Shown one piece after another: positions 1-64,000 of a stretch of DNA of 64,000 nucleotides. The DNA comes from Polytrichum commune (Eukaryota > Streptophyta > Polytrichopsida > Polytrichales > Polytrichaceae). The stretch covers positions 932,501-996,500 of the forward strand of contig OX485808.1 in assembly GCA_950295325.1 (NCBI GenBank), in the 5' to 3' direction. Both the position numbers and the translations under genes were made by a program. The stretch's first letter is position 1; each line of letters starts with the position of its first letter. The notes beneath the pieces are model-generated. The model was not told where the DNA came from, did no database searches, and worked only from the letters and a program-made list of their open reading frames with translations.

Positions 1-188
1 ATCGAAAAGCTCCAAGTTCGGACTAATAGTTGGGAAAATGAAAGTTGCAATGATCATTCTTAGATTCTCGATAAGTTGTTGAGTGTGTTAAGGAAGTCCA
101 TGGCAGGCCTTATCATACAAGCTCATATGTTTGTGACATGTGTCGCCTTGCTATGGGTTATAGCAAGGCTCCTTGTGTACAATATATA

Positions 189-555
189 TACTAAATGTTG
201 TATATATTTTCAACAATTCTATTTGCCTTGCTCAATACTATTTGTAAACTGTCCATTTAGTATCACCAACACTGAATGTAAACCTAACATTATTTGTCAT
301 TCCTTCTAAATTTCTTTAGGCATTGTAGATTTACAATGTTGCGATTCTTGTCACTTACTAAGTGATTTTTCATCTAGTTTTCAATTATCCATGACAACAT
401 TCCATCATAGAAATGTTAGGATGCAGAATATACCAAAGCTTGTTTGAATAACTGGCATTTGGATGAACTAAAAGTAAGTTCGGATGACAATACTTGTAAA
501 CTTATTCATAATAAGTGTTATTAATATCATATGACACTAAATACGATGTTTAGTG
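189..555 (-). mobile_element. MITE-like repeat with CACTAAATA palindromic end, copy 1
   Basis: This segment is the diverged reverse complement of 51807-52196. Its right end (535-555) is the near-palindrome CACTAAATACGATGTTTAGTG minus one mismatch, and its left end begins with the related TACTAAATG. Shared blocks inside include a stretch on AAATAATGTTAGG and one on CAACATTGTAAATCTA, read on the minus strand. No coding capacity is seen. The termini suggest a non-autonomous DNA transposon, possibly CACTA-type, with a TA target duplication; that classification is inference. Confidence 0.6.
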
Positions 556-2618
556 TAGTGCTTATGGTCTAAAGCTTCAAACTCCACAAATTGTTGATTG
601 GAGTTGTTGCAACACATTTTCACTTGGAACGGTCTCCAGATAATGCTATGTTATAATTTTTTCCATCTCCAACACTTGTTGATGTTTGGGATGTCAAGTT
701 TCAACATTGTAGAGGATGCTCTACTTCATCTTTATTAGTGCTAGAAAGTAGTTTCCATGTGGGATTCAAGCCTCAACCAATGTGAGGATGACACGTGGCA
801 TGATTTGAATAGACAATAGTTAGTTTACGTCAAAGTACATGGGTACATGTGGTGAGGTTGGTGTGTCACTATTCCCAACAATTCCGAGACGGTGGACACA
901 AAACGATGAGGTAGCATGCATGAGGGTCAACTTAGACCATGTATAAGATCATGTCCAAGTGATTCAATAGCCATATGCACGGTTGCAATAGCTAGGTTGG
1001 CACGAGAGTACAAAGCTATTGCATAAAGGGGGGGTCATTTGAAACGCAAGTAAACAACTTATTTGGATGCCAAAGTGCCACATGTCTCCACGCGATTGGT
1101 TGATGGTCTCCAAAGATGACGTGGAAACGGAAGTTAGGCCCAATTGGACCTGAATGGACGGTACTCCTATCCTCATCAAGAGCAAGACGAGATAGATCAT
1201 CCGGGGTAAGGATCAGCTCCACTTTCGGTTTCCGATCATCCATCGCTGGCCACATCGCCGAATTTAGTCGAGATTGTCCAGATCTCGACAAATGGCGTTC
1301 ATCGAGACAAATCGGAGCTCGTAGTATCATTGTCCGGGCCTCCTCCGCTAACATAACAAGTTCGTCCAACTTGACGTCGGTAAGTGTCACAAGAGATTTC
1401 GAGGGCCGTTCCTCCTGCGCGCTCTTCTTTCGCTCTTTCTTTCCTTGAGGCTCTTGCTTCTAAATTTCACGTGACAATCTGTCCTCGCCAATTCTTTCCT
1501 GCGGCTGCGGAGTAGACAGGTTAGGGTAGGTTTCATCGCCACACAGTTTGACCGCTCGGAGCAGATTTACTTCTGTGTGTTTCCTGTGATTTTGTTCAGG
1601 TGGAGTTGGAGAGGTGCGTGGAGAAGTTTTGCGTTGGTTTTGAGGTAAGCATACGATTTTTTGGATGGCATTGTGTGTTGGGGATTGACCTACAGTGAAT
1701 CATCCTGTAGCTGGATGATTGTGGTGATGAAAATTGTGTATGCTTGTGTTGTGCCATTGATTGTTGCTGGTGGTTGGATGAGCTCCTGGAGTTCGTTCTC
1801 ATGGCGTCGTTTTTTTTCCCCTTCACTTATTGAATTTCCTTGCTGGAGAGTATAGGGAGGAAGACTGAGGCACAGAATTTTGGATGAGCAGTTGCGTCTC
1901 CCCTGTTCTTTGCAGGAGCTGACCTAATTGACCTAATTGTTGAGGCTGTGTCTTTGCCCTTACCGATTAGAGCGTAGTTGTTTTCGGGAGGTTTGTGTAT
2001 CAATGGCTGGTTGTGACGATGGCAACGAGGGTAGTTTAAATTTGATTCTAAAGGGATCATAAATAAATTTGAGCCAAAGTTTGTACCTGATTGCGGATGA
2101 TCAACTGCGAGTCATATTGCCAGAAATCCTAATATGTTGTGCTCTGTTGTGTTCTTAGTATCGTCTGCATTTCGCATTGTAGAGCGAAGTGCGTGGAGAT
2201 CACATAGGGCTATTCTTTTCACTAAATGCTATTTATTTCTGGATGATTTTCTTGACTGTTGCACTTTGGTGTGTGCTACACAAGGTTCTTTGCTAGATAG
2301 TGAGTTATATCCTCAAGTGCATTTGGATATGGATGCATTTTGAACATGGAGCTATGATCCAGCAGAAACCACAAAATCTCTCCTCCTGAGATCTAAATCG
2401 GGAGGTTTATGAGGTTGGATTGTATGTGAATGCGTTCGGGTACGGTCTACTCAAATCCCGTCATGAGTGTACTGTTGATGTTTTTTAGTGGAGAAGTGTC
2501 TGCAATCCTACACAGATTGTGGATGTTTTTTAGTGGAACAGATGAGCTGACTCTTTTAGGTTGATGATGTTTCAGGTACTTTTGAGCTTGAAAATTGTAG
2601 GTGAAAAGGCTTAGCTAG
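556..2618 (+). promoter_or_regulatory. Upstream region and probable spliced 5' leader of the EF-hand gene
   Basis: Up to about 1080 the stretch is AT-rich and shows nothing recognisable. From about 1090 to 1550 GC content rises, as in a plant promoter or first exon. A good splice donor (GAG then GTAAGC, intron from 1645) and acceptors at 2573-2575 (TTTCAG) and 2598-2600 (TGTAG) would remove most of 1645-2575, giving a leader intron ahead of the ATG at 2619. This is inferred from splice signals only. A minus-strand ORF at 1016-1390 is discussed under findings. Confidence 0.35.
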
Positions 2619-3944
2619 ATGGGGGGCAGGCTAACCAGAGATGCGGCACCAAGTCGGCCGAGCAAGATAGAGACCCGGATGGTGCAAGCTATGGCGGAGC
2701 GAGCACAGTCTGGGAAGTTTGGGTTAAAGTCTTTCAACAGCATCATCATGAAATTCCCCAAAATTGATAAATCCTTTCAAGATGTCAGAGCGGTGTTCAA
2801 GAAGTTCGGTAAGCTTCAGACTGGCCTACTGCTCACAGACATGAGCAGAATGAACCAAGCTGATTTTCATTGTAGCATTCACTATCTGAAATTGCTGTGT
2901 ACTAATAGTTGCGTTTTGCACCGCAGATGCGAATGGTAATGGTTCCATAGATTTGGACGAGTTGCAGCTATGCTTCAAAGAGCTACAAGTAAGCTTTGGA
3001 TCTGAAGAAGTTCAGGCGTTTTATGCAGAATGTGATATGGATTCCAGCCACGGGATTGACTTCAAAGAATTCATTGTAGTTCTGGCCCTTGTTTATCTTC
3101 TGGGAGCCCCACCAACTAGTAGCGGGGCTAGTAGCCAAGGCGAAATTCATGTATCCTTTCAATGCAAACGTGCTCAGGGAGTGCAGGGAATGAATTTCAG
3201 AAGTTCTATTCTATTATTTCAAGGAATTGTAACGGGGTTTTGAGACATGGAACGGCCCTCAAACCTTACGAGCTTTCAAGTAAAGGTGACAGCAAGGAAC
3301 AATCATCATAATTAATGAAAAATTGAAGGGGCTTAGTCATAGATGAACTACCAGTCTGACATTAGTTGTGCAACTATTTATAAGCCACTTCAAAGTGCCG
3401 CCACTTAACAGCAATTGGTTAAACGCGGTGAAGGGTTTTAATATGACCAATATTCTTCTCTGTTGAATGTAATGACCTTGACCCTGAGGTAACACAGAAA
3501 TCAAGGATTGGATTACCACAGCTGGAAACCACATTCGACACTATTGTAGAAGCGTTTGTGTTTTTTGACCGAGACAAAGATGGATATGTGAGCAAGGATG
3601 AGTTGGTTGGTGCCATCAATGAAATATCTCCTGGCAAGCAGGGAGCCAGAATTGGAATGCAGAGATTTGGTGAGCTCTTGACCAATGCCTAACCATGCAA
3701 TTCCATTCTTGTTCACAGTAAGTCTAACTAAGTTGTACAATGAAGGATTGCAGAGAAAGCTGGCAACTCTATGGAGATGACGACCGGTCATGTGTGGAGA
3801 AATTTCTGTCTCTGTGGTTCTGAACTTATTTGTTATGTTGCAGAGGAAATGGATTGGGACAAAGATGGAAAGATCACATTCAAGGAGTTTCTATTTGCGT
3901 TCACGGATTGGGTGGGTCTTGAAGACGAGACAGAAGAAGAATAA
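2619..3944 (+). CDS. Calmodulin-like EF-hand Ca2+-binding protein (CML21-like), 4 exons
   Basis: Exons are read at 2619-2808, 2927-3150, 3498-3669 and 3844-3944, all with GT-AG introns and compatible phases, giving 228 residues. Four EF-hand loops are visible: residues 64-75 (DANGNGSIDLDE), 100-111 (DMDSSHGIDFKE, with His instead of Gly at loop position 6), 162-173 (DRDKDGYVSKDE) and 199-210 (DWDKDGKITFKE). Loops 1, 3 and 4 keep canonical Asp and Glu ligands; loop 2 may bind weakly. The N-terminus starts MGGRLT, a possible N-myristoylation signal that would place the protein at membranes. The segment LKSFNSIIMKFPKID and the ending FAFTDWVG match what I recall of the Arabidopsis CML21 family, as does the length. 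Such proteins act as Ca2+ sensors; the target is unknown. The ATG is the first in frame after a spliced leader. The end of exon 2 (GTATCC donor) is the least certain boundary. Confidence 0.88.
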
Positions 3945-5655
3945 AGAAACACTGGTAGCTCATGATGTACTTCTGCACCATTTTACTGTATGGGTTCAGG
4001 ATAGCGTTGGCTTGTACCATAGTCAGTTTTTACCCTGCCAACAAATCTTTTCATGTATTTCTCTGTTGATGTTGGGTTGTGGATAGGTAGTTGCTATACA
4101 GTTGATTCACAAACGAAAGCATGAGGTGTGGAAAAAAACTTTTACTTAACCCTTTGAAGTACAGGTTAATAAGGTTCAGCCACAGGGCAAATGTGGTTTT
4201 ATTAGTCATCCACATCTTCGCAATTGTTTACTGGTACTTTGAGAAGCAGCTTCCTTGTTTGTACAGTAGCAAGTTTCAGGCAGCAGTCACTTCCAATCTC
4301 AAGGATTAAATTGTTTGTGCAAATCGCAACATTATGTATCACTGCAATACTACATTCAAATTGAAGCAGAAAGTACTTTCTTGTCTTTCTGCCATTGGCT
4401 TGTTTCTATGTTTCATGATCTTCTCAATCATCTCCATTCCCCTGGTTGCAGTATGTGAGGATGGGATCATGTTTGCATGCAATATGACTAGCACCATAGG
4501 AGTTTTATGGTTCTAAGAAACTGTTTTTTATGGATTCTATTGAAACTGTCACAACCTTGGCAATCTATGCATCACAAAAGAAAATGAGTTGAATCATTGA
4601 CCTGACTAAACATGGGAAGCAAACTTGTGATGGCACTAGGGCAAAGGAGAAGTCCTTGAGAAGAAGGTTGCTCTCTTATAAGGTAAGCGGGTCTGAAATG
4701 GACACTTTTCTCTCTGCACCCACTTCTCATTGGATGTGAACATGCAATTAGTGCGCAATATGTCTCAAAATGTGTCAACTATTCTAGGCTTGACAATCAA
4801 TATATTTGGAATCAATACATAGATGATATATTACAGTGGACCTGTGTGAATCTTTTAAAGAAAGTGAAAATTCCACTTCAATAATGGATCCATTTGAACT
4901 CCAGGAAAAATGAGTAAAATGGCTATGGCCTCCATTTGGATTTGCTAATCATCTCGTACTAACCCAGTGTTCAATATCCTACGAGTGGGAGCAACGTTGG
5001 TATCTTCTTTTGTCATTCCAAGTATGGTTAGTGGGCCCAACTCGATTACTAATCTCAAATGGACACCTATGACACCTATATTTTAGTGGTGTATAATTAT
5101 GTAAGGATCTAGGAACCGACACCAAAAAAACATCATGTATTTAGAAGAGATTGGACAACATGCTCATTCTAGGCACAATAGTTAACTTAATTGGGAGGAC
5201 CTATATGATCAATTAATAACAATGACATAGACTCATCATTTCTGACAATGCGTAAGATATTCATACGAGCTCTGAAAATTACGAGGAAAGTAGGTGGAGT
5301 ATGTGGGTGTTATTTGGTTTTTTTTTTCATGTTCTCCAACCTCTACCAATTAGATTTACACAACAAAACTCGTGTTGCATTAGCAAATCACGATGAAACA
5401 TCTGCAAAAATTGGATTGAAAATCAAACTTCCCCTTATTTAGTTATGGTTATTGGAAGTGCATGTTTGTTGATTTCTTACCCTAGATACACAGGTCCTCC
5501 CAATTGTGTTCACGATTGAGTATAGAGTAGTTCTTAATATTTGAAAACGTAGTCCAATCTCTTTTAAACATGATCCACACCGAACCACACAACAACCAAA
5601 TCTAGGGGTCCGAATAAGAAAATGAGCCACTTAAGATCCATCTACCTTACAGACA
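3945..5655. other. 3' flank of the EF-hand gene, no other gene seen
   Basis: Roughly the first 300-500 bases are likely 3' UTR. The rest is AT-rich with short ORFs only. The part from 4600 to 5640 shares wording with 7870-8215 and 52200-52480 (for example, a phrase near ACCCACTTCTC and another near TAGTCCAATCTCTT), so it probably includes remnants of a dispersed repeat. No splice-consistent protein was found. Confidence 0.4.
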
Positions 5656-5800
5656 CACTTTGTTGTTGTTTTTGAGACAAAAGACCAACAGGCCAGCACC
5701 AAAGCATAGGAGGCAGTTGACCACCTAGCAAGTTTTTCGTCAAGTGAAGAGAAGATTTCACAACCGGGAATTGAACTGCCAACCTCTTCCTTACAGACAC
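5656..5800 (-). mobile_element. tRNA-related SINE candidate, copy A (partial)
   Basis: On the minus strand this segment contains TTGGCAGTTCAATTCCCGG, which resembles an RNA polymerase III B box (GGTTCAAnnCC), followed by GAAATCTTCTCTTC. The same words recur at 15345-15430. The left part mentions a phrase around GGCCAACAGG that resembles the 3' body of the other copies. It appears truncated and lacks a clear tail. Family assignment rests on the B-box-like core and the recurrence in this window. Confidence 0.4.
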
Positions 5801-7452
5801 ACTTTGGATTTGCTATTCATCTCGTACTAATTGTGTGTTTCATATCCTACAAAAGTTGGTGCAGATTCAAAGGGTGTCCATTTACCCAACTTACCTTATT
5901 TATTGCATTTTGACCTCGACATGACATCTATCCATGCATATTTTTATACGTCGATATCGGCACTTGTGAAGGTGAAGTTGCCACTCTGTTGATCGACCCC
6001 ACCATCATTTACTTACTTTTAGGCACAGATTCCTCAGAACCTCTAACTTACAATCTGAAACTAGACTGGTAGGCAATGCGGACAAGGTAAAGAGCAAAAA
6101 GCACAAATCGGACTCTTATGTCCTACAAATATGCATAGAATTGATCACAACTTATGCTCCCATGAAAGGCTCACGTAGCCATGAGGCGCTAAGGTAGCTT
6201 CATCAATATCACTTCAAGCAATTCCCACATATCCAAATGCACTTTGTGATTAATTTTTTTTAAATAATTGTAGCTGAACAAATGGAAGAGAAAAAATTGC
6301 GGACCAACAAAAATTTATTCCCACAAAAGTTTGAATTTACAATATTTTTTCTAAGCATAAAATTATAGACCTATATATTCATGCGCAACTTTGCCCTGGA
6401 ATGAAGCAGATGCTATGTTAATATCGAACTCATGTGTAAGTACTTTGGAAATATTTATTTCTATAATTAGACAAAGACTCCTTAAACCGGCATGTGATGA
6501 GAGTCGTGTGTGCATTAAAAGGCAAGTTGTCATGAACAAAATCTTGTACTAGCTTAGAGAATATTGATTCTGTATATGTCATGCAAAATGGGGGGGAGGG
6601 GGGGCGTCATTGAGGTGTTGTGAACGCCCTCCCATCAACTCGCGCTCTAGGAAGATCTCGGCCGTCAATTGCGATATGAGAGATCTAAAGGCTCTTATGT
6701 TGCCCCAGCTTTTGGCTTCTCTTCCCCTCATGTAGAGCTTGAAAAACTTCACGTTGGATGAAGTCTGCACCTTCATTCACTCATGAATCTAGGATGAAAA
6801 TTTTCAAACTCATTCCTTCAATAAAAAGACTTGTGGAAGAGATGATGCCAACGGCAAGAATCGAATCCCTCCCTCTTCCTTCCCAAAGGTAGAGCCAAGG
6901 GTACTAACCATCAACTCCAAGCCCCTTTTGTTGACCAACCATGAAATGAAATGAAATTTAACTGGTCGTATGATAGCATTTGTGTGGGATTTTGAAGGTT
7001 CCCATAGGGTTCCCAAAGTTCTTGTTGAAGTTCCCAATGAATCAACCCCTTCATCTTGTAAACATTGATTTTTCATCCGCTGAAATTTCATCTGTAGGAA
7101 TTTTTTTCGGGTTGCATGAGAAGTTTCATAGACCGTAGGATGGGGCGCTATGAATGAATAGCTTGGATGTGGTCTACCCACAAAACCACACCCTCCATTC
7201 CTAGCGCTTCAATGACATTGGGGGTGGGGTGTCAGGAATAGATGAGGTTACCTTACTTTCCAAATGACACGTCACAACAATTACACACAAGTGTCTACAA
7301 CGTAGCTAAAACAATCTTTGAAATATGCAACCTTATTGAAATCATCTTTAGATTGTCAAATAATGGTTAGTTCCCATGTAGATTCACCGGGTGGCATCTA
7401 CATTTCCACCAGAATTTGGTGGGTGAGCAACCTACATGGAAACTAACCCTAA
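5801..7452. other. Gene-free AT-rich region
   Basis: Only short, unrelated ORFs are present in all frames. There is a run of G around 6591-6603. I see no repeat ends, RNA gene or protein motif here. Confidence 0.4.
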
Positions 7453-7788
7453 GGGCCCCTTCACACACGAGACTAAAGGCCCGTGACCATTGCATTCTAA
7501 GATCTCATTGATTGAAAAGGCCAAGACCGTCCAAGTTCACTTCACACTAGAAGGTGAAGGCCCGAGGGCCCAAAGAAATTATCATGGATGAAAAGTCTAC
7601 ATAAATTCCTACATGACAAACTACAAATAATGTTTCATGGTCTGCCGGAATTTGTGTTAGGCCCACCTCTAAGAGGTAGGCCTGACGCAAATTCCGCCTG
7701 ACTGTGTTAGTGGTATAATATTTGGATGAGAATAAAGGGCCCTCACAATTATATGGTCACAACCCTTGGCTCATATGTGAAGTGGCCA
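7453..7788. mobile_element. Tourist-type (PIF/Harbinger-like) MITE, 336 bp
   Basis: The element opens with GGGCCCCTTCACACACGAG and closes with TATGTGAAGTGGCCA, an imperfect terminal inverted repeat shared with the elements at 23669-24760, 23717-24215 and 57181-57751. It is flanked by TAA on both sides (7450-7452 and 7789-7791), the 3-bp duplication typical of PIF/Harbinger transposition. Internal words such as CAAATTCC around an inverted AAGGTAGGCC block also recur in the other copies. It carries no coding capacity. Confidence 0.7.
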
Positions 7789-7859
7789 TAAGACTTTTGA
7801 AAAAAAGTTTGGGATGCTTGACAAATAAAATTTGTGTAAAAGAATAGAGAATATCATGT

Positions 7860-8215
7860 TCAAATTCTTATAACTTTTCCACTTCCATCTGCATTAATTT
7901 GTCATAGTTTAAGGTAGATGGGTCTTAAATGGTTACTTTTGTCTACTAACCCACTTCTCTTGGGACATGAAACAAACACTTTGTACAAGATAATTAGCAA
8001 ATCCGAATCAAGGCCGCAGTTGCTTTCCTCATAATTTTAGGTGCTCATATAAAATCCTATTCATTATCAAAGTGATAATTCTTCTATTCATTAATTGGTC
8101 ATATAGGACCCCCCCCCACTGCGCCAATTATGTTGATTGTTGAACCTGTAATGGTAACTTATCATAGTTTAAGCATGTCGTCCAATCTCTTCAATGTTGT
8201 GCAATGAAAACCTCA
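7860..8215. repeat. Dispersed repeat fragment
   Basis: The block 8095-8215 (run of C, then TGTTGATTGTTGAACCT, then a phrase ending in GTCCAATCTCTT) recurs in diverged form at 19185-19290 and 52360-52470. The flank 7900-8040, with ACCCACTTCTCTTGGGACATG, recurs near 4715 and 52240. The copies are too decayed to define ends or class. No protein is encoded. Confidence 0.45.
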
Positions 8216-8859
8216 ACAACAACCTATTCATCAAATACATTCATGATTCTTGTAAAGATTGTCACTCTTGGCAAGCTTACTCCACAAATTATTCCAATTA
8301 GTGAGGGATGGCTAATAGTGGGTGTGGTAAATTAGTGAAGGTGATGCTAAACTTCTTTACGGTATGAAATTAGTGGCACCACAAGATCTAGGAAGCGTTG
8401 TTCAGCCTAACACTATTCACTGTTCATATCAGCATTATTCACTGAAGTACGCGCATTTTACACTATTCACTAACAAGCATGTGTTTCCATATTTTCTTTT
8501 TTACCACTCTACAAACATTTTAGAGCATGCACTACTTTCTTGAAATCTATGGTAAATGATTATATATTCATGCATTTAGTATCACTCAATAAAAACTTCA
8601 GCCCTTAATAACTTTGAAGGTAAATAGTGCATGCTTTGGGAATTAGCACCACCCTCACTAATTGGGATAATTAGTGTAGGCATGATCTTGAAAGGCGATC
8701 CATTCTTGAATTCTTGAATCACAGACTTCTCAATGAACAACAAGGTGGATCAATTATGAGAGAAAACATTAATATTCTTCGAACTTCTTGTGAAAACTGG
8801 CAATCCAAGAGAATTACATCTCTTAACATGTCATTCGGTCTAGTAGAAGATCATCACGA
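8216..8859. other. Gene-free region
   Basis: Short ORFs only. One of 86 codons starts at 8714 but shows no known motif. It overlaps the start of the tandem duplication beyond the germin-like gene. Confidence 0.35.
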
Positions 8860-9625
8860 ATGCGAAGTTCTTGCTGACGAACACTTGCGTCAAGATTGCT
8901 GGAGCTCTAGTCCGCATGTTGCAGATGCGACAGTATCGAGGATTTCAATTCTTCAAACGCAAATGGTCACATAAGTAATATCACGGCTTCAAGCGAAACA
9001 CCGAAATTAGCTGCGGCAAGATGTTCGTAAACCACTTCAAACCCATGCAGTCAACGATTTGTTGAGTTTTATACAATGCAGATTTCAGTAACTACGAGGC
9101 TGCGACACGCATGAACTGGCACAGCGTCCAAGCATGCGCGGGCAATGCGGCCGATTCTTCAAAAACAAAAGAATTGATGTATACGGAGAGGTAACAGCAC
9201 GAGCTAAGAATACATGCATCTGAGAACGTCGGATTTCTTAATGCACGTACGAGGTTGCTCTTAGAATTTTACTGTGGACGCTGAGTGAGGCAATTCAGGA
9301 GATTTACAGCATTACATCATGAACGCGAAGGCTCTCATTGAGGAATACTTACGCCAAGACCGATGTACTGGGCTCAGTCGCGGAAATTGTCACCATTGCA
9401 ATATCCAATTCTTCAGAGACAAAGGTCACCTACGTTGATCCAAGGTTTCATTGCGAAACAACAAGCCTACGATGAGATATGAACAAACTGCTTCAAGATG
9501 AGCAACAATTATCGTACAACGAGGCTGCGAAATGAGAATTGTAATGAACTGGCACAACGTCCACATGAATAACTTACTATGCGCGGCCAATGTGGCCAGT
9601 GGTGTTCACATACAAAAGAATGATC
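8860..9625. repeat. Diverged tandem duplication downstream of the germin-like gene
   Basis: Two blocks align: about 8880-9175 and about 9340-9625. Shared words include ACGAGGCTGCGA, ATGAACTGGCACA, CAATTCTTCA and AAAGAATGA in the same order, with a period near 430-450 bases. The second block runs to the 3' end of the germin-like gene on the minus strand, so the duplicated unit may be 3' UTR sequence. It could be the scar of a lost tandem germin-like copy, but no coding remnant was found. Confidence 0.5.
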
Positions 9626-9663
9626 TACCCATAGCTGGAGCTCTCTTGCATTCGTACAACAAT

Positions 9664-10317
9664 CTACATAGCGGGCTGGAACACCTTCTTGATCTTCTGG
9701 ACCTCGTCGGTGGAGATACCGAAGCCCTTGGATAGAACCTCGTCCTTGATAGCGGGGGTTGATCCGAAGAGAGCAGATGGAATGAGCTGGACACCAGGGT
9801 TCTGGCCGTTAAGGACCGACACGGATGCAGCGTGTCCACCTCCAACGTTGAGCTGGAAGTGCACAAGACCTCTGGGGAAGAGCCACACGTCTCCCTTCTT
9901 CAAGGTTGCGGAGAACAACATGCCTGCGGTGTCAACGAAGCCGACGAGGATCTCACCCTTGATAACGTAGATAACCTCCGAGGCTCGGGCGTGGGTGTGA
10001 GGAGGCACGAGACCGCCCTTGGCATAGTCGAACCTGGCAAGAGAAAGTCCCTGAGTGTTGAGAGCAGGATAATTGACGCCAGCGAAGCCAGGGGTGATTC
10101 CGATACCGAGGGGGCCGATGGCGGCGGGGTTTCTCAAACCGCTGAACAAGAAGTCGGAGGAGACCACGGTGGCAGCGCTCTTGCAAGGCAGGCCGTTGAG
10201 CAGGACGGTGCTCTTCAAGTCGGCGACGCAGTAGTCGTTGATAGGATCAGCGTCTGTGGCAACTCCTACTGACACGAACATGGCCACGACCAAGATAGCT
10301 AAGAGGAACTTCGCCAT
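9664..10317 (-). CDS. Germin-like protein (cupin), 217 aa, intronless
   Basis: A secreted single-cupin protein. Residues 1-21 form a signal peptide (hydrophobic core LLAILVVAMFVSVGVA). Cys30 and Cys45 are placed for the conserved N-terminal disulfide. Germin box 1 (GGLVPPHTHARASEVIYVIKG cut at both ends) supplies His107, His109 and Glu114; box 2 (GDVWLFPRGLVHFQLN) supplies His153. Together these form the Mn-binding site of the family. Length matches the usual 210-225 residues. Germin-like proteins are apoplastic oligomers; some have superoxide dismutase or oxalate oxidase activity, and the sequence does not say which applies here. The start at 10317 was chosen over the upstream in-frame ATG at 10350 because the signal peptide begins there. 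The gene is divergent from its paralog at 11853. A TATA-like TATTTAAA lies at 10417-10424 on the minus strand. Confidence 0.93.
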   Translation of the reverse strand: MAKFLLAILVVAMFVSVGVATDADPINDYCVADLKSTVLLNGLPCKSAATVVSSDFLFSGLRNPAAIGPLGIGITPGFAGVNYPALNTQGLSLARFDYAKGGLVPPHTHARASEVIYVIKGEILVGFVDTAGMLFSATLKKGDVWLFPRGLVHFQLNVGGGHAASVSVLNGQNPGVQLIPSALFGSTPAIKDEVLSKGFGISTDEVQKIKKVFQPAM

Positions 10318-11852
10318 TGTAGCAAGCTGGCTTTCGAACAGCACTTGCACAGAGCAAGCAATGTGTCGAAGATGAGGTACTGATCAGCAGGCTCTCTGAA
10401 AGTTTCGACGGAGATGTTTAAATACTGTGTCGACATCTGCGGGAGAGGACGATCCGCCGAGTCCACCTTTACAGTCCACGATCGGGTCCCACATATCCTG
10501 CAATTACAAATAGTAATATTCACCTGCAATCACCTCTGCTGATGGTTTCACATCAACTACTCTGGATGCGGTTGAGAACGTCGGCATACTTACCTTTCAA
10601 GACCACAGGGTAAATAGCAAGCGGCAACGGCGGTCGATTCTTCGTGGAAGCCGATTCACCTCCAAGCCCATAGCCACCATATCTTCTACATATTGGCATG
10701 GACGTACCAGGTGAGGCCAATCAACTAATGGTCTCTCAGAAGAATTGTGGAGTTTGGAATGTTGAACGGAGTCCGCAGAATCATACTTTCATGCTCAATA
10801 CAATTAAAATTTCGTTGCGGTGCTTAATTCGCATGAGTCACTCTCATGTCGACATTGCCATTAAGAATTTACTGGAGAACTTGAAGTTACTGGGTGGATC
10901 TAGTGCTTTCTCCGCAAAAACCGCGCGAGTTGAGGAATGGAACATTCTTTATCACTGCGGAGAGACAGAAGTTTCTTTCTGCAAACTTGTCTTCAGTTCA
11001 CACATTCCGGAGCTCACTCCTAGTTTCCCGTCGTTTTTAAATCGTCCTTCGAAGGTCATAAAATCGAAGGGTCAAACCATGATGATGATCCAAAACGTTA
11101 GGCCCCAAGCGTACCCGAGTGAACTCAAAATGCTGCTCTAAAGGTAAATACGTTCATTTTCTAGAATGTATGGTACTTAGTCTAATATTACAGTCATTGG
11201 AGGTTCGACTGAATTTAGTTTGATGACCAATGAATAACCTTATCATCCTCACATGAACTTCCTGCTGCAATGTAAACGGTTTTGGTAGTTATCGTGAAGT
11301 TACGCTAGCCTGATTTGCAGTTGATGGAAATAAGTGACACACGGTAAAGTCGAGCCACAAACAGTTACAGAGAAAACTCCTCTTCAACTGTCCGATCGTT
11401 GAATCGGACGTCTTAAAATAGAATTCAATTCCTCCATTGGTAAAAATAATATTCTCCTGGATAGAGCGTTAATTTATGAGTCAGCAGTGGCAAATTCATC
11501 ATTGATCTAAGGACCAGATGATTACAGATGCTAATCTGCCCTAACTAGTAGATTCGAAGTGGTTTTTATCTTCTCTCATGTGGAGGCTGCCAGGCTGCCT
11601 CCAACGTGCAGACATTTCCACCAGAGAAATAAAAGGAGAGGAAGCTCCCCAGCCAGCGTACTAACTCGAAGGACGACGTCACCTGCTAATAAATGCATGC
11701 CGACATATACCCTCAGCCGCCAGCATCGTCGATTGGTGTCGCTGCAGCGAAATTGATAGTCAAGTTTTGGTACCTGCGTGCGGAAGTTTTAGCGACCAAG
11801 GAACAACACCGGCGAGTTTCTTTAGTAAGTTTTGTGCAAATATTCTGTAGAG
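10318..11852. promoter_or_regulatory. Shared intergenic region of two divergent germin-like genes
   Basis: About 1.5 kb separate the two start codons. On the minus strand TATTTAAA (10417-10424) sits about 100 bases before the first gene. On the plus strand AATAAAAGG (about 11627-11635) lies about 220 bases before the second, and GACGTCAC (11675-11682), an ACGT-core site of the bZIP type, and ATGCATGC (about 11693-11700), an RY-like site, follow it. A 147-codon ORF at 10698-11141 has no recognised motif and is probably chance. Whether the region acts bidirectionally is unknown. Confidence 0.45.
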
Positions 11853-12515
11853 ATGGCGAGAGTTTTGATCGTAGCCTTCGCGGTTATTGTGCTCTTTGCC
11901 ACAGCTGCGTTCGGCAGCGATCCGGATACCATCAACGACTACTGCGTAGCTGATCTCAAAAGCTCAGTTATGTTCAATGGCTACCCGTGCAAGAGTGCGG
12001 ACATGGTGGTGACCTCCGACTTCTTGTTCACGGGGTTCCGGGGCATGGGAGCAGACACAAACAACTCTCTCGGCATCGGCCTTACTCCCGCATTTGCCTC
12101 AGTGAATTACCCGGGACTGAACGCACAAGGACTGGGGCTGGTTCGATTCGACTACTCAAGGGGCGGCCTCGTTCCTCCACACACGCATCCTAGAGCGTCC
12201 GAGGTTATTTATGTCACTCATGGCATGGTTTTTGTCGGCTTCGTGGACTCAGGAGGGAAGTTTTGGTCCGCTACCTTGACGGCTGGCGACGTGTTTTTGT
12301 TTCCCAGAGGTTTGGTGCACTTCCAGCTCAATGTTGGCAACGGGAAGGCCATGTCGATCTCCACCGTAAACGGCCAGAACCCCGGTGTCCAGTTGATTGC
12401 GTCCGCTCTCTTTGGTTCCACTCCTGCCATTAGGGACGATGTCCTAGCCAAGGGCTTTGGCATCAACAAGACAGATGTCCAGATGATCAAGAAGTCCTTC
12501 CAGCGCGCCATGTAA
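11853..12515 (+). CDS. Germin-like protein (cupin), 220 aa, intronless
   Basis: Close paralog of the gene at 9664-10317. Residues 1-21 form a signal peptide (VLIVAFAVIVLFATAAFG). Cys31 and Cys46 are the disulfide pair. Metal ligands are His110, His112, Glu117 (PPHTHPRASEVIY) and His156 (FPRGLVHFQLN). Two N-glycosylation sequons are visible, Asn70 (NNS) and Asn205 (NKT); neither is in the neighbour. The C-terminal helix region TDVQMIKKSFQ is conserved between the pair. The product is expected in the cell wall as a Mn-cupin oligomer, with enzymatic activity not predictable from sequence. The start at 11853 was preferred to 11832 because the signal peptide starts there. The divergent arrangement points to an old inverted duplication. 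Confidence 0.93.
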   Translation: MARVLIVAFAVIVLFATAAFGSDPDTINDYCVADLKSSVMFNGYPCKSADMVVTSDFLFTGFRGMGADTNNSLGIGLTPAFASVNYPGLNAQGLGLVRFDYSRGGLVPPHTHPRASEVIYVTHGMVFVGFVDSGGKFWSATLTAGDVFLFPRGLVHFQLNVGNGKAMSISTVNGQNPGVQLIASALFGSTPAIRDDVLAKGFGINKTDVQMIKKSFQRAM

Positions 12516-13855
12516 ATGTAATCCTCAATCTCTTGACTGCCGCATACACCAGTTGCTCGGAAGACAGTGGAGCAGACCGCGACAACATAATTTTATTATA
12601 AAATCGAGTGTTCCAGGTTATCGTGGCACCTGTGAACACCATCAATGTCGCTTGGATGTCTCTCTGTCTATGTGTCTTTACAAATGATATTAGCAGGCAG
12701 TTTATAATTACACAGTTACAGGAACGCTGAATTCACACTAAAACATGACACTTCAATTTAGATCCATTAGAACTTAACTCGCTCTTGTGAGATTGGCATC
12801 AACTTAACAATCCCACAATAAATCATTGTCTTCCGACATATAATATACTGTCAATTCTCGGTAGCACTTTCCAGTCTCACTCACCCACTTTACACAATGC
12901 GTCGATTTACGAGCTACATATATCTGCTCTGGCAGACGAAAATGGATTCAGCCGCTTTCAATTACATTAGAGTTTATACCTTCTCGGAGATAACTACTGG
13001 AATCATTCATCTCTGGGTAGATTGCATTTGGAAGGTGGCCGTCACTGTTTCATGCGACAGGAAAGAAAATTAAAGAATCGACCATCTGCAGAGACTGTCT
13101 TTACGAACTCAAGCTATAGATAAATCACTGACGAGCAATCAGTGACTCTGGCGTCCCTGCGCATGGTGTGGTATTTGACGTTGACATTTAACACAATATT
13201 GCTGATTTTTTTTTCCGGAGCTATATTTCATCTGTGTATCACCTTCAAATCGTTTCTTCAAATCTTCGAGTCAACGCCCCCGTATCTTTCCACATGAAAT
13301 TGAAGTAGCTGCTACTCTAAAGTCGCATCAGAGTTTGACTTGTAACTCATGTGTGCACTGCACTGTCCTCCATCTTCTTGCTACACCATGAGATGCATTA
13401 TTATGTGATCCTTAATCTTCGAATGGAGCATTGATAATTCTCTCACTGTCTTAGCACAGATCCCTTCTGCACCATGGTTAATATTCCCCGAACACGAATT
13501 TTCTCTTGCAATGATTCTAGTGAGTGTCTTCTTCCTGCTGAATTCATTCTGAAATTTCTCTATCTGCAGGAGGACCAATTCATTTACCTTCACGAAAGCA
13601 CCGTTCAAACAAGAGGTGCTGCATTAATCGTTTGCAACGGTGGCAATCGCAGAACTTTACATTCCATAAGACTATGTTGAATTTCACTTAAATGTTTACC
13701 ACTTTCAATCAATTACAATGATGTAGCACATGACAGTAGCTGCTGCTCGATGTCTAAAAACAGAAATGGCAGGATGCCTTCGGCGTGAACTGTAAAATAA
13801 ATTCCTACAATTCTTCGCATGTCCCAATCCAGATTTCCCTTTGATATTTAAGATC
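12516..13855. other. 3' flank of the second germin-like gene, no gene seen
   Basis: The first few hundred bases are likely 3' UTR, with an AATAAA-like signal near 12815-12825. The remainder is AT-rich unique-looking sequence. Small ORFs at 13381-13680 on both strands overlap each other and have no motif. Confidence 0.35.
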
Positions 13856-15430
13856 TAAATAAATAAATAAATAACGTCGGCCACTCCGACATGGATTTGA
13901 GCCCGTTGGCCCTACCCTGCTCAAGAATCCTTTTGATGCAGGGTGGGGATTATTGCCAACCTTGCAATGGGTGGACTCTTGGCTTCCTGCGTACTTAGGG
14001 CCGGTTTACACTACGGTGGAGAAGTCCACCGGTCATGAAAAGAAGGGCGTTTCTCAATTGTGATTGATCGAAAATGCAACTCTTGACCGGTGGGTGTTTA
14101 CACTAGGTGAAGAAAACAATGGTGGTGAACTTTTCTCATGGATGATAAAATGACATGGCCGCCTACATGGCGGCACTTTTTGGAGTTGGGCTTCTCCGGA
14201 GGAGTTTCTTGTCCGGCCTCAAGAGGCCGGAGAAGCCCAACTCAATAAAAAATTAATTTTCAAAAACAGATTTGGACCGTAGATTTCATATCTAGTTTTT
14301 TTCAAAACCTAAGTGTTGGCAAGCTTCTCTCTCTCTCTCTTTCTCTCTCTTTGTTGTAGTAGCTCCTTAGTGATTTTTTTTTGTGTAATTTTTTTTCGCA
14401 ATGGCTGGTTACTGGCAAGTGAATGCAAAGTATCATCGGTTGCCAATTGATGCAATGTCAAAGAAATTCTACACTCTATTGGAATACAAAGTCTTAATTT
14501 TGTATCTTTCTTGCTCAACATGGGTCCAAGCAGTGACATAAATAAATAAAAGTAGGCTTACTCACCCGTACACGATCTTTGAACATTTTTGCATTATATG
14601 ATCCAAGAAGAAATTGTGACACATATCCACTTGGCCGGTCAAATTTCCACACCACCCTCTCCTTGTTCCCAAACAAAAAATATGCCATCATCATAATTGA
14701 AGCATTATGGTGATACATGATGATTTTTTGTATCGCCATAGTTGAAACGATAAAATACTTCAAAACCATAAAGATCATAAGAGAGCACAAAATCTCTCTT
14801 CTTCGATTATCCATGATTGAAGATCAAAGATAAGAAGAGAGAAATTGATGAGGATGATTAAGAGGAGAGCATGTCTTAAATAATACCAAAGAGTAGTGCT
14901 TTGTCCAATGTGTATGGGTTTTCCCCTCTTCATTCTTAAATGCCCAAGGAGACATTTATTTCCTACATGGACCAAACTTGACAATTGGCAATTTGGCAAT
15001 TTTCATTATCTTTTGAATAAAATTGAACATTATATTACACAATTCTTATGAACACAATTCTTGTTGAAATCTTTTGATACAATGTGAATGTAGAGAATTA
15101 TGGTTTTTTATCAAAAAATCTTCACCATTAGGTGGACTTCTCTTCACCGGTGGACTTCTCCGGTGGACTTCTCCTCTAGGTGTTTAGACTTCAACCGGTC
15201 AAGACTCCTTAAGAAATATTTTATTGCCTTTAATTCATCTCCGGCACATCCACAATTTGCCTCATATAACCATGTCTTGGCCAAGCATTCTTGACCGACC
15301 GGAGGCCTTCTCCACCGTAGTGTAAACCGGCCCTTAACTAGTTTTTCTCCATCAAGTAGAGAGAAGATTTCAGGGCAGGAATTGAACTGCCAACCACTTC
15401 GTTTGGAAATGAGTACCTCTCCACTATCAC
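13856..15430 (-). mobile_element. tRNA-related SINE candidate, copy B, split by a Harbinger-type element
   Basis: Read on the minus strand, the 5' part (15430 to 15337) holds TTGGCAGTTCAATTCCTGCC, a B-box-like core, then GAAATCTTCTC. It is interrupted by the element at 13998-15333. The 3' part (13997 to about 13856) ends with GGGCTCAAATCC and a TTTA-repeat tail (13857-13874 region). Copy C at 17240-17370 shares the body (GAGCAGGGTAG...GGGCTCAAAT) and ends in a TTTTC repeat. A B box near the 5' end and a simple-repeat tail at the 3' end are SINE hallmarks. Confidence 0.5.
13998..15333 (-). mobile_element. PIF/Harbinger-type DNA transposon, decayed, 1336 bp
   Basis: A 27-bp perfect terminal inverted repeat starts GGGCCGGTTTACACTACGGT at 13998 and is mirrored at the end, 15333. 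TTA flanks both ends (13995-13997 and 15334-15336), the PIF/Harbinger target duplication. On the minus strand at 14515-14814 the reading WKFDRPSGYVSQFLLGS and RVRVSKPTFIYLCHCL resembles the N-terminal part of HARBI1-type transposases (pattern F.RVSK.TF.YLC). The rest of the transposase, including the DDE core, is absent, so the copy is non-autonomous. It sits inside the SINE candidate. Confidence 0.8.
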
Positions 15431-16085
15431 CAGTAGTTTAGGGTCATCTCAAACCTTTGAGATCTAACATTGTAATATGTCATTTTTTGTAATTGCGTAC
15501 TCGGTAGCAGGAAGACTTTCCCATATTTAAGTAAAATTGGACTAAGTCCAAGTCCAAAATCATAATATGTTAAATTCTATCATAGGATCTTACAATAGAA
15601 TGGTATGCTAAGATCCTCCGATAAAATATGCAAAGTTAATTGAAATGATATTATATATAGAAATTCATTGTCATTATTCAACATCTATTATTTGAGTTTA
15701 ACTTCAAAGCATAAATAATTTTTCCATCATGTTTTAAAAGCATAACATTCAAGTAATCATGAAAGACTCACATATCTAGAGTATAAAATTTAAGTATATG
15801 AGAAGTGGTTAAGGGATCCGCCCATAGAATTGAAGCAAGCTAAAGTCAAAATTTTGAAAAATATGTCCATGTTACTTAAATATAAGTTGAAATGCATTAC
15901 GCATTCTGACATGAGGTTATGTTTTTTGGTGGGGCATCACATTTCTTCAAACTAATCATAGCTTAAAAAAATTATCATGGGTTTGTACATCCAATGCCCC
16001 TCATGCCCCCCTCATGTATTACATGTTGTATTAGCGTTCATACAAACAAAGAGCATGAGGGTCCCATGAGAGTTGATCTTGCTAA
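15431..16085. other. AT-rich region with no gene
   Basis: No ORF or repeat boundary is supported. The last 65 bases (about 16020-16085) form the left half of a local duplication whose other copy is at about 16585-16650. Confidence 0.35.
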
Positions 16086-16398
16086 GGGTGCGTTTACACT
16101 AGGGTTCAAGACAAAAGGAAATCCAAGATTGAGAGTTACATTGGTCAAGAGCCAAATTTTGGACCAAGGAATTTAAACTTAGGTCAAGGTCCAAGTTATG
16201 AGAAAATGTACTAGAACTAATGTGGCATCACTTTCCAGTCAAATCTCAATGGTCTTCATCCAAGAAAATTTTCTTCATACTAATTTGAGAAATTAATTTC
16301 CAAGCTCATGTCCAATGTTGAATTAAAAAGAATGGTCCATGTGAAGGATGTTTTGGACCCCAAGTTTCTTGGATAAGGATTTGAATGTAAACCCACCC
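16086..16398. mobile_element. Tourist-type MITE, 313 bp, with a paralogous empty site
   Basis: Ends are GGGTGCGTTTACACT and GAATGTAAACCCACCC, an inverted repeat, flanked by TAA at 16083-16085 and 16399-16401. The downstream flank TAAATGTCAAGTCACAC recurs uninterrupted at about 16626-16642, after a similar left flank containing CATGAGAGTT, so the second copy is a natural unoccupied site with a single TAA. This supports both the element's limits and its mode of insertion. Confidence 0.75.
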
Positions 16399-16401
16399 TA
16401 A

Positions 16402-17239
16402 ATGTCAAGTCACACATGGGCCTAGTATTCATCACTTTTGTCCCAATATGTAGGATATCGATAATGTATATGTGCCATTTTTGCCAAGCTTTCACCAATG
16501 ATACCTATATCCCAGATACCTACCTTTGAGATGATTTTTTAATCTAGATAAAAATTAAAAATTAAAAAAAAAAAAAAAAAAACACATTAGCACATACAAA
16601 TGCGGAACATGAGAGTTGGGTTGGCTAAATGTCAAGTCACACAGGTGTTGAAGTTTGCTGCTACTTTTCAGTATCTATGATGGTCACAAGTTGTACCATC
16701 TACCTATGCTCTAGATAATGGACAAAATTGATGAATTTTATGGGCCTCCAAGTAGGGAAGGGTAGTTCTATTATTGGCTAAGTAAAGTGGCTCAATATAG
16801 TAATTATTGCATGCATGATTCATTGTGTGGGCTTCCACCACCATTGTTTGGCCACCACTCCTTGAGTACATGGGTCATCACTCCTTGCACACGATCACCA
16901 CTAGTGTCAAAGTAAACAATATCCCTAAAAATCTTAGGACGGTTTGCAATGCCTTGAGACCATCATTGCTTAACAATGCGTTTCCAAATTTTCGTGTGGT
17001 TAGGTGTGTGCTTGCAGGCTTCAGTCCACATTAAATTATAAATTGTATTGTCTTGCACACTACATCAAGTATTTAGCATAATAACGTGGCATTCTACTAC
17101 AGCATGTACAACATTAAATCAAAATAACTAACCTAAAATAACGAGGCTTTGAAATAATAAAACCCACACTATAGAAGAAGAGAGTAGTCTTAGATGTAAA
17201 GTGCATCTCTTGTGTGCAAACGCGTTTTATTACCAATAT
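16402..17239. other. Region with local duplication, no gene
   Basis: Holds the empty-site copy at about 16585-16650 and a poly-A run at 16564-16580. The rest shows no gene, RNA or repeat boundary. Confidence 0.35.
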
Positions 17240-17370
17240 CAAAAGAAAAGAAAAGAAAAGAAAAAGAACATCAAGCAATCCAATGTGAATTTGAGCCCTT
17301 TGGCCTACCCTGCTCAAGAGTCCCCTTGACATGGAGTTTACTATCTACCTTGCAATGGGTGGGCTCTTGT
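17240..17370 (-). mobile_element. tRNA-related SINE candidate, copy C (3' part)
   Basis: Minus-strand reading shares GAGCCCACCCATTGCAAGGT and GAGCAGGGTAGGCC with copy B and ends in a TTTTC repeat (17240-17268). The 5' part with the B-box-like core is not seen next to it; a CACTA-type MITE begins directly at 17371. Confidence 0.45.
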
Positions 17371-17601
17371 CACTAGAAGAAAACTTGTTCATTGCAATCA
17401 TTTGTTGCGACTCAGCCATTGCAACTCATGGCAAGAAAATGCATAAGTAAATTATTTTGGTTGGCAACCGGAGGTTTTGGTTACTCATTGTCCAAAAACC
17501 ACAACCAAAAACCTCTAATTGACAACAAAAATGAGTTATTTATGCATTTTCTTGTCATGAGTCTCAATAGATGGTCGTAATGGACAAGTTTTCTTCTAGT
17601 G
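17371..17601. mobile_element. CACTA-type fold-back MITE, 231 bp
   Basis: Starts CACTAGAAGAAAACTTGT and ends with its exact reverse complement ACAAGTTTTCTTCTAGTG. The inverted repeat continues imperfectly for about 70 bases on each side (AAGAAAATGCATAA on one arm, TTATGCATTTTCTTG on the other), so the strand can fold into a long hairpin. TGT flanks both ends (17368-17370 and 17602-17604), fitting the 3-bp duplication of CACTA elements. No coding capacity. Confidence 0.75.
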
Positions 17602-17604
17602 TGT

Positions 17605-20600
17605 TACCAATTTGATGTATTATTTATGGAAACACACATCTAGAGTGGTGTTTTCTGGTCCTTTTATGGCCTCCATATTGCATCTTAACGTATAACACTA
17701 AGGGTCTTCATCATATGCTTCTAGCAATTTTTGTTCACCACATAAATTATTTCTCATTGTGCATGTATCGATAGCGCAAACAATGCTCTCACATTCACTA
17801 TTATTTTTGGACAACTCTTTTGTTCACATGCACTTAAATCATGATTCTCCATAGCAGCTTATTGTGATCTTGACCAACTTATAAGAATACTTGAGTTTTG
17901 GAGTTCTTTGGTCTCATGTTGTGCTTAGATGCATGTGAAATCGCTTGATGGTATGAGATCATACTAGACATGTCTTATTCAAACACCATCGATGTCCTTC
18001 GGACTCCTCAAACACTTACTTTAAATTTGGGTGCAAAATGGTTGAATATTCTCCTAAAGCAAACACTTCTACTATCCAATCATGTATAAACACCTTTGTT
18101 AACATGAACTCTTTTATCTTATTGATACTCATCATTTTATATATGATTTGGTATGCAATCACTACGAGTGTTTCTACCACTAGCGGATGTAACAAGAGAA
18201 AACTTGCATTGGTTGGTTGTGAGTCTTGGCAAAAGAAAAAAAGGAAAAAACAAAACAAAAAGTTCAAAATATACCCAACATAAGATTTCCAATTGCATAT
18301 TTTTATTTTTATTTTATTTTCTCATCAAGACTTGTCGTAGTAGACGATTGCAAGTTGATGATGGACAAGGTTTCCTGTATAATATGATCGCCTAGCCGTT
18401 CACATTTGGCAACTCCTACGACCAACATACCGTTCATTGTATGATGAAGTCCAAGTTCGACCTTTTGATGTCAACCGTATTTCAAATATGGTTATGAGAG
18501 GAACATAACTTTACTTGCACCTTGAACACACATGCGATTCTTTTGGGGGACTATTAAAGAGGGAAAGTGGCCCTAGTAGCCTTTTTATGTCGTGTGACCA
18601 ATTCATGTTGGTGGGAAACCAACTCGAGTCATTCCGGGCGCTTTAATTCTTGTGTGGAATCATGAAGGTGGCCGGTTTGCAATCATGTTTTTGGCGGAAA
18701 TCTTTGGTAGCATCCACACCTTAACTCATAAAGATACCCGGACCTTTTGATCCGCAACTAGCTAATAGGTAGAGTTCTAGACGGGCTCCATCGATGCCTC
18801 CTTTTCCAACCATTCGGATCGATTTGACCACCAAATAGCTCGAATGCATCCATTTGAGCATTCACACTTAGCAAAAACATATCGTTCAAGTGACTCTTTC
18901 ACAATGGGTTTTTGTCAATTTTCTAATTTCTTTGCATATACTTTTGAAAAAATCAAAGGTGGATATCTTAATGTGGACAATGACCTATGATGATACACAT
19001 AATATATAGTTATATATCCAAAAGAATAGGTTATGTACAATTTTTGAAGAATATTCATTATATTTATATATAGACTCTCAACATGAGTCATGAAGCTATA
19101 CTTTTCTTCTCAAATCCATGAGTTGAAGTGTTCAAAGTGTGCACAATGTGTGCACAATGTGTGCGTGTTTGTTACACCTAATAAGATAAGCTAATCCCCC
19201 CCCCCCTGCAGTCCCTCCCCTATCATGTTGACTCTCGAACCTAGAATGATTATCAAAGTTTTAAGCATGTAGTCCAATTTAGGCTAAACATGTGTATTTT
19301 TGTTGTTTATTCTCATATCCACACTTAGTCACAAACAACTCAAATATTGGTCTCCAATTTACAAATGATTTGCATGATCATGTTGGTTTGGACTTGATAT
19401 ACTTGTCATTTAAGTATATTTGGAGAAACCGCTTGTCTAGAAATAATGAGGGATGTGCACTTGTGGAGACAAAAGTATCAAATGAAGACAACAACACCAC
19501 AAATTGGAATGTTTGTGTTCCATGTTTGCCAACCACCATATTTGTGTAGTTTCCTGATTCAATATACGTCATATTGGCGGTTGAAATTGTCCAAACATCA
19601 TGCATTAATATAAACATACTTAAATTCTAGTTATATTGTCGTATCTCACATTGCTTTTTCCATTGCGCATATTTTATCACTCAAACCTTGGTTTCAAAGT
19701 TTTGGGAATTTTTTTTATTTTCAAAAAATCTTAAGATACTTTAGTAAATCCACTCGTGCAATATTCAAAATGGATAGATGCAACGGTGACCGTTTGTGTA
19801 TTCAATAACAAGAGTTGTGTTTCTCGTATTTCTCTTTTACGTATCACTATGTTAATATATCATGCTAGAAATGAACTCGATAGATTGGATTGTGGCCGTT
19901 GGTATTGAAGAGAATGGGGTGAAGCAGAGAGAGAGAGAAAGAGAAGAAACATTGGTCCTTATGGGATCAACATGATTGAAATGCCCGTTCGACCCACCCA
20001 AAGGGGTGAAGCATCGTTAGGTATGCCAATGAGGTTGGTGGTGTTTGGTCTTCGGTGTGCTAGACATGTGCATTTGTGTATGTTGCATGTGCATGACAAT
20101 AGCCATGTGGGGATTTTGTTGTCTTTTGAGGATGCTTTAATTTACGCATGCGTTGATGAGGGTGCTCGTGAGGGTGTAATTTCATGTGATATTATGAGAT
20201 CATAAGATTTGGGCATGTTGCATGAATTGCTTTGTTATGTCGATTGATTATGAGACACTTTATGAAGTGATACATGTGTACAACTTAGTAGGAGGTGGAA
20301 CCAAGTGTCTTTGTCATTTTGCATGCATAGTCTACAACTAATGGTTGGGTGGTGGGACTAGGAGGTTCGTTTGCGTAAATTGCCTAAGTATGGAGCATAC
20401 AAGAATTTTAAAACTTGTGATTTGGACACCCATTATCCAAGCCCCATGTACCAAATACCAAATAAGACCATCAGATATTAGACGGACTATGGCCCTCACC
20501 TTTTTCCAAAAAAAATCACGTCATGATCGGAGGTATTAATTAAGTACACACTACCTCTTTGAAGAAGGAGGTACAAAGGCGACATCGTTATTTTGTTATG

Positions 20601-21640
20601 TTTCTCATTAAAAATGCACCATACTAGTATCAAGCGACATGCATGCGCAAAAGAAAATAGAGAAAATACTAATGAAAAGTGAACGTCTCTATGTCGCAAG
20701 GTGTGAAGGGCCCAATCGCCTATACAATGGCCCTAGGGTTAGCCAAGGGATATGTATAGTTTTATTGCATACATTTGTACATCTAATTAGAGTGACTAAC
20801 TTTATTCATCATCGACCAATATACATGATATATCTAATCATTGTGTGGCAACCGAAGAAGTTCGTACATTCACTTGCTACAACAAGAGAAGTCACGAAGG
20901 CCATTAGAATTAACATTCACATCAATTTTATGTCCCACTAATCGTATGCTTGTTGTAACTTCACAGTGAGTAAACTAAATTTTGGAAGCGGGTTGATGTG
21001 TGAATTGATTAATTTATGAGTCAAAGAAGGTATTAGCTTGCCCAAAGATATATCGCATTCTTGAAATATCACCCAAATTAAGAATGCATGCAAAATTTAT
21101 ATCGCCCATGCCAATAGAGTTCTTCATAAAGGCCCTCAAAGAGAGATGAAATCATGGGTTTTATCCTTATTTCAAAGAAAATTTTCCAATAATTTGCTAG
21201 ATCAATGTGTGTCAAAACTCGTTTTCAGAGTTGGGTGAAATGTCTTGGATCTCCCTTTACCATCTCAAAACCTTTCAAAAAAAATTAAAGATCTAAAATG
21301 GGTATGTTCATGGGACAAAATCCACCCAAAATCTCAAATTGGCTCGGTTTCTATTAGCCCGACACTTTAAGCCTCAAGAAAATTTGGATGACTTTATGCA
21401 TGAGCTCCCAAACTTACGTTGCAGCCAACTAAATGGGGGTTTAATGCCAAGCTTTTACAAGTGACTTCTAATGGTTCAAAATTTCTATAGAAATCTAGCA
21501 TGTCCATCATTCCCATACTAACCAAGTAAAGCACTTGGGTGAATAGTCTTGTGACCTCCGCATAGCATTCCCCCACCTCCCAAATATCTTATGGGTATAA
21601 TTATATGCCCTCCTCATTGCCCTCACAACTACAAAAGAAA
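17605..21640. other. Long gene-free region
   Basis: No gene is recognisable. A dispersed-repeat fragment lies at 19185-19290 (C run, then TGTTGACTCTCGAACCTA and TTTAAGCATGTAGTCCAA), matching 8095-8215 and 52360-52470. ORFs near 19292-19617 and 19972-20205 have no motif and no splice context. The remainder is AT-rich. Confidence 0.35.
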
Positions 21641-22800
21641 GAACAACCCAAAAACACATTCATGTTTATCGACAACCTCAACAATATATTCTTCATACCA
21701 CATAAGATACCCATCATCCCAACACAACCCCCATGACAAATTACTCAAACAATCATAATTCACCAAATCATTTGGACCAAACACACCATAACAATACAAA
21801 AAGAAGAAGCACATATCAACATTTCAAGGAACGAAGTAGCAGACCAACTCGCAACTGAAGGAACTACCGCAAGAAACCCACCCCCACACCCTACATACAT
21901 ACCACACACACACCCATACCCTACTGACTCAACGGAGTATAGTCCGGCAAACATACATAAACAAATTCCATCGAGTACAAGGACTCTAAATCGCGCCAAA
22001 CCAAATTCACGTACATTGACAAATGAGTCTCTGATGACCAAATTCGCCATAAACTATCAAACCACTTTTGGCAAGCCAATGGCATCTCATACATGCAAAT
22101 AACCCAAACACAAAAATGATGACACACCCAATACATGGGAAACCTCCGAAGAAACATCTTCTAGCCAACCACCCACCCAAACCCAAATTGTACAATGTGC
22201 CCAAACTGCGAAATTGAAACGTGGCCACACCTCCTATCCACATGTACAAACTCCCACATAAAAGGCCTACACATAGTCCGACATAACCAAGCCATCCACC
22301 AAATAGCTCACACACTCCAAACCAACAAATACAGAATATGCTACACTCTTGCCCCCAAGGCATCACTAATCCCATAATGACAGCTACAATGCACATGCCC
22401 TACTAACCCATGCAATTGCACAACTTGATTAAGCCCTGACATAATATGCATCCTTCATACCCCCAACGGATAGCCAACCACCCATAACCCTAACCTCACC
22501 TAACACTATACAACTCAGAGAATTCACTTATTGCCACAACAAATTCCCCAACATTGCCATAAGATAAAAACCCATTAAATATAACCCCCTCATCCAAACC
22601 CCATTAAACCCACTGCATGGAATGTCAAACCCCTTATCAGCATCACAACAAGAGTACGGGGTGCTATCCACAAACAATCCATAGAAGCACTAGAGAATCT
22701 AAAAACCCTAAAAGCAAAGTTAAACAAATTCACGAAACACATCCATCAAACTACCATCAAATACCTCACCTACTTATTAATTTAACAAAAGAAAACTAGA
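21641..22800 (+). pseudogene. Decayed LINE fragment: RNase H end, CCHC motif, RLE domain
   Basis: This segment is a second copy of the C-terminal half of the LINE at 32638-45322. Across shifting frames it reads FIDNLN, then AHINISRNEVADQLATEG (the RNase H end, matching AHANIDGNEQADKLAKEG), then CPNCEIETWPHLLSTC (the CCHC motif, matching CPICNSYEPDTWLHVLLTC), then IQLREFTYCHNKF and KYNPLI (the restriction-like endonuclease core, matching IQFIEFTYCNDKF and KYQPLI). Many frameshifts and stops show it is dead. Like the main copy, its coding strand is strikingly poor in G. A CA repeat (22838-22853) follows. Confidence 0.8.
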
Positions 22801-23665
22801 CAAAAGCTGAAAACCAATAGACCCTCCCTAACCCCACACACACACACACACACACCAAAACAAACAAACCATCAAAAAAAAAACAACAACAACAACCCTC
22901 TTTACTTATTACACATGTTACTCGCATGGAGCCCACCCTCCAAAAGGAAGGAAGTATTGCTACCTTGTCGCTTGGTAAAATATGATCCAGGCCAAGAAGA
23001 ACAGGCTCCCATTCACGTTGGTACAAATAAAAGTACGGATGTTAGTTTTTTATTAGTGTTCTCATGCCACACAAGGCTCTTTTTAGATGTCAGAGCCAAT
23101 ATGGTGATGACACGTGGTATCACTTTAAAATAGTTATTTAATTACAAGGAACATCATTATTGCCATCAATATGGCAATATAAAAATAAAATAAAAATCTC
23201 AAAATGACGTGTAGTGCCAACGTACAATTGACCAGTAAGGCTGCACTCAGGGTGTGAGAAAAGAGAAGGCAACTTCCCACAAAGGTCCAACAGCCACTCG
23301 CAAGGTGCCATGTGGCGGTCGGTTTGTCCACCTGTTATGGCCAAGAATGCATCCAACATGGTGACTAGGACACCAAAAATATAAACAATTTAAACCCACA
23401 GGTACCATAGTACTGTTGGGGGCATTAGCCCTCTCCCCAAAAGCTAAGAATTAAATAACAAAAAACTAATTCTTTGGGTTGCAAGGAATTTAAATATCAA
23501 ATTCAAGTGGAGCAAGTGGCAGCATGTAGTGAGTCGGGACGCTTTATAATACTAATGTAACATGTGGTATCTATTTTATTAGTTCCTTTGCTATCTCTAA
23601 TTTCAACTAGACTCTATTATATGCAAGACTAGAGTATTTTAATTCCAACTAGACTTTACTATGTG
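22801..23665. other. Gene-free region with CA repeat
   Basis: Begins with a CA dinucleotide tract and an AAC-rich tract. The rest shows overlapping short ORFs without motif. No gene is supported. Confidence 0.35.
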
Positions 23666-23668
23666 TAA

Positions 23669-24760
23669 GGGCCACTTCACACACAAGACTGAAGGCTCGT
23701 GACCATTGCAATCTAAGGGCCACTTCACACACGAGACTAAGAGCCCGTGACCATTGCACTTCAAGCACTCTCATTGGTGGAAAAGGCGGAGCCGGTCCAA
23801 ATTCGCTTCACACCACGCTTGAGGGACCAACGGAGTATGTGACTGTAAGATGGATGTAAAGTCTACATGGAATCCTACATGGCATCGAATGGATCATGTT
23901 TCATGGTCACTTGGACTACTTTCAAAAACCATCTCTTGGAGGGTGGCCTAACACAAAACGGGGAGACCATGACACTTCGACCGCTCACAACCGTTGGTTT
24001 ATTCTATTTTACCATTTTCGAGGACCCGCATGAATAGACATCCATCGAAATAGCATTCGGTTGAGGACCCGGTCACATATGACTTCACACTACACTTGAG
24101 AGTCTGTGACCGCACTACATGAGTTTGGAGGTGTGTTGGGACGGCCTTTGAACACTTTCTTTTGGGCTCTCACAATTTCATGGTCACGGCTCTTGGCTCT
24201 TGTGTGAAGTGGCCTTAAGAGCTCTCATTAGTCAAAAGGGCGGAGACCGTCCAAGCTCACTTCACACACGAAGGTGAAGGCCTGAAGGTCCAAAGAAAAC
24301 TTCGTGGAGGAAAAGTCTACGTGGAGGTGCTACATGGCGGACCATGGATAAGGTTTCATGGTCTCCCGGAATTTTCGTCAAACCCAATTCCAAAAGGGCC
24401 TGACACAAATTCAGGGAGACCATGACTTCTTTTAATATCTTTTTCCAACATGACAGATTGCAAGATAGGTTGCAGGGCAACTTTCATAACAAACTCCAGG
24501 ACATACAAACAACACCAAGTAATTCTCTTAAATTAACATAGTTTGAGACATATTATATTAAACAAAATCCTCCCCTCTTTTACGGCCAACAAAATATGTG
24601 ATGGTCCTGCAACATGGTCCATTCTCACTTCACCCTATGCTTGAGGGCCCACGACTACATAAAATGGCTTTCCCAACACCCATGGTACGGCCTTTGGATG
24701 AGAGTCAAGGGTCCTCATCATTATAAGGTCATGGCTCTTCGCTCATGTGTGAAGTGGCTC
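23669..24760. mobile_element. Tourist-type MITE (outer), interrupted by a sibling MITE
   Basis: Starts GGGCCACTTCACACACAAG after TAA (23666-23668) and ends CTCATGTGTGAAGTGGCTC near 24760, followed by TGA (a one-base-changed TAA). Its interior matches the reverse complement of the 57181-57751 element on both sides of the inserted copy, for example GAGCTCTCATT and GGGCGGAGACCGTCCAAG. Without the insertion it would be about 590 bp. Non-coding. Confidence 0.7.
23717..24215. mobile_element. Tourist-type MITE (inner), nested in its own family
   Basis: Opens GGGCCACTTCACACACGAG at 23717 after TAA (23714-23716) and closes CTTGTGTGAAGTGGCCT before TAA (24216-24218). The outer element's sequence resumes immediately after (GAGCTCTCATT), where the 57181 copy reads the same without interruption. 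This is a clear self-nested insertion into a TAA within the family's own sequence. Confidence 0.75.
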
Positions 24761-25598
24761 TGAGACTGAAGGACTTCACCCTGAGAGATATAAAGGTAAC
24801 GGGGAGTTACCCACTACACTAAATACGATATTTAGTGCAACTCACTATTTGGAATTACGCAATGCTATATCTATTTATTGAACATCTCATATTCTACCAA
24901 CAAATGTCTAATTGGTAGTTTGGACATTATAAAACATGGACAACTTTACTTGATAAAATTTTATTTCAATAATAATAAAATATAGCACCGTGTAAATCCA
25001 AACAATATGTCACACTAAATATCATATTTGTGGTAGTTGGGACTGTGGTGTGACACAATCTTCTCACCTCGTGAGTAAACGACCATTAGTTAAGAGCACT
25101 TAACTCACCCCAAAGGCGTGGAGGGAGAGCTAGTTCACTAACTTATCCACTTGAAGACTATTTGAGGGGACTAGTTGAGGCTCAAGGTTGGGTGGATCAT
25201 ACCTTTTTGTTTTCCTCTCTCTTTTGGAGAGAAGTTACATTGCTATTAAAGCTCCAAGATCTTGTACCTTGGTGTTATGGTGTTGTTACTTTTCTGTTGC
25301 GTAACATTTGTGTTTCAAGTTGGGGAGACAATTAGATCTATTTTGCAAAGGAAGGGAATGAGTTTTGTTTTGTTTTGTTTTGTTTTGAGAGAGGCAAAAG
25401 GGGAGCTTAAAGCATGCTTCATAGAAAGTTTTTTGCAATTTTTTGGTCACCGGACCCACATGTCATCCAAATATTTTGGTTTTCTGATTCAAGGTTTCTT
25501 GGATGATCAAGTGTTTCCTTTTGTGTTCTTCTATTTTTCCTTGAATACATTATAATGGTCAAGCTTGTAAATTAAGTCCTCGGGCTCTCTAGTTTTTG
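24761..25598. other. Region with two palindromic CACTAAATA motifs, no gene
   Basis: CACTAAATACGATATTTAGTG (24817-24837, 21 bases with arms of nine) and the related palindrome at 25013-25032 may be the two ends of a short MITE of about 216 bp in the family of 189-555 and 51807-52196. An ORF of 97 codons at 25262 has no motif. Confidence 0.4.
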
Positions 25599-26595
25599 GG
25601 TATTGTTTACATACAACACCGTGACAATGAATATGGAAATATTTGTCCCTAATTATGAGGCCTCTCCTTTCATGGTTAACCCCGTTTCTACCTTCCCAAC
25701 AATTGAGGAAATTGTGGATAAATTCAGAGTGCTTTTAGCGGAAATACTCCCAAAAGGTTGTTTAAAACACAATGGGGACTTGGTCATCAATTATTCCCTC
25801 GTATGAGTATTTGCAAAGTTTATCGAGGGCCTATTTGCATGGTAAAAAGGAGATACCCTATGATACCAATGCATATTTCATTAATGGAATACATAAGGCA
25901 AAGTACTTTAAGAGAAATTTGACAAGATTTTAAGTTGTTGCATCAATTTGAATCTAGTTCAAACTATGGCAAATATATATGGATGAGGCCATGCCACACG
26001 TTTTGAATAAGCTCACTCTGTCATCTCAATCAATGATGAACTTCTCAAGGCAAATAGTGCATCAAGATGTATTTGTTTTAATGATTGGTGTTGCATCATA
26101 TTGTGTGTGAGTTATGCTTTTGCTATTACCTTTGGGCTGAAAGTATAGAAGGGTAATGACACTTTGGTATTAGGCAACATTGATCAAGTTCCTACGGACA
26201 AGCATACTAAAGTCCATGTTAAGATAAAACAATGTTATATTCAAATTAATTGCCTTGTCTCTAAGTTGAGCAATGGTATTGATTTGATATTGGGAAATGA
26301 TTGGTTAGTACAAGACAAAAACGTTTGGATTTTCAATTTAAACATTGCATGTTTACTAAAGGCCGTCGTAAAATGACTGTGTATACAAATATAATGCAAA
26401 GTCAAAATCCAAATTCCCATAGACTCACTTGCATGCAATTCAAATGGTCAATTCGGAAGGAAGAAATTTCATTCTTAATTCAATTAAACTACAGTTGGAA
26501 ATGTGTGAGGCCAAACCACCCACCCTTAAGCGTCCTAGTCCGGGTGAGGGAATGGATATCACATTCATGTTTCCACAACTCCATTTGACCAAACT

Positions 26596-27816
26596 CGTGA
26601 GAACCCATGACATTTCCCATCAATCAGTGCACACCAATCCATTCCACGATAATATTACAAGCGTTGACAAACGCTCTTCTCTATTATCACAATCATAACC
26701 TCGTGTTCTCCTATCTTGCTAATGAACTAAGTATCTAAAGTAATATTAAGTAACAACTTAATTAACTAACTCTCACCGAGTCTAATGTAGCACCACGGGA
26801 TCCCCCCTTTATATCACTACGGTTCTCCCTTAGTCATCTACCCAAATCACTCAAAGCCTAGCATTAAAGTAAGCCAGCAGCCTCGGAACAATAAGCCCAG
26901 CAGACTTCCAACAGTAAGCTAGTAACCTTGAATCAGTAAGCCCAGCTTCGAAACATTAAGCCCGCAACCTCCCAACAGTAAACCAGCAACCTCCCAACAG
27001 TAAGCCCAACGGACTTCCAATAGTAAGCCAGTAGCCTTGAATCAATAAGACCAGCCTCGAAACAGTAAGCCAGTAGCCTCCCAACAGTAAGCCAACAGCT
27101 TCGAAACATTAAGCCCGTAGCCTCCCAACAGTAAGCCCAGCCTCGAAATATTAAGCCCACAGCCTCCCAATAGTAAGCCCAACCTCGAAACAATAAGCCA
27201 ACAACTTCAAAACATTAAGCCAGTAGCCTCCCAACAGTAAGCCAGCAGCTTCGAAACATTAAGCCCGCTAATCCTCTACCTAATTCCACTAATTACCCAA
27301 GCCCCCTACCTAATCTTCATACCTAATTCCACTAATTTCCCTAATACCCCCTTACTAATTACACACTTTTTCTCTAGCTCTAAGAGCTCAAAATCCTAGA
27401 GAGGAGGGGGAGAGAGAGAGAGAGAGGAAGGAGAGGAGGAAGAGAGAATGAAGAGAGAAGAGGAGGAGGAGGGGAGGGCACCCAAGACCACAAACCCCTT
27501 AACCTTCTCCTACTTAGTAGGACCTTATCCTATCCACTAAGCCCTCACCCCCTAAACCAACAAGAGCATGTTCTAATTCAACCATTTAAATCCAAGGCCC
27601 TTCCTCTTGCTTCATCAAACACTACTCAATCAACCAAAACACTCCCTAATGTCGCTAAGCTTCTAATTAACCACACAAATAGGCTTAAGGTCTAAACATA
27701 AATCCACACCGAGCCTCACTCTTTTTATACTTTTAATTGTTTCAATAACACCCGAATTGCAATCCTAAGTAGATCCTAAGCATAAAACAAATATGAGCAC
27801 TCATTTTGGGCTCATA
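26596..27816. mobile_element. LTR-like insertion (1221 bp) inside the gypsy pol
   Basis: The 3' end (TTTTGGGCTCATA, preceded by CACTCTTTTTATAC and an AAGTAGATCCTAAGC block) is homologous to the end of the solo LTR at 30684-31796, and the start CGTGAGAACCC resembles TGTGAGCCCAG. It lies exactly between the protease and reverse transcriptase remnants. Flanks AAACT and AAATG are a weak, eroded match for a 5-bp duplication. It contains a minisatellite (26870-27270) and a GA-rich tract (27395-27480). Confidence 0.55.
26868..27270. repeat. Minisatellite of about 20-25-base units
   Basis: Some 17 irregular copies of a unit like AACAGTAAGCCAGCAGCCTC, varying in length and alternating two spellings (CTCCCAACAGTAAG and TTCGAAACATTAAG). 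It lies within the LTR-like insertion, in the same relative place as the different minisatellite of the solo LTR. Confidence 0.85.
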
Positions 27817-29579
27817 AAATGGCAGAGAGGACACAATGGCACCACCTTATGCCACAATGTTGGAGGACTTGTTGATGTGTTTTGGCCTTTACCAAGTGGA
27901 TTACCTCCATAGTGGGGAATGGCCCATTTTATTCTTCTTGAGCCAAATGGGAAGCCACCTTTCATATCTATCTATAGGTTGAGTCCTCTAGAACTACATG
28001 AGGCTAAGACGTAGATTAAGGAATACTAAAAAAAAAGATGGATTGAGCCCAATGCATCGCCTTCTGGGTTTCCCATATTATTTGTCCAAAAAAGTCGGAG
28101 CACTACAAATGATGGTTGAAATTTTGGCACAAATATATCACCAGATTCATATATCATAGGAAGATGCATCTAAAATGGCATTCAAAACCTCATTTGGGCA
28201 TGATCAGTTTAAGGTCTTAATTGTTGGACTTACTAATGTCCCATCTACTTTCCATGGAGATGAATCAAGCTTTTTAATAAGTTTATCATGTAGTTTGTGT
28301 TAGTATATCTTGATGATATCCTAATTTTCTTAAAGAATGAGGAGGAATATGGGCAACATTTAAAGTAAGTACTCCAAGTTCTAAGAGAGCAACAAGCTCC
28401 ACTGATATTCCAAATTCATGTAGTTTGTGTTTTATACCAAGATGGCTAAGTGTCATTTCAGGAAAGTATAATGACACTACTTAAGCCATGTTATCGGCCA
28501 AGAGAGCATTAAAGTGGATCCTAAGAAAATTGAAATTGTTGTGAAGTCGCATAGACCTCTTGAAATTGGACAATTACAATATTTTTTGGGGGTTTTGCAA
28601 TTACTTTTGCAAATTCATCCATGAATATTTTACTTTAGTGGCACCTTTGACATATTTGACATGAAGCAAATCTAAATTGATTTGGAATGAGGATTGGCAA
28701 AGTGCATTTGAAAATGTTAAATTTGTATTAACACATGCACTTAGTTTTTACATTGTCCAAGTGAAGGGAACCATTTGAGGTCATCATTGATGATTCTTTA
28801 ATAGGGGAATTAACGGTCATGCTTCAAAGAAGAAGACCTAATGCCTTTGAAAGTGGGAAATTCTTCCTTGTTGAGATGAAATATACCAGTAGAGAGGAAA
28901 AAAAATTAGCAACAGTTGTGCACGCCATGTAAACCCGGCGGTATTACTTAGAGTGGGATGATTGCACTGTGGTGACATACCACAACCCAATCATGTATTT
29001 AAAGACACAACATAAGTTATAAAGGTATCAAACTCGATGGCTTGAATTCTTGGAGCATAATTTTGTCTATAAGTGCGTATACTGCACATGACATATCACT
29101 ATGGCGGCCAACACTATGTGATGAGATTTCAGAGAGCTAGACAATCAACTTACTGAATTTGCTAATGATTATAAGTTATATCATATACTTGTTGCATAAT
29201 ATGTTTTTCATCCTTGGTTCTTAAACCCGTACAATCTGAAAAACATATATGGTGGTATGATAAAGCAGTAGTGGTTCAATATGTGTCCTTCCAAGGGTAA
29301 ATTATTAGGTGTTTTCTACTCCATGAATATCATGATGCAATGTACATTGGTCATGTTGGGATAACTAAGACTTGGAAAAGGATGCGACTAAATTTTTGGT
29401 GGCGTAAGATACAAAGGTCCATCATGAGTTATATCTATATAAAAACTTGTAAGATTTTTCAATGGAGTATAACTCCTATTTTGAAGCAAGCAAACATGTT
29501 ACAACCCTTGAAGATTCCCGACATGAATTGGGAGGTGGTCAACATGGATTTTATCTTTGGCTTGACACCTTCCAACTCA

Positions 29580-29667
<88 letters not shown>
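29580..29667 (+). repeat. Compound microsatellite (TGT)n-(TG)n
   Basis: About 18 TGT/TTG units run into about 16 TG units. It interrupts the decayed gypsy integrase, and its translation explains the poly-Cys and Cys-Val ORFs there. Confidence 0.95.
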
Positions 29668-29668
<1 letters not shown>

Positions 29669-30683
29669 ATAAATTGTCCAAAATGGCCCACTTTATGCCA
29701 ACCACAACACCAGTTATTGTTGAAAAAACGACAAGGTTATTTTGTGATCATGTGCATAAACTTCATGGTGTACCCTAAGTAATCCTAAGCAACATAGATG
29801 CTAGATTTACAAATAGGTTATGGATTGCGTTGCATGGTCTTTTGTAGACAAGGTTGGCTATGTCCACCGCATTTCATCCTCAAACCGATGAACAAATGGA
29901 AATAGTACTCCGGGTCATTAAGGAAATCTTGTGATATTAAATAAATACAATGTAGGATGACTGGAATGAATTCCTCGCTAAGGTAGAATTTGCATATAAT
30001 GACTTTTGGCAAGAGTCTGTTTGGAACACTCCATTTATCCTCAACACATGTCAACATCATGTGACACCAATAAGTGGGATCAACATGTGTCAAGTCAAGG
30101 AGTAGTGGATGCGATAGCCATGTCAAACAACATACGTACACATCATCATGAAAGCGTGATTGTGAAGCCCCAACTGTGCATAAATGTTTGAGGCGAAAGT
30201 AGGCACATTTTTATTCTTTCGGGCTTGCACATGATCCTATAAATGATGCATTAACAATAATATGTCTTGCCATATGAATGGCATGGAGCATGTGTACATA
30301 AATTGATATCATGGCTTGGTTTTAAGTTACGTGGTGGTATTGGCTATTGTTTTGATGCACTATGCTTTGGGGTTTGTGGTACATGAACGCAAACGTTCAT
30401 TTCTAAGTGAGGAAGTGTGTAATTGTTGAAGGTGAAGCATTAGGTTGCTTGTAATCATAGAAATGTAATATTAGAAGGTGTAGAAGGTAGAGCATTAGAT
30501 TGCTTGTAGTCAATATAAATGTAAAGGAAGAGGCATGAGAAACAATAAGGTTAAATTAATGCCACAACGATTTTCCGATAGGGATAAGAGCTATCCCACA
30601 TTGTTTGTATGAACCAAGGAAAAGAAGAAAAATAATTAAAGGCAAAACAAGGGTAACATGAGACCATCTCACTCTGAGCATTG

Positions 30684-31796
30684 TGTGAGCCCAGAATCAC
30701 CCCCGCCTTTAATTGCGTATGAGTCCAGGCGGGGGATCCTCTGTCACACTCCTCTCCCGTATTGCGAAAATGTATCAACCCCCGTGAATGAGGCAATGAG
30801 ACACAACCCTGTCTCTTTATTAAACTCTCATAAACCCAAGTATTCATAAATACTTGTACCACAACATACATCAAGTAGGATCCTAATTAATTCCACATTC
30901 TCTAACCCCCAAGCCTAATTCTATGACTAACTACCTACTAACCCAACACTGGTCTACATGATAAACTCCTCTGTCCGCCAACAGTCCATGCCACTTCCCC
31001 TCCAGAGCTTATAACTGGCTGGGCTTCGGCCAACAACCTCACATTCTCCGAAATCCTTTGAGCTGCCGAGCTTTGGCCAACAACCTCACATTCTCTGAAT
31101 CGCCTTTGAGGTGCCTGGGCTTTGGCCAACAACCTCACATTCTCTAAATCCTTTTAAGTTGCCTGGGCTTCAGCCAGCAACCTCACATTCTCTAAATCCT
31201 TTTAAGTTGCCTGGGCTTCGGCCAACAACCTCACATTCTCTGAATCGCCTTTGAGCTGCCTGGGTTTCGGCCAGAAACCTCACATTCTCTGAATCCTTTT
31301 AAGTTGCCTGGGCTTTGGCCAGCAACCTCACATTCTCTGAAATCCTTTGAGCTCGCTCCTTGAGAACAACCAACCTCCCCCGAAGGGACCCCTCCTCCTT
31401 CTCCACTGTTCAGGCAACGGGGAATCCTACTTCGGCAGCATTTTTTCTCATTTCCCCCGCTTCCCTTGGTCTTCCACTGTATCCTTATCGTGTCTCTCCC
31501 CGAGAGGAGTTTTCTTCTCCTCATTCACCGTTCCCCCTGGCTTATCCATAAGCCCTGACCCCCTTTAAATGGACAGCAAAGGTCTTAATTCGAACATTAA
31601 AAACCTGCGTTTGACTCCTTGCCATAGGACTACCTAACCCTCCCCTAACCAATTAAATCAACACTAACTCAACTCAAGCCCCAAATCTAACACTTCACTC
31701 TTTTTATGTTTTCTTCACAATAAATAAAAGTCACGATCTAAGTCCTAATGATTTCTAAGGTTAACACACATGTGGGCACACGACTTTGGGCTCACA
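30684..31796. mobile_element. Solo LTR, 1113 bp, with CATTG target duplication
   Basis: Starts TGTGAGCCC and ends GGGCTCACA, a 9-base inverted end pair beginning TG and ending CA as LTRs do. CATTG lies on each side (30679-30683 and 31797-31801), and the host LTR reads on uninterrupted in the 3' LTR copy at about 47040-47050 (AGCATTGTTCGTATG). No internal region or coding sequence is present, as expected after LTR-LTR recombination. A relative lies at 26596-27816. Confidence 0.85.
31016..31350. repeat. Seven-copy minisatellite, 48-base unit
   Basis: Seven near-identical units, each containing GGCCAACAACCTCACATTCT followed by CTGAATCCTTT and a TTGCCTGGGCTT-like link, lie inside the solo LTR. 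The unit is a multiple of three, so open frames arise on the minus strand; these are not considered genes. Confidence 0.9.
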
Positions 31797-31866
31797 CATT
31801 GTTCATATGCCTTTGTGTATGTGTAATATGTTTGTGAAATCTCATTTCTAGTCCTATTGACTTCCA

Positions 31867-32637
31867 AATGTTATGGGTCCACGCATGCAAGTGAAGTGCA
31901 AAGACATTTGATTGCTTTGAGGTTGCAGAGTGGATCTTGAGGGGTTGGTGCTTTGGAATTTCGGAGCGTTGGAGATGTCTAAGGACACATTTGGTTGTTT
32001 TTTGCTTTTGCTTGAATGTATGTTTGATGCATGAGCATGTAACTTGATTGTCTTAAGTGTTGAGAGGTTTGTTTGAAAGGTTTGGAGGTGTTTAGACTTC
32101 AACAACAATTGACATTAGTGTTTTGAGTGTTTAAGGGCTTATTTGAGAGCGTTGAAGGTGTTTAGATTCCAAGAGCACATGACTTGAGAGGCTTGAATAT
32201 TGAGAAGGTTATTTTAAAGGTTTGAAGGTGTTTAGACTTCAAAACATACGACTAGAATAATTTGAATGGTTTAAGATTTATTTGTGAGGCTTGAGTATTG
32301 TAAGGTTGTTTGAAACCATTCAAGGTGTTTTGAATTTTTGAGTGCTTGAGGTGTACAAGATTTGACTTGAGGTATTTGAGAGTGTAAAACACATTTGACT
32401 TGAGTGATTGGAGAGTACAAAGGGCACATTTAAGAGAAAATGCATTCATTTGAATGAAATAAGATCTAACGAGTGATTAGAGAGTGCAATGGCCACATTT
32501 GAAAGAAAATGCATTCATTTGAGTGAAACGAATTATAACTTGAATGATTAAAACGTTGTAACACACATTTGAAAGCAAGTGGACTAATTCTAGGTGTGAG
32601 AGATTTGACTTGAGTGATTAGAATGTCTTTAGGCATT
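31867..32637 (+). repeat. Leader of the LTR element, TTGAG-rich degenerate repeats (left part)
   Basis: Degenerate repetition of phrases such as GACTTGAGTGATT, GGTGTTTAGACTTC and AACACATTTGA. It ends at the 12-bp sequence TCTTTAGGCATT (32626-32637) that is repeated after the LINE. The same phrasing resumes at 45335. Confidence 0.7.
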
Positions 32638-34740
32638 AAGTTGGTTTGCGAGTGTGGGAGGTGGGGGATGACTTGAGAGGTGAAGCCGGAACACTCTCGG
32701 CGAAGCCCTGACAGATCTGAGAAGGTGTTGGAGGTAAGGGGGGAAGTGCCAAGGTAGAAGTGGCTATCCTGCTGCTCCCGTAACTCTTCCCCCCCAGCCA
32801 CCCACCTCTTCAGATTTTGAAAGGGCACTGAGAGATGTGGCCACCGTAACAAGCCCCCCATAAAAGATCGTGATAATCAGTGCATCCACACTCTCCTCAT
32901 AGGCCCCCCCGACACCAGAAACGGTAGAACGAAGCAGCCGCTGCTGCACCTCGGAGATCTACTGCCGAGCCACCACCACATGACATCGCCACTACCACGG
33001 AACACATCAACATATCTGACCCTGCAATACGTAGCTGACTGGATTCTCAAACTGCTGCCACGCCGCCACTGGAGACATCTGCTTCAACGAGTAACAACTG
33101 CTGCTACTCACCACGGGAAGTTAGCCACCGAAGTAACCGCCCCGACGAAGCTGCCGCCCACACCTGAAGTCCCCTTGCAACCAAATCCACCACCGATACA
33201 GCTGCTGCTCGCCGGATACACGTAGCCGCCGAACTCGCCGGGACCTCGTAACCGCTACTACCTCAAAACACATTCTCCGAAGTCCCCTACAACTCGTAGC
33301 CGCTGCTGCCGTTGTCAATAAATCGGTGCTGCCATCGAAACACAGACTCCGAAGACCCCCACAACTCGTAGCCGCTGCTGCCGCCGTCGCCAACGTCCCT
33401 TCAAAACTACTGCCACTCCCGCAACCCACAGCCGCTGCTACCACCCAAACACAGGTTTAGAAGCGCCCCCGCAACTCGCAGCCGCTGCTGCCACCGGAGA
33501 TTGCAGATCCAAGCTCAGATCTGTACTCAGATCCAGGCTCATCGAACATTACATCTAAAATCCAGCACATTAGACTAGACTTACAAGACCCAGAGATTGC
33601 ACCGAGTGAACTCAGTCAAAGGATCCTGCGGGTGTCCACATCTAGCAGAAACATAGTCAAAATTTCTGTTGCAAGACATAGAAATCCTCAACAAAGGATA
33701 GTATGACTACAGATAGGAAAACCTTGAGAGATTACAACCCAGAGGAAGATTGGGACAAACTGCAGCCGGAGAGACTTTAGACCTGCGCTATCTACAAGCA
33801 CTGCTGAACGCCGAAGGAACTGCTAAAACCAAGGAGGAATTGCTTAAGCGAAAGGAGAGCCGTCACCAAAACCGAGAGCTTGTCGAAGCAGCGGGGAGCC
33901 CCAGAAGATGCCTCAACACTGTGCTCCAGAAGAGTGCTGGAAATTCTTGACAAACACACGACAGAGGGAGGAGTTCCGATTCGGAGATTTGCTGCTGGAA
34001 ATCAGAAGGCTGCAAACACGGCATTGCAGCAAGAAACAAACGGGAGTTGCGTGCTGTGCAGTTGGCAGACACCGGAGGATAATTGGATCGACACTATATT
34101 AGCCACAGAACTACTGCGAAGTTGTGCAGCACCGGAGCAGAAGTTGTAAAGACGTGAAGCTGCGGGACGTGAGAGGCCGCGAAGCTGTGGAACTGTACAG
34201 CTGATTACTCCTCAACCAACAAGGGATTCCAAGGTAAGATTTCTAAACCATCCATTGCACATAGACTTAGATGCACACACATAAGTAATAAGTAGTCACA
34301 TAGCAATTTTTTTTTGTCAAGATAGGAGGTAGTATGAAGGTTGCATATGCAACCATGTTTGCTTTTGTATTATGGCTCATAGTAGCCTCCTCATATTGGA
34401 AATCCTCTCACCGTGTCCCCTCTCACACTATTTGGATAGGATATTCAAGTTGTCGTTATGAAAACATACATGAACACAAACCAACACCAAAAGTAGTACC
34501 ACCATGTTTTTATGCCTCTCCATATTGGAACCTTATGTATCTCATCAAAACATCCACACCCCTAGATAACTTAACACATCAATACACTAATCTAGAAAAT
34601 GAAAAACCAAAATTGTTGCATGCTTGGATTATTAATAATTATTGTTCCAAAACCAATAAACGAAATAAGAGTAATTATATGTAAGACACTCAAAACACTT
34701 CTTCCCTAAAAACAATATCCAATTTGGCCCACAATTTAAT
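32638..34740 (+). promoter_or_regulatory. 5' region of the LINE, partly GC-rich with CCGCTGCTGCC repeats
   Basis: Between 32650 and 34230 base composition is much richer in GC than the surroundings. Four spaced copies of a core GCCGCTGCTGCC (about 33305, 33375, 33432, 33480), 50-70 bases apart, form an irregular minisatellite. LINE promoters usually lie in such 5' regions; function here is inferred. ORFs of 60-130 codons on both strands lack motifs. Confidence 0.4.
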
Positions 34741-36212
34741 TTGTGGAATGGATTTGGCATAGGGATGATAAGAAGTATGGACCTAGTTAACCCTCCACAA
34801 AAACTAAGCCACTCATTTGAACATTGTACTTGTCACAGAATGTCTACATCCACCAACGTTGCTGCCACCACTAGGAAACTATTTGAGCAAAATGTTGATA
34901 TGATAGATGCATTAGCAAACGGTAAAAAAAGACAAGTCGGTGCTATGATTGTGTCTAGCCAAAAGAAGGCAAAGGGCAAAGGAGTTGTATCCCCACGCCC
35001 CCCCCCCCTTTTGGTTAGGATATCATGCGATGAATGCAATTGCATGTGAAAATGGTGAAACATTAGAACCAACAGTCTCAGTTAGTGAACTTGTCAAATT
35101 TGGAATGGAACATGATGAGGCATTAGAACATCTAGAAGCGGTCCCCTCTTTCCCATACATCCCCCAAGAAGTTTGGCCTTCCAAAAGGATGGATGGTAAA
35201 GAAGGTGGGCACTTCAATCTCACTCAAGTCCCTTTCGATGTAGAAGTGGATGAAGGAGGGTTTTCTCTTGACTACCAAATAGCCATAACCTTTGAGCTTT
35301 GTGAACGAAACTTGTCAAGGGATGAAATACATGCAAAAACGGAAGCAAGGTTAAAAGCTATGAACATTGAACTAGGAGAAATCCTAGGAGAACCTATAGC
35401 TATCCTTTGCTTCCACGGCTCTAAGAGGTGGAATGGTATAATCAAACTCCACCTTAAGAACCCAATGATAAATGCCAATGATCTCCTTCATGGCAATAGG
35501 TCATTTATCCTCAAGTTGAATAATATAACCTATTGTAGAGGAAAGACATTCAAATCATTTGATTCCATAGCCATCGCAAGTCTGCTCTCGGTCAAAATCT
35601 CTAGCCCTACACTCAAAGATAGAAAATGGTTCCAATTGCATGAAGAGATTGTCAAAGATGGCTTCAAACGAGGGTATGAATTTGAAGTCACCAATGTGCA
35701 AAAGAATGATAGTGCTGAATTTGCATGGATAAAAATCCCATCTCCGGACCAAGCAAAGAAATTAAAAACCTTCAAAATTTCATTTTTCAATGAAATCATG
35801 GAAGTACACTTTGCTAGTATGGAGAAACTCTCCGAGTATGATAAGGTAAAAAAGAATGCAGTAGTATTGATTGCAAAAAACTTAAGCAAAACCAAAACCA
35901 CCGTCACCTTAGAGGAGGGGATAGAGAAACTCTTTGGAGAAAAAAAATGTGGCGGGCATTTTCTTCCGATTAGAAAAGGGGAAGCATGTGGGATCATGTA
36001 ACGTACAATGTTTTAATGCGGCAGTTTATAAGAAGTATGTAAAACAAAACCACCCAATTCTTGGTAAATACGTAGAATTTTCACCTCATTCCAGAAGTTT
36101 GGATGGAATTGATGCCCCCTCCGCAATAAAACTTGCTAGACTAGGCTTTGCTGATGTCAACACCACACTAGCCAACACGATTCAAGCCTTGGAGAATGCC
36201 CCATCAAAATGA
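34741..36212 (+). pseudogene. LINE ORF1 protein, broken by frameshifts
   Basis: Three frames join into one product of roughly 450-490 residues. The first frame (34741 or the better ATG at 34840) passes to the second at a C run (34999-35010), which stays open to 36001. The frame then changes at an A run (35939-35946) and reaches TGA at 36210-36212, after which open sequence continues (LSKMVEEAVSKGAVEIRKEM) with coiled-coil character. Two segments have the alternation expected of RRM-like folds (around AILCFHGSKRWNGIIKLHL and around FAWIKIPSPDQAKKLK). ORF1 proteins of LINEs bind RNA and form the ribonucleoprotein. I do not recognise a named family. Both frame changes are in homopolymers, so assembly error is possible. 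Confidence 0.6.
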
Positions 36213-36487
36213 TACACGAAGGCATATTTGAGCAAAATGGTAGAAGAGGCGGTAAGCAAAGGCGCAGTGGAAATTCGCAAAGAAATGAGCCTCCTAAAAA
36301 ATGAGATTATTGAAGAAGCAAAAGTATATGCAAACAAAGTTCAAGCTGAGTCAAACCAAAATTCAAAAATACAAATTGTACTCCTCCAAAAATAAATGCG
36401 CATCACCCTGGAAACCCTCCAAGCCGACCACCCCGACACCCCCGAAATTGAAAACCACATGGATGTGTCAAACTAGTTTTGACAAAT

Positions 36488-38094
36488 GTAGCGATGGAAA
36501 CACATATTATAACAAAAAATATATTTATATACACAACTTAATAAACAACAAAACAAATATTACAAAATACTATTAAATACTATACACAAAATATATAAAT
36601 ATCACACTAACAAAAATAAAATAAAAATAGTATCTATCGATACTCCAATAAAGCAACAAATAAACCAAATACAAAGTAAAACGAATGAATACTCCCACCC
36701 ACCTACATACATAGCAACAAGAAAACATAATGCAATAAAAATATATTTATATACAAAAAACAATAAAACCCAATACAAACATCATATAATATTAATAAAT
36801 ACTACACAAAAAATACACAAAAATACACAAAAAAATACATATTAAATACAAACAAAACAAACATAGTATTTATCAATACTATCTCAAAAAAACAAACAAA
36901 TAACTCACAAATTAAAATCAAAACTAAGGCACATATTGAACACATTAAAAATAACATACAAATAAACAACCAACCTCTAATACACAACAAAAAGAAACAC
37001 ACACAAACAAACACACACATAAAAACAAAAAAGCAATATACAACAAAAACCAAAATACTAAATATCAAACACCCCACAAAGCACCAAACAAAACACCAAA
37101 CGGCCTTGGCCTACGGGCCTCGCCACAAAATAAAACAAATAAAACACTCAAACTACCACAACTTCTATCACACATTTTTCAAAAATACAAAATTTATGCC
37201 AAAACAAACCAAACACACACACTACTTCCCCAAATATACACAAAAACCAATACATGCCCTATCCAACCTATTTACCACAAGTGTAGCGATGGAAATACAT
37301 ATTATAACAAAAATACATTTATATACACAAACCAAAAAATAACAAAGAAAAAATTACAGAGTATTATTAAATACTATACAAAAAATACATAAATACCGTA
37401 TCAACAAAAATAAAATAAAAATAGTATTTATTAATACTCCAACAAATAAGCAAACAAACAATATACAAGTTAGTACTCAATCAATATTTTTCTCCAAACA
37501 CATCAAAAGCAATCAACAAACAAAGAAAATACAACTAAACAAACAAACCAAACTCATCTTAGCCTACAAGCAAATTTACACTAAGACAAAAAGACAAAAC
37601 ATAGTCAAAACATCATACCACATATACAAATTGATAAATAAAATAGCAAGCAAAACCAAATACCAAATATCAAACCATTCTCCTAACTTGTGGGAGAAAG
37701 AACATTACACATCAAACCACGCACAACACCAACTTACACACCTCAACCTTAACCTACACCTTGCACAATCCCCTATAATACGGCACACAAAGCACCAAAT
37801 GGGCTCGGCCTACCGGCCTCGCCACAAAACCAAACAAATAAGATACTCACGTTACTATATCTTTCAACAAGCCTTTAACACAATCACACGGCCCATACAC
37901 AAACAAACCAAATTCACATACTACCTCCCTCACCACAAAACTAAACACAAAAGATACCCACACTACCACTTTTTTCACCAACCACATAATACAATAACAA
38001 GGCCTATATACAAACAACCTAAATTCACTCATTATCCCCTCAAACTCCCTCAAAAAATAATAATACATGCCTTACCTAATCTATTTACCACAAG
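36488..38094 (+). repeat. Tandem duplication of a 0.8-kb unit between ORF1 and ORF2
   Basis: Unit 1 starts at 36488 and unit 2 at 37283 (795 bases apart), both with GTAGCGATGGAAA then ACATATTATAACAAAAA. Both end with CTATTTACCACAAG (37268-37281 and 38081-38094). Each contains GGCCT(C/T)GGCCTAC.GGCCTCG with CCACAAAA following (about 37102 and 37803). Unit 2 has a further internal duplication of about 110 bases (37825-38045). The units are A- and C-rich, nearly without G. Confidence 0.8.
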
Positions 38095-38122
38095 TAAATA
38101 CACACTAATAAAATACTACAAA

Positions 38123-38626
38123 ATGAACAAAAGAAAACCAAAAATCAAACAATACCAAGGATATCACTTCATTCATCAATTAGCACTATTACAATGTGGA
38201 GACATTGAACCTCACCCTGGACCGATGCCAAATATATTGTATAGACATCCAACAACACACAAAAAAATAGCCAACACCTACTTCATCCCTAACACAATAA
38301 AATTATACCCAGAATACCAACACCTTGCTAATTCATTTGCCCCTATACTAAAACATGAACACCCTCTACATCCACAAGCAATCCTAACATTCTCACATTT
38401 ATATCAATACACGCAAACACAAAACCACTCACCCCTATCCCACATACTATATGCCATTATTATAATCATAAACCCCTCAATAAACACTTGCAATAATATA
38501 TTAGCTCAACCCAACACCTACCACTTCAACATAGAATGGACTAATACACTAATCATCAAACTGGCTAACCTTACCAACCCCCAGAAAGACATATCCATAC
38601 ACAACACCCATACACTAAATTCATAG
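38123..38626 (+). CDS. N-terminal part of LINE ORF2 with 2A-like peptide
   Basis: The frame is open from 37631, but the ATG at 38123 is a plausible start because the earlier part is repeat-derived. The product begins MNKRKPKIKQ and reaches LALLQCGDIEPHPGP, with the 2A-like core at 38198-38224 (residues 26-34). The consensus of 2A peptides is D(V/I)ExNPGP; here the Asn is His. 2A peptides make ribosomes skip a peptide bond before the final Pro, and many non-LTR retrotransposons carry one at their N-terminus. Downstream is a linker rich in His, Thr and Pro. The frame then shifts near 38590, and the APE domain follows in another frame. Confidence 0.6.
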   Translation: MNKRKPKIKQYQGYHFIHQLALLQCGDIEPHPGPMPNILYRHPTTHKKIANTYFIPNTIKLYPEYQHLANSFAPILKHEHPLHPQAILTFSHLYQYTQTQNHSPLSHILYAIIIIINPSINTCNNILAQPNTYHFNIEWTNTLIIKLANLTNPQKDISIHNTHTLNS

Positions 38627-39615
38627 AAAACCACCAAGACATAATAGTACCTCCAAACTCAATACATCAAGAATTATACACTTTCATACATAGCCATGAA
38701 TCACCTCCAACCCTTACCACACTCCAAAGAAAACTTCCCTTCTTACCAATCAAATTATTAAACGAATATTCTCACCCACCCCCACTTCTAAATATACCCA
38801 CTCAAACAACTAGAATAAACACCAACACTAATCATGAAACAAACATAATAACTTGGAATGCATCATCACTGAATACAACCTTGCCTAACTTACAAAGCCT
38901 CGTTACCTACACACAAACAAATACAGCAACCATTATCATCCAGGAAACTAAATTCACAGCAACCATATCCACGAAATATATTAAAAATTTATTCCCACAA
39001 TACAAACTCGTATTTAACAACACACATGCACTCACTAGATGCATTCAACAACGAATGCCTTATACACCAGGAAGGGGCGGATTGCTTACTCTTATAAACA
39101 ACAAATATGCCTTCCCTGGTAATATCACCAAAATTCCCACACCGGCTAGTATTTCGCCATATCTTCAAATAATATGAATAAACAACCAACCATTAAAACC
39201 ATGGTTAATTATTCACATGTATATGCCTACACACATAGAAGACCTACACCTCATTCCCAACATAAAAACTACAATCACTAATCAAATTACTGTACACCCC
39301 GATCATATTTACACCTTATGCGGAGACTTTAACCGCGACATTGCACTTATTGGTAGACAAAATAACAGTTCTAATTCACCGCCACAAGAAGAAGACATAC
39401 ACTAGAAAACCTTTACTGCATCCCTAAATCTTGAATACATCCCAACAAACACCACATTCTCAAGACAAGGCGGTAACAACTATACATCTACCAGCTTGAT
39501 AGATGAATTCTACATCAACTCACCATATAATAACACATACTCTTCTACAACAAACACCTACATGGACCTAACTCAGACCACTATCCAATCACCCTCCACA
39601 TACCACATAACACAT
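38600..39615 (+). pseudogene. APE-type endonuclease domain of the LINE
   Basis: Apurinic/apyrimidinic-like endonuclease fold, which nicks target DNA to prime reverse transcription. Visible catalytic motifs: WNASSLN (38850-38875), the Glu of IIIQETKF (38944-38946), GDFNRD (39322-39339), and SDHYPI (39573-39590). The frame is open from about 38590 to TGA at 39175-39177, continues to TAG at 39403-39405, then carries on until a frame change near 39560. Both stops lie where a Trp would suit the domain. The GGLLTLI and SLIDEFYIN segments support the assignment. Confidence 0.8.
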
Positions 39616-39912
39616 CAATAGCAAGACCCAAACCCTCCAACAACATTACACAAAATAAAATCCTAAACCCGATACCACCTGAAAACCTTGAAATTTTAAT
39701 ATAAAATTCTTTGAAGAGAACTCCACACAAATCCACGACTTAAACACCCTCCTTGAAAATCATGATCATCTCACGAACACCCAATGGTAATACGCGTGTG
39801 ACACACTAGACAACATAATAAGAAAAATTTCACAAAACATAGAAGAAACATGTAGTACAGCTCCAATACCACCAACCACCAACATGTACAAATCCCCAAC
39901 CTACCTACAACA

Positions 39913-42369
39913 AACACCTCACTGAACGTATGGATAGAGGAAATAGCAATCATTGCAAAAACCGCCAAGATTCAAGCTATAAACATTACCACAAAATATA
40001 CTAAAGAATGTATACTAAAAGCAATATCAAAATATAGAACACTATATGAAAAAAGTCCTAAGAAAATAAACAAGAAAGTCTTCAGAAACTCTGAAACCTC
40101 ACCCCTAGATTCTATCATAGATAGACAAAACAACATCCTAACTAGTCCTGAAGATATAGCAAAAGAAATATACACACAACAATCCATTAGTAATCGTCCC
40201 ACAGTCCCTACCTGTGCCCATCAAACAAACCATTTACAACACTGTACGTGTAGCGTACGACAATACCCGTGGCACGACCTTGACGGCCTCACCATAGACC
40301 GACGCGGAGAACCTCAAATTCCACTCCACACATACTTCGATTCAGAAACATATGACCTATGTCTAAAAAACCTTGGTAACAACAAAGCCCCTGGCCCAGA
40401 TAAAATTCTCAATTCAATATTAAAAAACATACCACCACGCTTTCACAGACTACTATTCCTATTCTTCAAACACTGCTATAAACAAAAACAAATCCTTGCA
40501 TCATGGAAAATGAGCCTAACGGTCCTACTCTATAAGAAAGGTAACCCATCACAACTCACAAATCATAGACCTATTGCTTTAGCTAATACCATATATAAAT
40601 TTTACACAAGTACTCTGACATCCATCCTCTCGGCCTACGGAGAAATATACCAAATACTACATGATAGCCAAGAAGAATTCAGAGCAGAAAGAGGAACTTC
40701 CAGACAACTCCAAATACTAATTGCTGCACTGGAAGATGCAAGATTCACAAAACATGACATATACATTCTATACATAGACTTTAAAAATGTTTTTGGCTCT
40801 ATAGACCACGCTAGACTTCTAGCAATAATGAAAGACCTTGGATACCCAGATGATGCCATAAACCTAATCAGAAATATATATTCGCAATCTACGACCACAT
40901 TTATAGGAGAACACTTTGGCAAAACACAACCTATCCCCATTCAAAGGGGAACAATACAAGGAGACACCCTAAGCCCATATATATTCATCATATTCTTAGA
41001 ACCTCTTCTAAGATGATTACAATAGGAAAATAATGGCTACACATTCGGAACATCCAAAGTAAAAATTTCCTCAGCAGCGTACGCCGATGACCTAGCAACA
41101 ATAGCAAACAAATTGAAATCGCTACAAATACAACTCAACAAACTTGACATATTTTGTGAATGAGCGGGCATGGATCTTGGAATCCCCAAGTGTGCAATTA
41201 CGGGATGCCCAAACAAATCCAAAATGAGCCCCTTAGCTTTTAAAAACCAAATTCAAGCGACTAATATTAACTACGGAAACGAACCTATACCAGTTTTGAG
41301 TCAAAATGAACCATACACATATTTAGGAATAAACCTTGCCCCCTCACTAAAATGGAAAACACAAATACACACCACTACCACCAAAGTTATAAAACAATGC
41401 AAAGATCTTGCAGCCTGTCCAGCTACTATGAAACAAAAAATCAATATGGCGGACACACTTATACGCGCCGGAATTGCATACAGTTTCTATGCGGTACCAT
41501 ACTCCCTACCTGCCATCAAAAAACTTGACAAAAAAATTATAGCCCTCCACAAAACAATATGTGGACTACCAAAATCCACGTCAAACATAACTACACAACT
41601 TCCTCATAACTTATTCGGCATAGAGGCCTTCTCATTCAAAAATGCCTACTTACGATGTATAGGAGAACAACTACAACATGCCCTCAATGACACAGGCAGA
41701 CTAGGAAAAATCTATAAAGGATTGCTTCAATTTATACTAGCAACATTTGGTGGCGCCGAAGAGATACCTCGTATCAAATATCACCACTGTGTCCGCTCAC
41801 CTATAACTATAACACTATTCCTACTCAACAAAGAAGCAGGAGTTCACCTAAAGAGCACAATAAACAATTTCATGTTTAACACCTCTCCACTTGAAAATGA
41901 TTGGATGAAAGAAGCGCGAAACTTACACAGCCTGAATCATAAAACATCGCTTAAATTATTACAAAAATTACTACTACACAACATAATTGAACTAGGGCAA
42001 ATCACTCTACCCAATGGCCTCAACATGATGTGCCCGAACGATTTTAAAAACTATTATTCCAACCCTACCAAACTCATCAAAAATGCACTAAACATTGCTC
42101 AACAACTATTATGTCACCCCCAATGCCCCCCTCAATGTCAACAACCATGCCCGCACCACTACCTACCCAGAACCCTAAAAGAAAACTACATAATAATAAA
42201 TCATAACATTCTCCCTAGACAACCTGAGCCGCCACTACACCCCCCCCAAACCCACCCCACCCACATCACCCACCCCCACCAAGAGATGTGCTTAAAAACC
42301 CTAGGCAATTCCCTATTCACACCATCCTTGACCATAAAAAACGGCAATACACTAACTCCAATGGAATAA
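39913..42369 (+). pseudogene. LINE reverse transcriptase domain
   Basis: Non-LTR reverse transcriptase. The frame is open from 39913 to 42369 apart from three stops close together (TGA 41014, TAG 41023, TGA 41161). Recognised blocks: NKAPGPDKILN (block 0/1), VLLYKKGNPSQLTNHRPIAL, the catalytic Asp in YIDFKNVFGSIDH (GAC at 40777), QRGTIQGDTLSPYIF, and AYADDLA (YADD at 41080-41091). The thumb region continues through LNLAPSLKWKTQ-like sequence and further helices. First TGA and third TGA again fall where Trp is common in LINE RTs. The end passes by a frameshift near 42355 to the next ORF. Confidence 0.88.
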
Positions 42370-42448
42370 TGAAAATAACACATCATATCTATGCCAATGG
42401 ATAATAAACAACCATAACACCTATAATAAATGGCTAACCCAAAGAGAC

Positions 42449-43489
42449 ATGTTCCCTTGGTACGAAGCTAACACATGTGCACACAACTCTGGACTACTAA
42501 CACAATACTATACTGAAAAACAACATAAACACTACTCAAACTTAATAAACGCTCACTTTGCCACAGAACAACAACGAGATACGAGATATGTCACCCCCGC
42601 AACAAATATCCCAATGGCACATATCTCTATCCATGAGTGTAACCCCGAAAATGACATAGAAACCTCCACAAATACTATCCAAATGCATTTTGATGTTGCC
42701 AACATGTATGAGGACAAGGGACGGCACCTCATTGCCATTCCCAAAACCAGACTACACTGGCTCTGGAAACAATACCAACTCGCACAAAATACCCCACATG
42801 GGTTAGAACCACCTACACAACCATTCGAAACTGAAATAGTATGGCTATACCAAAGGTACAAGTACCGGATCCCAAAAAATGACCCACTAAAACTAGCCCA
42901 ATACACATTACCAACTCCAATATTAAATTTTCTCATCACATCATTCAACATTAGCCATCCATACTTCTCATCCCCAGTCACATGCCCTACACAACTTAAT
43001 AGATTTTACTCTCCATTCGCAAGAGATAAAATATTTGGATCATTAGGGAAAGCCTTCGACCACAAATGGAATGGAATAGGCTTTGCCCACCCCAACAACG
43101 CTACAGACCTACTACAGGCTACACATTGGGCCCGTCTTGCTGCCAAAGATGACCCAAGCAACATCACAATAATCATCTCACCTGACATAAATTGGTACCA
43201 AAACTTCAACCCATACTCGGGCCCATTCCCAGATACACATATTATCGCTCACTTTGCGGCAGATACAATCACATACGAAGAACCTACTATACCACCTGAA
43301 CTTAATATACCTAGGAAAAAACTCTCCACACTACAAATACTCTGCATACACCACCAAAATAACCACATAGGCACCTATGAACAGCTAAATCAACTCACCC
43401 ATATTGCAAATAACCTCTCAATAACACAACTATACACACAAATTGCCATGCACACCCCCCCCCCCCCCGAATACTCCTGTCAACCCTAA
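42449..43489 (+). CDS. LINE ORF2 middle: unidentified domain between RT and RNase H
   Basis: An uninterrupted 346-codon frame; open sequence extends upstream in the same frame to about 42358. The last 150 residues include RFYSPFARDKIFGSLGKAF, KWNGIGFAHPNN, ITIIISPDINWYQNF and FPDTHIIAHFAADTITYEEP. This spacing (start block, W.G..xxP, hydrophobic strand ending in P, then a closing strand block) recalls the layout of phage-type DNA N6-adenine methyltransferases, where AHPN would stand in place of NPPY. That likeness is weak, and a catalytic role is doubtful because the canonical motif is missing. It passes into the RNase H frame at a C run (43455-43468). Confidence 0.5.
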   Translation: MFPWYEANTCAHNSGLLTQYYTEKQHKHYSNLINAHFATEQQRDTRYVTPATNIPMAHISIHECNPENDIETSTNTIQMHFDVANMYEDKGRHLIAIPKTRLHWLWKQYQLAQNTPHGLEPPTQPFETEIVWLYQRYKYRIPKNDPLKLAQYTLPTPILNFLITSFNISHPYFSSPVTCPTQLNRFYSPFARDKIFGSLGKAFDHKWNGIGFAHPNNATDLLQATHWARLAAKDDPSNITIIISPDINWYQNFNPYSGPFPDTHIIAHFAADTITYEEPTIPPELNIPRKKLSTLQILCIHHQNNHIGTYEQLNQLTHIANNLSITQLYTQIAMHTPPPPEYSCQP

Positions 43490-45065
43490 CAAAAAGTGGT
43501 CCAAATTAACTTACCCCGATACCCCCATACTCAATGTATCACCTATACCTCAACTACCGGACTACCAAACTAACTTACCATTGAAATACCATCCACAATT
43601 TAGTTATTACACCGATGGCTCATTCAAAGAACCCAAACTAATCTCTACCGGAGTATGGAGGAAAGAAATGGCAAGATATGGTATCTATAGCCCTAGAGGA
43701 CTAAGTATAGCCGGAAGGCTATATGGACACCAGAATATCCTCATAGCAGAAATGATGGCTATACATAAAACATTGCGAATTATCAACGACCAATATCCAA
43801 ATGAGCCCGCATATATATTCACCGATAGCCTCAATGTCCTATACCTACTAAACACACAAATCAAACACCCCACACTACACAATAGTCACCCAGACCAAGT
43901 CACACTTGCCTCCATGGTAAAATTACTCCAAAAACGCTCTCAACCAACTACATTACACAAAGTTAGAGCACATGCCAACATAGACGGCAACGAACAAGCA
44001 GACAAATTAGCAAAAGAAGGACTGGACCTTACCCATAGAAATGCCATACACCCACACGAACACGCTCATGCCACACCTTACTACTATCAAAAAGACAAAT
44101 GGCCTTCCATGATAGACACGCTAGACAAGGGCCCAGTCAGATTCCTAGAAAAACAAATCAAAAAATATGACAGAACAAACAACTTAGAAAACATGGCCGC
44201 ACAAGCCCCTAATATTTGGAAATGGATAGGCAATGAACACATTGACAAGGAAATTTCTAACGAATTCTGGAATAACCTTACTATTACAGACAAACAGAAG
44301 TCATGTCTTATCAAATTCCGTACAGGAACTTACATGGGCCAAGCCAGAAAACAACTTTTCTTTGGTAGACAAAGATTCCCCACCATCACCTGTCCCATCT
44401 GTAACTCATACGAACCTGACACATGGCTACATGTACTACTCACATGTAGGCAACAACATATTCACTCTCTACACATAAAAAGACATAACAAAGCAATATG
44501 GGAAATAAGGAAATTACTAATCTCATCCGAAAAATCCCGATGCTACACCCTTATGAACGCTGGCACCTTTAATGACAACCCCCAAGAAAACACTGTCCCT
44601 AGCTGGTTATTACCCTGCACATGTGGAACCCAAAGATGTCACTGCAACTCCCGTTTTAAACCCGACATTCTTTGCGTTAAAGGACTACCATATCAAAATA
44701 CACCCCCCACAAATGTAGACCAAACAATTACCATACAATTCATTGAATTCACATACTGTAATGATAAATTTTCACCAGCAACCCTAGAAGCCAAAACTAA
44801 CAAATACCAACCGCTGATAGAAAGCATTGCTGCCCTAGGTTGGAAAACAAACCCGCTTATTGTTATTACAGCAGGCGCCAGAGCCGCAACACACATCCCA
44901 TCAATGAAACTATTGGAAGACAAATTTAAAATACCTATGTCATCCATCCGAAATACCTTCAAAAACATTAATACCATTGCGATACAATACGCCATGTCCA
45001 TCTTGCTCCACAAAAGAAGACTTGAAAATCACCAACCTCTACCTCAAATACAAGACCCCCCCTAA
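43443..45065 (+). CDS. LINE ORF2 C-terminal part: RNase H, CCHC motif, restriction-like endonuclease
   Basis: 540 open codons. RNase H: YYTDGSF (Asp at 43614), AEMMAIH (Glu at 43749), FTDSLN (Asp at 43824) and ADKLAKEG (Asp at 44001), a full catalytic set. Next a zinc motif C-x2-C-x9-H-x4-C starting at 44391 (CPICNSYEPDTWLHVLLTC). Then a PD-(D/E)xK-like domain: RFKPDILCV (PD at 44661-44666), IEFTYCND (Glu at 44745-44747) and EAKTNKY (Lys near 44793). A CCHC followed by such a nuclease is the C-terminal arrangement of R2-type restriction-like-endonuclease LINEs. The true start is upstream in another frame; the ATG at 43443 is not the biological start. The second copy at 21641-22800 preserves the same motifs. 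Confidence 0.85.
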   Translation: MPCTPPPPPNTPVNPNKKWSKLTYPDTPILNVSPIPQLPDYQTNLPLKYHPQFSYYTDGSFKEPKLISTGVWRKEMARYGIYSPRGLSIAGRLYGHQNILIAEMMAIHKTLRIINDQYPNEPAYIFTDSLNVLYLLNTQIKHPTLHNSHPDQVTLASMVKLLQKRSQPTTLHKVRAHANIDGNEQADKLAKEGLDLTHRNAIHPHEHAHATPYYYQKDKWPSMIDTLDKGPVRFLEKQIKKYDRTNNLENMAAQAPNIWKWIGNEHIDKEISNEFWNNLTITDKQKSCLIKFRTGTYMGQARKQLFFGRQRFPTITCPICNSYEPDTWLHVLLTCRQQHIHSLHIKRHNKAIWEIRKLLISSEKSRCYTLMNAGTFNDNPQENTVPSWLLPCTCGTQRCHCNSRFKPDILCVKGLPYQNTPPTNVDQTITIQFIEFTYCNDKFSPATLEAKTNKYQPLIESIAALGWKTNPLIVITAGARAATHIPSMKLLEDKFKIPMSSIRNTFKNINTIAIQYAMSILLHKRRLENHQPLPQIQDPP

Positions 45066-45322
45066 ACTCCCTAGATCAAACTAAACAAAACAAACCCTAT
45101 ATTAAACCATCCCTTGGGTATAGTCTCCCTTTGTGTCATAAACCAATATTGGTTACTGGCTCTTATTTGTTACTGGTTACTTGTGACTATAGTGTCTACT
45201 CTCGAAAGGGGGAAGTAGTTCCTCACTTCTACTCCTATGTCCCGTGGACATAGGTTTAGGGGTGGAACGAACAGACACTTCGTTCACGTCGGTCCCCCTG
45301 GGGATCGAAGTTTCTTCTCTTC
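45066..45322 (+). other. LINE 3' UTR with consecutive hairpins, no poly-A tail
   Basis: Three stems follow one another: 45234-45254 (9 perfect pairs, loop CGT), 45265-45285 (GAACGAA with TTCGTTC, loop of 7) and 45291-45306 (GGTCCC with GGGATC, one G-T pair). The element ends in a pyrimidine-rich TTTCTTCTCTTC directly before the target duplication. Structured 3' UTRs without poly-A serve as recognition sites for their own reverse transcriptase in R2-like LINEs; that role here is inferred. Confidence 0.6.
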
Positions 45323-45334
45323 TCTTTAGGCATT

Positions 45335-46054
45335 TTGGAGAAGAAGTGAACTCATTTGAAATGAAAAAATATATAATTTGAGTGATTTGATAGTTCTAGG
45401 GCAACTTTGAGAACAAAAACTCTTATTTGTGATGTATTAGATATGACTTCAATGATTTGAGAGTCCAAAAGTCCATTTGACACCACGAGAACATTTTTTA
45501 GTTGAAATGGATTTTATTTGAGTGGATTGGTGTCAAAGCACAAAGTTTGAAGGCAAAAATATCCATTGGAGATTGAAAGGGTGTTATTCAAATGCATTGA
45601 GTTGCAAGAATACATTTAGAGAATGAGGGGGTGTATTTAAATATGAATTAAATGTTTGAGGGCTTCTTTGAGGGCATTGAACATATTTTGAGTTTGAAAT
45701 GATTAAACTTGGGTCATTTGAGTGTTGAAACGCTTACTTGATAATGATAAATAGGCTCAACATTTGAGGTCAAGAAGAGCATACTTGAGTGTTTTGGTTG
45801 ATTTGAGTGTTGGAAAACACATTTGAAAAATAAGGCTAATTATTTGAGGTCAGGAGGAGCATAATTGAGTGTTTCAAGTGCCATTTGAAAGAGAGGTTTG
45901 TCATTTGAACTCAAGTAAAATTGACTTCATTGGTTTGAGGATAAAATTATTTCATTTAAGGTATTAAGGCTCAAAAGCACATTAGTGGTGCAGTTTAGGT
46001 CCTAAGGGCCTGATTTGAAAGTTTTGAGCATACAACTTATTATTTGAATGTAAG
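45335..46054 (+). repeat. Leader of the LTR element, right part
   Basis: Degenerate TTGAG-type phrases continue from the left part after the LINE and its target duplication. It ends at the ATG of gag. No coding sequence. Confidence 0.65.
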
Positions 46055-46800
46055 ATGGCATGTCTTGAGAGTGAAGGGATTAGAGTCGTAGACAAGTTTC
46101 ACGGGGAGAAATTTAGCCTTTGGAAATTCAAAATGGAGATGGTTTTGGCTTTCATGGACCTTTGGGACATTATAGATGGATCCTAGAAAGCTCCACCTTC
46201 TAGTATGAATCCCAAAGTGTTGAAAGAGTACCAAAGGCGCGTCAAGAAATCCATGTTTATCATCGGCTTCAACTTAGTGAACAACCAACTTGCCCACATC
46301 AAGAGTTACAAAGGACCAACAAAGGTGAGGAAGATCCTTTGCAACATTCACGCGACGAAGAGTTTGTCCGACATCATTTTTGTTCGTTGCTAGTTTTTTT
46401 TGTGCAAGATGTAAGAGGGCGAAGACTTATTGGACTACACCAACAAGATCAAAGAGTTTGTAAATCAACTCAAGTGTTTGAAAGTAGCCCCACATGAAGA
46501 AGACATCGTCATGACTTTGCTCGAAAGCTTGCCGACGTTATGTAAATACTTGATCATTGCCTTGGAGAAGATGCCAATGAAGGGAATTGACGATGGAGTA
46601 TATGACAATATAACCGATCTACAAGATGTCGAAATACAAAGAGAAGAAACCCCAAGACTAAAATATGGCGATGGTGTTGCATCAAAGCAAAGCGAGTGAT
46701 CCACCTTCGCGCCAAGGTGTAAGGACATGCTTCTATTGCGGCAAACCGGGCCACATTGCGTGATTTTGCTACAAAGCAAATACTCAGTATATAGGGTTGA
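46055..46800 (+). pseudogene. Ty1/copia-type gag (UBN2-like) with CCHC zinc knuckle, broken
   Basis: Gag of an LTR element, the coat protein of the particle. It reads FHGEKFSLWKFKMEMVLAF and MDLWDIIDGS, then after TAG at 46183-46185 KVLKEYQRRVKKSMFIIGFN, then another stop near 46391, then LDYTNKIKEFVNQLKCLKV and EEDIVMTLLESLP, typical of the UBN2 domain. A CFYCGKPGHIA knuckle (C-x2-C-x4-H-x4-C, with TGA inside) follows at 46731-46775 after a frame change. The sequence then runs straight to a purine tract and the 3' LTR without any protease, integrase or RT. Confidence 0.85.
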
Positions 46801-46854
46801 GAAATTATGAAACTCAATAGTATGACATGTCTTTGACTACTCGCAAAATGGGAG

Positions 46855-47111
46855 TCTTGAAGGTGGAGCATTAGATTGCTTGTAGTCATAGAAATTTAAT
46901 GCTAGAAAGAATAAGGTTTTAATAAGTCTACAAGGTTAGTCCGTACTAGGAGAAGAGTTATTCCATATTGTTTGTAAGAACCAAGTTGAAAATAAGCAAT
47001 AAAGGACACGGCAAGGAATGAGGATGACCATCTCACTCCAAGCATTGTTCGTATGTCTTTGCGTATGTGTTCTTGTTTGTGCAATCTCATCTCTAGTCAT
47101 GTTAACTTCCA
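46855..47111 (+). repeat. 3' LTR, 257 bp
   Basis: Starts TCTTGAAGGTGGAGCATTAG (first G changed to C against the 5' LTR) and ends AACTTCCA. It matches the 5' LTR at 30424-31866 on both sides of the solo LTR insertion, and so gives the unoccupied version of that site. Confidence 0.75.
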
Positions 47112-47871
47112 ATAAATATTATCAATATTAGGCTATGAGTTTTGACATGAGTTTTGTGCCTTCTAATTCTCAATATTTATATGGCTTTTATATCTCCAAT
47201 TCATGAGCAATTGGTAATTAAAAAATGGAACAAAACTTATTGAGTTTGGCCTAAAATATCTACATAATAAGCAAACATTATGTCAAACTTTTGGAGGCAG
47301 TTAACCCTTAATTGTGATTTAAAGAATTTACTCATGATTTATAATATTAGCATCATTCCAAGTTATACAATTATTAAGAGATAATCTTACTATCTAAACT
47401 ACATTTTAAATGATAGATTATTGAAATGCTCACATTGCTATAGGAATTAGTATAGATAGAGCATTATCATAAATGAGTGGTAAAATGATGGGTGCAATAT
47501 ACATTTGACCATATGGAAATCAACATGGCCAACAAAAAATTGAATGTTTCATGCCTTTGAAAGGTTAAAGACAACTACACTAATACATGCAATTGGGTTG
47601 CAACCCGTTAAGATATTGACAATCCACAATAGTTTCAATAGTTTCTTTAAATTTCAAAAAATTACAGTGTCTAATTTTGTAATAGAGTGGTTGCTATACA
47701 AACGAACAAACAGAGTTAAACGTTTTTGTTATCTAGTATTGATCCAAAGTAGTCAAGTAGAAGACAAAGTAAAATTGCATGGTACCAAGAGACAATTCAT
47801 GAATCACTCCAAATGACTATCGGCCGATGAATCTACTTGATACATTATGCCCTCTCTCCCTCATTCGATCA

Positions 47872-47872
<1 letters not shown>

Positions 47873-47914
<42 letters not shown>

Positions 47915-47915
47915 T
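47873..47915. repeat. AAT/ATT palindromic microsatellite
   Basis: A run of AAT units switches to ATT units at about 47889, so the tract can fold back on itself. Confidence 0.95.
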
Positions 47916-48500
47916 GCACGCAGCACCTCTACCTATGTGATGATAAGGACACACTCGAGTCCGCATGACATGGGATATACAAGATCTCAAACTTGCAAAC
48001 AAAATTCCTTGGTATTATAAAATGTGTATTCAAATTACGGTTATCACCAAGTCAACTCGGAGATAGACTCCCAAGTGAGTTGCAAGGAACGTGCGGAACG
48101 CCACAAATCGGGCAACCACATAATTGAAGTATATATGCAAATGCAACAACACCACTTTGCACCGGCCACTTCCCTTTGCCCCACTCGCTTAGAACTTTGT
48201 CGGCAAAAAAGTGGGCTACGGGTAAGTGTATTGGAAGGCGGAATCCTCCACATTTCAAGCACACACTATGTGCACGTGTACGAACTTATTGAATGATCGT
48301 GACCTAAGCTTGTTCCCATTGTCAACGTGTGATCACATCGATGGCCGGTTTCTATTTGGGCTTCAAATGAATTATTGCGTTCCAAAATTTTGCCATTTGT
48401 TACATAATAAATGACTCTCAACCAATTTTTTTATGCGAGAGAGAAGATAGGCAGAAACTTCTTGATTTTCCCTCGGTTTGCGCCGGTTCTCCCAAGGTGG

Positions 48501-48532
<32 letters not shown>

Positions 48533-49001
48533 GGTTCCGTTGTTGCAACTGAACTTTTAATATGTGCCATCGAAGAAAGAAAGAAACAAAACAAAACAAA
48601 GGAGGAAGTTTTCTCAACTCTTATGGGACAATAAATATGAGAGATTGGAACAATGGGTGAGGAGGAAGGCCTCTCAAATCTTTTGGGATCGTAGATTTGG
48701 TGGTGATTTTGGAAGATGGGTGAGGATCCTCCATTCTAGTGGATTTCAAGGGGTTCCGATAACGACAACATGGTGCAATGCGAGAGTGCGGGCTTTAAAT
48801 TCATTGGTGGTTTGCTTTAATGTCAAAACATGTGATATATGGAAGAGAAATGTGACAACAAGGAGTGACATTTAAGCTGAGAACATTTGTTCCCTAGGGT
48901 TTTGGGATATAAAAGAAGGAGTGGCTTTAAGGAGGTTGATGTTGTAGAATTTAAAAGTGTATAGATCAGTTGAGAGTCGGTTTTTTTTGTGAAATTGTAT
49001 A

Positions 49002-49062
49002 CTGGCACACACACACACACACACACATCTATATCTATATCTATATCTATATCTATATATAT
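49002..49062. repeat. Compound microsatellite (CA)n-(TATATC)n
   Basis: About 12 CA units followed by about 5 six-base units of the TATATC type. Confidence 0.95.
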
Positions 49063-50361
49063 AGAGAGAGAGTTGTCTTTTTCAAAGCTTGATCTTCCTC
49101 TTTTCAAAGGCCCTTTCATTTCTATTCTTCATCAAAATAAAGCAAGGGTGGGTGGGTGGGATTTTCCTCAACACAAATCTATTTCCTTTCAAGTCATAGT
49201 GTCTATCATTATGTTTGTAGCACTAGGCTTTGTACAATATGGAATGGCTTGATTTTTCAAGAGTTAACTAAAAACTCAGTCTGTGTGGTATGAGTAGTCA
49301 GAATGTAGAGATTTGGTGTACTCATTACATGACTTGTATACATAAGCTTAGTCTAGAACCTAAGTTCAAAACCTTAGTTCAGAACAGAGTCTAACTTAGC
49401 ATAAACGTAGTTCGGACTGTAGTCTAACTCTGCAGATATACAATCCAGACCAGAGTCTAACTCTGTAGAAGTTTAGCCCATAATATAGCTTTACTCTGTA
49501 GTGTATTCTGCTAAGTAATCATGATCCAGAATACAATTCTATCTATGTAATGCATTGTGTTTGGAAGCCAATGTAACTAATGTTACCAATGTCACCAATA
49601 TCATCATCAAGTAATAGGTCGAGTATATCATATGTAAACTTGTACATATGTATCAATACTGTCTCAACTACTTTGTAGTGGTTGTGTGCTAATCAAAATA
49701 CTATTTCAAAGCAATAACACTACTTTCATGCTTATCATATAATAAGGTGAAAGATCAGAGTATTCAAACTTGAACAATGTACTATTGTTGGTGTAGAAAA
49801 TGTGAAGAGCTAGCCTCACCTGCACCCGTGCCAACCTAAACAAACAAAATGTGTGTTAGAAAGGCGTGTGTCAGGTGTCTTCAACTAAGCTCAGTTGCTA
49901 TCCATGTCACACATTAACCTCACCTGTCAAGTCCATTGATGCTTTGCAAAGACAATACTCATTACAAATCAATGAGTATACAAAAAACCTGCTCTTTTGC
50001 CATGTTGTGTAACTTGATAGTGACAATCTCTAATTCACCCAATGTCAGTTTTTTCACCTTCCCTCCAACCTTGCTCTCACATTCACGTCCTTCACGCATG
50101 TAAAAGAGTTTTCACATGGGAGAAAGAGAGGCTTAAGTATTGGTGTACGTGGTCAAGCAAAGAGGTTGTTTTAGGTCACGGAAACCCTAAAACGTGGAGT
50201 ATGGTAACTGTTTTTTACCATGGTAACTTAACCCATGGTTAGTTTCAACCATCTGACTATGGTGTTGATTCCCTTAGGTGTCTCAGCCCTATTGGAATGT
50301 TCATATTAGATTGTCAGTAATATTACTTTTTTTATTTTAAAAGCAAAATCAAGAGCAAAGC

Positions 50362-50365
<4 letters not shown>

Positions 50366-50404
<39 letters not shown>
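50366..50404. repeat. GA microsatellite
   Basis: About 19 uninterrupted GA/AG units. Confidence 0.95.
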
Positions 50405-50407
<3 letters not shown>

Positions 50408-51806
50408 TTACCTGGACAGAAATAGGTTGTGTGTGTGAGAGAGAAGAAAAAGAAAAAGAAAAGGGAAAAATAAGAATACCTACCACTCCATAGTAACACT
50501 GATACCTATATTTGATTGGTGTGTGGTTCGGTGAAGATCAAAGAACAAACATCGTAGAAACACATGTCTAAAAGAGTTCAGAATGTATCTTCAAAATTCG
50601 TTAATTACTTCACATTCAATAGTGAACACAATTGAGCATGAAGACTTGTGTTTTTAATTAAAGAACCAACAGACATGTTGCCGATAACTGTAACCAAATT
50701 AGAAAAAGTTTTATTTTCAATCCAACATTTGCTTATGTTTCATCATAGTTTTGCTAATGCAACAAATGTTGTGTTGTGTAAATCCAATTGGTACAAGTGG
50801 AAGGACCATGTTTCCAAAACCCGTGTATCTATTAAAGAGCACAAGGAAGACCCCAAGAACATGCCACTTGGTTCTCATGTTGTCACATTGCCCAACGTTG
50901 TGAGCACCAAGGATCTCGCATTGATGTACTCAAAGGATGAGATGATATCTTTTGGGGGTGTGAGTGTCGTCCTCATATTGTTCTTTCTTGTTCAAGGCTC
51001 CGGTGAGGTGGGGTGGGATTTCTTGAATAAAGTCGGCTCCTAAGTTAGTCGGCGTGGACCACATGATATATACACACTCTTGTCGTGAAACCAACGCTAT
51101 GTTTGGGAGTTAGGGCCTTTAGAGGCCTCTCGGCATACTTGAAAAGGTCCAATTACATGAAATTTCGGCCACACTTCCTAAATAGATAGCACACGAATTG
51201 GGGCGTCGGCAAGTCATCGGTGGGTCATTGGGGAATTGAATATACCCTTTTTGTCTAAGGAAAATTCAATGCGGGCAGTCATGTCATAAGGTGAAGAAGT
51301 CCTTAGGGTTCTTTTACACACGTCACCGATGACCATGAGCAAAAAAATGAGTCACGATTTATCATGGTCATGGTCGGCGGTCCAAAGACCACAGTCGAGA
51401 GAAATCCACGTCATATTTTTACAGCTTCGGTCGCGCATCATAATGTAAAGCATACTTAGACCATGATGTACTGTTCTTAATGAAAATAACAATAAAAAAA
51501 AGTAAATGTAAACTTTATTAAAAATACAACTTTCTAAATTTTAAATTAAAAAAAATATGACATGGTTACCCTTGTTTTGCGTTGAGACAATTAATTTGGC
51601 TTCTCTCGCTGCAAAACCCAGATGATCACCTAACATTATCCATTTTTGAACATGTAGGATTCCATGTCATTTTCGTGTTCATTTTATGACATGCTCGCCC
51701 ATGGTCGCTTTTATTTTAGGTGACCAAGTGTAACGAAATGGACCGTCACTCGTTTCTCAACCAATGACAAATTCTAGAAAGTGGTGGTCATGGTCAGTGG
51801 TCGCTA

Positions 51807-52196
51807 CACTAAATATTATATTTCGTGTCAATGGTTTTTTGTGTCATTGTGGTAACTTTTCTAGTGAAACTAATTATGAATAAGTTTGTTAGTATGTCCA
51901 TCTCAACTTACTCTTTGTTTATCCAAATGCCAATTTTTGGAACAAAGTTTGGTATGATTTGCATCCTAACAAATTTATGACGAAATTTTGACATGGATGA
52001 TTGAAATTTAGATGACGAATCACTTATCAAGTGACAAATATTGCAACATTGTAAATCTATAACCCTCAAATATTCTAACAAGGAACGACAAATAATGTTA
52101 GGTTAACATTTAGTGTTGGTGACACTACACCAGGTTTCACAATTTAGTAGTGAGCAAGACAATATGAATTGGTGACTCTAAATACAATATTTAGTG
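51807..52196 (+). mobile_element. MITE-like repeat with CACTAAATA palindromic ends, copy 2
   Basis: Left end CACTAAATATTATATTTCGTG (one base off a palindrome) and right end CTAAATACAATATTTAGTG form an inverted pair. TA lies on each side. The interior matches the reverse complement of 189-555 over its length, including AATTATGAATAAGTTT, CAAATGCCA, GCATCCTAAC and AAATAATGTTAGGTT. The two insertions define the family's ends. No coding capacity. Confidence 0.7.
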
Positions 52197-54810
52197 TAGT
52201 GGAACCGACTCTTGCTTGGTCACTTTTTCCGACTAGCACACTTCTCCTAGGATATGAAACACGTGATTAATACAAGAAGGTTAGCAAAATCAAGGCCATG
52301 GCCAATTTCCTTGCAATTCAAAGTGAAGGCTCTCATGCCCATCAAATGATCATACAGACACCCTCCCCCAAGTTTGTTGAGTATTGAACTTGAAACGGTA
52401 ATCATATTTTGAGCACGTAGTCCAATTTCTTTTGAACACATGTCTTTAGGTGTTTGTTCTTGGAGGCTCACCAAACCACATACCACTCAAATTAGATGTC
52501 CTAATAAAGAAATAATAACCAAATAAGGGTTGTCCACCTTTCCATGTTTGCATCCCACCATGAGTATGGAGATTTTATATATGTCCAATTAAATATTAGA
52601 AATGGGTACAAATTATGATTTTTTTTACCAATGTATGAGGGACCGTTTGACATGATGGATTCTACACATGTAAGCTAGGACTTGTAATAGGTCTGTCAAA
52701 TGGCTCGTTTTGTGTAAGATGTACGTGAAATGAACCTTGTCAAAATGACTCCAAGCATCCTTGTTGTCTAATTTGGTTTTAGTTCAAAGTAGAACAATGA
52801 GTCAATGAAGCTATTACGAGGACACAAAATGTTTGAGAGTGGATGCAAAGTCGGTGACACTAAATATCATATATAGTGTAGTTACTACTAACAATCACTC
52901 ATTGCTAACATAGCATCTACTTCTTGCAAGGGGGGCAAAGTAGTTTCACATCTTATGCCATTGTCCCCAGGGCATGGCCACAAATTTTTTGATCACTATG
53001 GCCTCCTTTGGATACTATGGTTCTTCTTCTTCTTCTACCATGCCAACACAAATGGGAAAGTTTCCATCTTGATAAGAGCTTTTGTCTTATATGCACTAGC
53101 AAAATTGCAGTACATTACATCTAGTGAAGTTACTGTGAGTAGGACCAAAAATCCTTGCTGGTAGTAGCAAGTTTCATAAAGAGATGAACTTTCCCTATCA
53201 AGAGGGACTCTCTCCTATTGCCATGGCGACTGGCCCTATAGCGGGGATGGCATTTTGCACGAGCTCGTGTGTTTCCATTGGGGCCATGTGGAAGTAGGCT
53301 TCCAAGCAACACGTTGCTAGTAATATATATAGTACTAGTCACCGGCTTGTGGTTTTACTTTAAGGTAATCTACATGTGGATGTTTGCCTCCATGTGGAAA
53401 TTGTTCTCCCGTCTCCTCCTTACTTCTCCACGAGTTCGTTAGGGCTCCTTACACACGTGACTTGAGGGTTGTGAGACATAATGATTTAGGGTTTCCCACG
53501 ATCGTGGCCGGCGGTTCAAAGCCCATGACCAAGAGAAATCCACATCACTTTTTAAAAGTAATTTTGTCTTACCATGTTCATAACAATTTTGTAGTTGTCT
53601 TGACACATGAAGACAATTATTAGTGGATTTTGCAAGTCTATTATAGCCACATGGCTCCGATTACATGCCATTTGGACGTGCACCCAACTGCATGAGAAAT
53701 GATTGCATGCGTTTGTATATTTAATGTATCTACACTAAGGCCCTTCCTTCATGTTTGTGGCTAGGTTTAGTTAGATTGGATCCCACTAAATTGGATTGGA
53801 CTCTCTACTACCTACTAATTGCTTTTGGTCCCAACATTGTTTTTAAGAAATTAACCTATTTGCTTTAATCAACTTTGGTATCCAACAATTGATTTTGCGA
53901 GGATGGAGATAAACCTTCTTAACTTCATCCATATGTTTGGTATTTCCACACTTGCTCCACATGGGGAGGGTGATATCATCACCATCTACATCACGAGATC
54001 AAAATAAGAACACATAAAAGAGCAACGCCACTCCGTCCTAAATCCAATTTGAACCAAGGATGGCAAAACGGGGCGATTAGGTTAAGGAGCCATTGAGATT
54101 TGGTCACCCACCCCATGAGCATGCCTATGAACGTTAAAAACATGCCTTGGTATCCCAAGAGGAAAAGATTGCTTAATCAATTGCTGGAAAAATATATGCT
54201 TAGTAATCGTTAGTCTATTTGATCGATGGTTTTGAAAACCAAATGCAAAGGTTTCTATCTAGTTACAACCCCTCATTGAACCCAATTGCCCCAAAAAATA
54301 AAATGGAATATAATGAACATGGTTTTGTGATACATGAACTTGAATAAGATCATCCCTCTTCCAATATTTAAAATTCTCATTCAACATCCGGGAAAGGACG
54401 AACATGTGCCCCTCCCTTGTGTCTGCTTTTTGATGTTGCTTCCATGGAACTATCACTGAGCAAAATGTAAGAAACATTAGTGGAGTAAGACTAGCATCAC
54501 ACATCACATCTACACTTTGTCCAATATTGTCAAAGGGTCCTTTCAAAAATAGACGCACCGCCATGTGCAAATAAGTTAGGCAACTTCCAAGGCTCCCAAC
54601 AAAAAATCAAACAACGAATAATAAAATCATGGTCAACCCCAACCCTGCCCAAAGGATGGAAAAGCATGGTCAACCCAACCCAACCCATCCACAACATGGC
54701 CATGGCCGCTCCAATATTCCCAACAACCAAAGCAAGCATATTGGGATACTTCCATCGAAAATAACACAAATCATGAATCATAGCGGTTACCATTTCCCAC
54801 CACATAGAAT
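52197..54810. other. Gene-free region
   Basis: 52200-52480 matches the dispersed repeat at 7860-8215. A lone palindrome, CACTAAATATCATATATAGTG, lies at about 52858-52878. At 53448 a MITE-like start TTAGGGCTCCTTACACACG is shared with 51298. No gene is seen. Confidence 0.35.
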
Positions 54811-54811
54811 A

Positions 54812-54812
54812 T

Positions 54813-54884
<72 letters not shown>

Positions 54885-54886
54885 CC
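54812..54886. repeat. CT microsatellite followed by TA tract
   Basis: About 27 CT units, then about 8 TA units. Confidence 0.95.
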
Positions 54887-57177
54887 TATAAATCAATTTC
54901 CCTTCCCTATAAGTAGGAGAAATCTACTTCTAGGAAAATTTTATGCATATATTGGCAATTATAAATACACTTGTAAAACATAAAACTACACCTTGTAGTT
55001 CTTATACAAATAAATAACATCATTAATGTTAGTCATTCACGCATTGTGTGTGTGTGTGGGGGGGGGGGGGGGGAGGGGGTGAATCCAAGTCTTATGAAGA
55101 CCATGCCCATCTGGCAATGAATCAAATATTCACATGAGCTCAAAAAAACACAAGGAAAATGACTATGGATATGTGGCTTCACCTATCATTGCCACATCAT
55201 ATTGTAGTTAAGAAAAGTTTCCCCTCCAAATAAACCATACCCTTAGGTTGTTTTTCATGGTACTCTAGTGTGTGTGTATATGGTTTTTATATTTATATTT
55301 GTACATTTAAAAATCAAGTTCCCTTTTCATTTCTCCCATGATACCATATTTCTAAGGCCTCTAGTGGCCCCTTACTCGTAGGGGGAGGGAGGGGGCATAG
55401 GTGTTGATAGTAAGCACTCACGTGGCTATTATCCTTTGCACTCAAATTCTTAGCCAACTCATGGAGATTGCTTAATATTGTTGAATTTCATGCCCTCAAT
55501 TTCAAGGCCTCAAGCCAATTAACTTCAAAGAGAATTGTGTCAAAACACATAGTATACATAGTTTATTTAAGATGGATTTTCAATTTACATCTCCACTTTA
55601 CACTCCTCAAAACTATAGAAAGCTTGAATATTGATGATGATATCAATCAAACTACCAACATTATTTGAAAATAACAAAATCGCATCATGAACTCTTATCC
55701 AATTGTAGTGAATGAGCTATTATCAAAATAATATTCTTAAAGCTCTTCCAAAGGTACAATGGATGTGGAAAACATAGATAAATAGATAGATAGATAAAAA
55801 CTCCATACCTTTTGCAAGGCCGGCGTGAATAAAGTGTCTATTCGTAGTGTTGATGGTTCGGTGCCCACCAAACAAAGGACTGTGGCAAACATACAAGATA
55901 ACAAATATGACAAAGTCGGTCAAAGTCGTGCCAGAAAGGAGATAATTTTCACAATTTTCATGGAGAGATAGTTACTCAAATGCCATTTACGTTGAGGAGG
56001 TTCATTCAACACCGGCACCCCGAAGGTGGGGAGGATGTCTCCATGGTCGATCCTCGACGTCTCTTCTTGTCTATAGCTCACCTTGTGCATTCTCTCAAGA
56101 GTGGGAATAACCCTAGGTTCTACATAGTTCTATGTACTTTTTCCCACAAGGGTTTTTGGTTAGTCTATCCTCACATTCATGGAGGAACCTTGCATGTTAC
56201 ATGAAGGGAGAATCCATTCCTTTGATGATGGGGGGTGGAGGGTGTGTGCAAAAAAAGGAGCGAAAGACTCCCGTGAACGGAGAAGGTTGGCGAGTTGTGA
56301 AGTGGTCTTTTGTGGAATCCTCACATCTTGGGCTAGTGCATGCTAGTTTTGGGGATTGACTTAGGCCTCAATGGTCAATTATAACCAATTTGGTAAGAAC
56401 ATGATGTTATGAGTTCCTCCCATTGGAGATGTTAATCAATTATGCATTGTTCATGGTGGTCAACCATGCTCGAAATATGCATTTAATAGGCAAGTCCTCG
56501 CTTCACAAATGATATGTAATAGAGTAACTTGTAAGTCCCTTAAAGAGAGATGAAACCGTGGATTCAATTCTTTGAGAGGGAAATTTCTATTAAAAGTTGT
56601 TTAGTTTGTCTAGCGTTGGAGACTATTTTGAAAGTTGGGTGAAACTCCTTGGACTTTCTTTTGTCATCTCAAAACTTTGAATTACTTTAAGATTTAAACT
56701 TTAGGTTTTTCCATGGGACCCATCACGCTAGACCACGGATTGCCTTGCCCACCTATCCTAGTAAGACAAGGTAAAAAACTCATTCTAAATTGCTAGGCAT
56801 CAATCTTTGAGTAGGTTACACGGATGACTTTCTACATACGCTCTCAAATTGACATTGTAAACAACTCAATGTGAGTTTGATGCTAAGTCTTTACTGGTAC
56901 AATGAATGGGGAGAACCAATTGCTAATTACATATGAAATAATCAGTTGAAGTTGAAGACTTCAAGGAAAATTACCGATCATTGTAGAAGAATCTATGGAA
57001 AATACCTCATATTCATAAAGAAAACTGGAAGACCACAATATATAATCAGTTGGACTTGAGAAAAACTAGGATCTTCACCGTTTATGCCCAAAAACCTCGC
57101 GGGACTCTGTTCCCAAAACTCTTAACATTACTCAACTCCCTTGAAAATTTAAAGAAAATTGAACTTAATAGGACTTA
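54887..57177. other. Gene-free region
   Basis: Contains a TG tract and G run (55048-55072). ORFs are short and lack motifs. The block 56525-56710 (AAAGAGAGATGAAA, then GTTGGGTGAAA and TTTTGTCATCTCAAAAC) recurs in diverged form at 21140-21290, indicating another dispersed repeat. Confidence 0.35.
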
Positions 57178-57180
57178 TTA

Positions 57181-57751
57181 GGGCCACTTCACACATGAGC
57201 CAAGAGCCGTGACCTTGTAATGGTGAGGACCCTTGACTCTCATCCAAAGACCGTACCATGAGTGTTGGGAAAGCCGTTTTATGTAGTCACGGGCCCTCAA
57301 GCATAGTGTGAAGTGAGAATGGACCATGTTGCGGGACCATTGCATAGTTTGTTGGCGGAAAAAGAAGGGAGGATTTGGCTTAACATAATATGTCTCAAAC
57401 TCTATCAATTTAAGAGAATCACTCGGTGGTGTTTGTCTGTCCTGGAATATGTTCGGATGAAATAATAATAATAATAATAATCATAATCATAAGTCACGGT
57501 CTCCTGGAATTTGCGTTAGGCCCCACCTCTTGAAGGTGGGCTTGACAAAAATTCCAGGAAACCATGAAACCTTATCCAAAGCCCGCCATGTAGGACTCCA
57601 TGTAGACTTTTCATCCATGAAGTCTTCTTTGGGCCTTTAGGCCTTCACCTTCGTGTGGGAAGTGAACTTGGACGGTCTCCGCCCTTTCGACCAATGAGAG
57701 CTCTTAGATTGCAATGGTCACGGGCCTTCAGTCTTTGGTGTGAAGTGGCCC
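57181..57751. mobile_element. Tourist-type MITE, 571 bp, upstream of the PP2C gene
   Basis: GGGCCACTTCACAC at 57181 and GTGTGAAGTGGCCC at the end (57751) form a perfect 14-base inverted repeat. TTA flanks both ends (57178-57180 and 57752-57754). This is the most intact member of the family in the window, and its interior matches the outer MITE at 23669-24760 in reverse. A TAA microsatellite lies inside (57460-57480). It ends about 620 bases before the PP2C start codon. Confidence 0.85.
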
Positions 57752-57754
57752 TTA

Positions 57755-58370
57755 CTCTCTCTAGCTAGCTAGGGCATCATGCAAGAAAGCTTGACTTGGA
57801 GGGTCACCTCACCAACACCCAAGCGTTGTCGGGTCAGGTGTTGTGTGCCCAAAAGAAAAACGCCAAAGGGCAAAAATGGCAGTCAACCCAGCCCCGCCCC
57901 GCCCCGACCCCCTCGCCCTCCGACCCGGCCCGCTCTAGACCACCGCGCAAGGAAGGACGGACAGACCCCCGACTTCCACCCGGCCCGTTCTAGTCCACAG
58001 CGCATTCAAGGGTGCAACCCCCAATTTCCACCCGCCTTCGTTCAAGCTTCTCCTTGTTTCCTCTCCTTCGTCGGCTTCTTCTCTTTCTTCGCGTTCGTCT
58101 GTCACTCTTCTCTTCAAACCCTCGCTCGCAGTGCAAACCCTCCGGATCCACATTTATACTCTGCTGCGCTCAACGCTCCTGAACTACGCTACTCTGTCTC
58201 CCCTGCGGCTGCCAAACTACGCTCGCAACAACACTACAACAACACTACAACTGCACTCAACTCATTGGTACAGGAAAGGAAGAAACATAACAACGCAACT
58301 AGCTCCCTCCGAGAGTATGACCCAGGCGACATCGCACTAGGGCCGCCATTGCCGACACCATTGCGCAGAC
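57755..58370 (+). promoter_or_regulatory. Promoter and GC-rich 5' leader of the PP2C gene
   Basis: GC content rises sharply at 57870-58020 and a CT-rich stretch follows (58030-58130), typical of plant core promoters and leaders. Two similar blocks, CCCGGCCCGCTCTAGACCAC and CCCGGCCCGTTCTAGTCCAC, lie about 70 bases apart. The stop TAG at 58338-58340 in frame with the start codon shows the coding sequence does not extend upstream. A 248-codon ORF in another frame is regarded as chance. Confidence 0.5.
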
Positions 58371-61300
58371 ATGAATGCGTTCAACTTCCCCAGGGACAGC
58401 ACGGGCGCCGTGCCAGTCAGCGGAGGAGGCGACAGGTCTGTCTTGCTTTTCCTCTTCTGTTGTTTAATCTCCCTCCTGTTGCTTGTTGTGCGCCCCTGGT
58501 AGAGAGAGAGAGAGGTGGAGTGTAGGCTTGATCTTGGGAGTGAGCGGGGAGCTGTAGCAAGGTGTTGAGGAGAGGTGTGAGGTTTGGTTTGGTTTTGTGT
58601 AGTATAGTTTGTGTCGTGGTGTGGTGTCGGTGAGGTGTTCTGTGAGAGAAATTGGTGTCGGCGCGGGATCTGGTGGAATGTATTTTTTTTGTGTTGACGA
58701 GATCGAGCTGTGCAGCCTCATGTCGTTATGTACCTCAATTTGCGGTAGGGTTTACTAATTAACGAACGAACCGATGGAACGTCGCTTAGCCTAACGAGAC
58801 GGACTGGTGTGATTACGTACTCTCTCTGTGGAGCACTTCCGAGGCCTCTACGGACCTCATTTTAGTGTCTTCGTTGTGTACGAGGCTCACTACGCCAGCA
58901 AAAATTGGAGGAAGCGCCCTTTCTTTGTGTGTAACGTGTCTTGAACGTTACGCGATCATCGTTTCGGTAGAAGCTCCTGGTGGCGAACGGCTCCGGCTTT
59001 TATTTCCTCGGATACGGAATTTGAACTTGGGATGAAGAATGTGAAATTTGAATGTCTTAGGATTTTGTCGAACTTGAACTGTGTTCACTCTGTACCTTGC
59101 TCCCTCCGTACGGGTGTAACTTCTGCGGGCAGCCCTAATTATCCACGACGTTCCCTCTTGGTCCAGATCTATAGTGTCAGGATTTACATCTCCTTGGAAG
59201 TCTTCAATAACGGTCGTCACACCAGCTGCCGCCCTTGCAATCTGTGGAGTCCTCGAGACATGGGTCTCCCTTGGCTCTTCTCATATTGCTATTCCTATTC
59301 CATTCTATTTGAGTATTTTTCCTTAAACGCCAGTCTTCTCTTACTGCCGTTACTCGCATCTGTTGTATCAAAGATCTTGTACTTTTTCTTCAAGATCTGA
59401 AGCGAGGTGATGTTAGTTCGTGTTGAACTCCATTGATCGATGCACATTGTGTGACCTGTAAGCCGGATTGTGAGCTCTGTGTGCCGGTTTACACAATATC
59501 TAAAGTGCTGAAGATATCCGTATGTACATTTGATATCGATATAGCAGAGGAGTTGGATCTAGTAGGCGTTAGATAGATGCATGCTAATTATGGTCTTCCT
59601 ATTGAGGGTGCTTATGTATATTCAATCTGGAGTTTGATGCGATTGGTGTACAAATACATTTGTTTGTCCTGCTGTAGCTTGTCCCCTGAATGGATGCTGC
59701 TTTTGTACCGCTCACTTGGATGCTTGAATCACAAGATTGTGGATTGATAGGCGTCGTCCTGTTTTTTTCAGTAAAAATAACAAATTCAGCTATGGATTCT
59801 CAAGTTTGCGTGGGAAGAGGGTCTCTATGGAGGATTTCCATGACACCAAAATCGCCGAAGTCGGTGGGCACATGGTGGGCTTGTTCGGAGTGTTCGATGG
59901 TCAGTGTTTCTACATGAAGTTTTGTTTTTTAGGTTGCCAGATAAACACAAATGTTATGTTGTTCCAGATGTATATATGTTTAATACGATGTTGCTGCATT
60001 GCCAAGTAAATTGAACTACTTGAAGTACTCTTGGTGGTTTTGGTTTTCTGTAATATTCAGCTCAGTCATTCTTGTTGTTGGAATAATGCAGGGCATGGTG
60101 GCTCTCGGGCAGCTGAATTTGTGAAGCAGAACCTGTTTGATAACTTGCTTAAGCACCCTAAATTTCTTAGTGACACCAAGGCTGCAATTGGTATGTACAT
60201 CTTTGCATCTGGACATTTCTGACTACATCTGGACATCCTTCAATTAAGATTGGATCTTACTGAGCAAGAAGTCCTTTTTGAAATCTCATTGCTAGCTAAC
60301 TAGATTATTGGCAGCATGTGCTCATAGTCGCGTGAACTTGTCCTATGTTTTCCTATTTATTGGTCAGTTAACTGCTCCCACTATACCTGCATGTGAAGGT
60401 TATTGAGTTCTTGAGTGTTGTATGACAGTTGAGACATACAAACAGACAGATCAGGAGTACCTAAAAGCAGAGAACAGTCAGCATAGGGATGCAGGATCAA
60501 CAGCTTCCACGGCTGTTCTTGTTGACAACCGTCTGCTTGTTGCGAATGTTGGTGATTCTAGGGCTGTAATATCCAGAGGAGGAACAGGTAATTTGCCTTT
60601 GTCCCTCCTTCATGTCCTTCAAAGTGTTGCCGCTGTTTTTATTAGTATGCTTGTTGTTTGTGATGTAAAGATTGATATTTAGCTCGTTGTCCATTTGGTG
60701 GCTTGTTTATGCCAAGAAAAAGGACAAGTACACTTGTTGTCCCATCAAGGTGTACAGTATCTTATGTTGGTTCTTAATACTGACTTTGTTGATCTGTGCT
60801 GTTGCTCAGCTGTTGCACTTTCCAATGATCACAAGCCTAATCGAACTGATGAACGTCAACGTATTGAAGATGCGGGTGGGGTTGTCATGTGGTCGGGTAA
60901 GATTCCTATAAGAGTAAACATCATTCATGCTAGCTGCTAAGCAATTCATTTTGCAGTACATTCTACTCATTAAAATTTCTAGGAAGTAGGTATGTTTAGA
61001 CTTGAGTATGATGAGAAACCTTCCTCTTTCAGGTTTAGGTCTTGTATCCATGTTCTGAAGTGTTCATAAAGAATTGGAACCAAGATGCACCTCTTTAAGT
61101 ACTGGGACACTGTGGCTCACTAGAAATTCGTTTCTGCAGGTACTTGGCGAGTAGGTGGTGTCCTTGCAGTCTCTCGTGCTTTTGGTGACCGTCTGCTTAA
61201 ACGATATGTGGTTGCAGAACCTGAAATACAGGTACAATTCCAGGCATAAGTATTAAGCTTATGTATGTTGTTGGTTGAGAGTTAGCTGTGTCCCAGGTTT

Positions 61301-61914
61301 TGTGTTTGGTTATTTGTGTGTTACTGATTTTTTTTTTCGCTGTATAGGAGGAGTTTATCTGCGATGACGTGGAGTTTCTGGTGCTTGCCAGTGATGGTCT
61401 CTGGGATGTTGTCAGTAACCAGGTCAGATCCTCAGCCCCCTTTGTTTAGGTTTAAAGGTGATATAACTGCAAACCTCCCAGAGCTAGGTTCTTCTCAAAT
61501 GCAGATGATATTGGTTTTATATGGTTCCGGGTTACATACTAAGATTTCTGGGCAATTTTGTATGGGCTTCTGATTGTATTAAAGGAGTTTTATTGAATTT
61601 TATTCATGAATTCTAAGAGCGTCAAGGCTAGTTTCATATAGTGCAGCAACATGTTAACCATCTTCATGTGGACAGCAAATGCCAGTTTCTTTTTCTGCAA
61701 TGCCATTGTGAGTCTCATGCATTCAGACTGGAGGTGTTTGGACTTGGATCTGAGATATTTTTGTTGTCTTGGCTATGTGCAGGATGCTGTGACAATGGTG
61801 CAGCATATCCAGGATGCCGAAGAAGCTGCAAAGAGGTTGACAGAAGAAGCTTTCAAGAAAGGAAGTGCAGACAATATCACTTGTGTTGTCATCCGCTTCC
61901 ACCACCCCACTTAG
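58371..61914 (+). CDS. Protein phosphatase 2C, PP2C59/WIN2-like, 8 exons, 278 aa
   Basis: Mg2+/Mn2+-dependent Ser/Thr phosphatase. Exons: 58371-58435, 59772-59899, 60092-60190, 60429-60587, 60810-60896, 61140-61231, 61348-61422, 61783-61914. All introns are GT-AG and phases agree. Motifs: [11 protein letters not shown] (Glu42, Asp43), VFDGHGGSR (Asp64, Gly65), RDAGSTAST (118-126), [10 protein letters not shown] (135-144), [17 protein letters not shown] (180-196), [11 protein letters not shown] (Asp226) and KGSADNIT (Asp265). These are all the metal ligands of an active PP2C, and there is no inhibitory or transmembrane extension. Length and sequence are close to what I recall of Arabidopsis PP2C59/PP2C69-type enzymes, and it is not an ABA co-receptor type. 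The N-terminal 25 residues are poorly conserved in the family. The first intron is 1.3 kb, a usual place for plant regulatory sequence. Substrate unknown. Confidence 0.95.
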
Positions 61915-64000
61915 ATTGATGTTAATATGACCGTTTCCTACGACTCTTCGAAGAGCCCATGTTCGATGCTTCTCCAGGAAACATAAATTGCTTAAGCATC
62001 TCTGGAAAGCTGTGAAAGGCAGAAAGTCAGCAGTAGGGCAATCAACACAGCGCATCTCAAGCTCATTGGCACCAGGTCCCTTCCTCACATCTGTAAAATT
62101 AGGTGGATGGGACTTCAGCGGATCTATTTTGACTGAGCTGATTATTTATGGGTTTGAATTTCATGAAGAAGGCCAAGCATTCGTACTCAAGCTGGTGGTG
62201 TGAGTTGGAGAGAAATGCAGAAGATTTGTGCAAGTAAAGAGTTTAGCATGTTCCTCTGACTTAGGGATGCAGCAATAGTGAACATTGTTGGTTCTACAGG
62301 AAGTTTCTCCCATTTCTGTGTCCCCTTTTATCCAGGCTGCTAAGCACGCAGTAAATCTGGTTTAATTCCTCCTCCAACCCCTCCCCCCCTTCCCCCCCCC
62401 AGGCAATTGTTATTACAGTTTCTTACTGCACCCGAGGTTTGTGATTCAGGATGGGCAGGTGAATTAGTCATAACCATCATAGCCATTGCCTGCCTGGCAC
62501 ATATGGTGCGTTTTATGACTATGAACACTTGGAAATCGTGGTGTCTAAGCATTGGAATCCATTGATCTGTCTAGCCTGGATGGCGCTTAGGCTTTTTATA
62601 TTAAGCAGGCGAGGTAGCAGAGTGTCTTATTAATTAGTACTTTGAAAGCTCATCTCAATAAGATGGTACATATTTGTGGCGTCCCATTTTTTGCTTCTCC
62701 CACATCATCTTGAATTTTCTCCAAATGTTCCTGTCGTTTATGACTGGCCCTGCAGTATTTCAAATGCGTCCTATTTTGGGTTTTGTGTTCTCTCATCTGG
62801 GACCCTTGATCAGAACTCTGGCAAAAGCTGTGACAGGATTCAATGACATGTGCAACTGACTGGCGGTGTCAGAAGGCTGTGGATACCCTACACATGGGCA
62901 GAGCCGGCCATTTGAATGTGGACAGAAAAGAAAGGCTTTGTAAGGAGCGGAGCTATGTGTGTCAGAGTCGCTCTTGATCTGCGTCCTCTCTTTTGACTTT
63001 CTGTGCACGGAAGACTGTAGAACCTCCCCCTGCCAGTCTGCCTAATAGATGCCGACAGATTTGTGATTATTGTTGAAGTCGTGTCAGGCCGCTCCTGTAC
63101 TTTCATTCTCCCCGGTCCTGTTTTCTTCATGACATTTCCACTTCCGATATCTCACTGCAGGGGTAGCGCCGTTTTCAGAGCAGCTGCCTCCTTCTCCTGC
63201 AGTTTTGCCAGGAAGGTGCAACCGGTGGCAGACAATTGATCAACCCAGTCTGAAGATGAAATTAGCTTTTAATCTCCTTAATGATCGAATCTAGTGTGCA
63301 CATGATGCAGAAGATTTGCCTCAGGCCTGCTCACATGGGGCCCTGTGTGGAGCTTTGACCTGCGGTTGACTGACTTGGGAATCACAAAGCTAGAGGACAA
63401 CACTGGGTCCATGATAGGAATCCCTGGCACATGCAGATTTGGTGTTGACTGGCCTGCATGTGTTCAGTTTGTTACATATGCCGTACCCTCCTTTGCGCAC
63501 AGTCCTTCTGTCACTTTTCATTCTCTGCGACTATCGGTTGCATTTCCGAGCACACCGAGGAGGAAAACTTGCCTTCAGGTATGGAGACTATGGACCCGAA
63601 TGAAAAGTTAGCACTTGCATCTCTCTGTTTGTGTTGAAGAGCACGATAACCTGAACCTTGAAATGCTAACCAGGTTTGCTAACACAGGCCCATTAACTAT
63701 TAAGCCACTCTAATATGGCAAGGTGTTTCCTGGTTCATTTTCTTTGGGTTGCCAGACATAAAATGGCTTGTAGGATTTGAGTGGGTCTTGAGCAATACGA
63801 GAATGCCATGTGGGAAATTTCTCAAGAATAATCTTTAGCAAAAGCCGAAGGAGGGGAGCACTTCACAGCAAAAAAAGAACATGCTCAGTCTTTTGGGTAG
63901 TTCTACTGTAAGGCTCTGCATGTTAGGAAGTGTGAGATTAGATATTCAATCGGAAGCAATTGAAGGGTTATATCATGCTCAGATCTTTTCAATGTAGTAC
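61915..64000. other. 3' flank of the PP2C gene, no further gene recognised
   Basis: The first several hundred bases are probably 3' UTR. Composition stays less AT-rich than the repeat regions, suggesting unique sequence. ORFs at 62793-63130 (minus) and 63345-63611 (plus) lack motifs and good splice context. A partial gene running off the right edge cannot be excluded. Confidence 0.35.

What the first reader, a model, noticed from the sequence alone, without database searches (positions are those of the whole stretch)
32638..45322. A land-plant LINE with both APE and restriction-like endonucleases, bounded by a 12-bp target duplication
One element holds APE motifs (ETK, GDFN, SDH), a YADD reverse transcriptase, RNase H with four catalytic acids, a CCHC motif and a PD...E...K nuclease. 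LINEs normally have either APE or RLE; Dualen/RandI from Chlamydomonas is the known exception. The 12-bp duplication TCTTTAGGCATT, with the host's leader repeats on both outer sides, shows it is one insertion and not a chance assembly of fragments. Its size (12.7 kb), RNase H between RT and RLE, and the extra domain may set it apart from described elements.
Basis: partly seen in the sequence, partly recalled or inferred. Interest (0 to 1): 0.9.

Follow-up and report, generated by a model that had tools for sequence, protein, structure and literature searches.

The report
Plant LINE with two DNA-cutting enzymes
This is a copy of a young jumping-gene family in a plant-like genome that carries two different DNA-cutting domains and also a domain related to an mRNA-cap methylating enzyme, a combination that could help show how the two great branches of these elements are related.

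Summary
32638-45322 is one non-LTR retrotransposon insertion: 12-bp duplication, no poly(A), and an empty site in a paralogous host repeat. The window copy is broken, but its family is young: three fetched copies have an unbroken 2625-codon ORF2 and differ by under 1.5% of residues. ORF2 order is leader with a 2A-like motif, APE, RT, PCIF1-type domain, RNase H, CCHC, restriction-like endonuclease (RLE). Each named domain is under purifying selection (dN/dS about 0.06-0.11 in the four nearer comparisons). APE, PCIF1-type and RNH-RLE matches recur through the 408-Mb genome at fixed spacing. Its catalytic NPPF is replaced by AHPxN, so it probably no longer works as a standard methyltransferase. 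A structured 3' end with compensatory base changes precedes a short tandem-repeat tail. Closest known kind: Dualen/RandI dual-endonuclease LINEs of green algae and cryptophytes. Membership by RT phylogeny could not be tested, fold predictions failed, RLE and APE rest on motifs and weak-to-moderate profile matches, and the host is land-plant-like but unnamed. I rate it a new variant of a known kind.

The parts
32626..32637 (.). left copy of 12-bp target site duplication TCTTTAGGCATT
   Evidence: empty site in paralogous repeat
45323..45334 (.). right copy of target site duplication (first 2 bp ambiguous with the tail)
32638..45322 (+). the whole retrotransposon copy (12,685 bp)
34334..36476 (+). 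broken ORF1; unbroken in L024-L026 (747-codon open frame); no Pfam family
36477..38122 (+). inter-ORF region with degenerate repeats; the matching part of the ORF2 frame in other copies shows little coding constraint
38123..38224 (+). ORF2 leader ending in a 2A-like motif (GDIEPHPGP here at 38198-38224; GDIEPNPGP in L024, GDIESNPGP in L015)
38839..39600 (+). APE endonuclease region (WNASS, QETK, CGDFN, SDHYP), broken by stops and a frameshift in this copy
   Evidence: family:
40340..41390 (+). reverse transcriptase (YADD at 41080-41091; Pfam match itself 40537-41013; outer limits approximate)
42806..43123 (+). PCIF1-type domain (PF12237); AHPNN at 43085-43099 in place of the NPPF of PCIF1
43602..44024 (+). 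RNase H domain (PF00075)
44391..44447 (+). CCHC zinc-knuckle, CX2CX9HX4C
44481..45062 (+). restriction-like endonuclease: RHN 44481-44489, PD 44661-44666, E 44745-44747, KX2KY 44793-44807
   Evidence: motif definition from PMC5678591
45187..45313 (+). conserved 3' RNA structure (42 pairs, 10 with double changes)
45314..45322 (+). end of the 3' terminus and (TTCTC)n tail

Best explanation
This is a broken copy of a LINE family, active now or very recently, of the dual-endonuclease (Dualen/RandI-like) kind. ORF2 is one polyprotein: a short leader ending in a 2A-like ribosome-skipping motif, then APE, RT, a PCIF1-derived domain, RNase H, a CCHC knuckle and an R2-type RLE. [quoted passage not shown] Shown: domain order, selection on each domain, duplications, 5' truncations, covarying 3' RNA, empty site. 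Inferred: that the 3' RNA is what the enzyme recognises, that both nucleases cut (probably one per strand), that the 2A motif works, and that the PCIF1-type domain, lacking NPPF, has become an RNA/cap-binding module rather than a standard methyltransferase.
For: Order and unity: P0001 (unbroken ORF2 of L024) has RVT_1 2.6e-29, PCIF1_WW 3e-10, RNase_H 5e-13. Window and copies are collinear with it. APE supported. Recurrence: 51 of 123 APE places have a PF12237 place downstream, 47 of them at 3.0-3.4 kb, against 1 upstream and 0 on the other strand; 34 of 123 have an RNH-RLE place, median 3.85 kb (lists are truncated by the tool, so lower bounds). Selection (L024 against L017, L015, L023, L022, and L011 for APE): APE 0.09-0.11, RT 0.07-0.08, PCIF1 0.07-0.10, RNH 0.07-0.10, CCHC-RLE 0.06-0.07. 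Youth: 21-33 residue differences in 2625. PCIF1: 9 of 9 members match PF12237; all 150 scored places of 697 candidates pass Pfam's cut-off. RLE: R2-type motif series; 21 of 21 copies keep RHN and the E, 20 of 21 PD and KX2KY, 19 of 21 the first CCHC cysteines. 3' RNA: 98.4% of cells paired against 37-50% when slid, 10 pairs with double changes, 0 of 500 shuffles reach four of the five measures. Duplications: 11 of 21 copies with 9-14 bp next to tail and 5' end. RT best with R2.
Against: No fold confirmation: AlphaFold pLDDT 39.8 and 35. The RLE profile found no R2 chain in PDB, and hhalign against R2 RLE gave probability 4.9% (P 0.008), though in the right register. PCIF1 in PDB is only E 0.06-0.1. 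APE: no Pfam hit on whole P0001, PDB profile only E 0.28, family hits below curated cut-offs for the first member. The CCHC spacing X9 is outside the published X7-8, and the GXW motif named in the same paper was not seen at the aligned place. AHPxN was found in 18 of 21 copies (missing: L012, which starts downstream of it, L016, L021). R2Bm and L1 score almost alike with the RT profile. One covariation measure, further pair types, was reached by 369 of 500 shuffles. Duplications were not found, or could not be tested, in 10 of 21 copies. Many dS values exceed 1, so ratios are rough.
Confidence: 0.85

Rival explanations
1. The C-terminal RLE or the APE is a vestige: only one nuclease cuts, the other is kept for binding.
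For: No activity data; weak profile statistics for the RLE. One copy with an unbroken ORF2 (L025) misses my KX2KY pattern.
Against: Catalytic-type residues and low dN/dS in both.
Confidence: 0.25
2. The PCIF1-type domain is still a methyltransferase, with AHPxN as a working variant of NPPF, and methylates the element's own RNA cap.
For: Strong constraint; some copies keep both prolines (HPPN in L037, L038).
Against: First N and last F of NPPF are both replaced in the nine sequences of three subfamilies compared; changing NPPF lowers PCIF1 activity (PMC6318281, passages read).
Confidence: 0.15
3. An ordinary plant L1 or RTE element with extra sequence captured by chance in one copy.
For: Plant LINEs are reviewed as L1 and RTE only (PMC9033089, passages); RNase H is known in plant L1 (PMC4640811, passage).
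Against: Fixed order in many copies, no poly(A), RT profile best with R2, RLE at the C-terminus.
Confidence: 0.03
4. A composite of unrelated fragments in the assembly.
For: The window copy has several frames and stops.
Against: Single open frame in three fetched copies, empty site.
Confidence: 0.01

Closest known systems
Dualen/RandI group (Chlamydomonas and relatives; LINE/Dualen also named in cryptophytes)
   Same: APE and RLE in one element (PMC3636483, PMC4640811, passages), with RT and RNase H; short tandem-repeat 3' tails (RandI (ATT)n, (CTATTT)n in PMC3747384, table passage).
   Different: PF12237 domain; 2A-like motif; 12.7 kb; different host lineage; no protease family found by Pfam (protease recalled as reported for Dualen). 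Whether algal Dualen carry PF12237 or a 2A-like motif could not be checked.
R2 and other RLE LINEs
   Same: RT best match in PDB; CCHC then RH, PD, D/E, KX2KY order.
   Different: Has APE, RNase H, ORF1; the flanks of the 21 copies look unrelated to a common target.
Plant L1
   Same: Two ORFs, APE, RT, RNase H.
   Different: No poly(A), has RLE and PCIF1-type domain.
PCIF1/CAPAM cap m6Am methyltransferase
   Same: PF12237 above cut-off; shared LP, SP.C, FGS.G pattern aligned to 6irx (E 0.063).
   Different: NPPF replaced by AHPxN; embedded in a LINE polyprotein.

Membership tests
Dualen/RandI | APE domain upstream of RT | tested here: met
   recurrence
Dualen/RandI | C-terminal RLE (CCHC, RH, PD, D/E, KX2KY) | tested here: met
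   by motifs and conservation; profile support weak; fold not obtained
Dualen/RandI | RNase H domain | tested here: met
Dualen/RandI | RT groups with Dualen between RLE and APE LINEs | not testable with these tools
   no Dualen, L1 or RTE sequence set; only a PDB ranking
Dualen/RandI | cysteine protease domain (recalled from the 2005 abstract; paper not held) | tested here: inconclusive
   none by Pfam in ORF1 or ORF2; not clear that it defines the group
R2 | no APE, one ORF | tested here: not met
   APE and ORF1 present
R2 | rDNA-specific insertion | tested here: inconclusive
   flanks of the 21 copies differ by eye; no formal test, no rDNA search
L1 | poly(A) 3' end and APE as only nuclease | tested here: not met
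   tails of TTCTC-like or TATC repeats; RLE present
PCIF1 methyltransferase | PF12237 homology | tested here: met
PCIF1 methyltransferase | catalytic NPPF motif | tested here: not met
   AHPxN invariant in nine sequences of 3 subfamilies; pattern in 18 of 21 copies

The most novel reading that the evidence does not exclude
A large, still mobile superfamily of dual-endonuclease LINEs in a plant lineage that absorbed a PCIF1-type cap methyltransferase, lost its NPPF chemistry and kept it under selection as a cap or 5'-end RNA-binding part of the retrotransposition machine: a living form close to the branch point of RLE and APE LINEs, with a division of labour between two nucleases.
Probability: 0.4. 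Interest if true: 0.85.

Novelty: new variant of a known kind. Interest (0 to 1): 0.73.

Why it matters
LINEs normally have one kind of nuclease, and how APE LINEs arose from RLE LINEs is argued partly from Dualen of algae (PMC4640811, passage). A young family in which both nucleases are conserved makes it testable which nuclease cuts which strand. A cap-methyltransferase-derived domain in a LINE, kept but without its catalytic motif, would be a new kind of part for a retrotransposon, and it suggests that the 5' cap of the RNA matters for completing an insertion. If the host is a plant, it would also extend plant LINEs beyond L1 and RTE.

Tried and rejected
Structure prediction of PCIF1-RNH-RLE (876 aa, 17 rows) and of APE (421 aa, 11 rows) gave models too poor to search; no fold search was run. 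RLE profile against PDB found only a terpene synthase at E 1.5. Relatives in viral contigs: none by three scans. Rfam: nothing in L024 and L029. A tRNA-like stretch that I thought I saw in the 3' UTR of L024 was not confirmed by ARAGORN. For L028 the 11-bp repeat first seen far upstream was dropped; its 5' end lies elsewhere, and an 11-bp repeat at that true break was found later. In one search the 3' ends of L024-L028 were set wrongly; redid them (there the end of L013 was set wrongly, so for L013 stands). Copies without a duplication: L027, L013, L014, L016, L020 (tested at a break, none), L009 (none), L010, L011, L021, L022 (no usable 5' break in hand). One motif pattern (YADD) was wrongly written and scored 0 of 21; it is not used. 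A first RLE pattern missed R2Bm and was widened; both are post hoc. One search used 57 of 150 PCIF1 rows; one search used all 150 and gave the same 30 of 79. The dN/dS of nearly identical copies (L024-L025) is uninformative. The 3' RNA model also gave hits of similar score (21.9-23.5 bits) on the opposite strand of known 3' ends, so its two weak window hits count only with the protein matches beside them. Papers: PCIF1 or a methyltransferase with retroelements and Dualen in plants showed no paper on a land-plant Dualen or a PCIF1-bearing LINE in the listings seen. Several listings were capped, some listed papers (such as PMC7824862) were not opened, and the library is open-licence only.
Full report
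What is there. The window lies at G000:C6:932501-996500 of a 408-Mb genome in 64 contigs, so the rest of the genome could be searched. The element spans 32638-45322. TCTTTAGGCATT flanks it on both sides. Joined at one copy of those 12 bp, the window flanks align without a gap at the junction to a host repeat next to another copy (L028; 577 columns, 78% identity). That is an empty site, so the element is one insertion.

The window copy is broken: ORF2 runs through shifts and stops in several frames. The RNH-RLE part has at least 79 matches in the genome (79 of 6326 candidates were scored). I fetched 20 of them, not at random: those nearest the window copy and those with long open frames. Three (L024, L025, L026) have one open frame of 2625 codons and differ from each other by 21-33 residues. 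Other places show open frames of 2663-2924 codons but were not read.

Anatomy of ORF2 (P0001). Coding constraint starts near residue 251: dN/dS is 0.13 for 251-300 in three comparisons and 0.31-0.96 upstream. This is where a leader ends in GDIEPNPGP (GDIESNPGP in L015), the form of a 2A-like motif (motif recalled; no call names it). APE motifs are at 502-750. NCBIfam xth matches 9 of 11 members of the APE alignment at E up to 1 (best 3e-5), PF14529 matches 4 of 11 (best 1.1e-6) and PF03372 4 of 11 (best 1.4e-5) at E up to 10; the first member lies below the curated cut-offs shown. On the whole P0001 Pfam gave no APE hit, but NCBIfam gave xth at E 0.0048. RT: PF00078 E 2.6e-29. A family profile ranks R2 chains first (2e-32 and 5e-29), with R2Bm (1e-17) hardly ahead of L1 ORF2p (2e-16); with the single protein L1 did not appear at E up to 1. 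RNase H: E 5e-13. Then CPIC...H...C, RHN, PD, E and KX2KY.

Published work on RLE LINEs gives the catalytic lysine as the first K of KX2KY, names an RH at the first helix and puts the CCHC before the nuclease (PMC5678591, passages read). This element has that series; 21 of 21 copies keep RHN and the E, 20 of 21 keep PD and KX2KY, and 19 of 21 match the first CCHC cysteines. Against this, its CCHC has X9 where X7-8 is published, the RLE profile found no R2 chain in PDB, and hhalign gave probability 4.9%, P 0.008, in the expected register. The fold was not obtained.

The extra domain. 42806-43123 matches PF12237 (PCIF1_WW) at E 1.6e-9. P0001 matches at 3e-10, and 9 of 9 members match. In the genome 150 of 697 candidates were scored and all 150 pass Pfam's cut-off; the same search rang in 0 of 14 control genomes, which the answer does not name. 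The best PDB match of the domain is PCIF1, weakly (E 0.063; 0.099). The alignment sets AHPNN against the NPPF of PCIF1. In nine sequences of three subfamilies A, H, P and the final N are invariant; the middle residue is P, H or N. The pattern was found in 18 of 21 copies, missing in L012 (which starts downstream of it), L016 and L021. NPPF is needed for full PCIF1 activity (PMC6318281, passages). I therefore infer a retained fold with changed or lost chemistry.

Selection and order. dN/dS is low in every named domain. For L024 against L017, L015, L023 and L022 (and L011 for APE) the ranges are: APE 0.09-0.11, RT 0.07-0.08, PCIF1 0.07-0.10, RNase H 0.07-0.10, CCHC-RLE 0.06-0.07; the stretches between them 0.09-0.16. 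Comparisons with the more distant L038 and L039 give 0.06-0.49, with saturated dS in places; comparisons with the decayed window copy give 0.06-0.18. So both nucleases and the PCIF1-type domain are kept. Of 123 APE places, 51 have a PF12237 place downstream on the same strand, 47 of them at 3.0-3.4 kb; controls gave 1 upstream and 0 on the opposite strand. 34 of 123 have an RNH-RLE place downstream (median 3.85 kb), 68 have either, 17 both; 30 of 79 RLE places have PF12237 directly upstream. The lists are cut by the tool, so these are lower bounds, and RT was not located genome-wide. Among the 21 copies read (window included) 12 show the first two APE motifs (9 of 21 GDFN, 11 of 21 SDH by pattern); the other nine begin downstream of these motifs, as expected of 5'-truncated LINEs, and five of those nine have a duplication at the break (L012, L017, L018, L019, L028).

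Ends and mechanism. In the 21 copies the 3' end is AGTTTC or AGTTTT followed by TTCTC-like or TATC repeats, not poly(A). The last 127 nt fold into 42 pairs, 10 with changes on both sides: 98.4% of cells pair, 37-50% when the partners are slid. None of 500 shuffles reach four of the five measures; the fifth, further pair types, is reached by 369 of 500 (the structure was derived from the same alignment, which favours it). A model of this RNA also gives weak hits at two places in the window (22924-23044, E 0.001; 20019-19947 minus, E 0.017), each beside a diverged RLE protein match of 30% and 34% identity. Hits of similar score on the opposite strand of known 3' ends show that such scores alone mean little. 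Duplications of 9-14 bp next to tail and 5' end were found in 11 of 21 copies: window 12, L024 12, L025 12, L026 12, L015 13, L012 14, L017 9, L018 12, L019 10, L023 11, L028 11. The L024 start lies about 2 kb beyond the first homology to the other copies, so it is the least certain. Flanks differ between copies by eye; two of 21 copies, the window's and L028, lie in the same host repeat, and no formal test of preference was made. Together this is target-primed reverse transcription. Which nuclease makes which cut is open; one per strand is my preferred inference.

ORF1. L024-L026 have a 747-codon frame overlapping the ORF2 open frame by 22 nt. Its start MKVAYATYLVLIMWLVLA looks like a hydrophobic leader (my reading). 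In one comparison (L024 with L015) three windows from codon 209 on give 0.20-0.38 and one is saturated, while codons 15-208 give 0.80. No Pfam family.

Relation to known kinds. Dualen/RandI encodes both nucleases (PMC3636483 and PMC4640811, passages), occurs in Chlamydomonas and relatives (PMC8226300, passages) and is named in cryptophyte repeat annotation (PMC12747079, passage). RandI 3' tails are short repeats (PMC3747384, table passage). A 2022 review lists L1 and RTE as the plant LINEs (PMC9033089, passages). The founding 2005 paper is not held; its cysteine protease is recalled. I therefore call this Dualen-like and leave formal membership open.

Host. Two cupin genes that read as germin-like proteins (9664-10350 minus, 11832-12515 plus) and long contigs (six of 42-78 Mb, C4 at least 54 Mb) suit a land plant. 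That is not proof, and a test with a land-plant family did not complete.

Noticed in passing
window 22030-23044 (+): Diverged 3' piece of another RLE LINE: 29.6% identity to P0001 2348-2611 (E 1e-22), with CCHC and RHN readable, followed by a weak match to the same 3' RNA model.
   Followed up: partly
window 20426-19947 (-): Second diverged RLE piece (34% identity, E 8e-16) ending in a weak match to the 3' RNA model (E 0.017).
   Followed up: partly
L012:5301-5189 (-): Match to the 3' RNA model (32.6 bits) with tail TTCTTCTTCTTC and no ORF2 protein match on that strand in L012: possibly a non-autonomous partner or a diverged family.
   Followed up: no
L030:3853-4697: A further RLE copy with its 3' RNA structure lies just upstream of copy L025.
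   Followed up: no
window flanks and flanks of L028: Two of 21 copies (window, L028) are inserted in the same host repeat; whether that is preference or just an abundant repeat is open.
   Followed up: no
ORF1 of L024-L026, window 34334 onward: ORF1 begins with a hydrophobic stretch, like a signal or membrane anchor, shared by L024, L015 and the window, although codons 15-208 show little constraint (dN/dS 0.80).
   Followed up: partly
window 36477-38122: Inter-ORF region with several degenerate direct repeats between the ORF1 stop and the constrained start of ORF2.
   Followed up: partly
window 46415-46696: Fragment of a copia-type gag (PF14223) just outside the element.
   Followed up: no
window 9664-10350 (-) and 11832-12515 (+): Two cupin genes (PF00190) that read as germin-like proteins; the best hint to a land-plant host.
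   Followed up: partly
window 31019-31353: Tandem array of a 48-bp unit (6.8 copies) upstream of the element.
   Followed up: no
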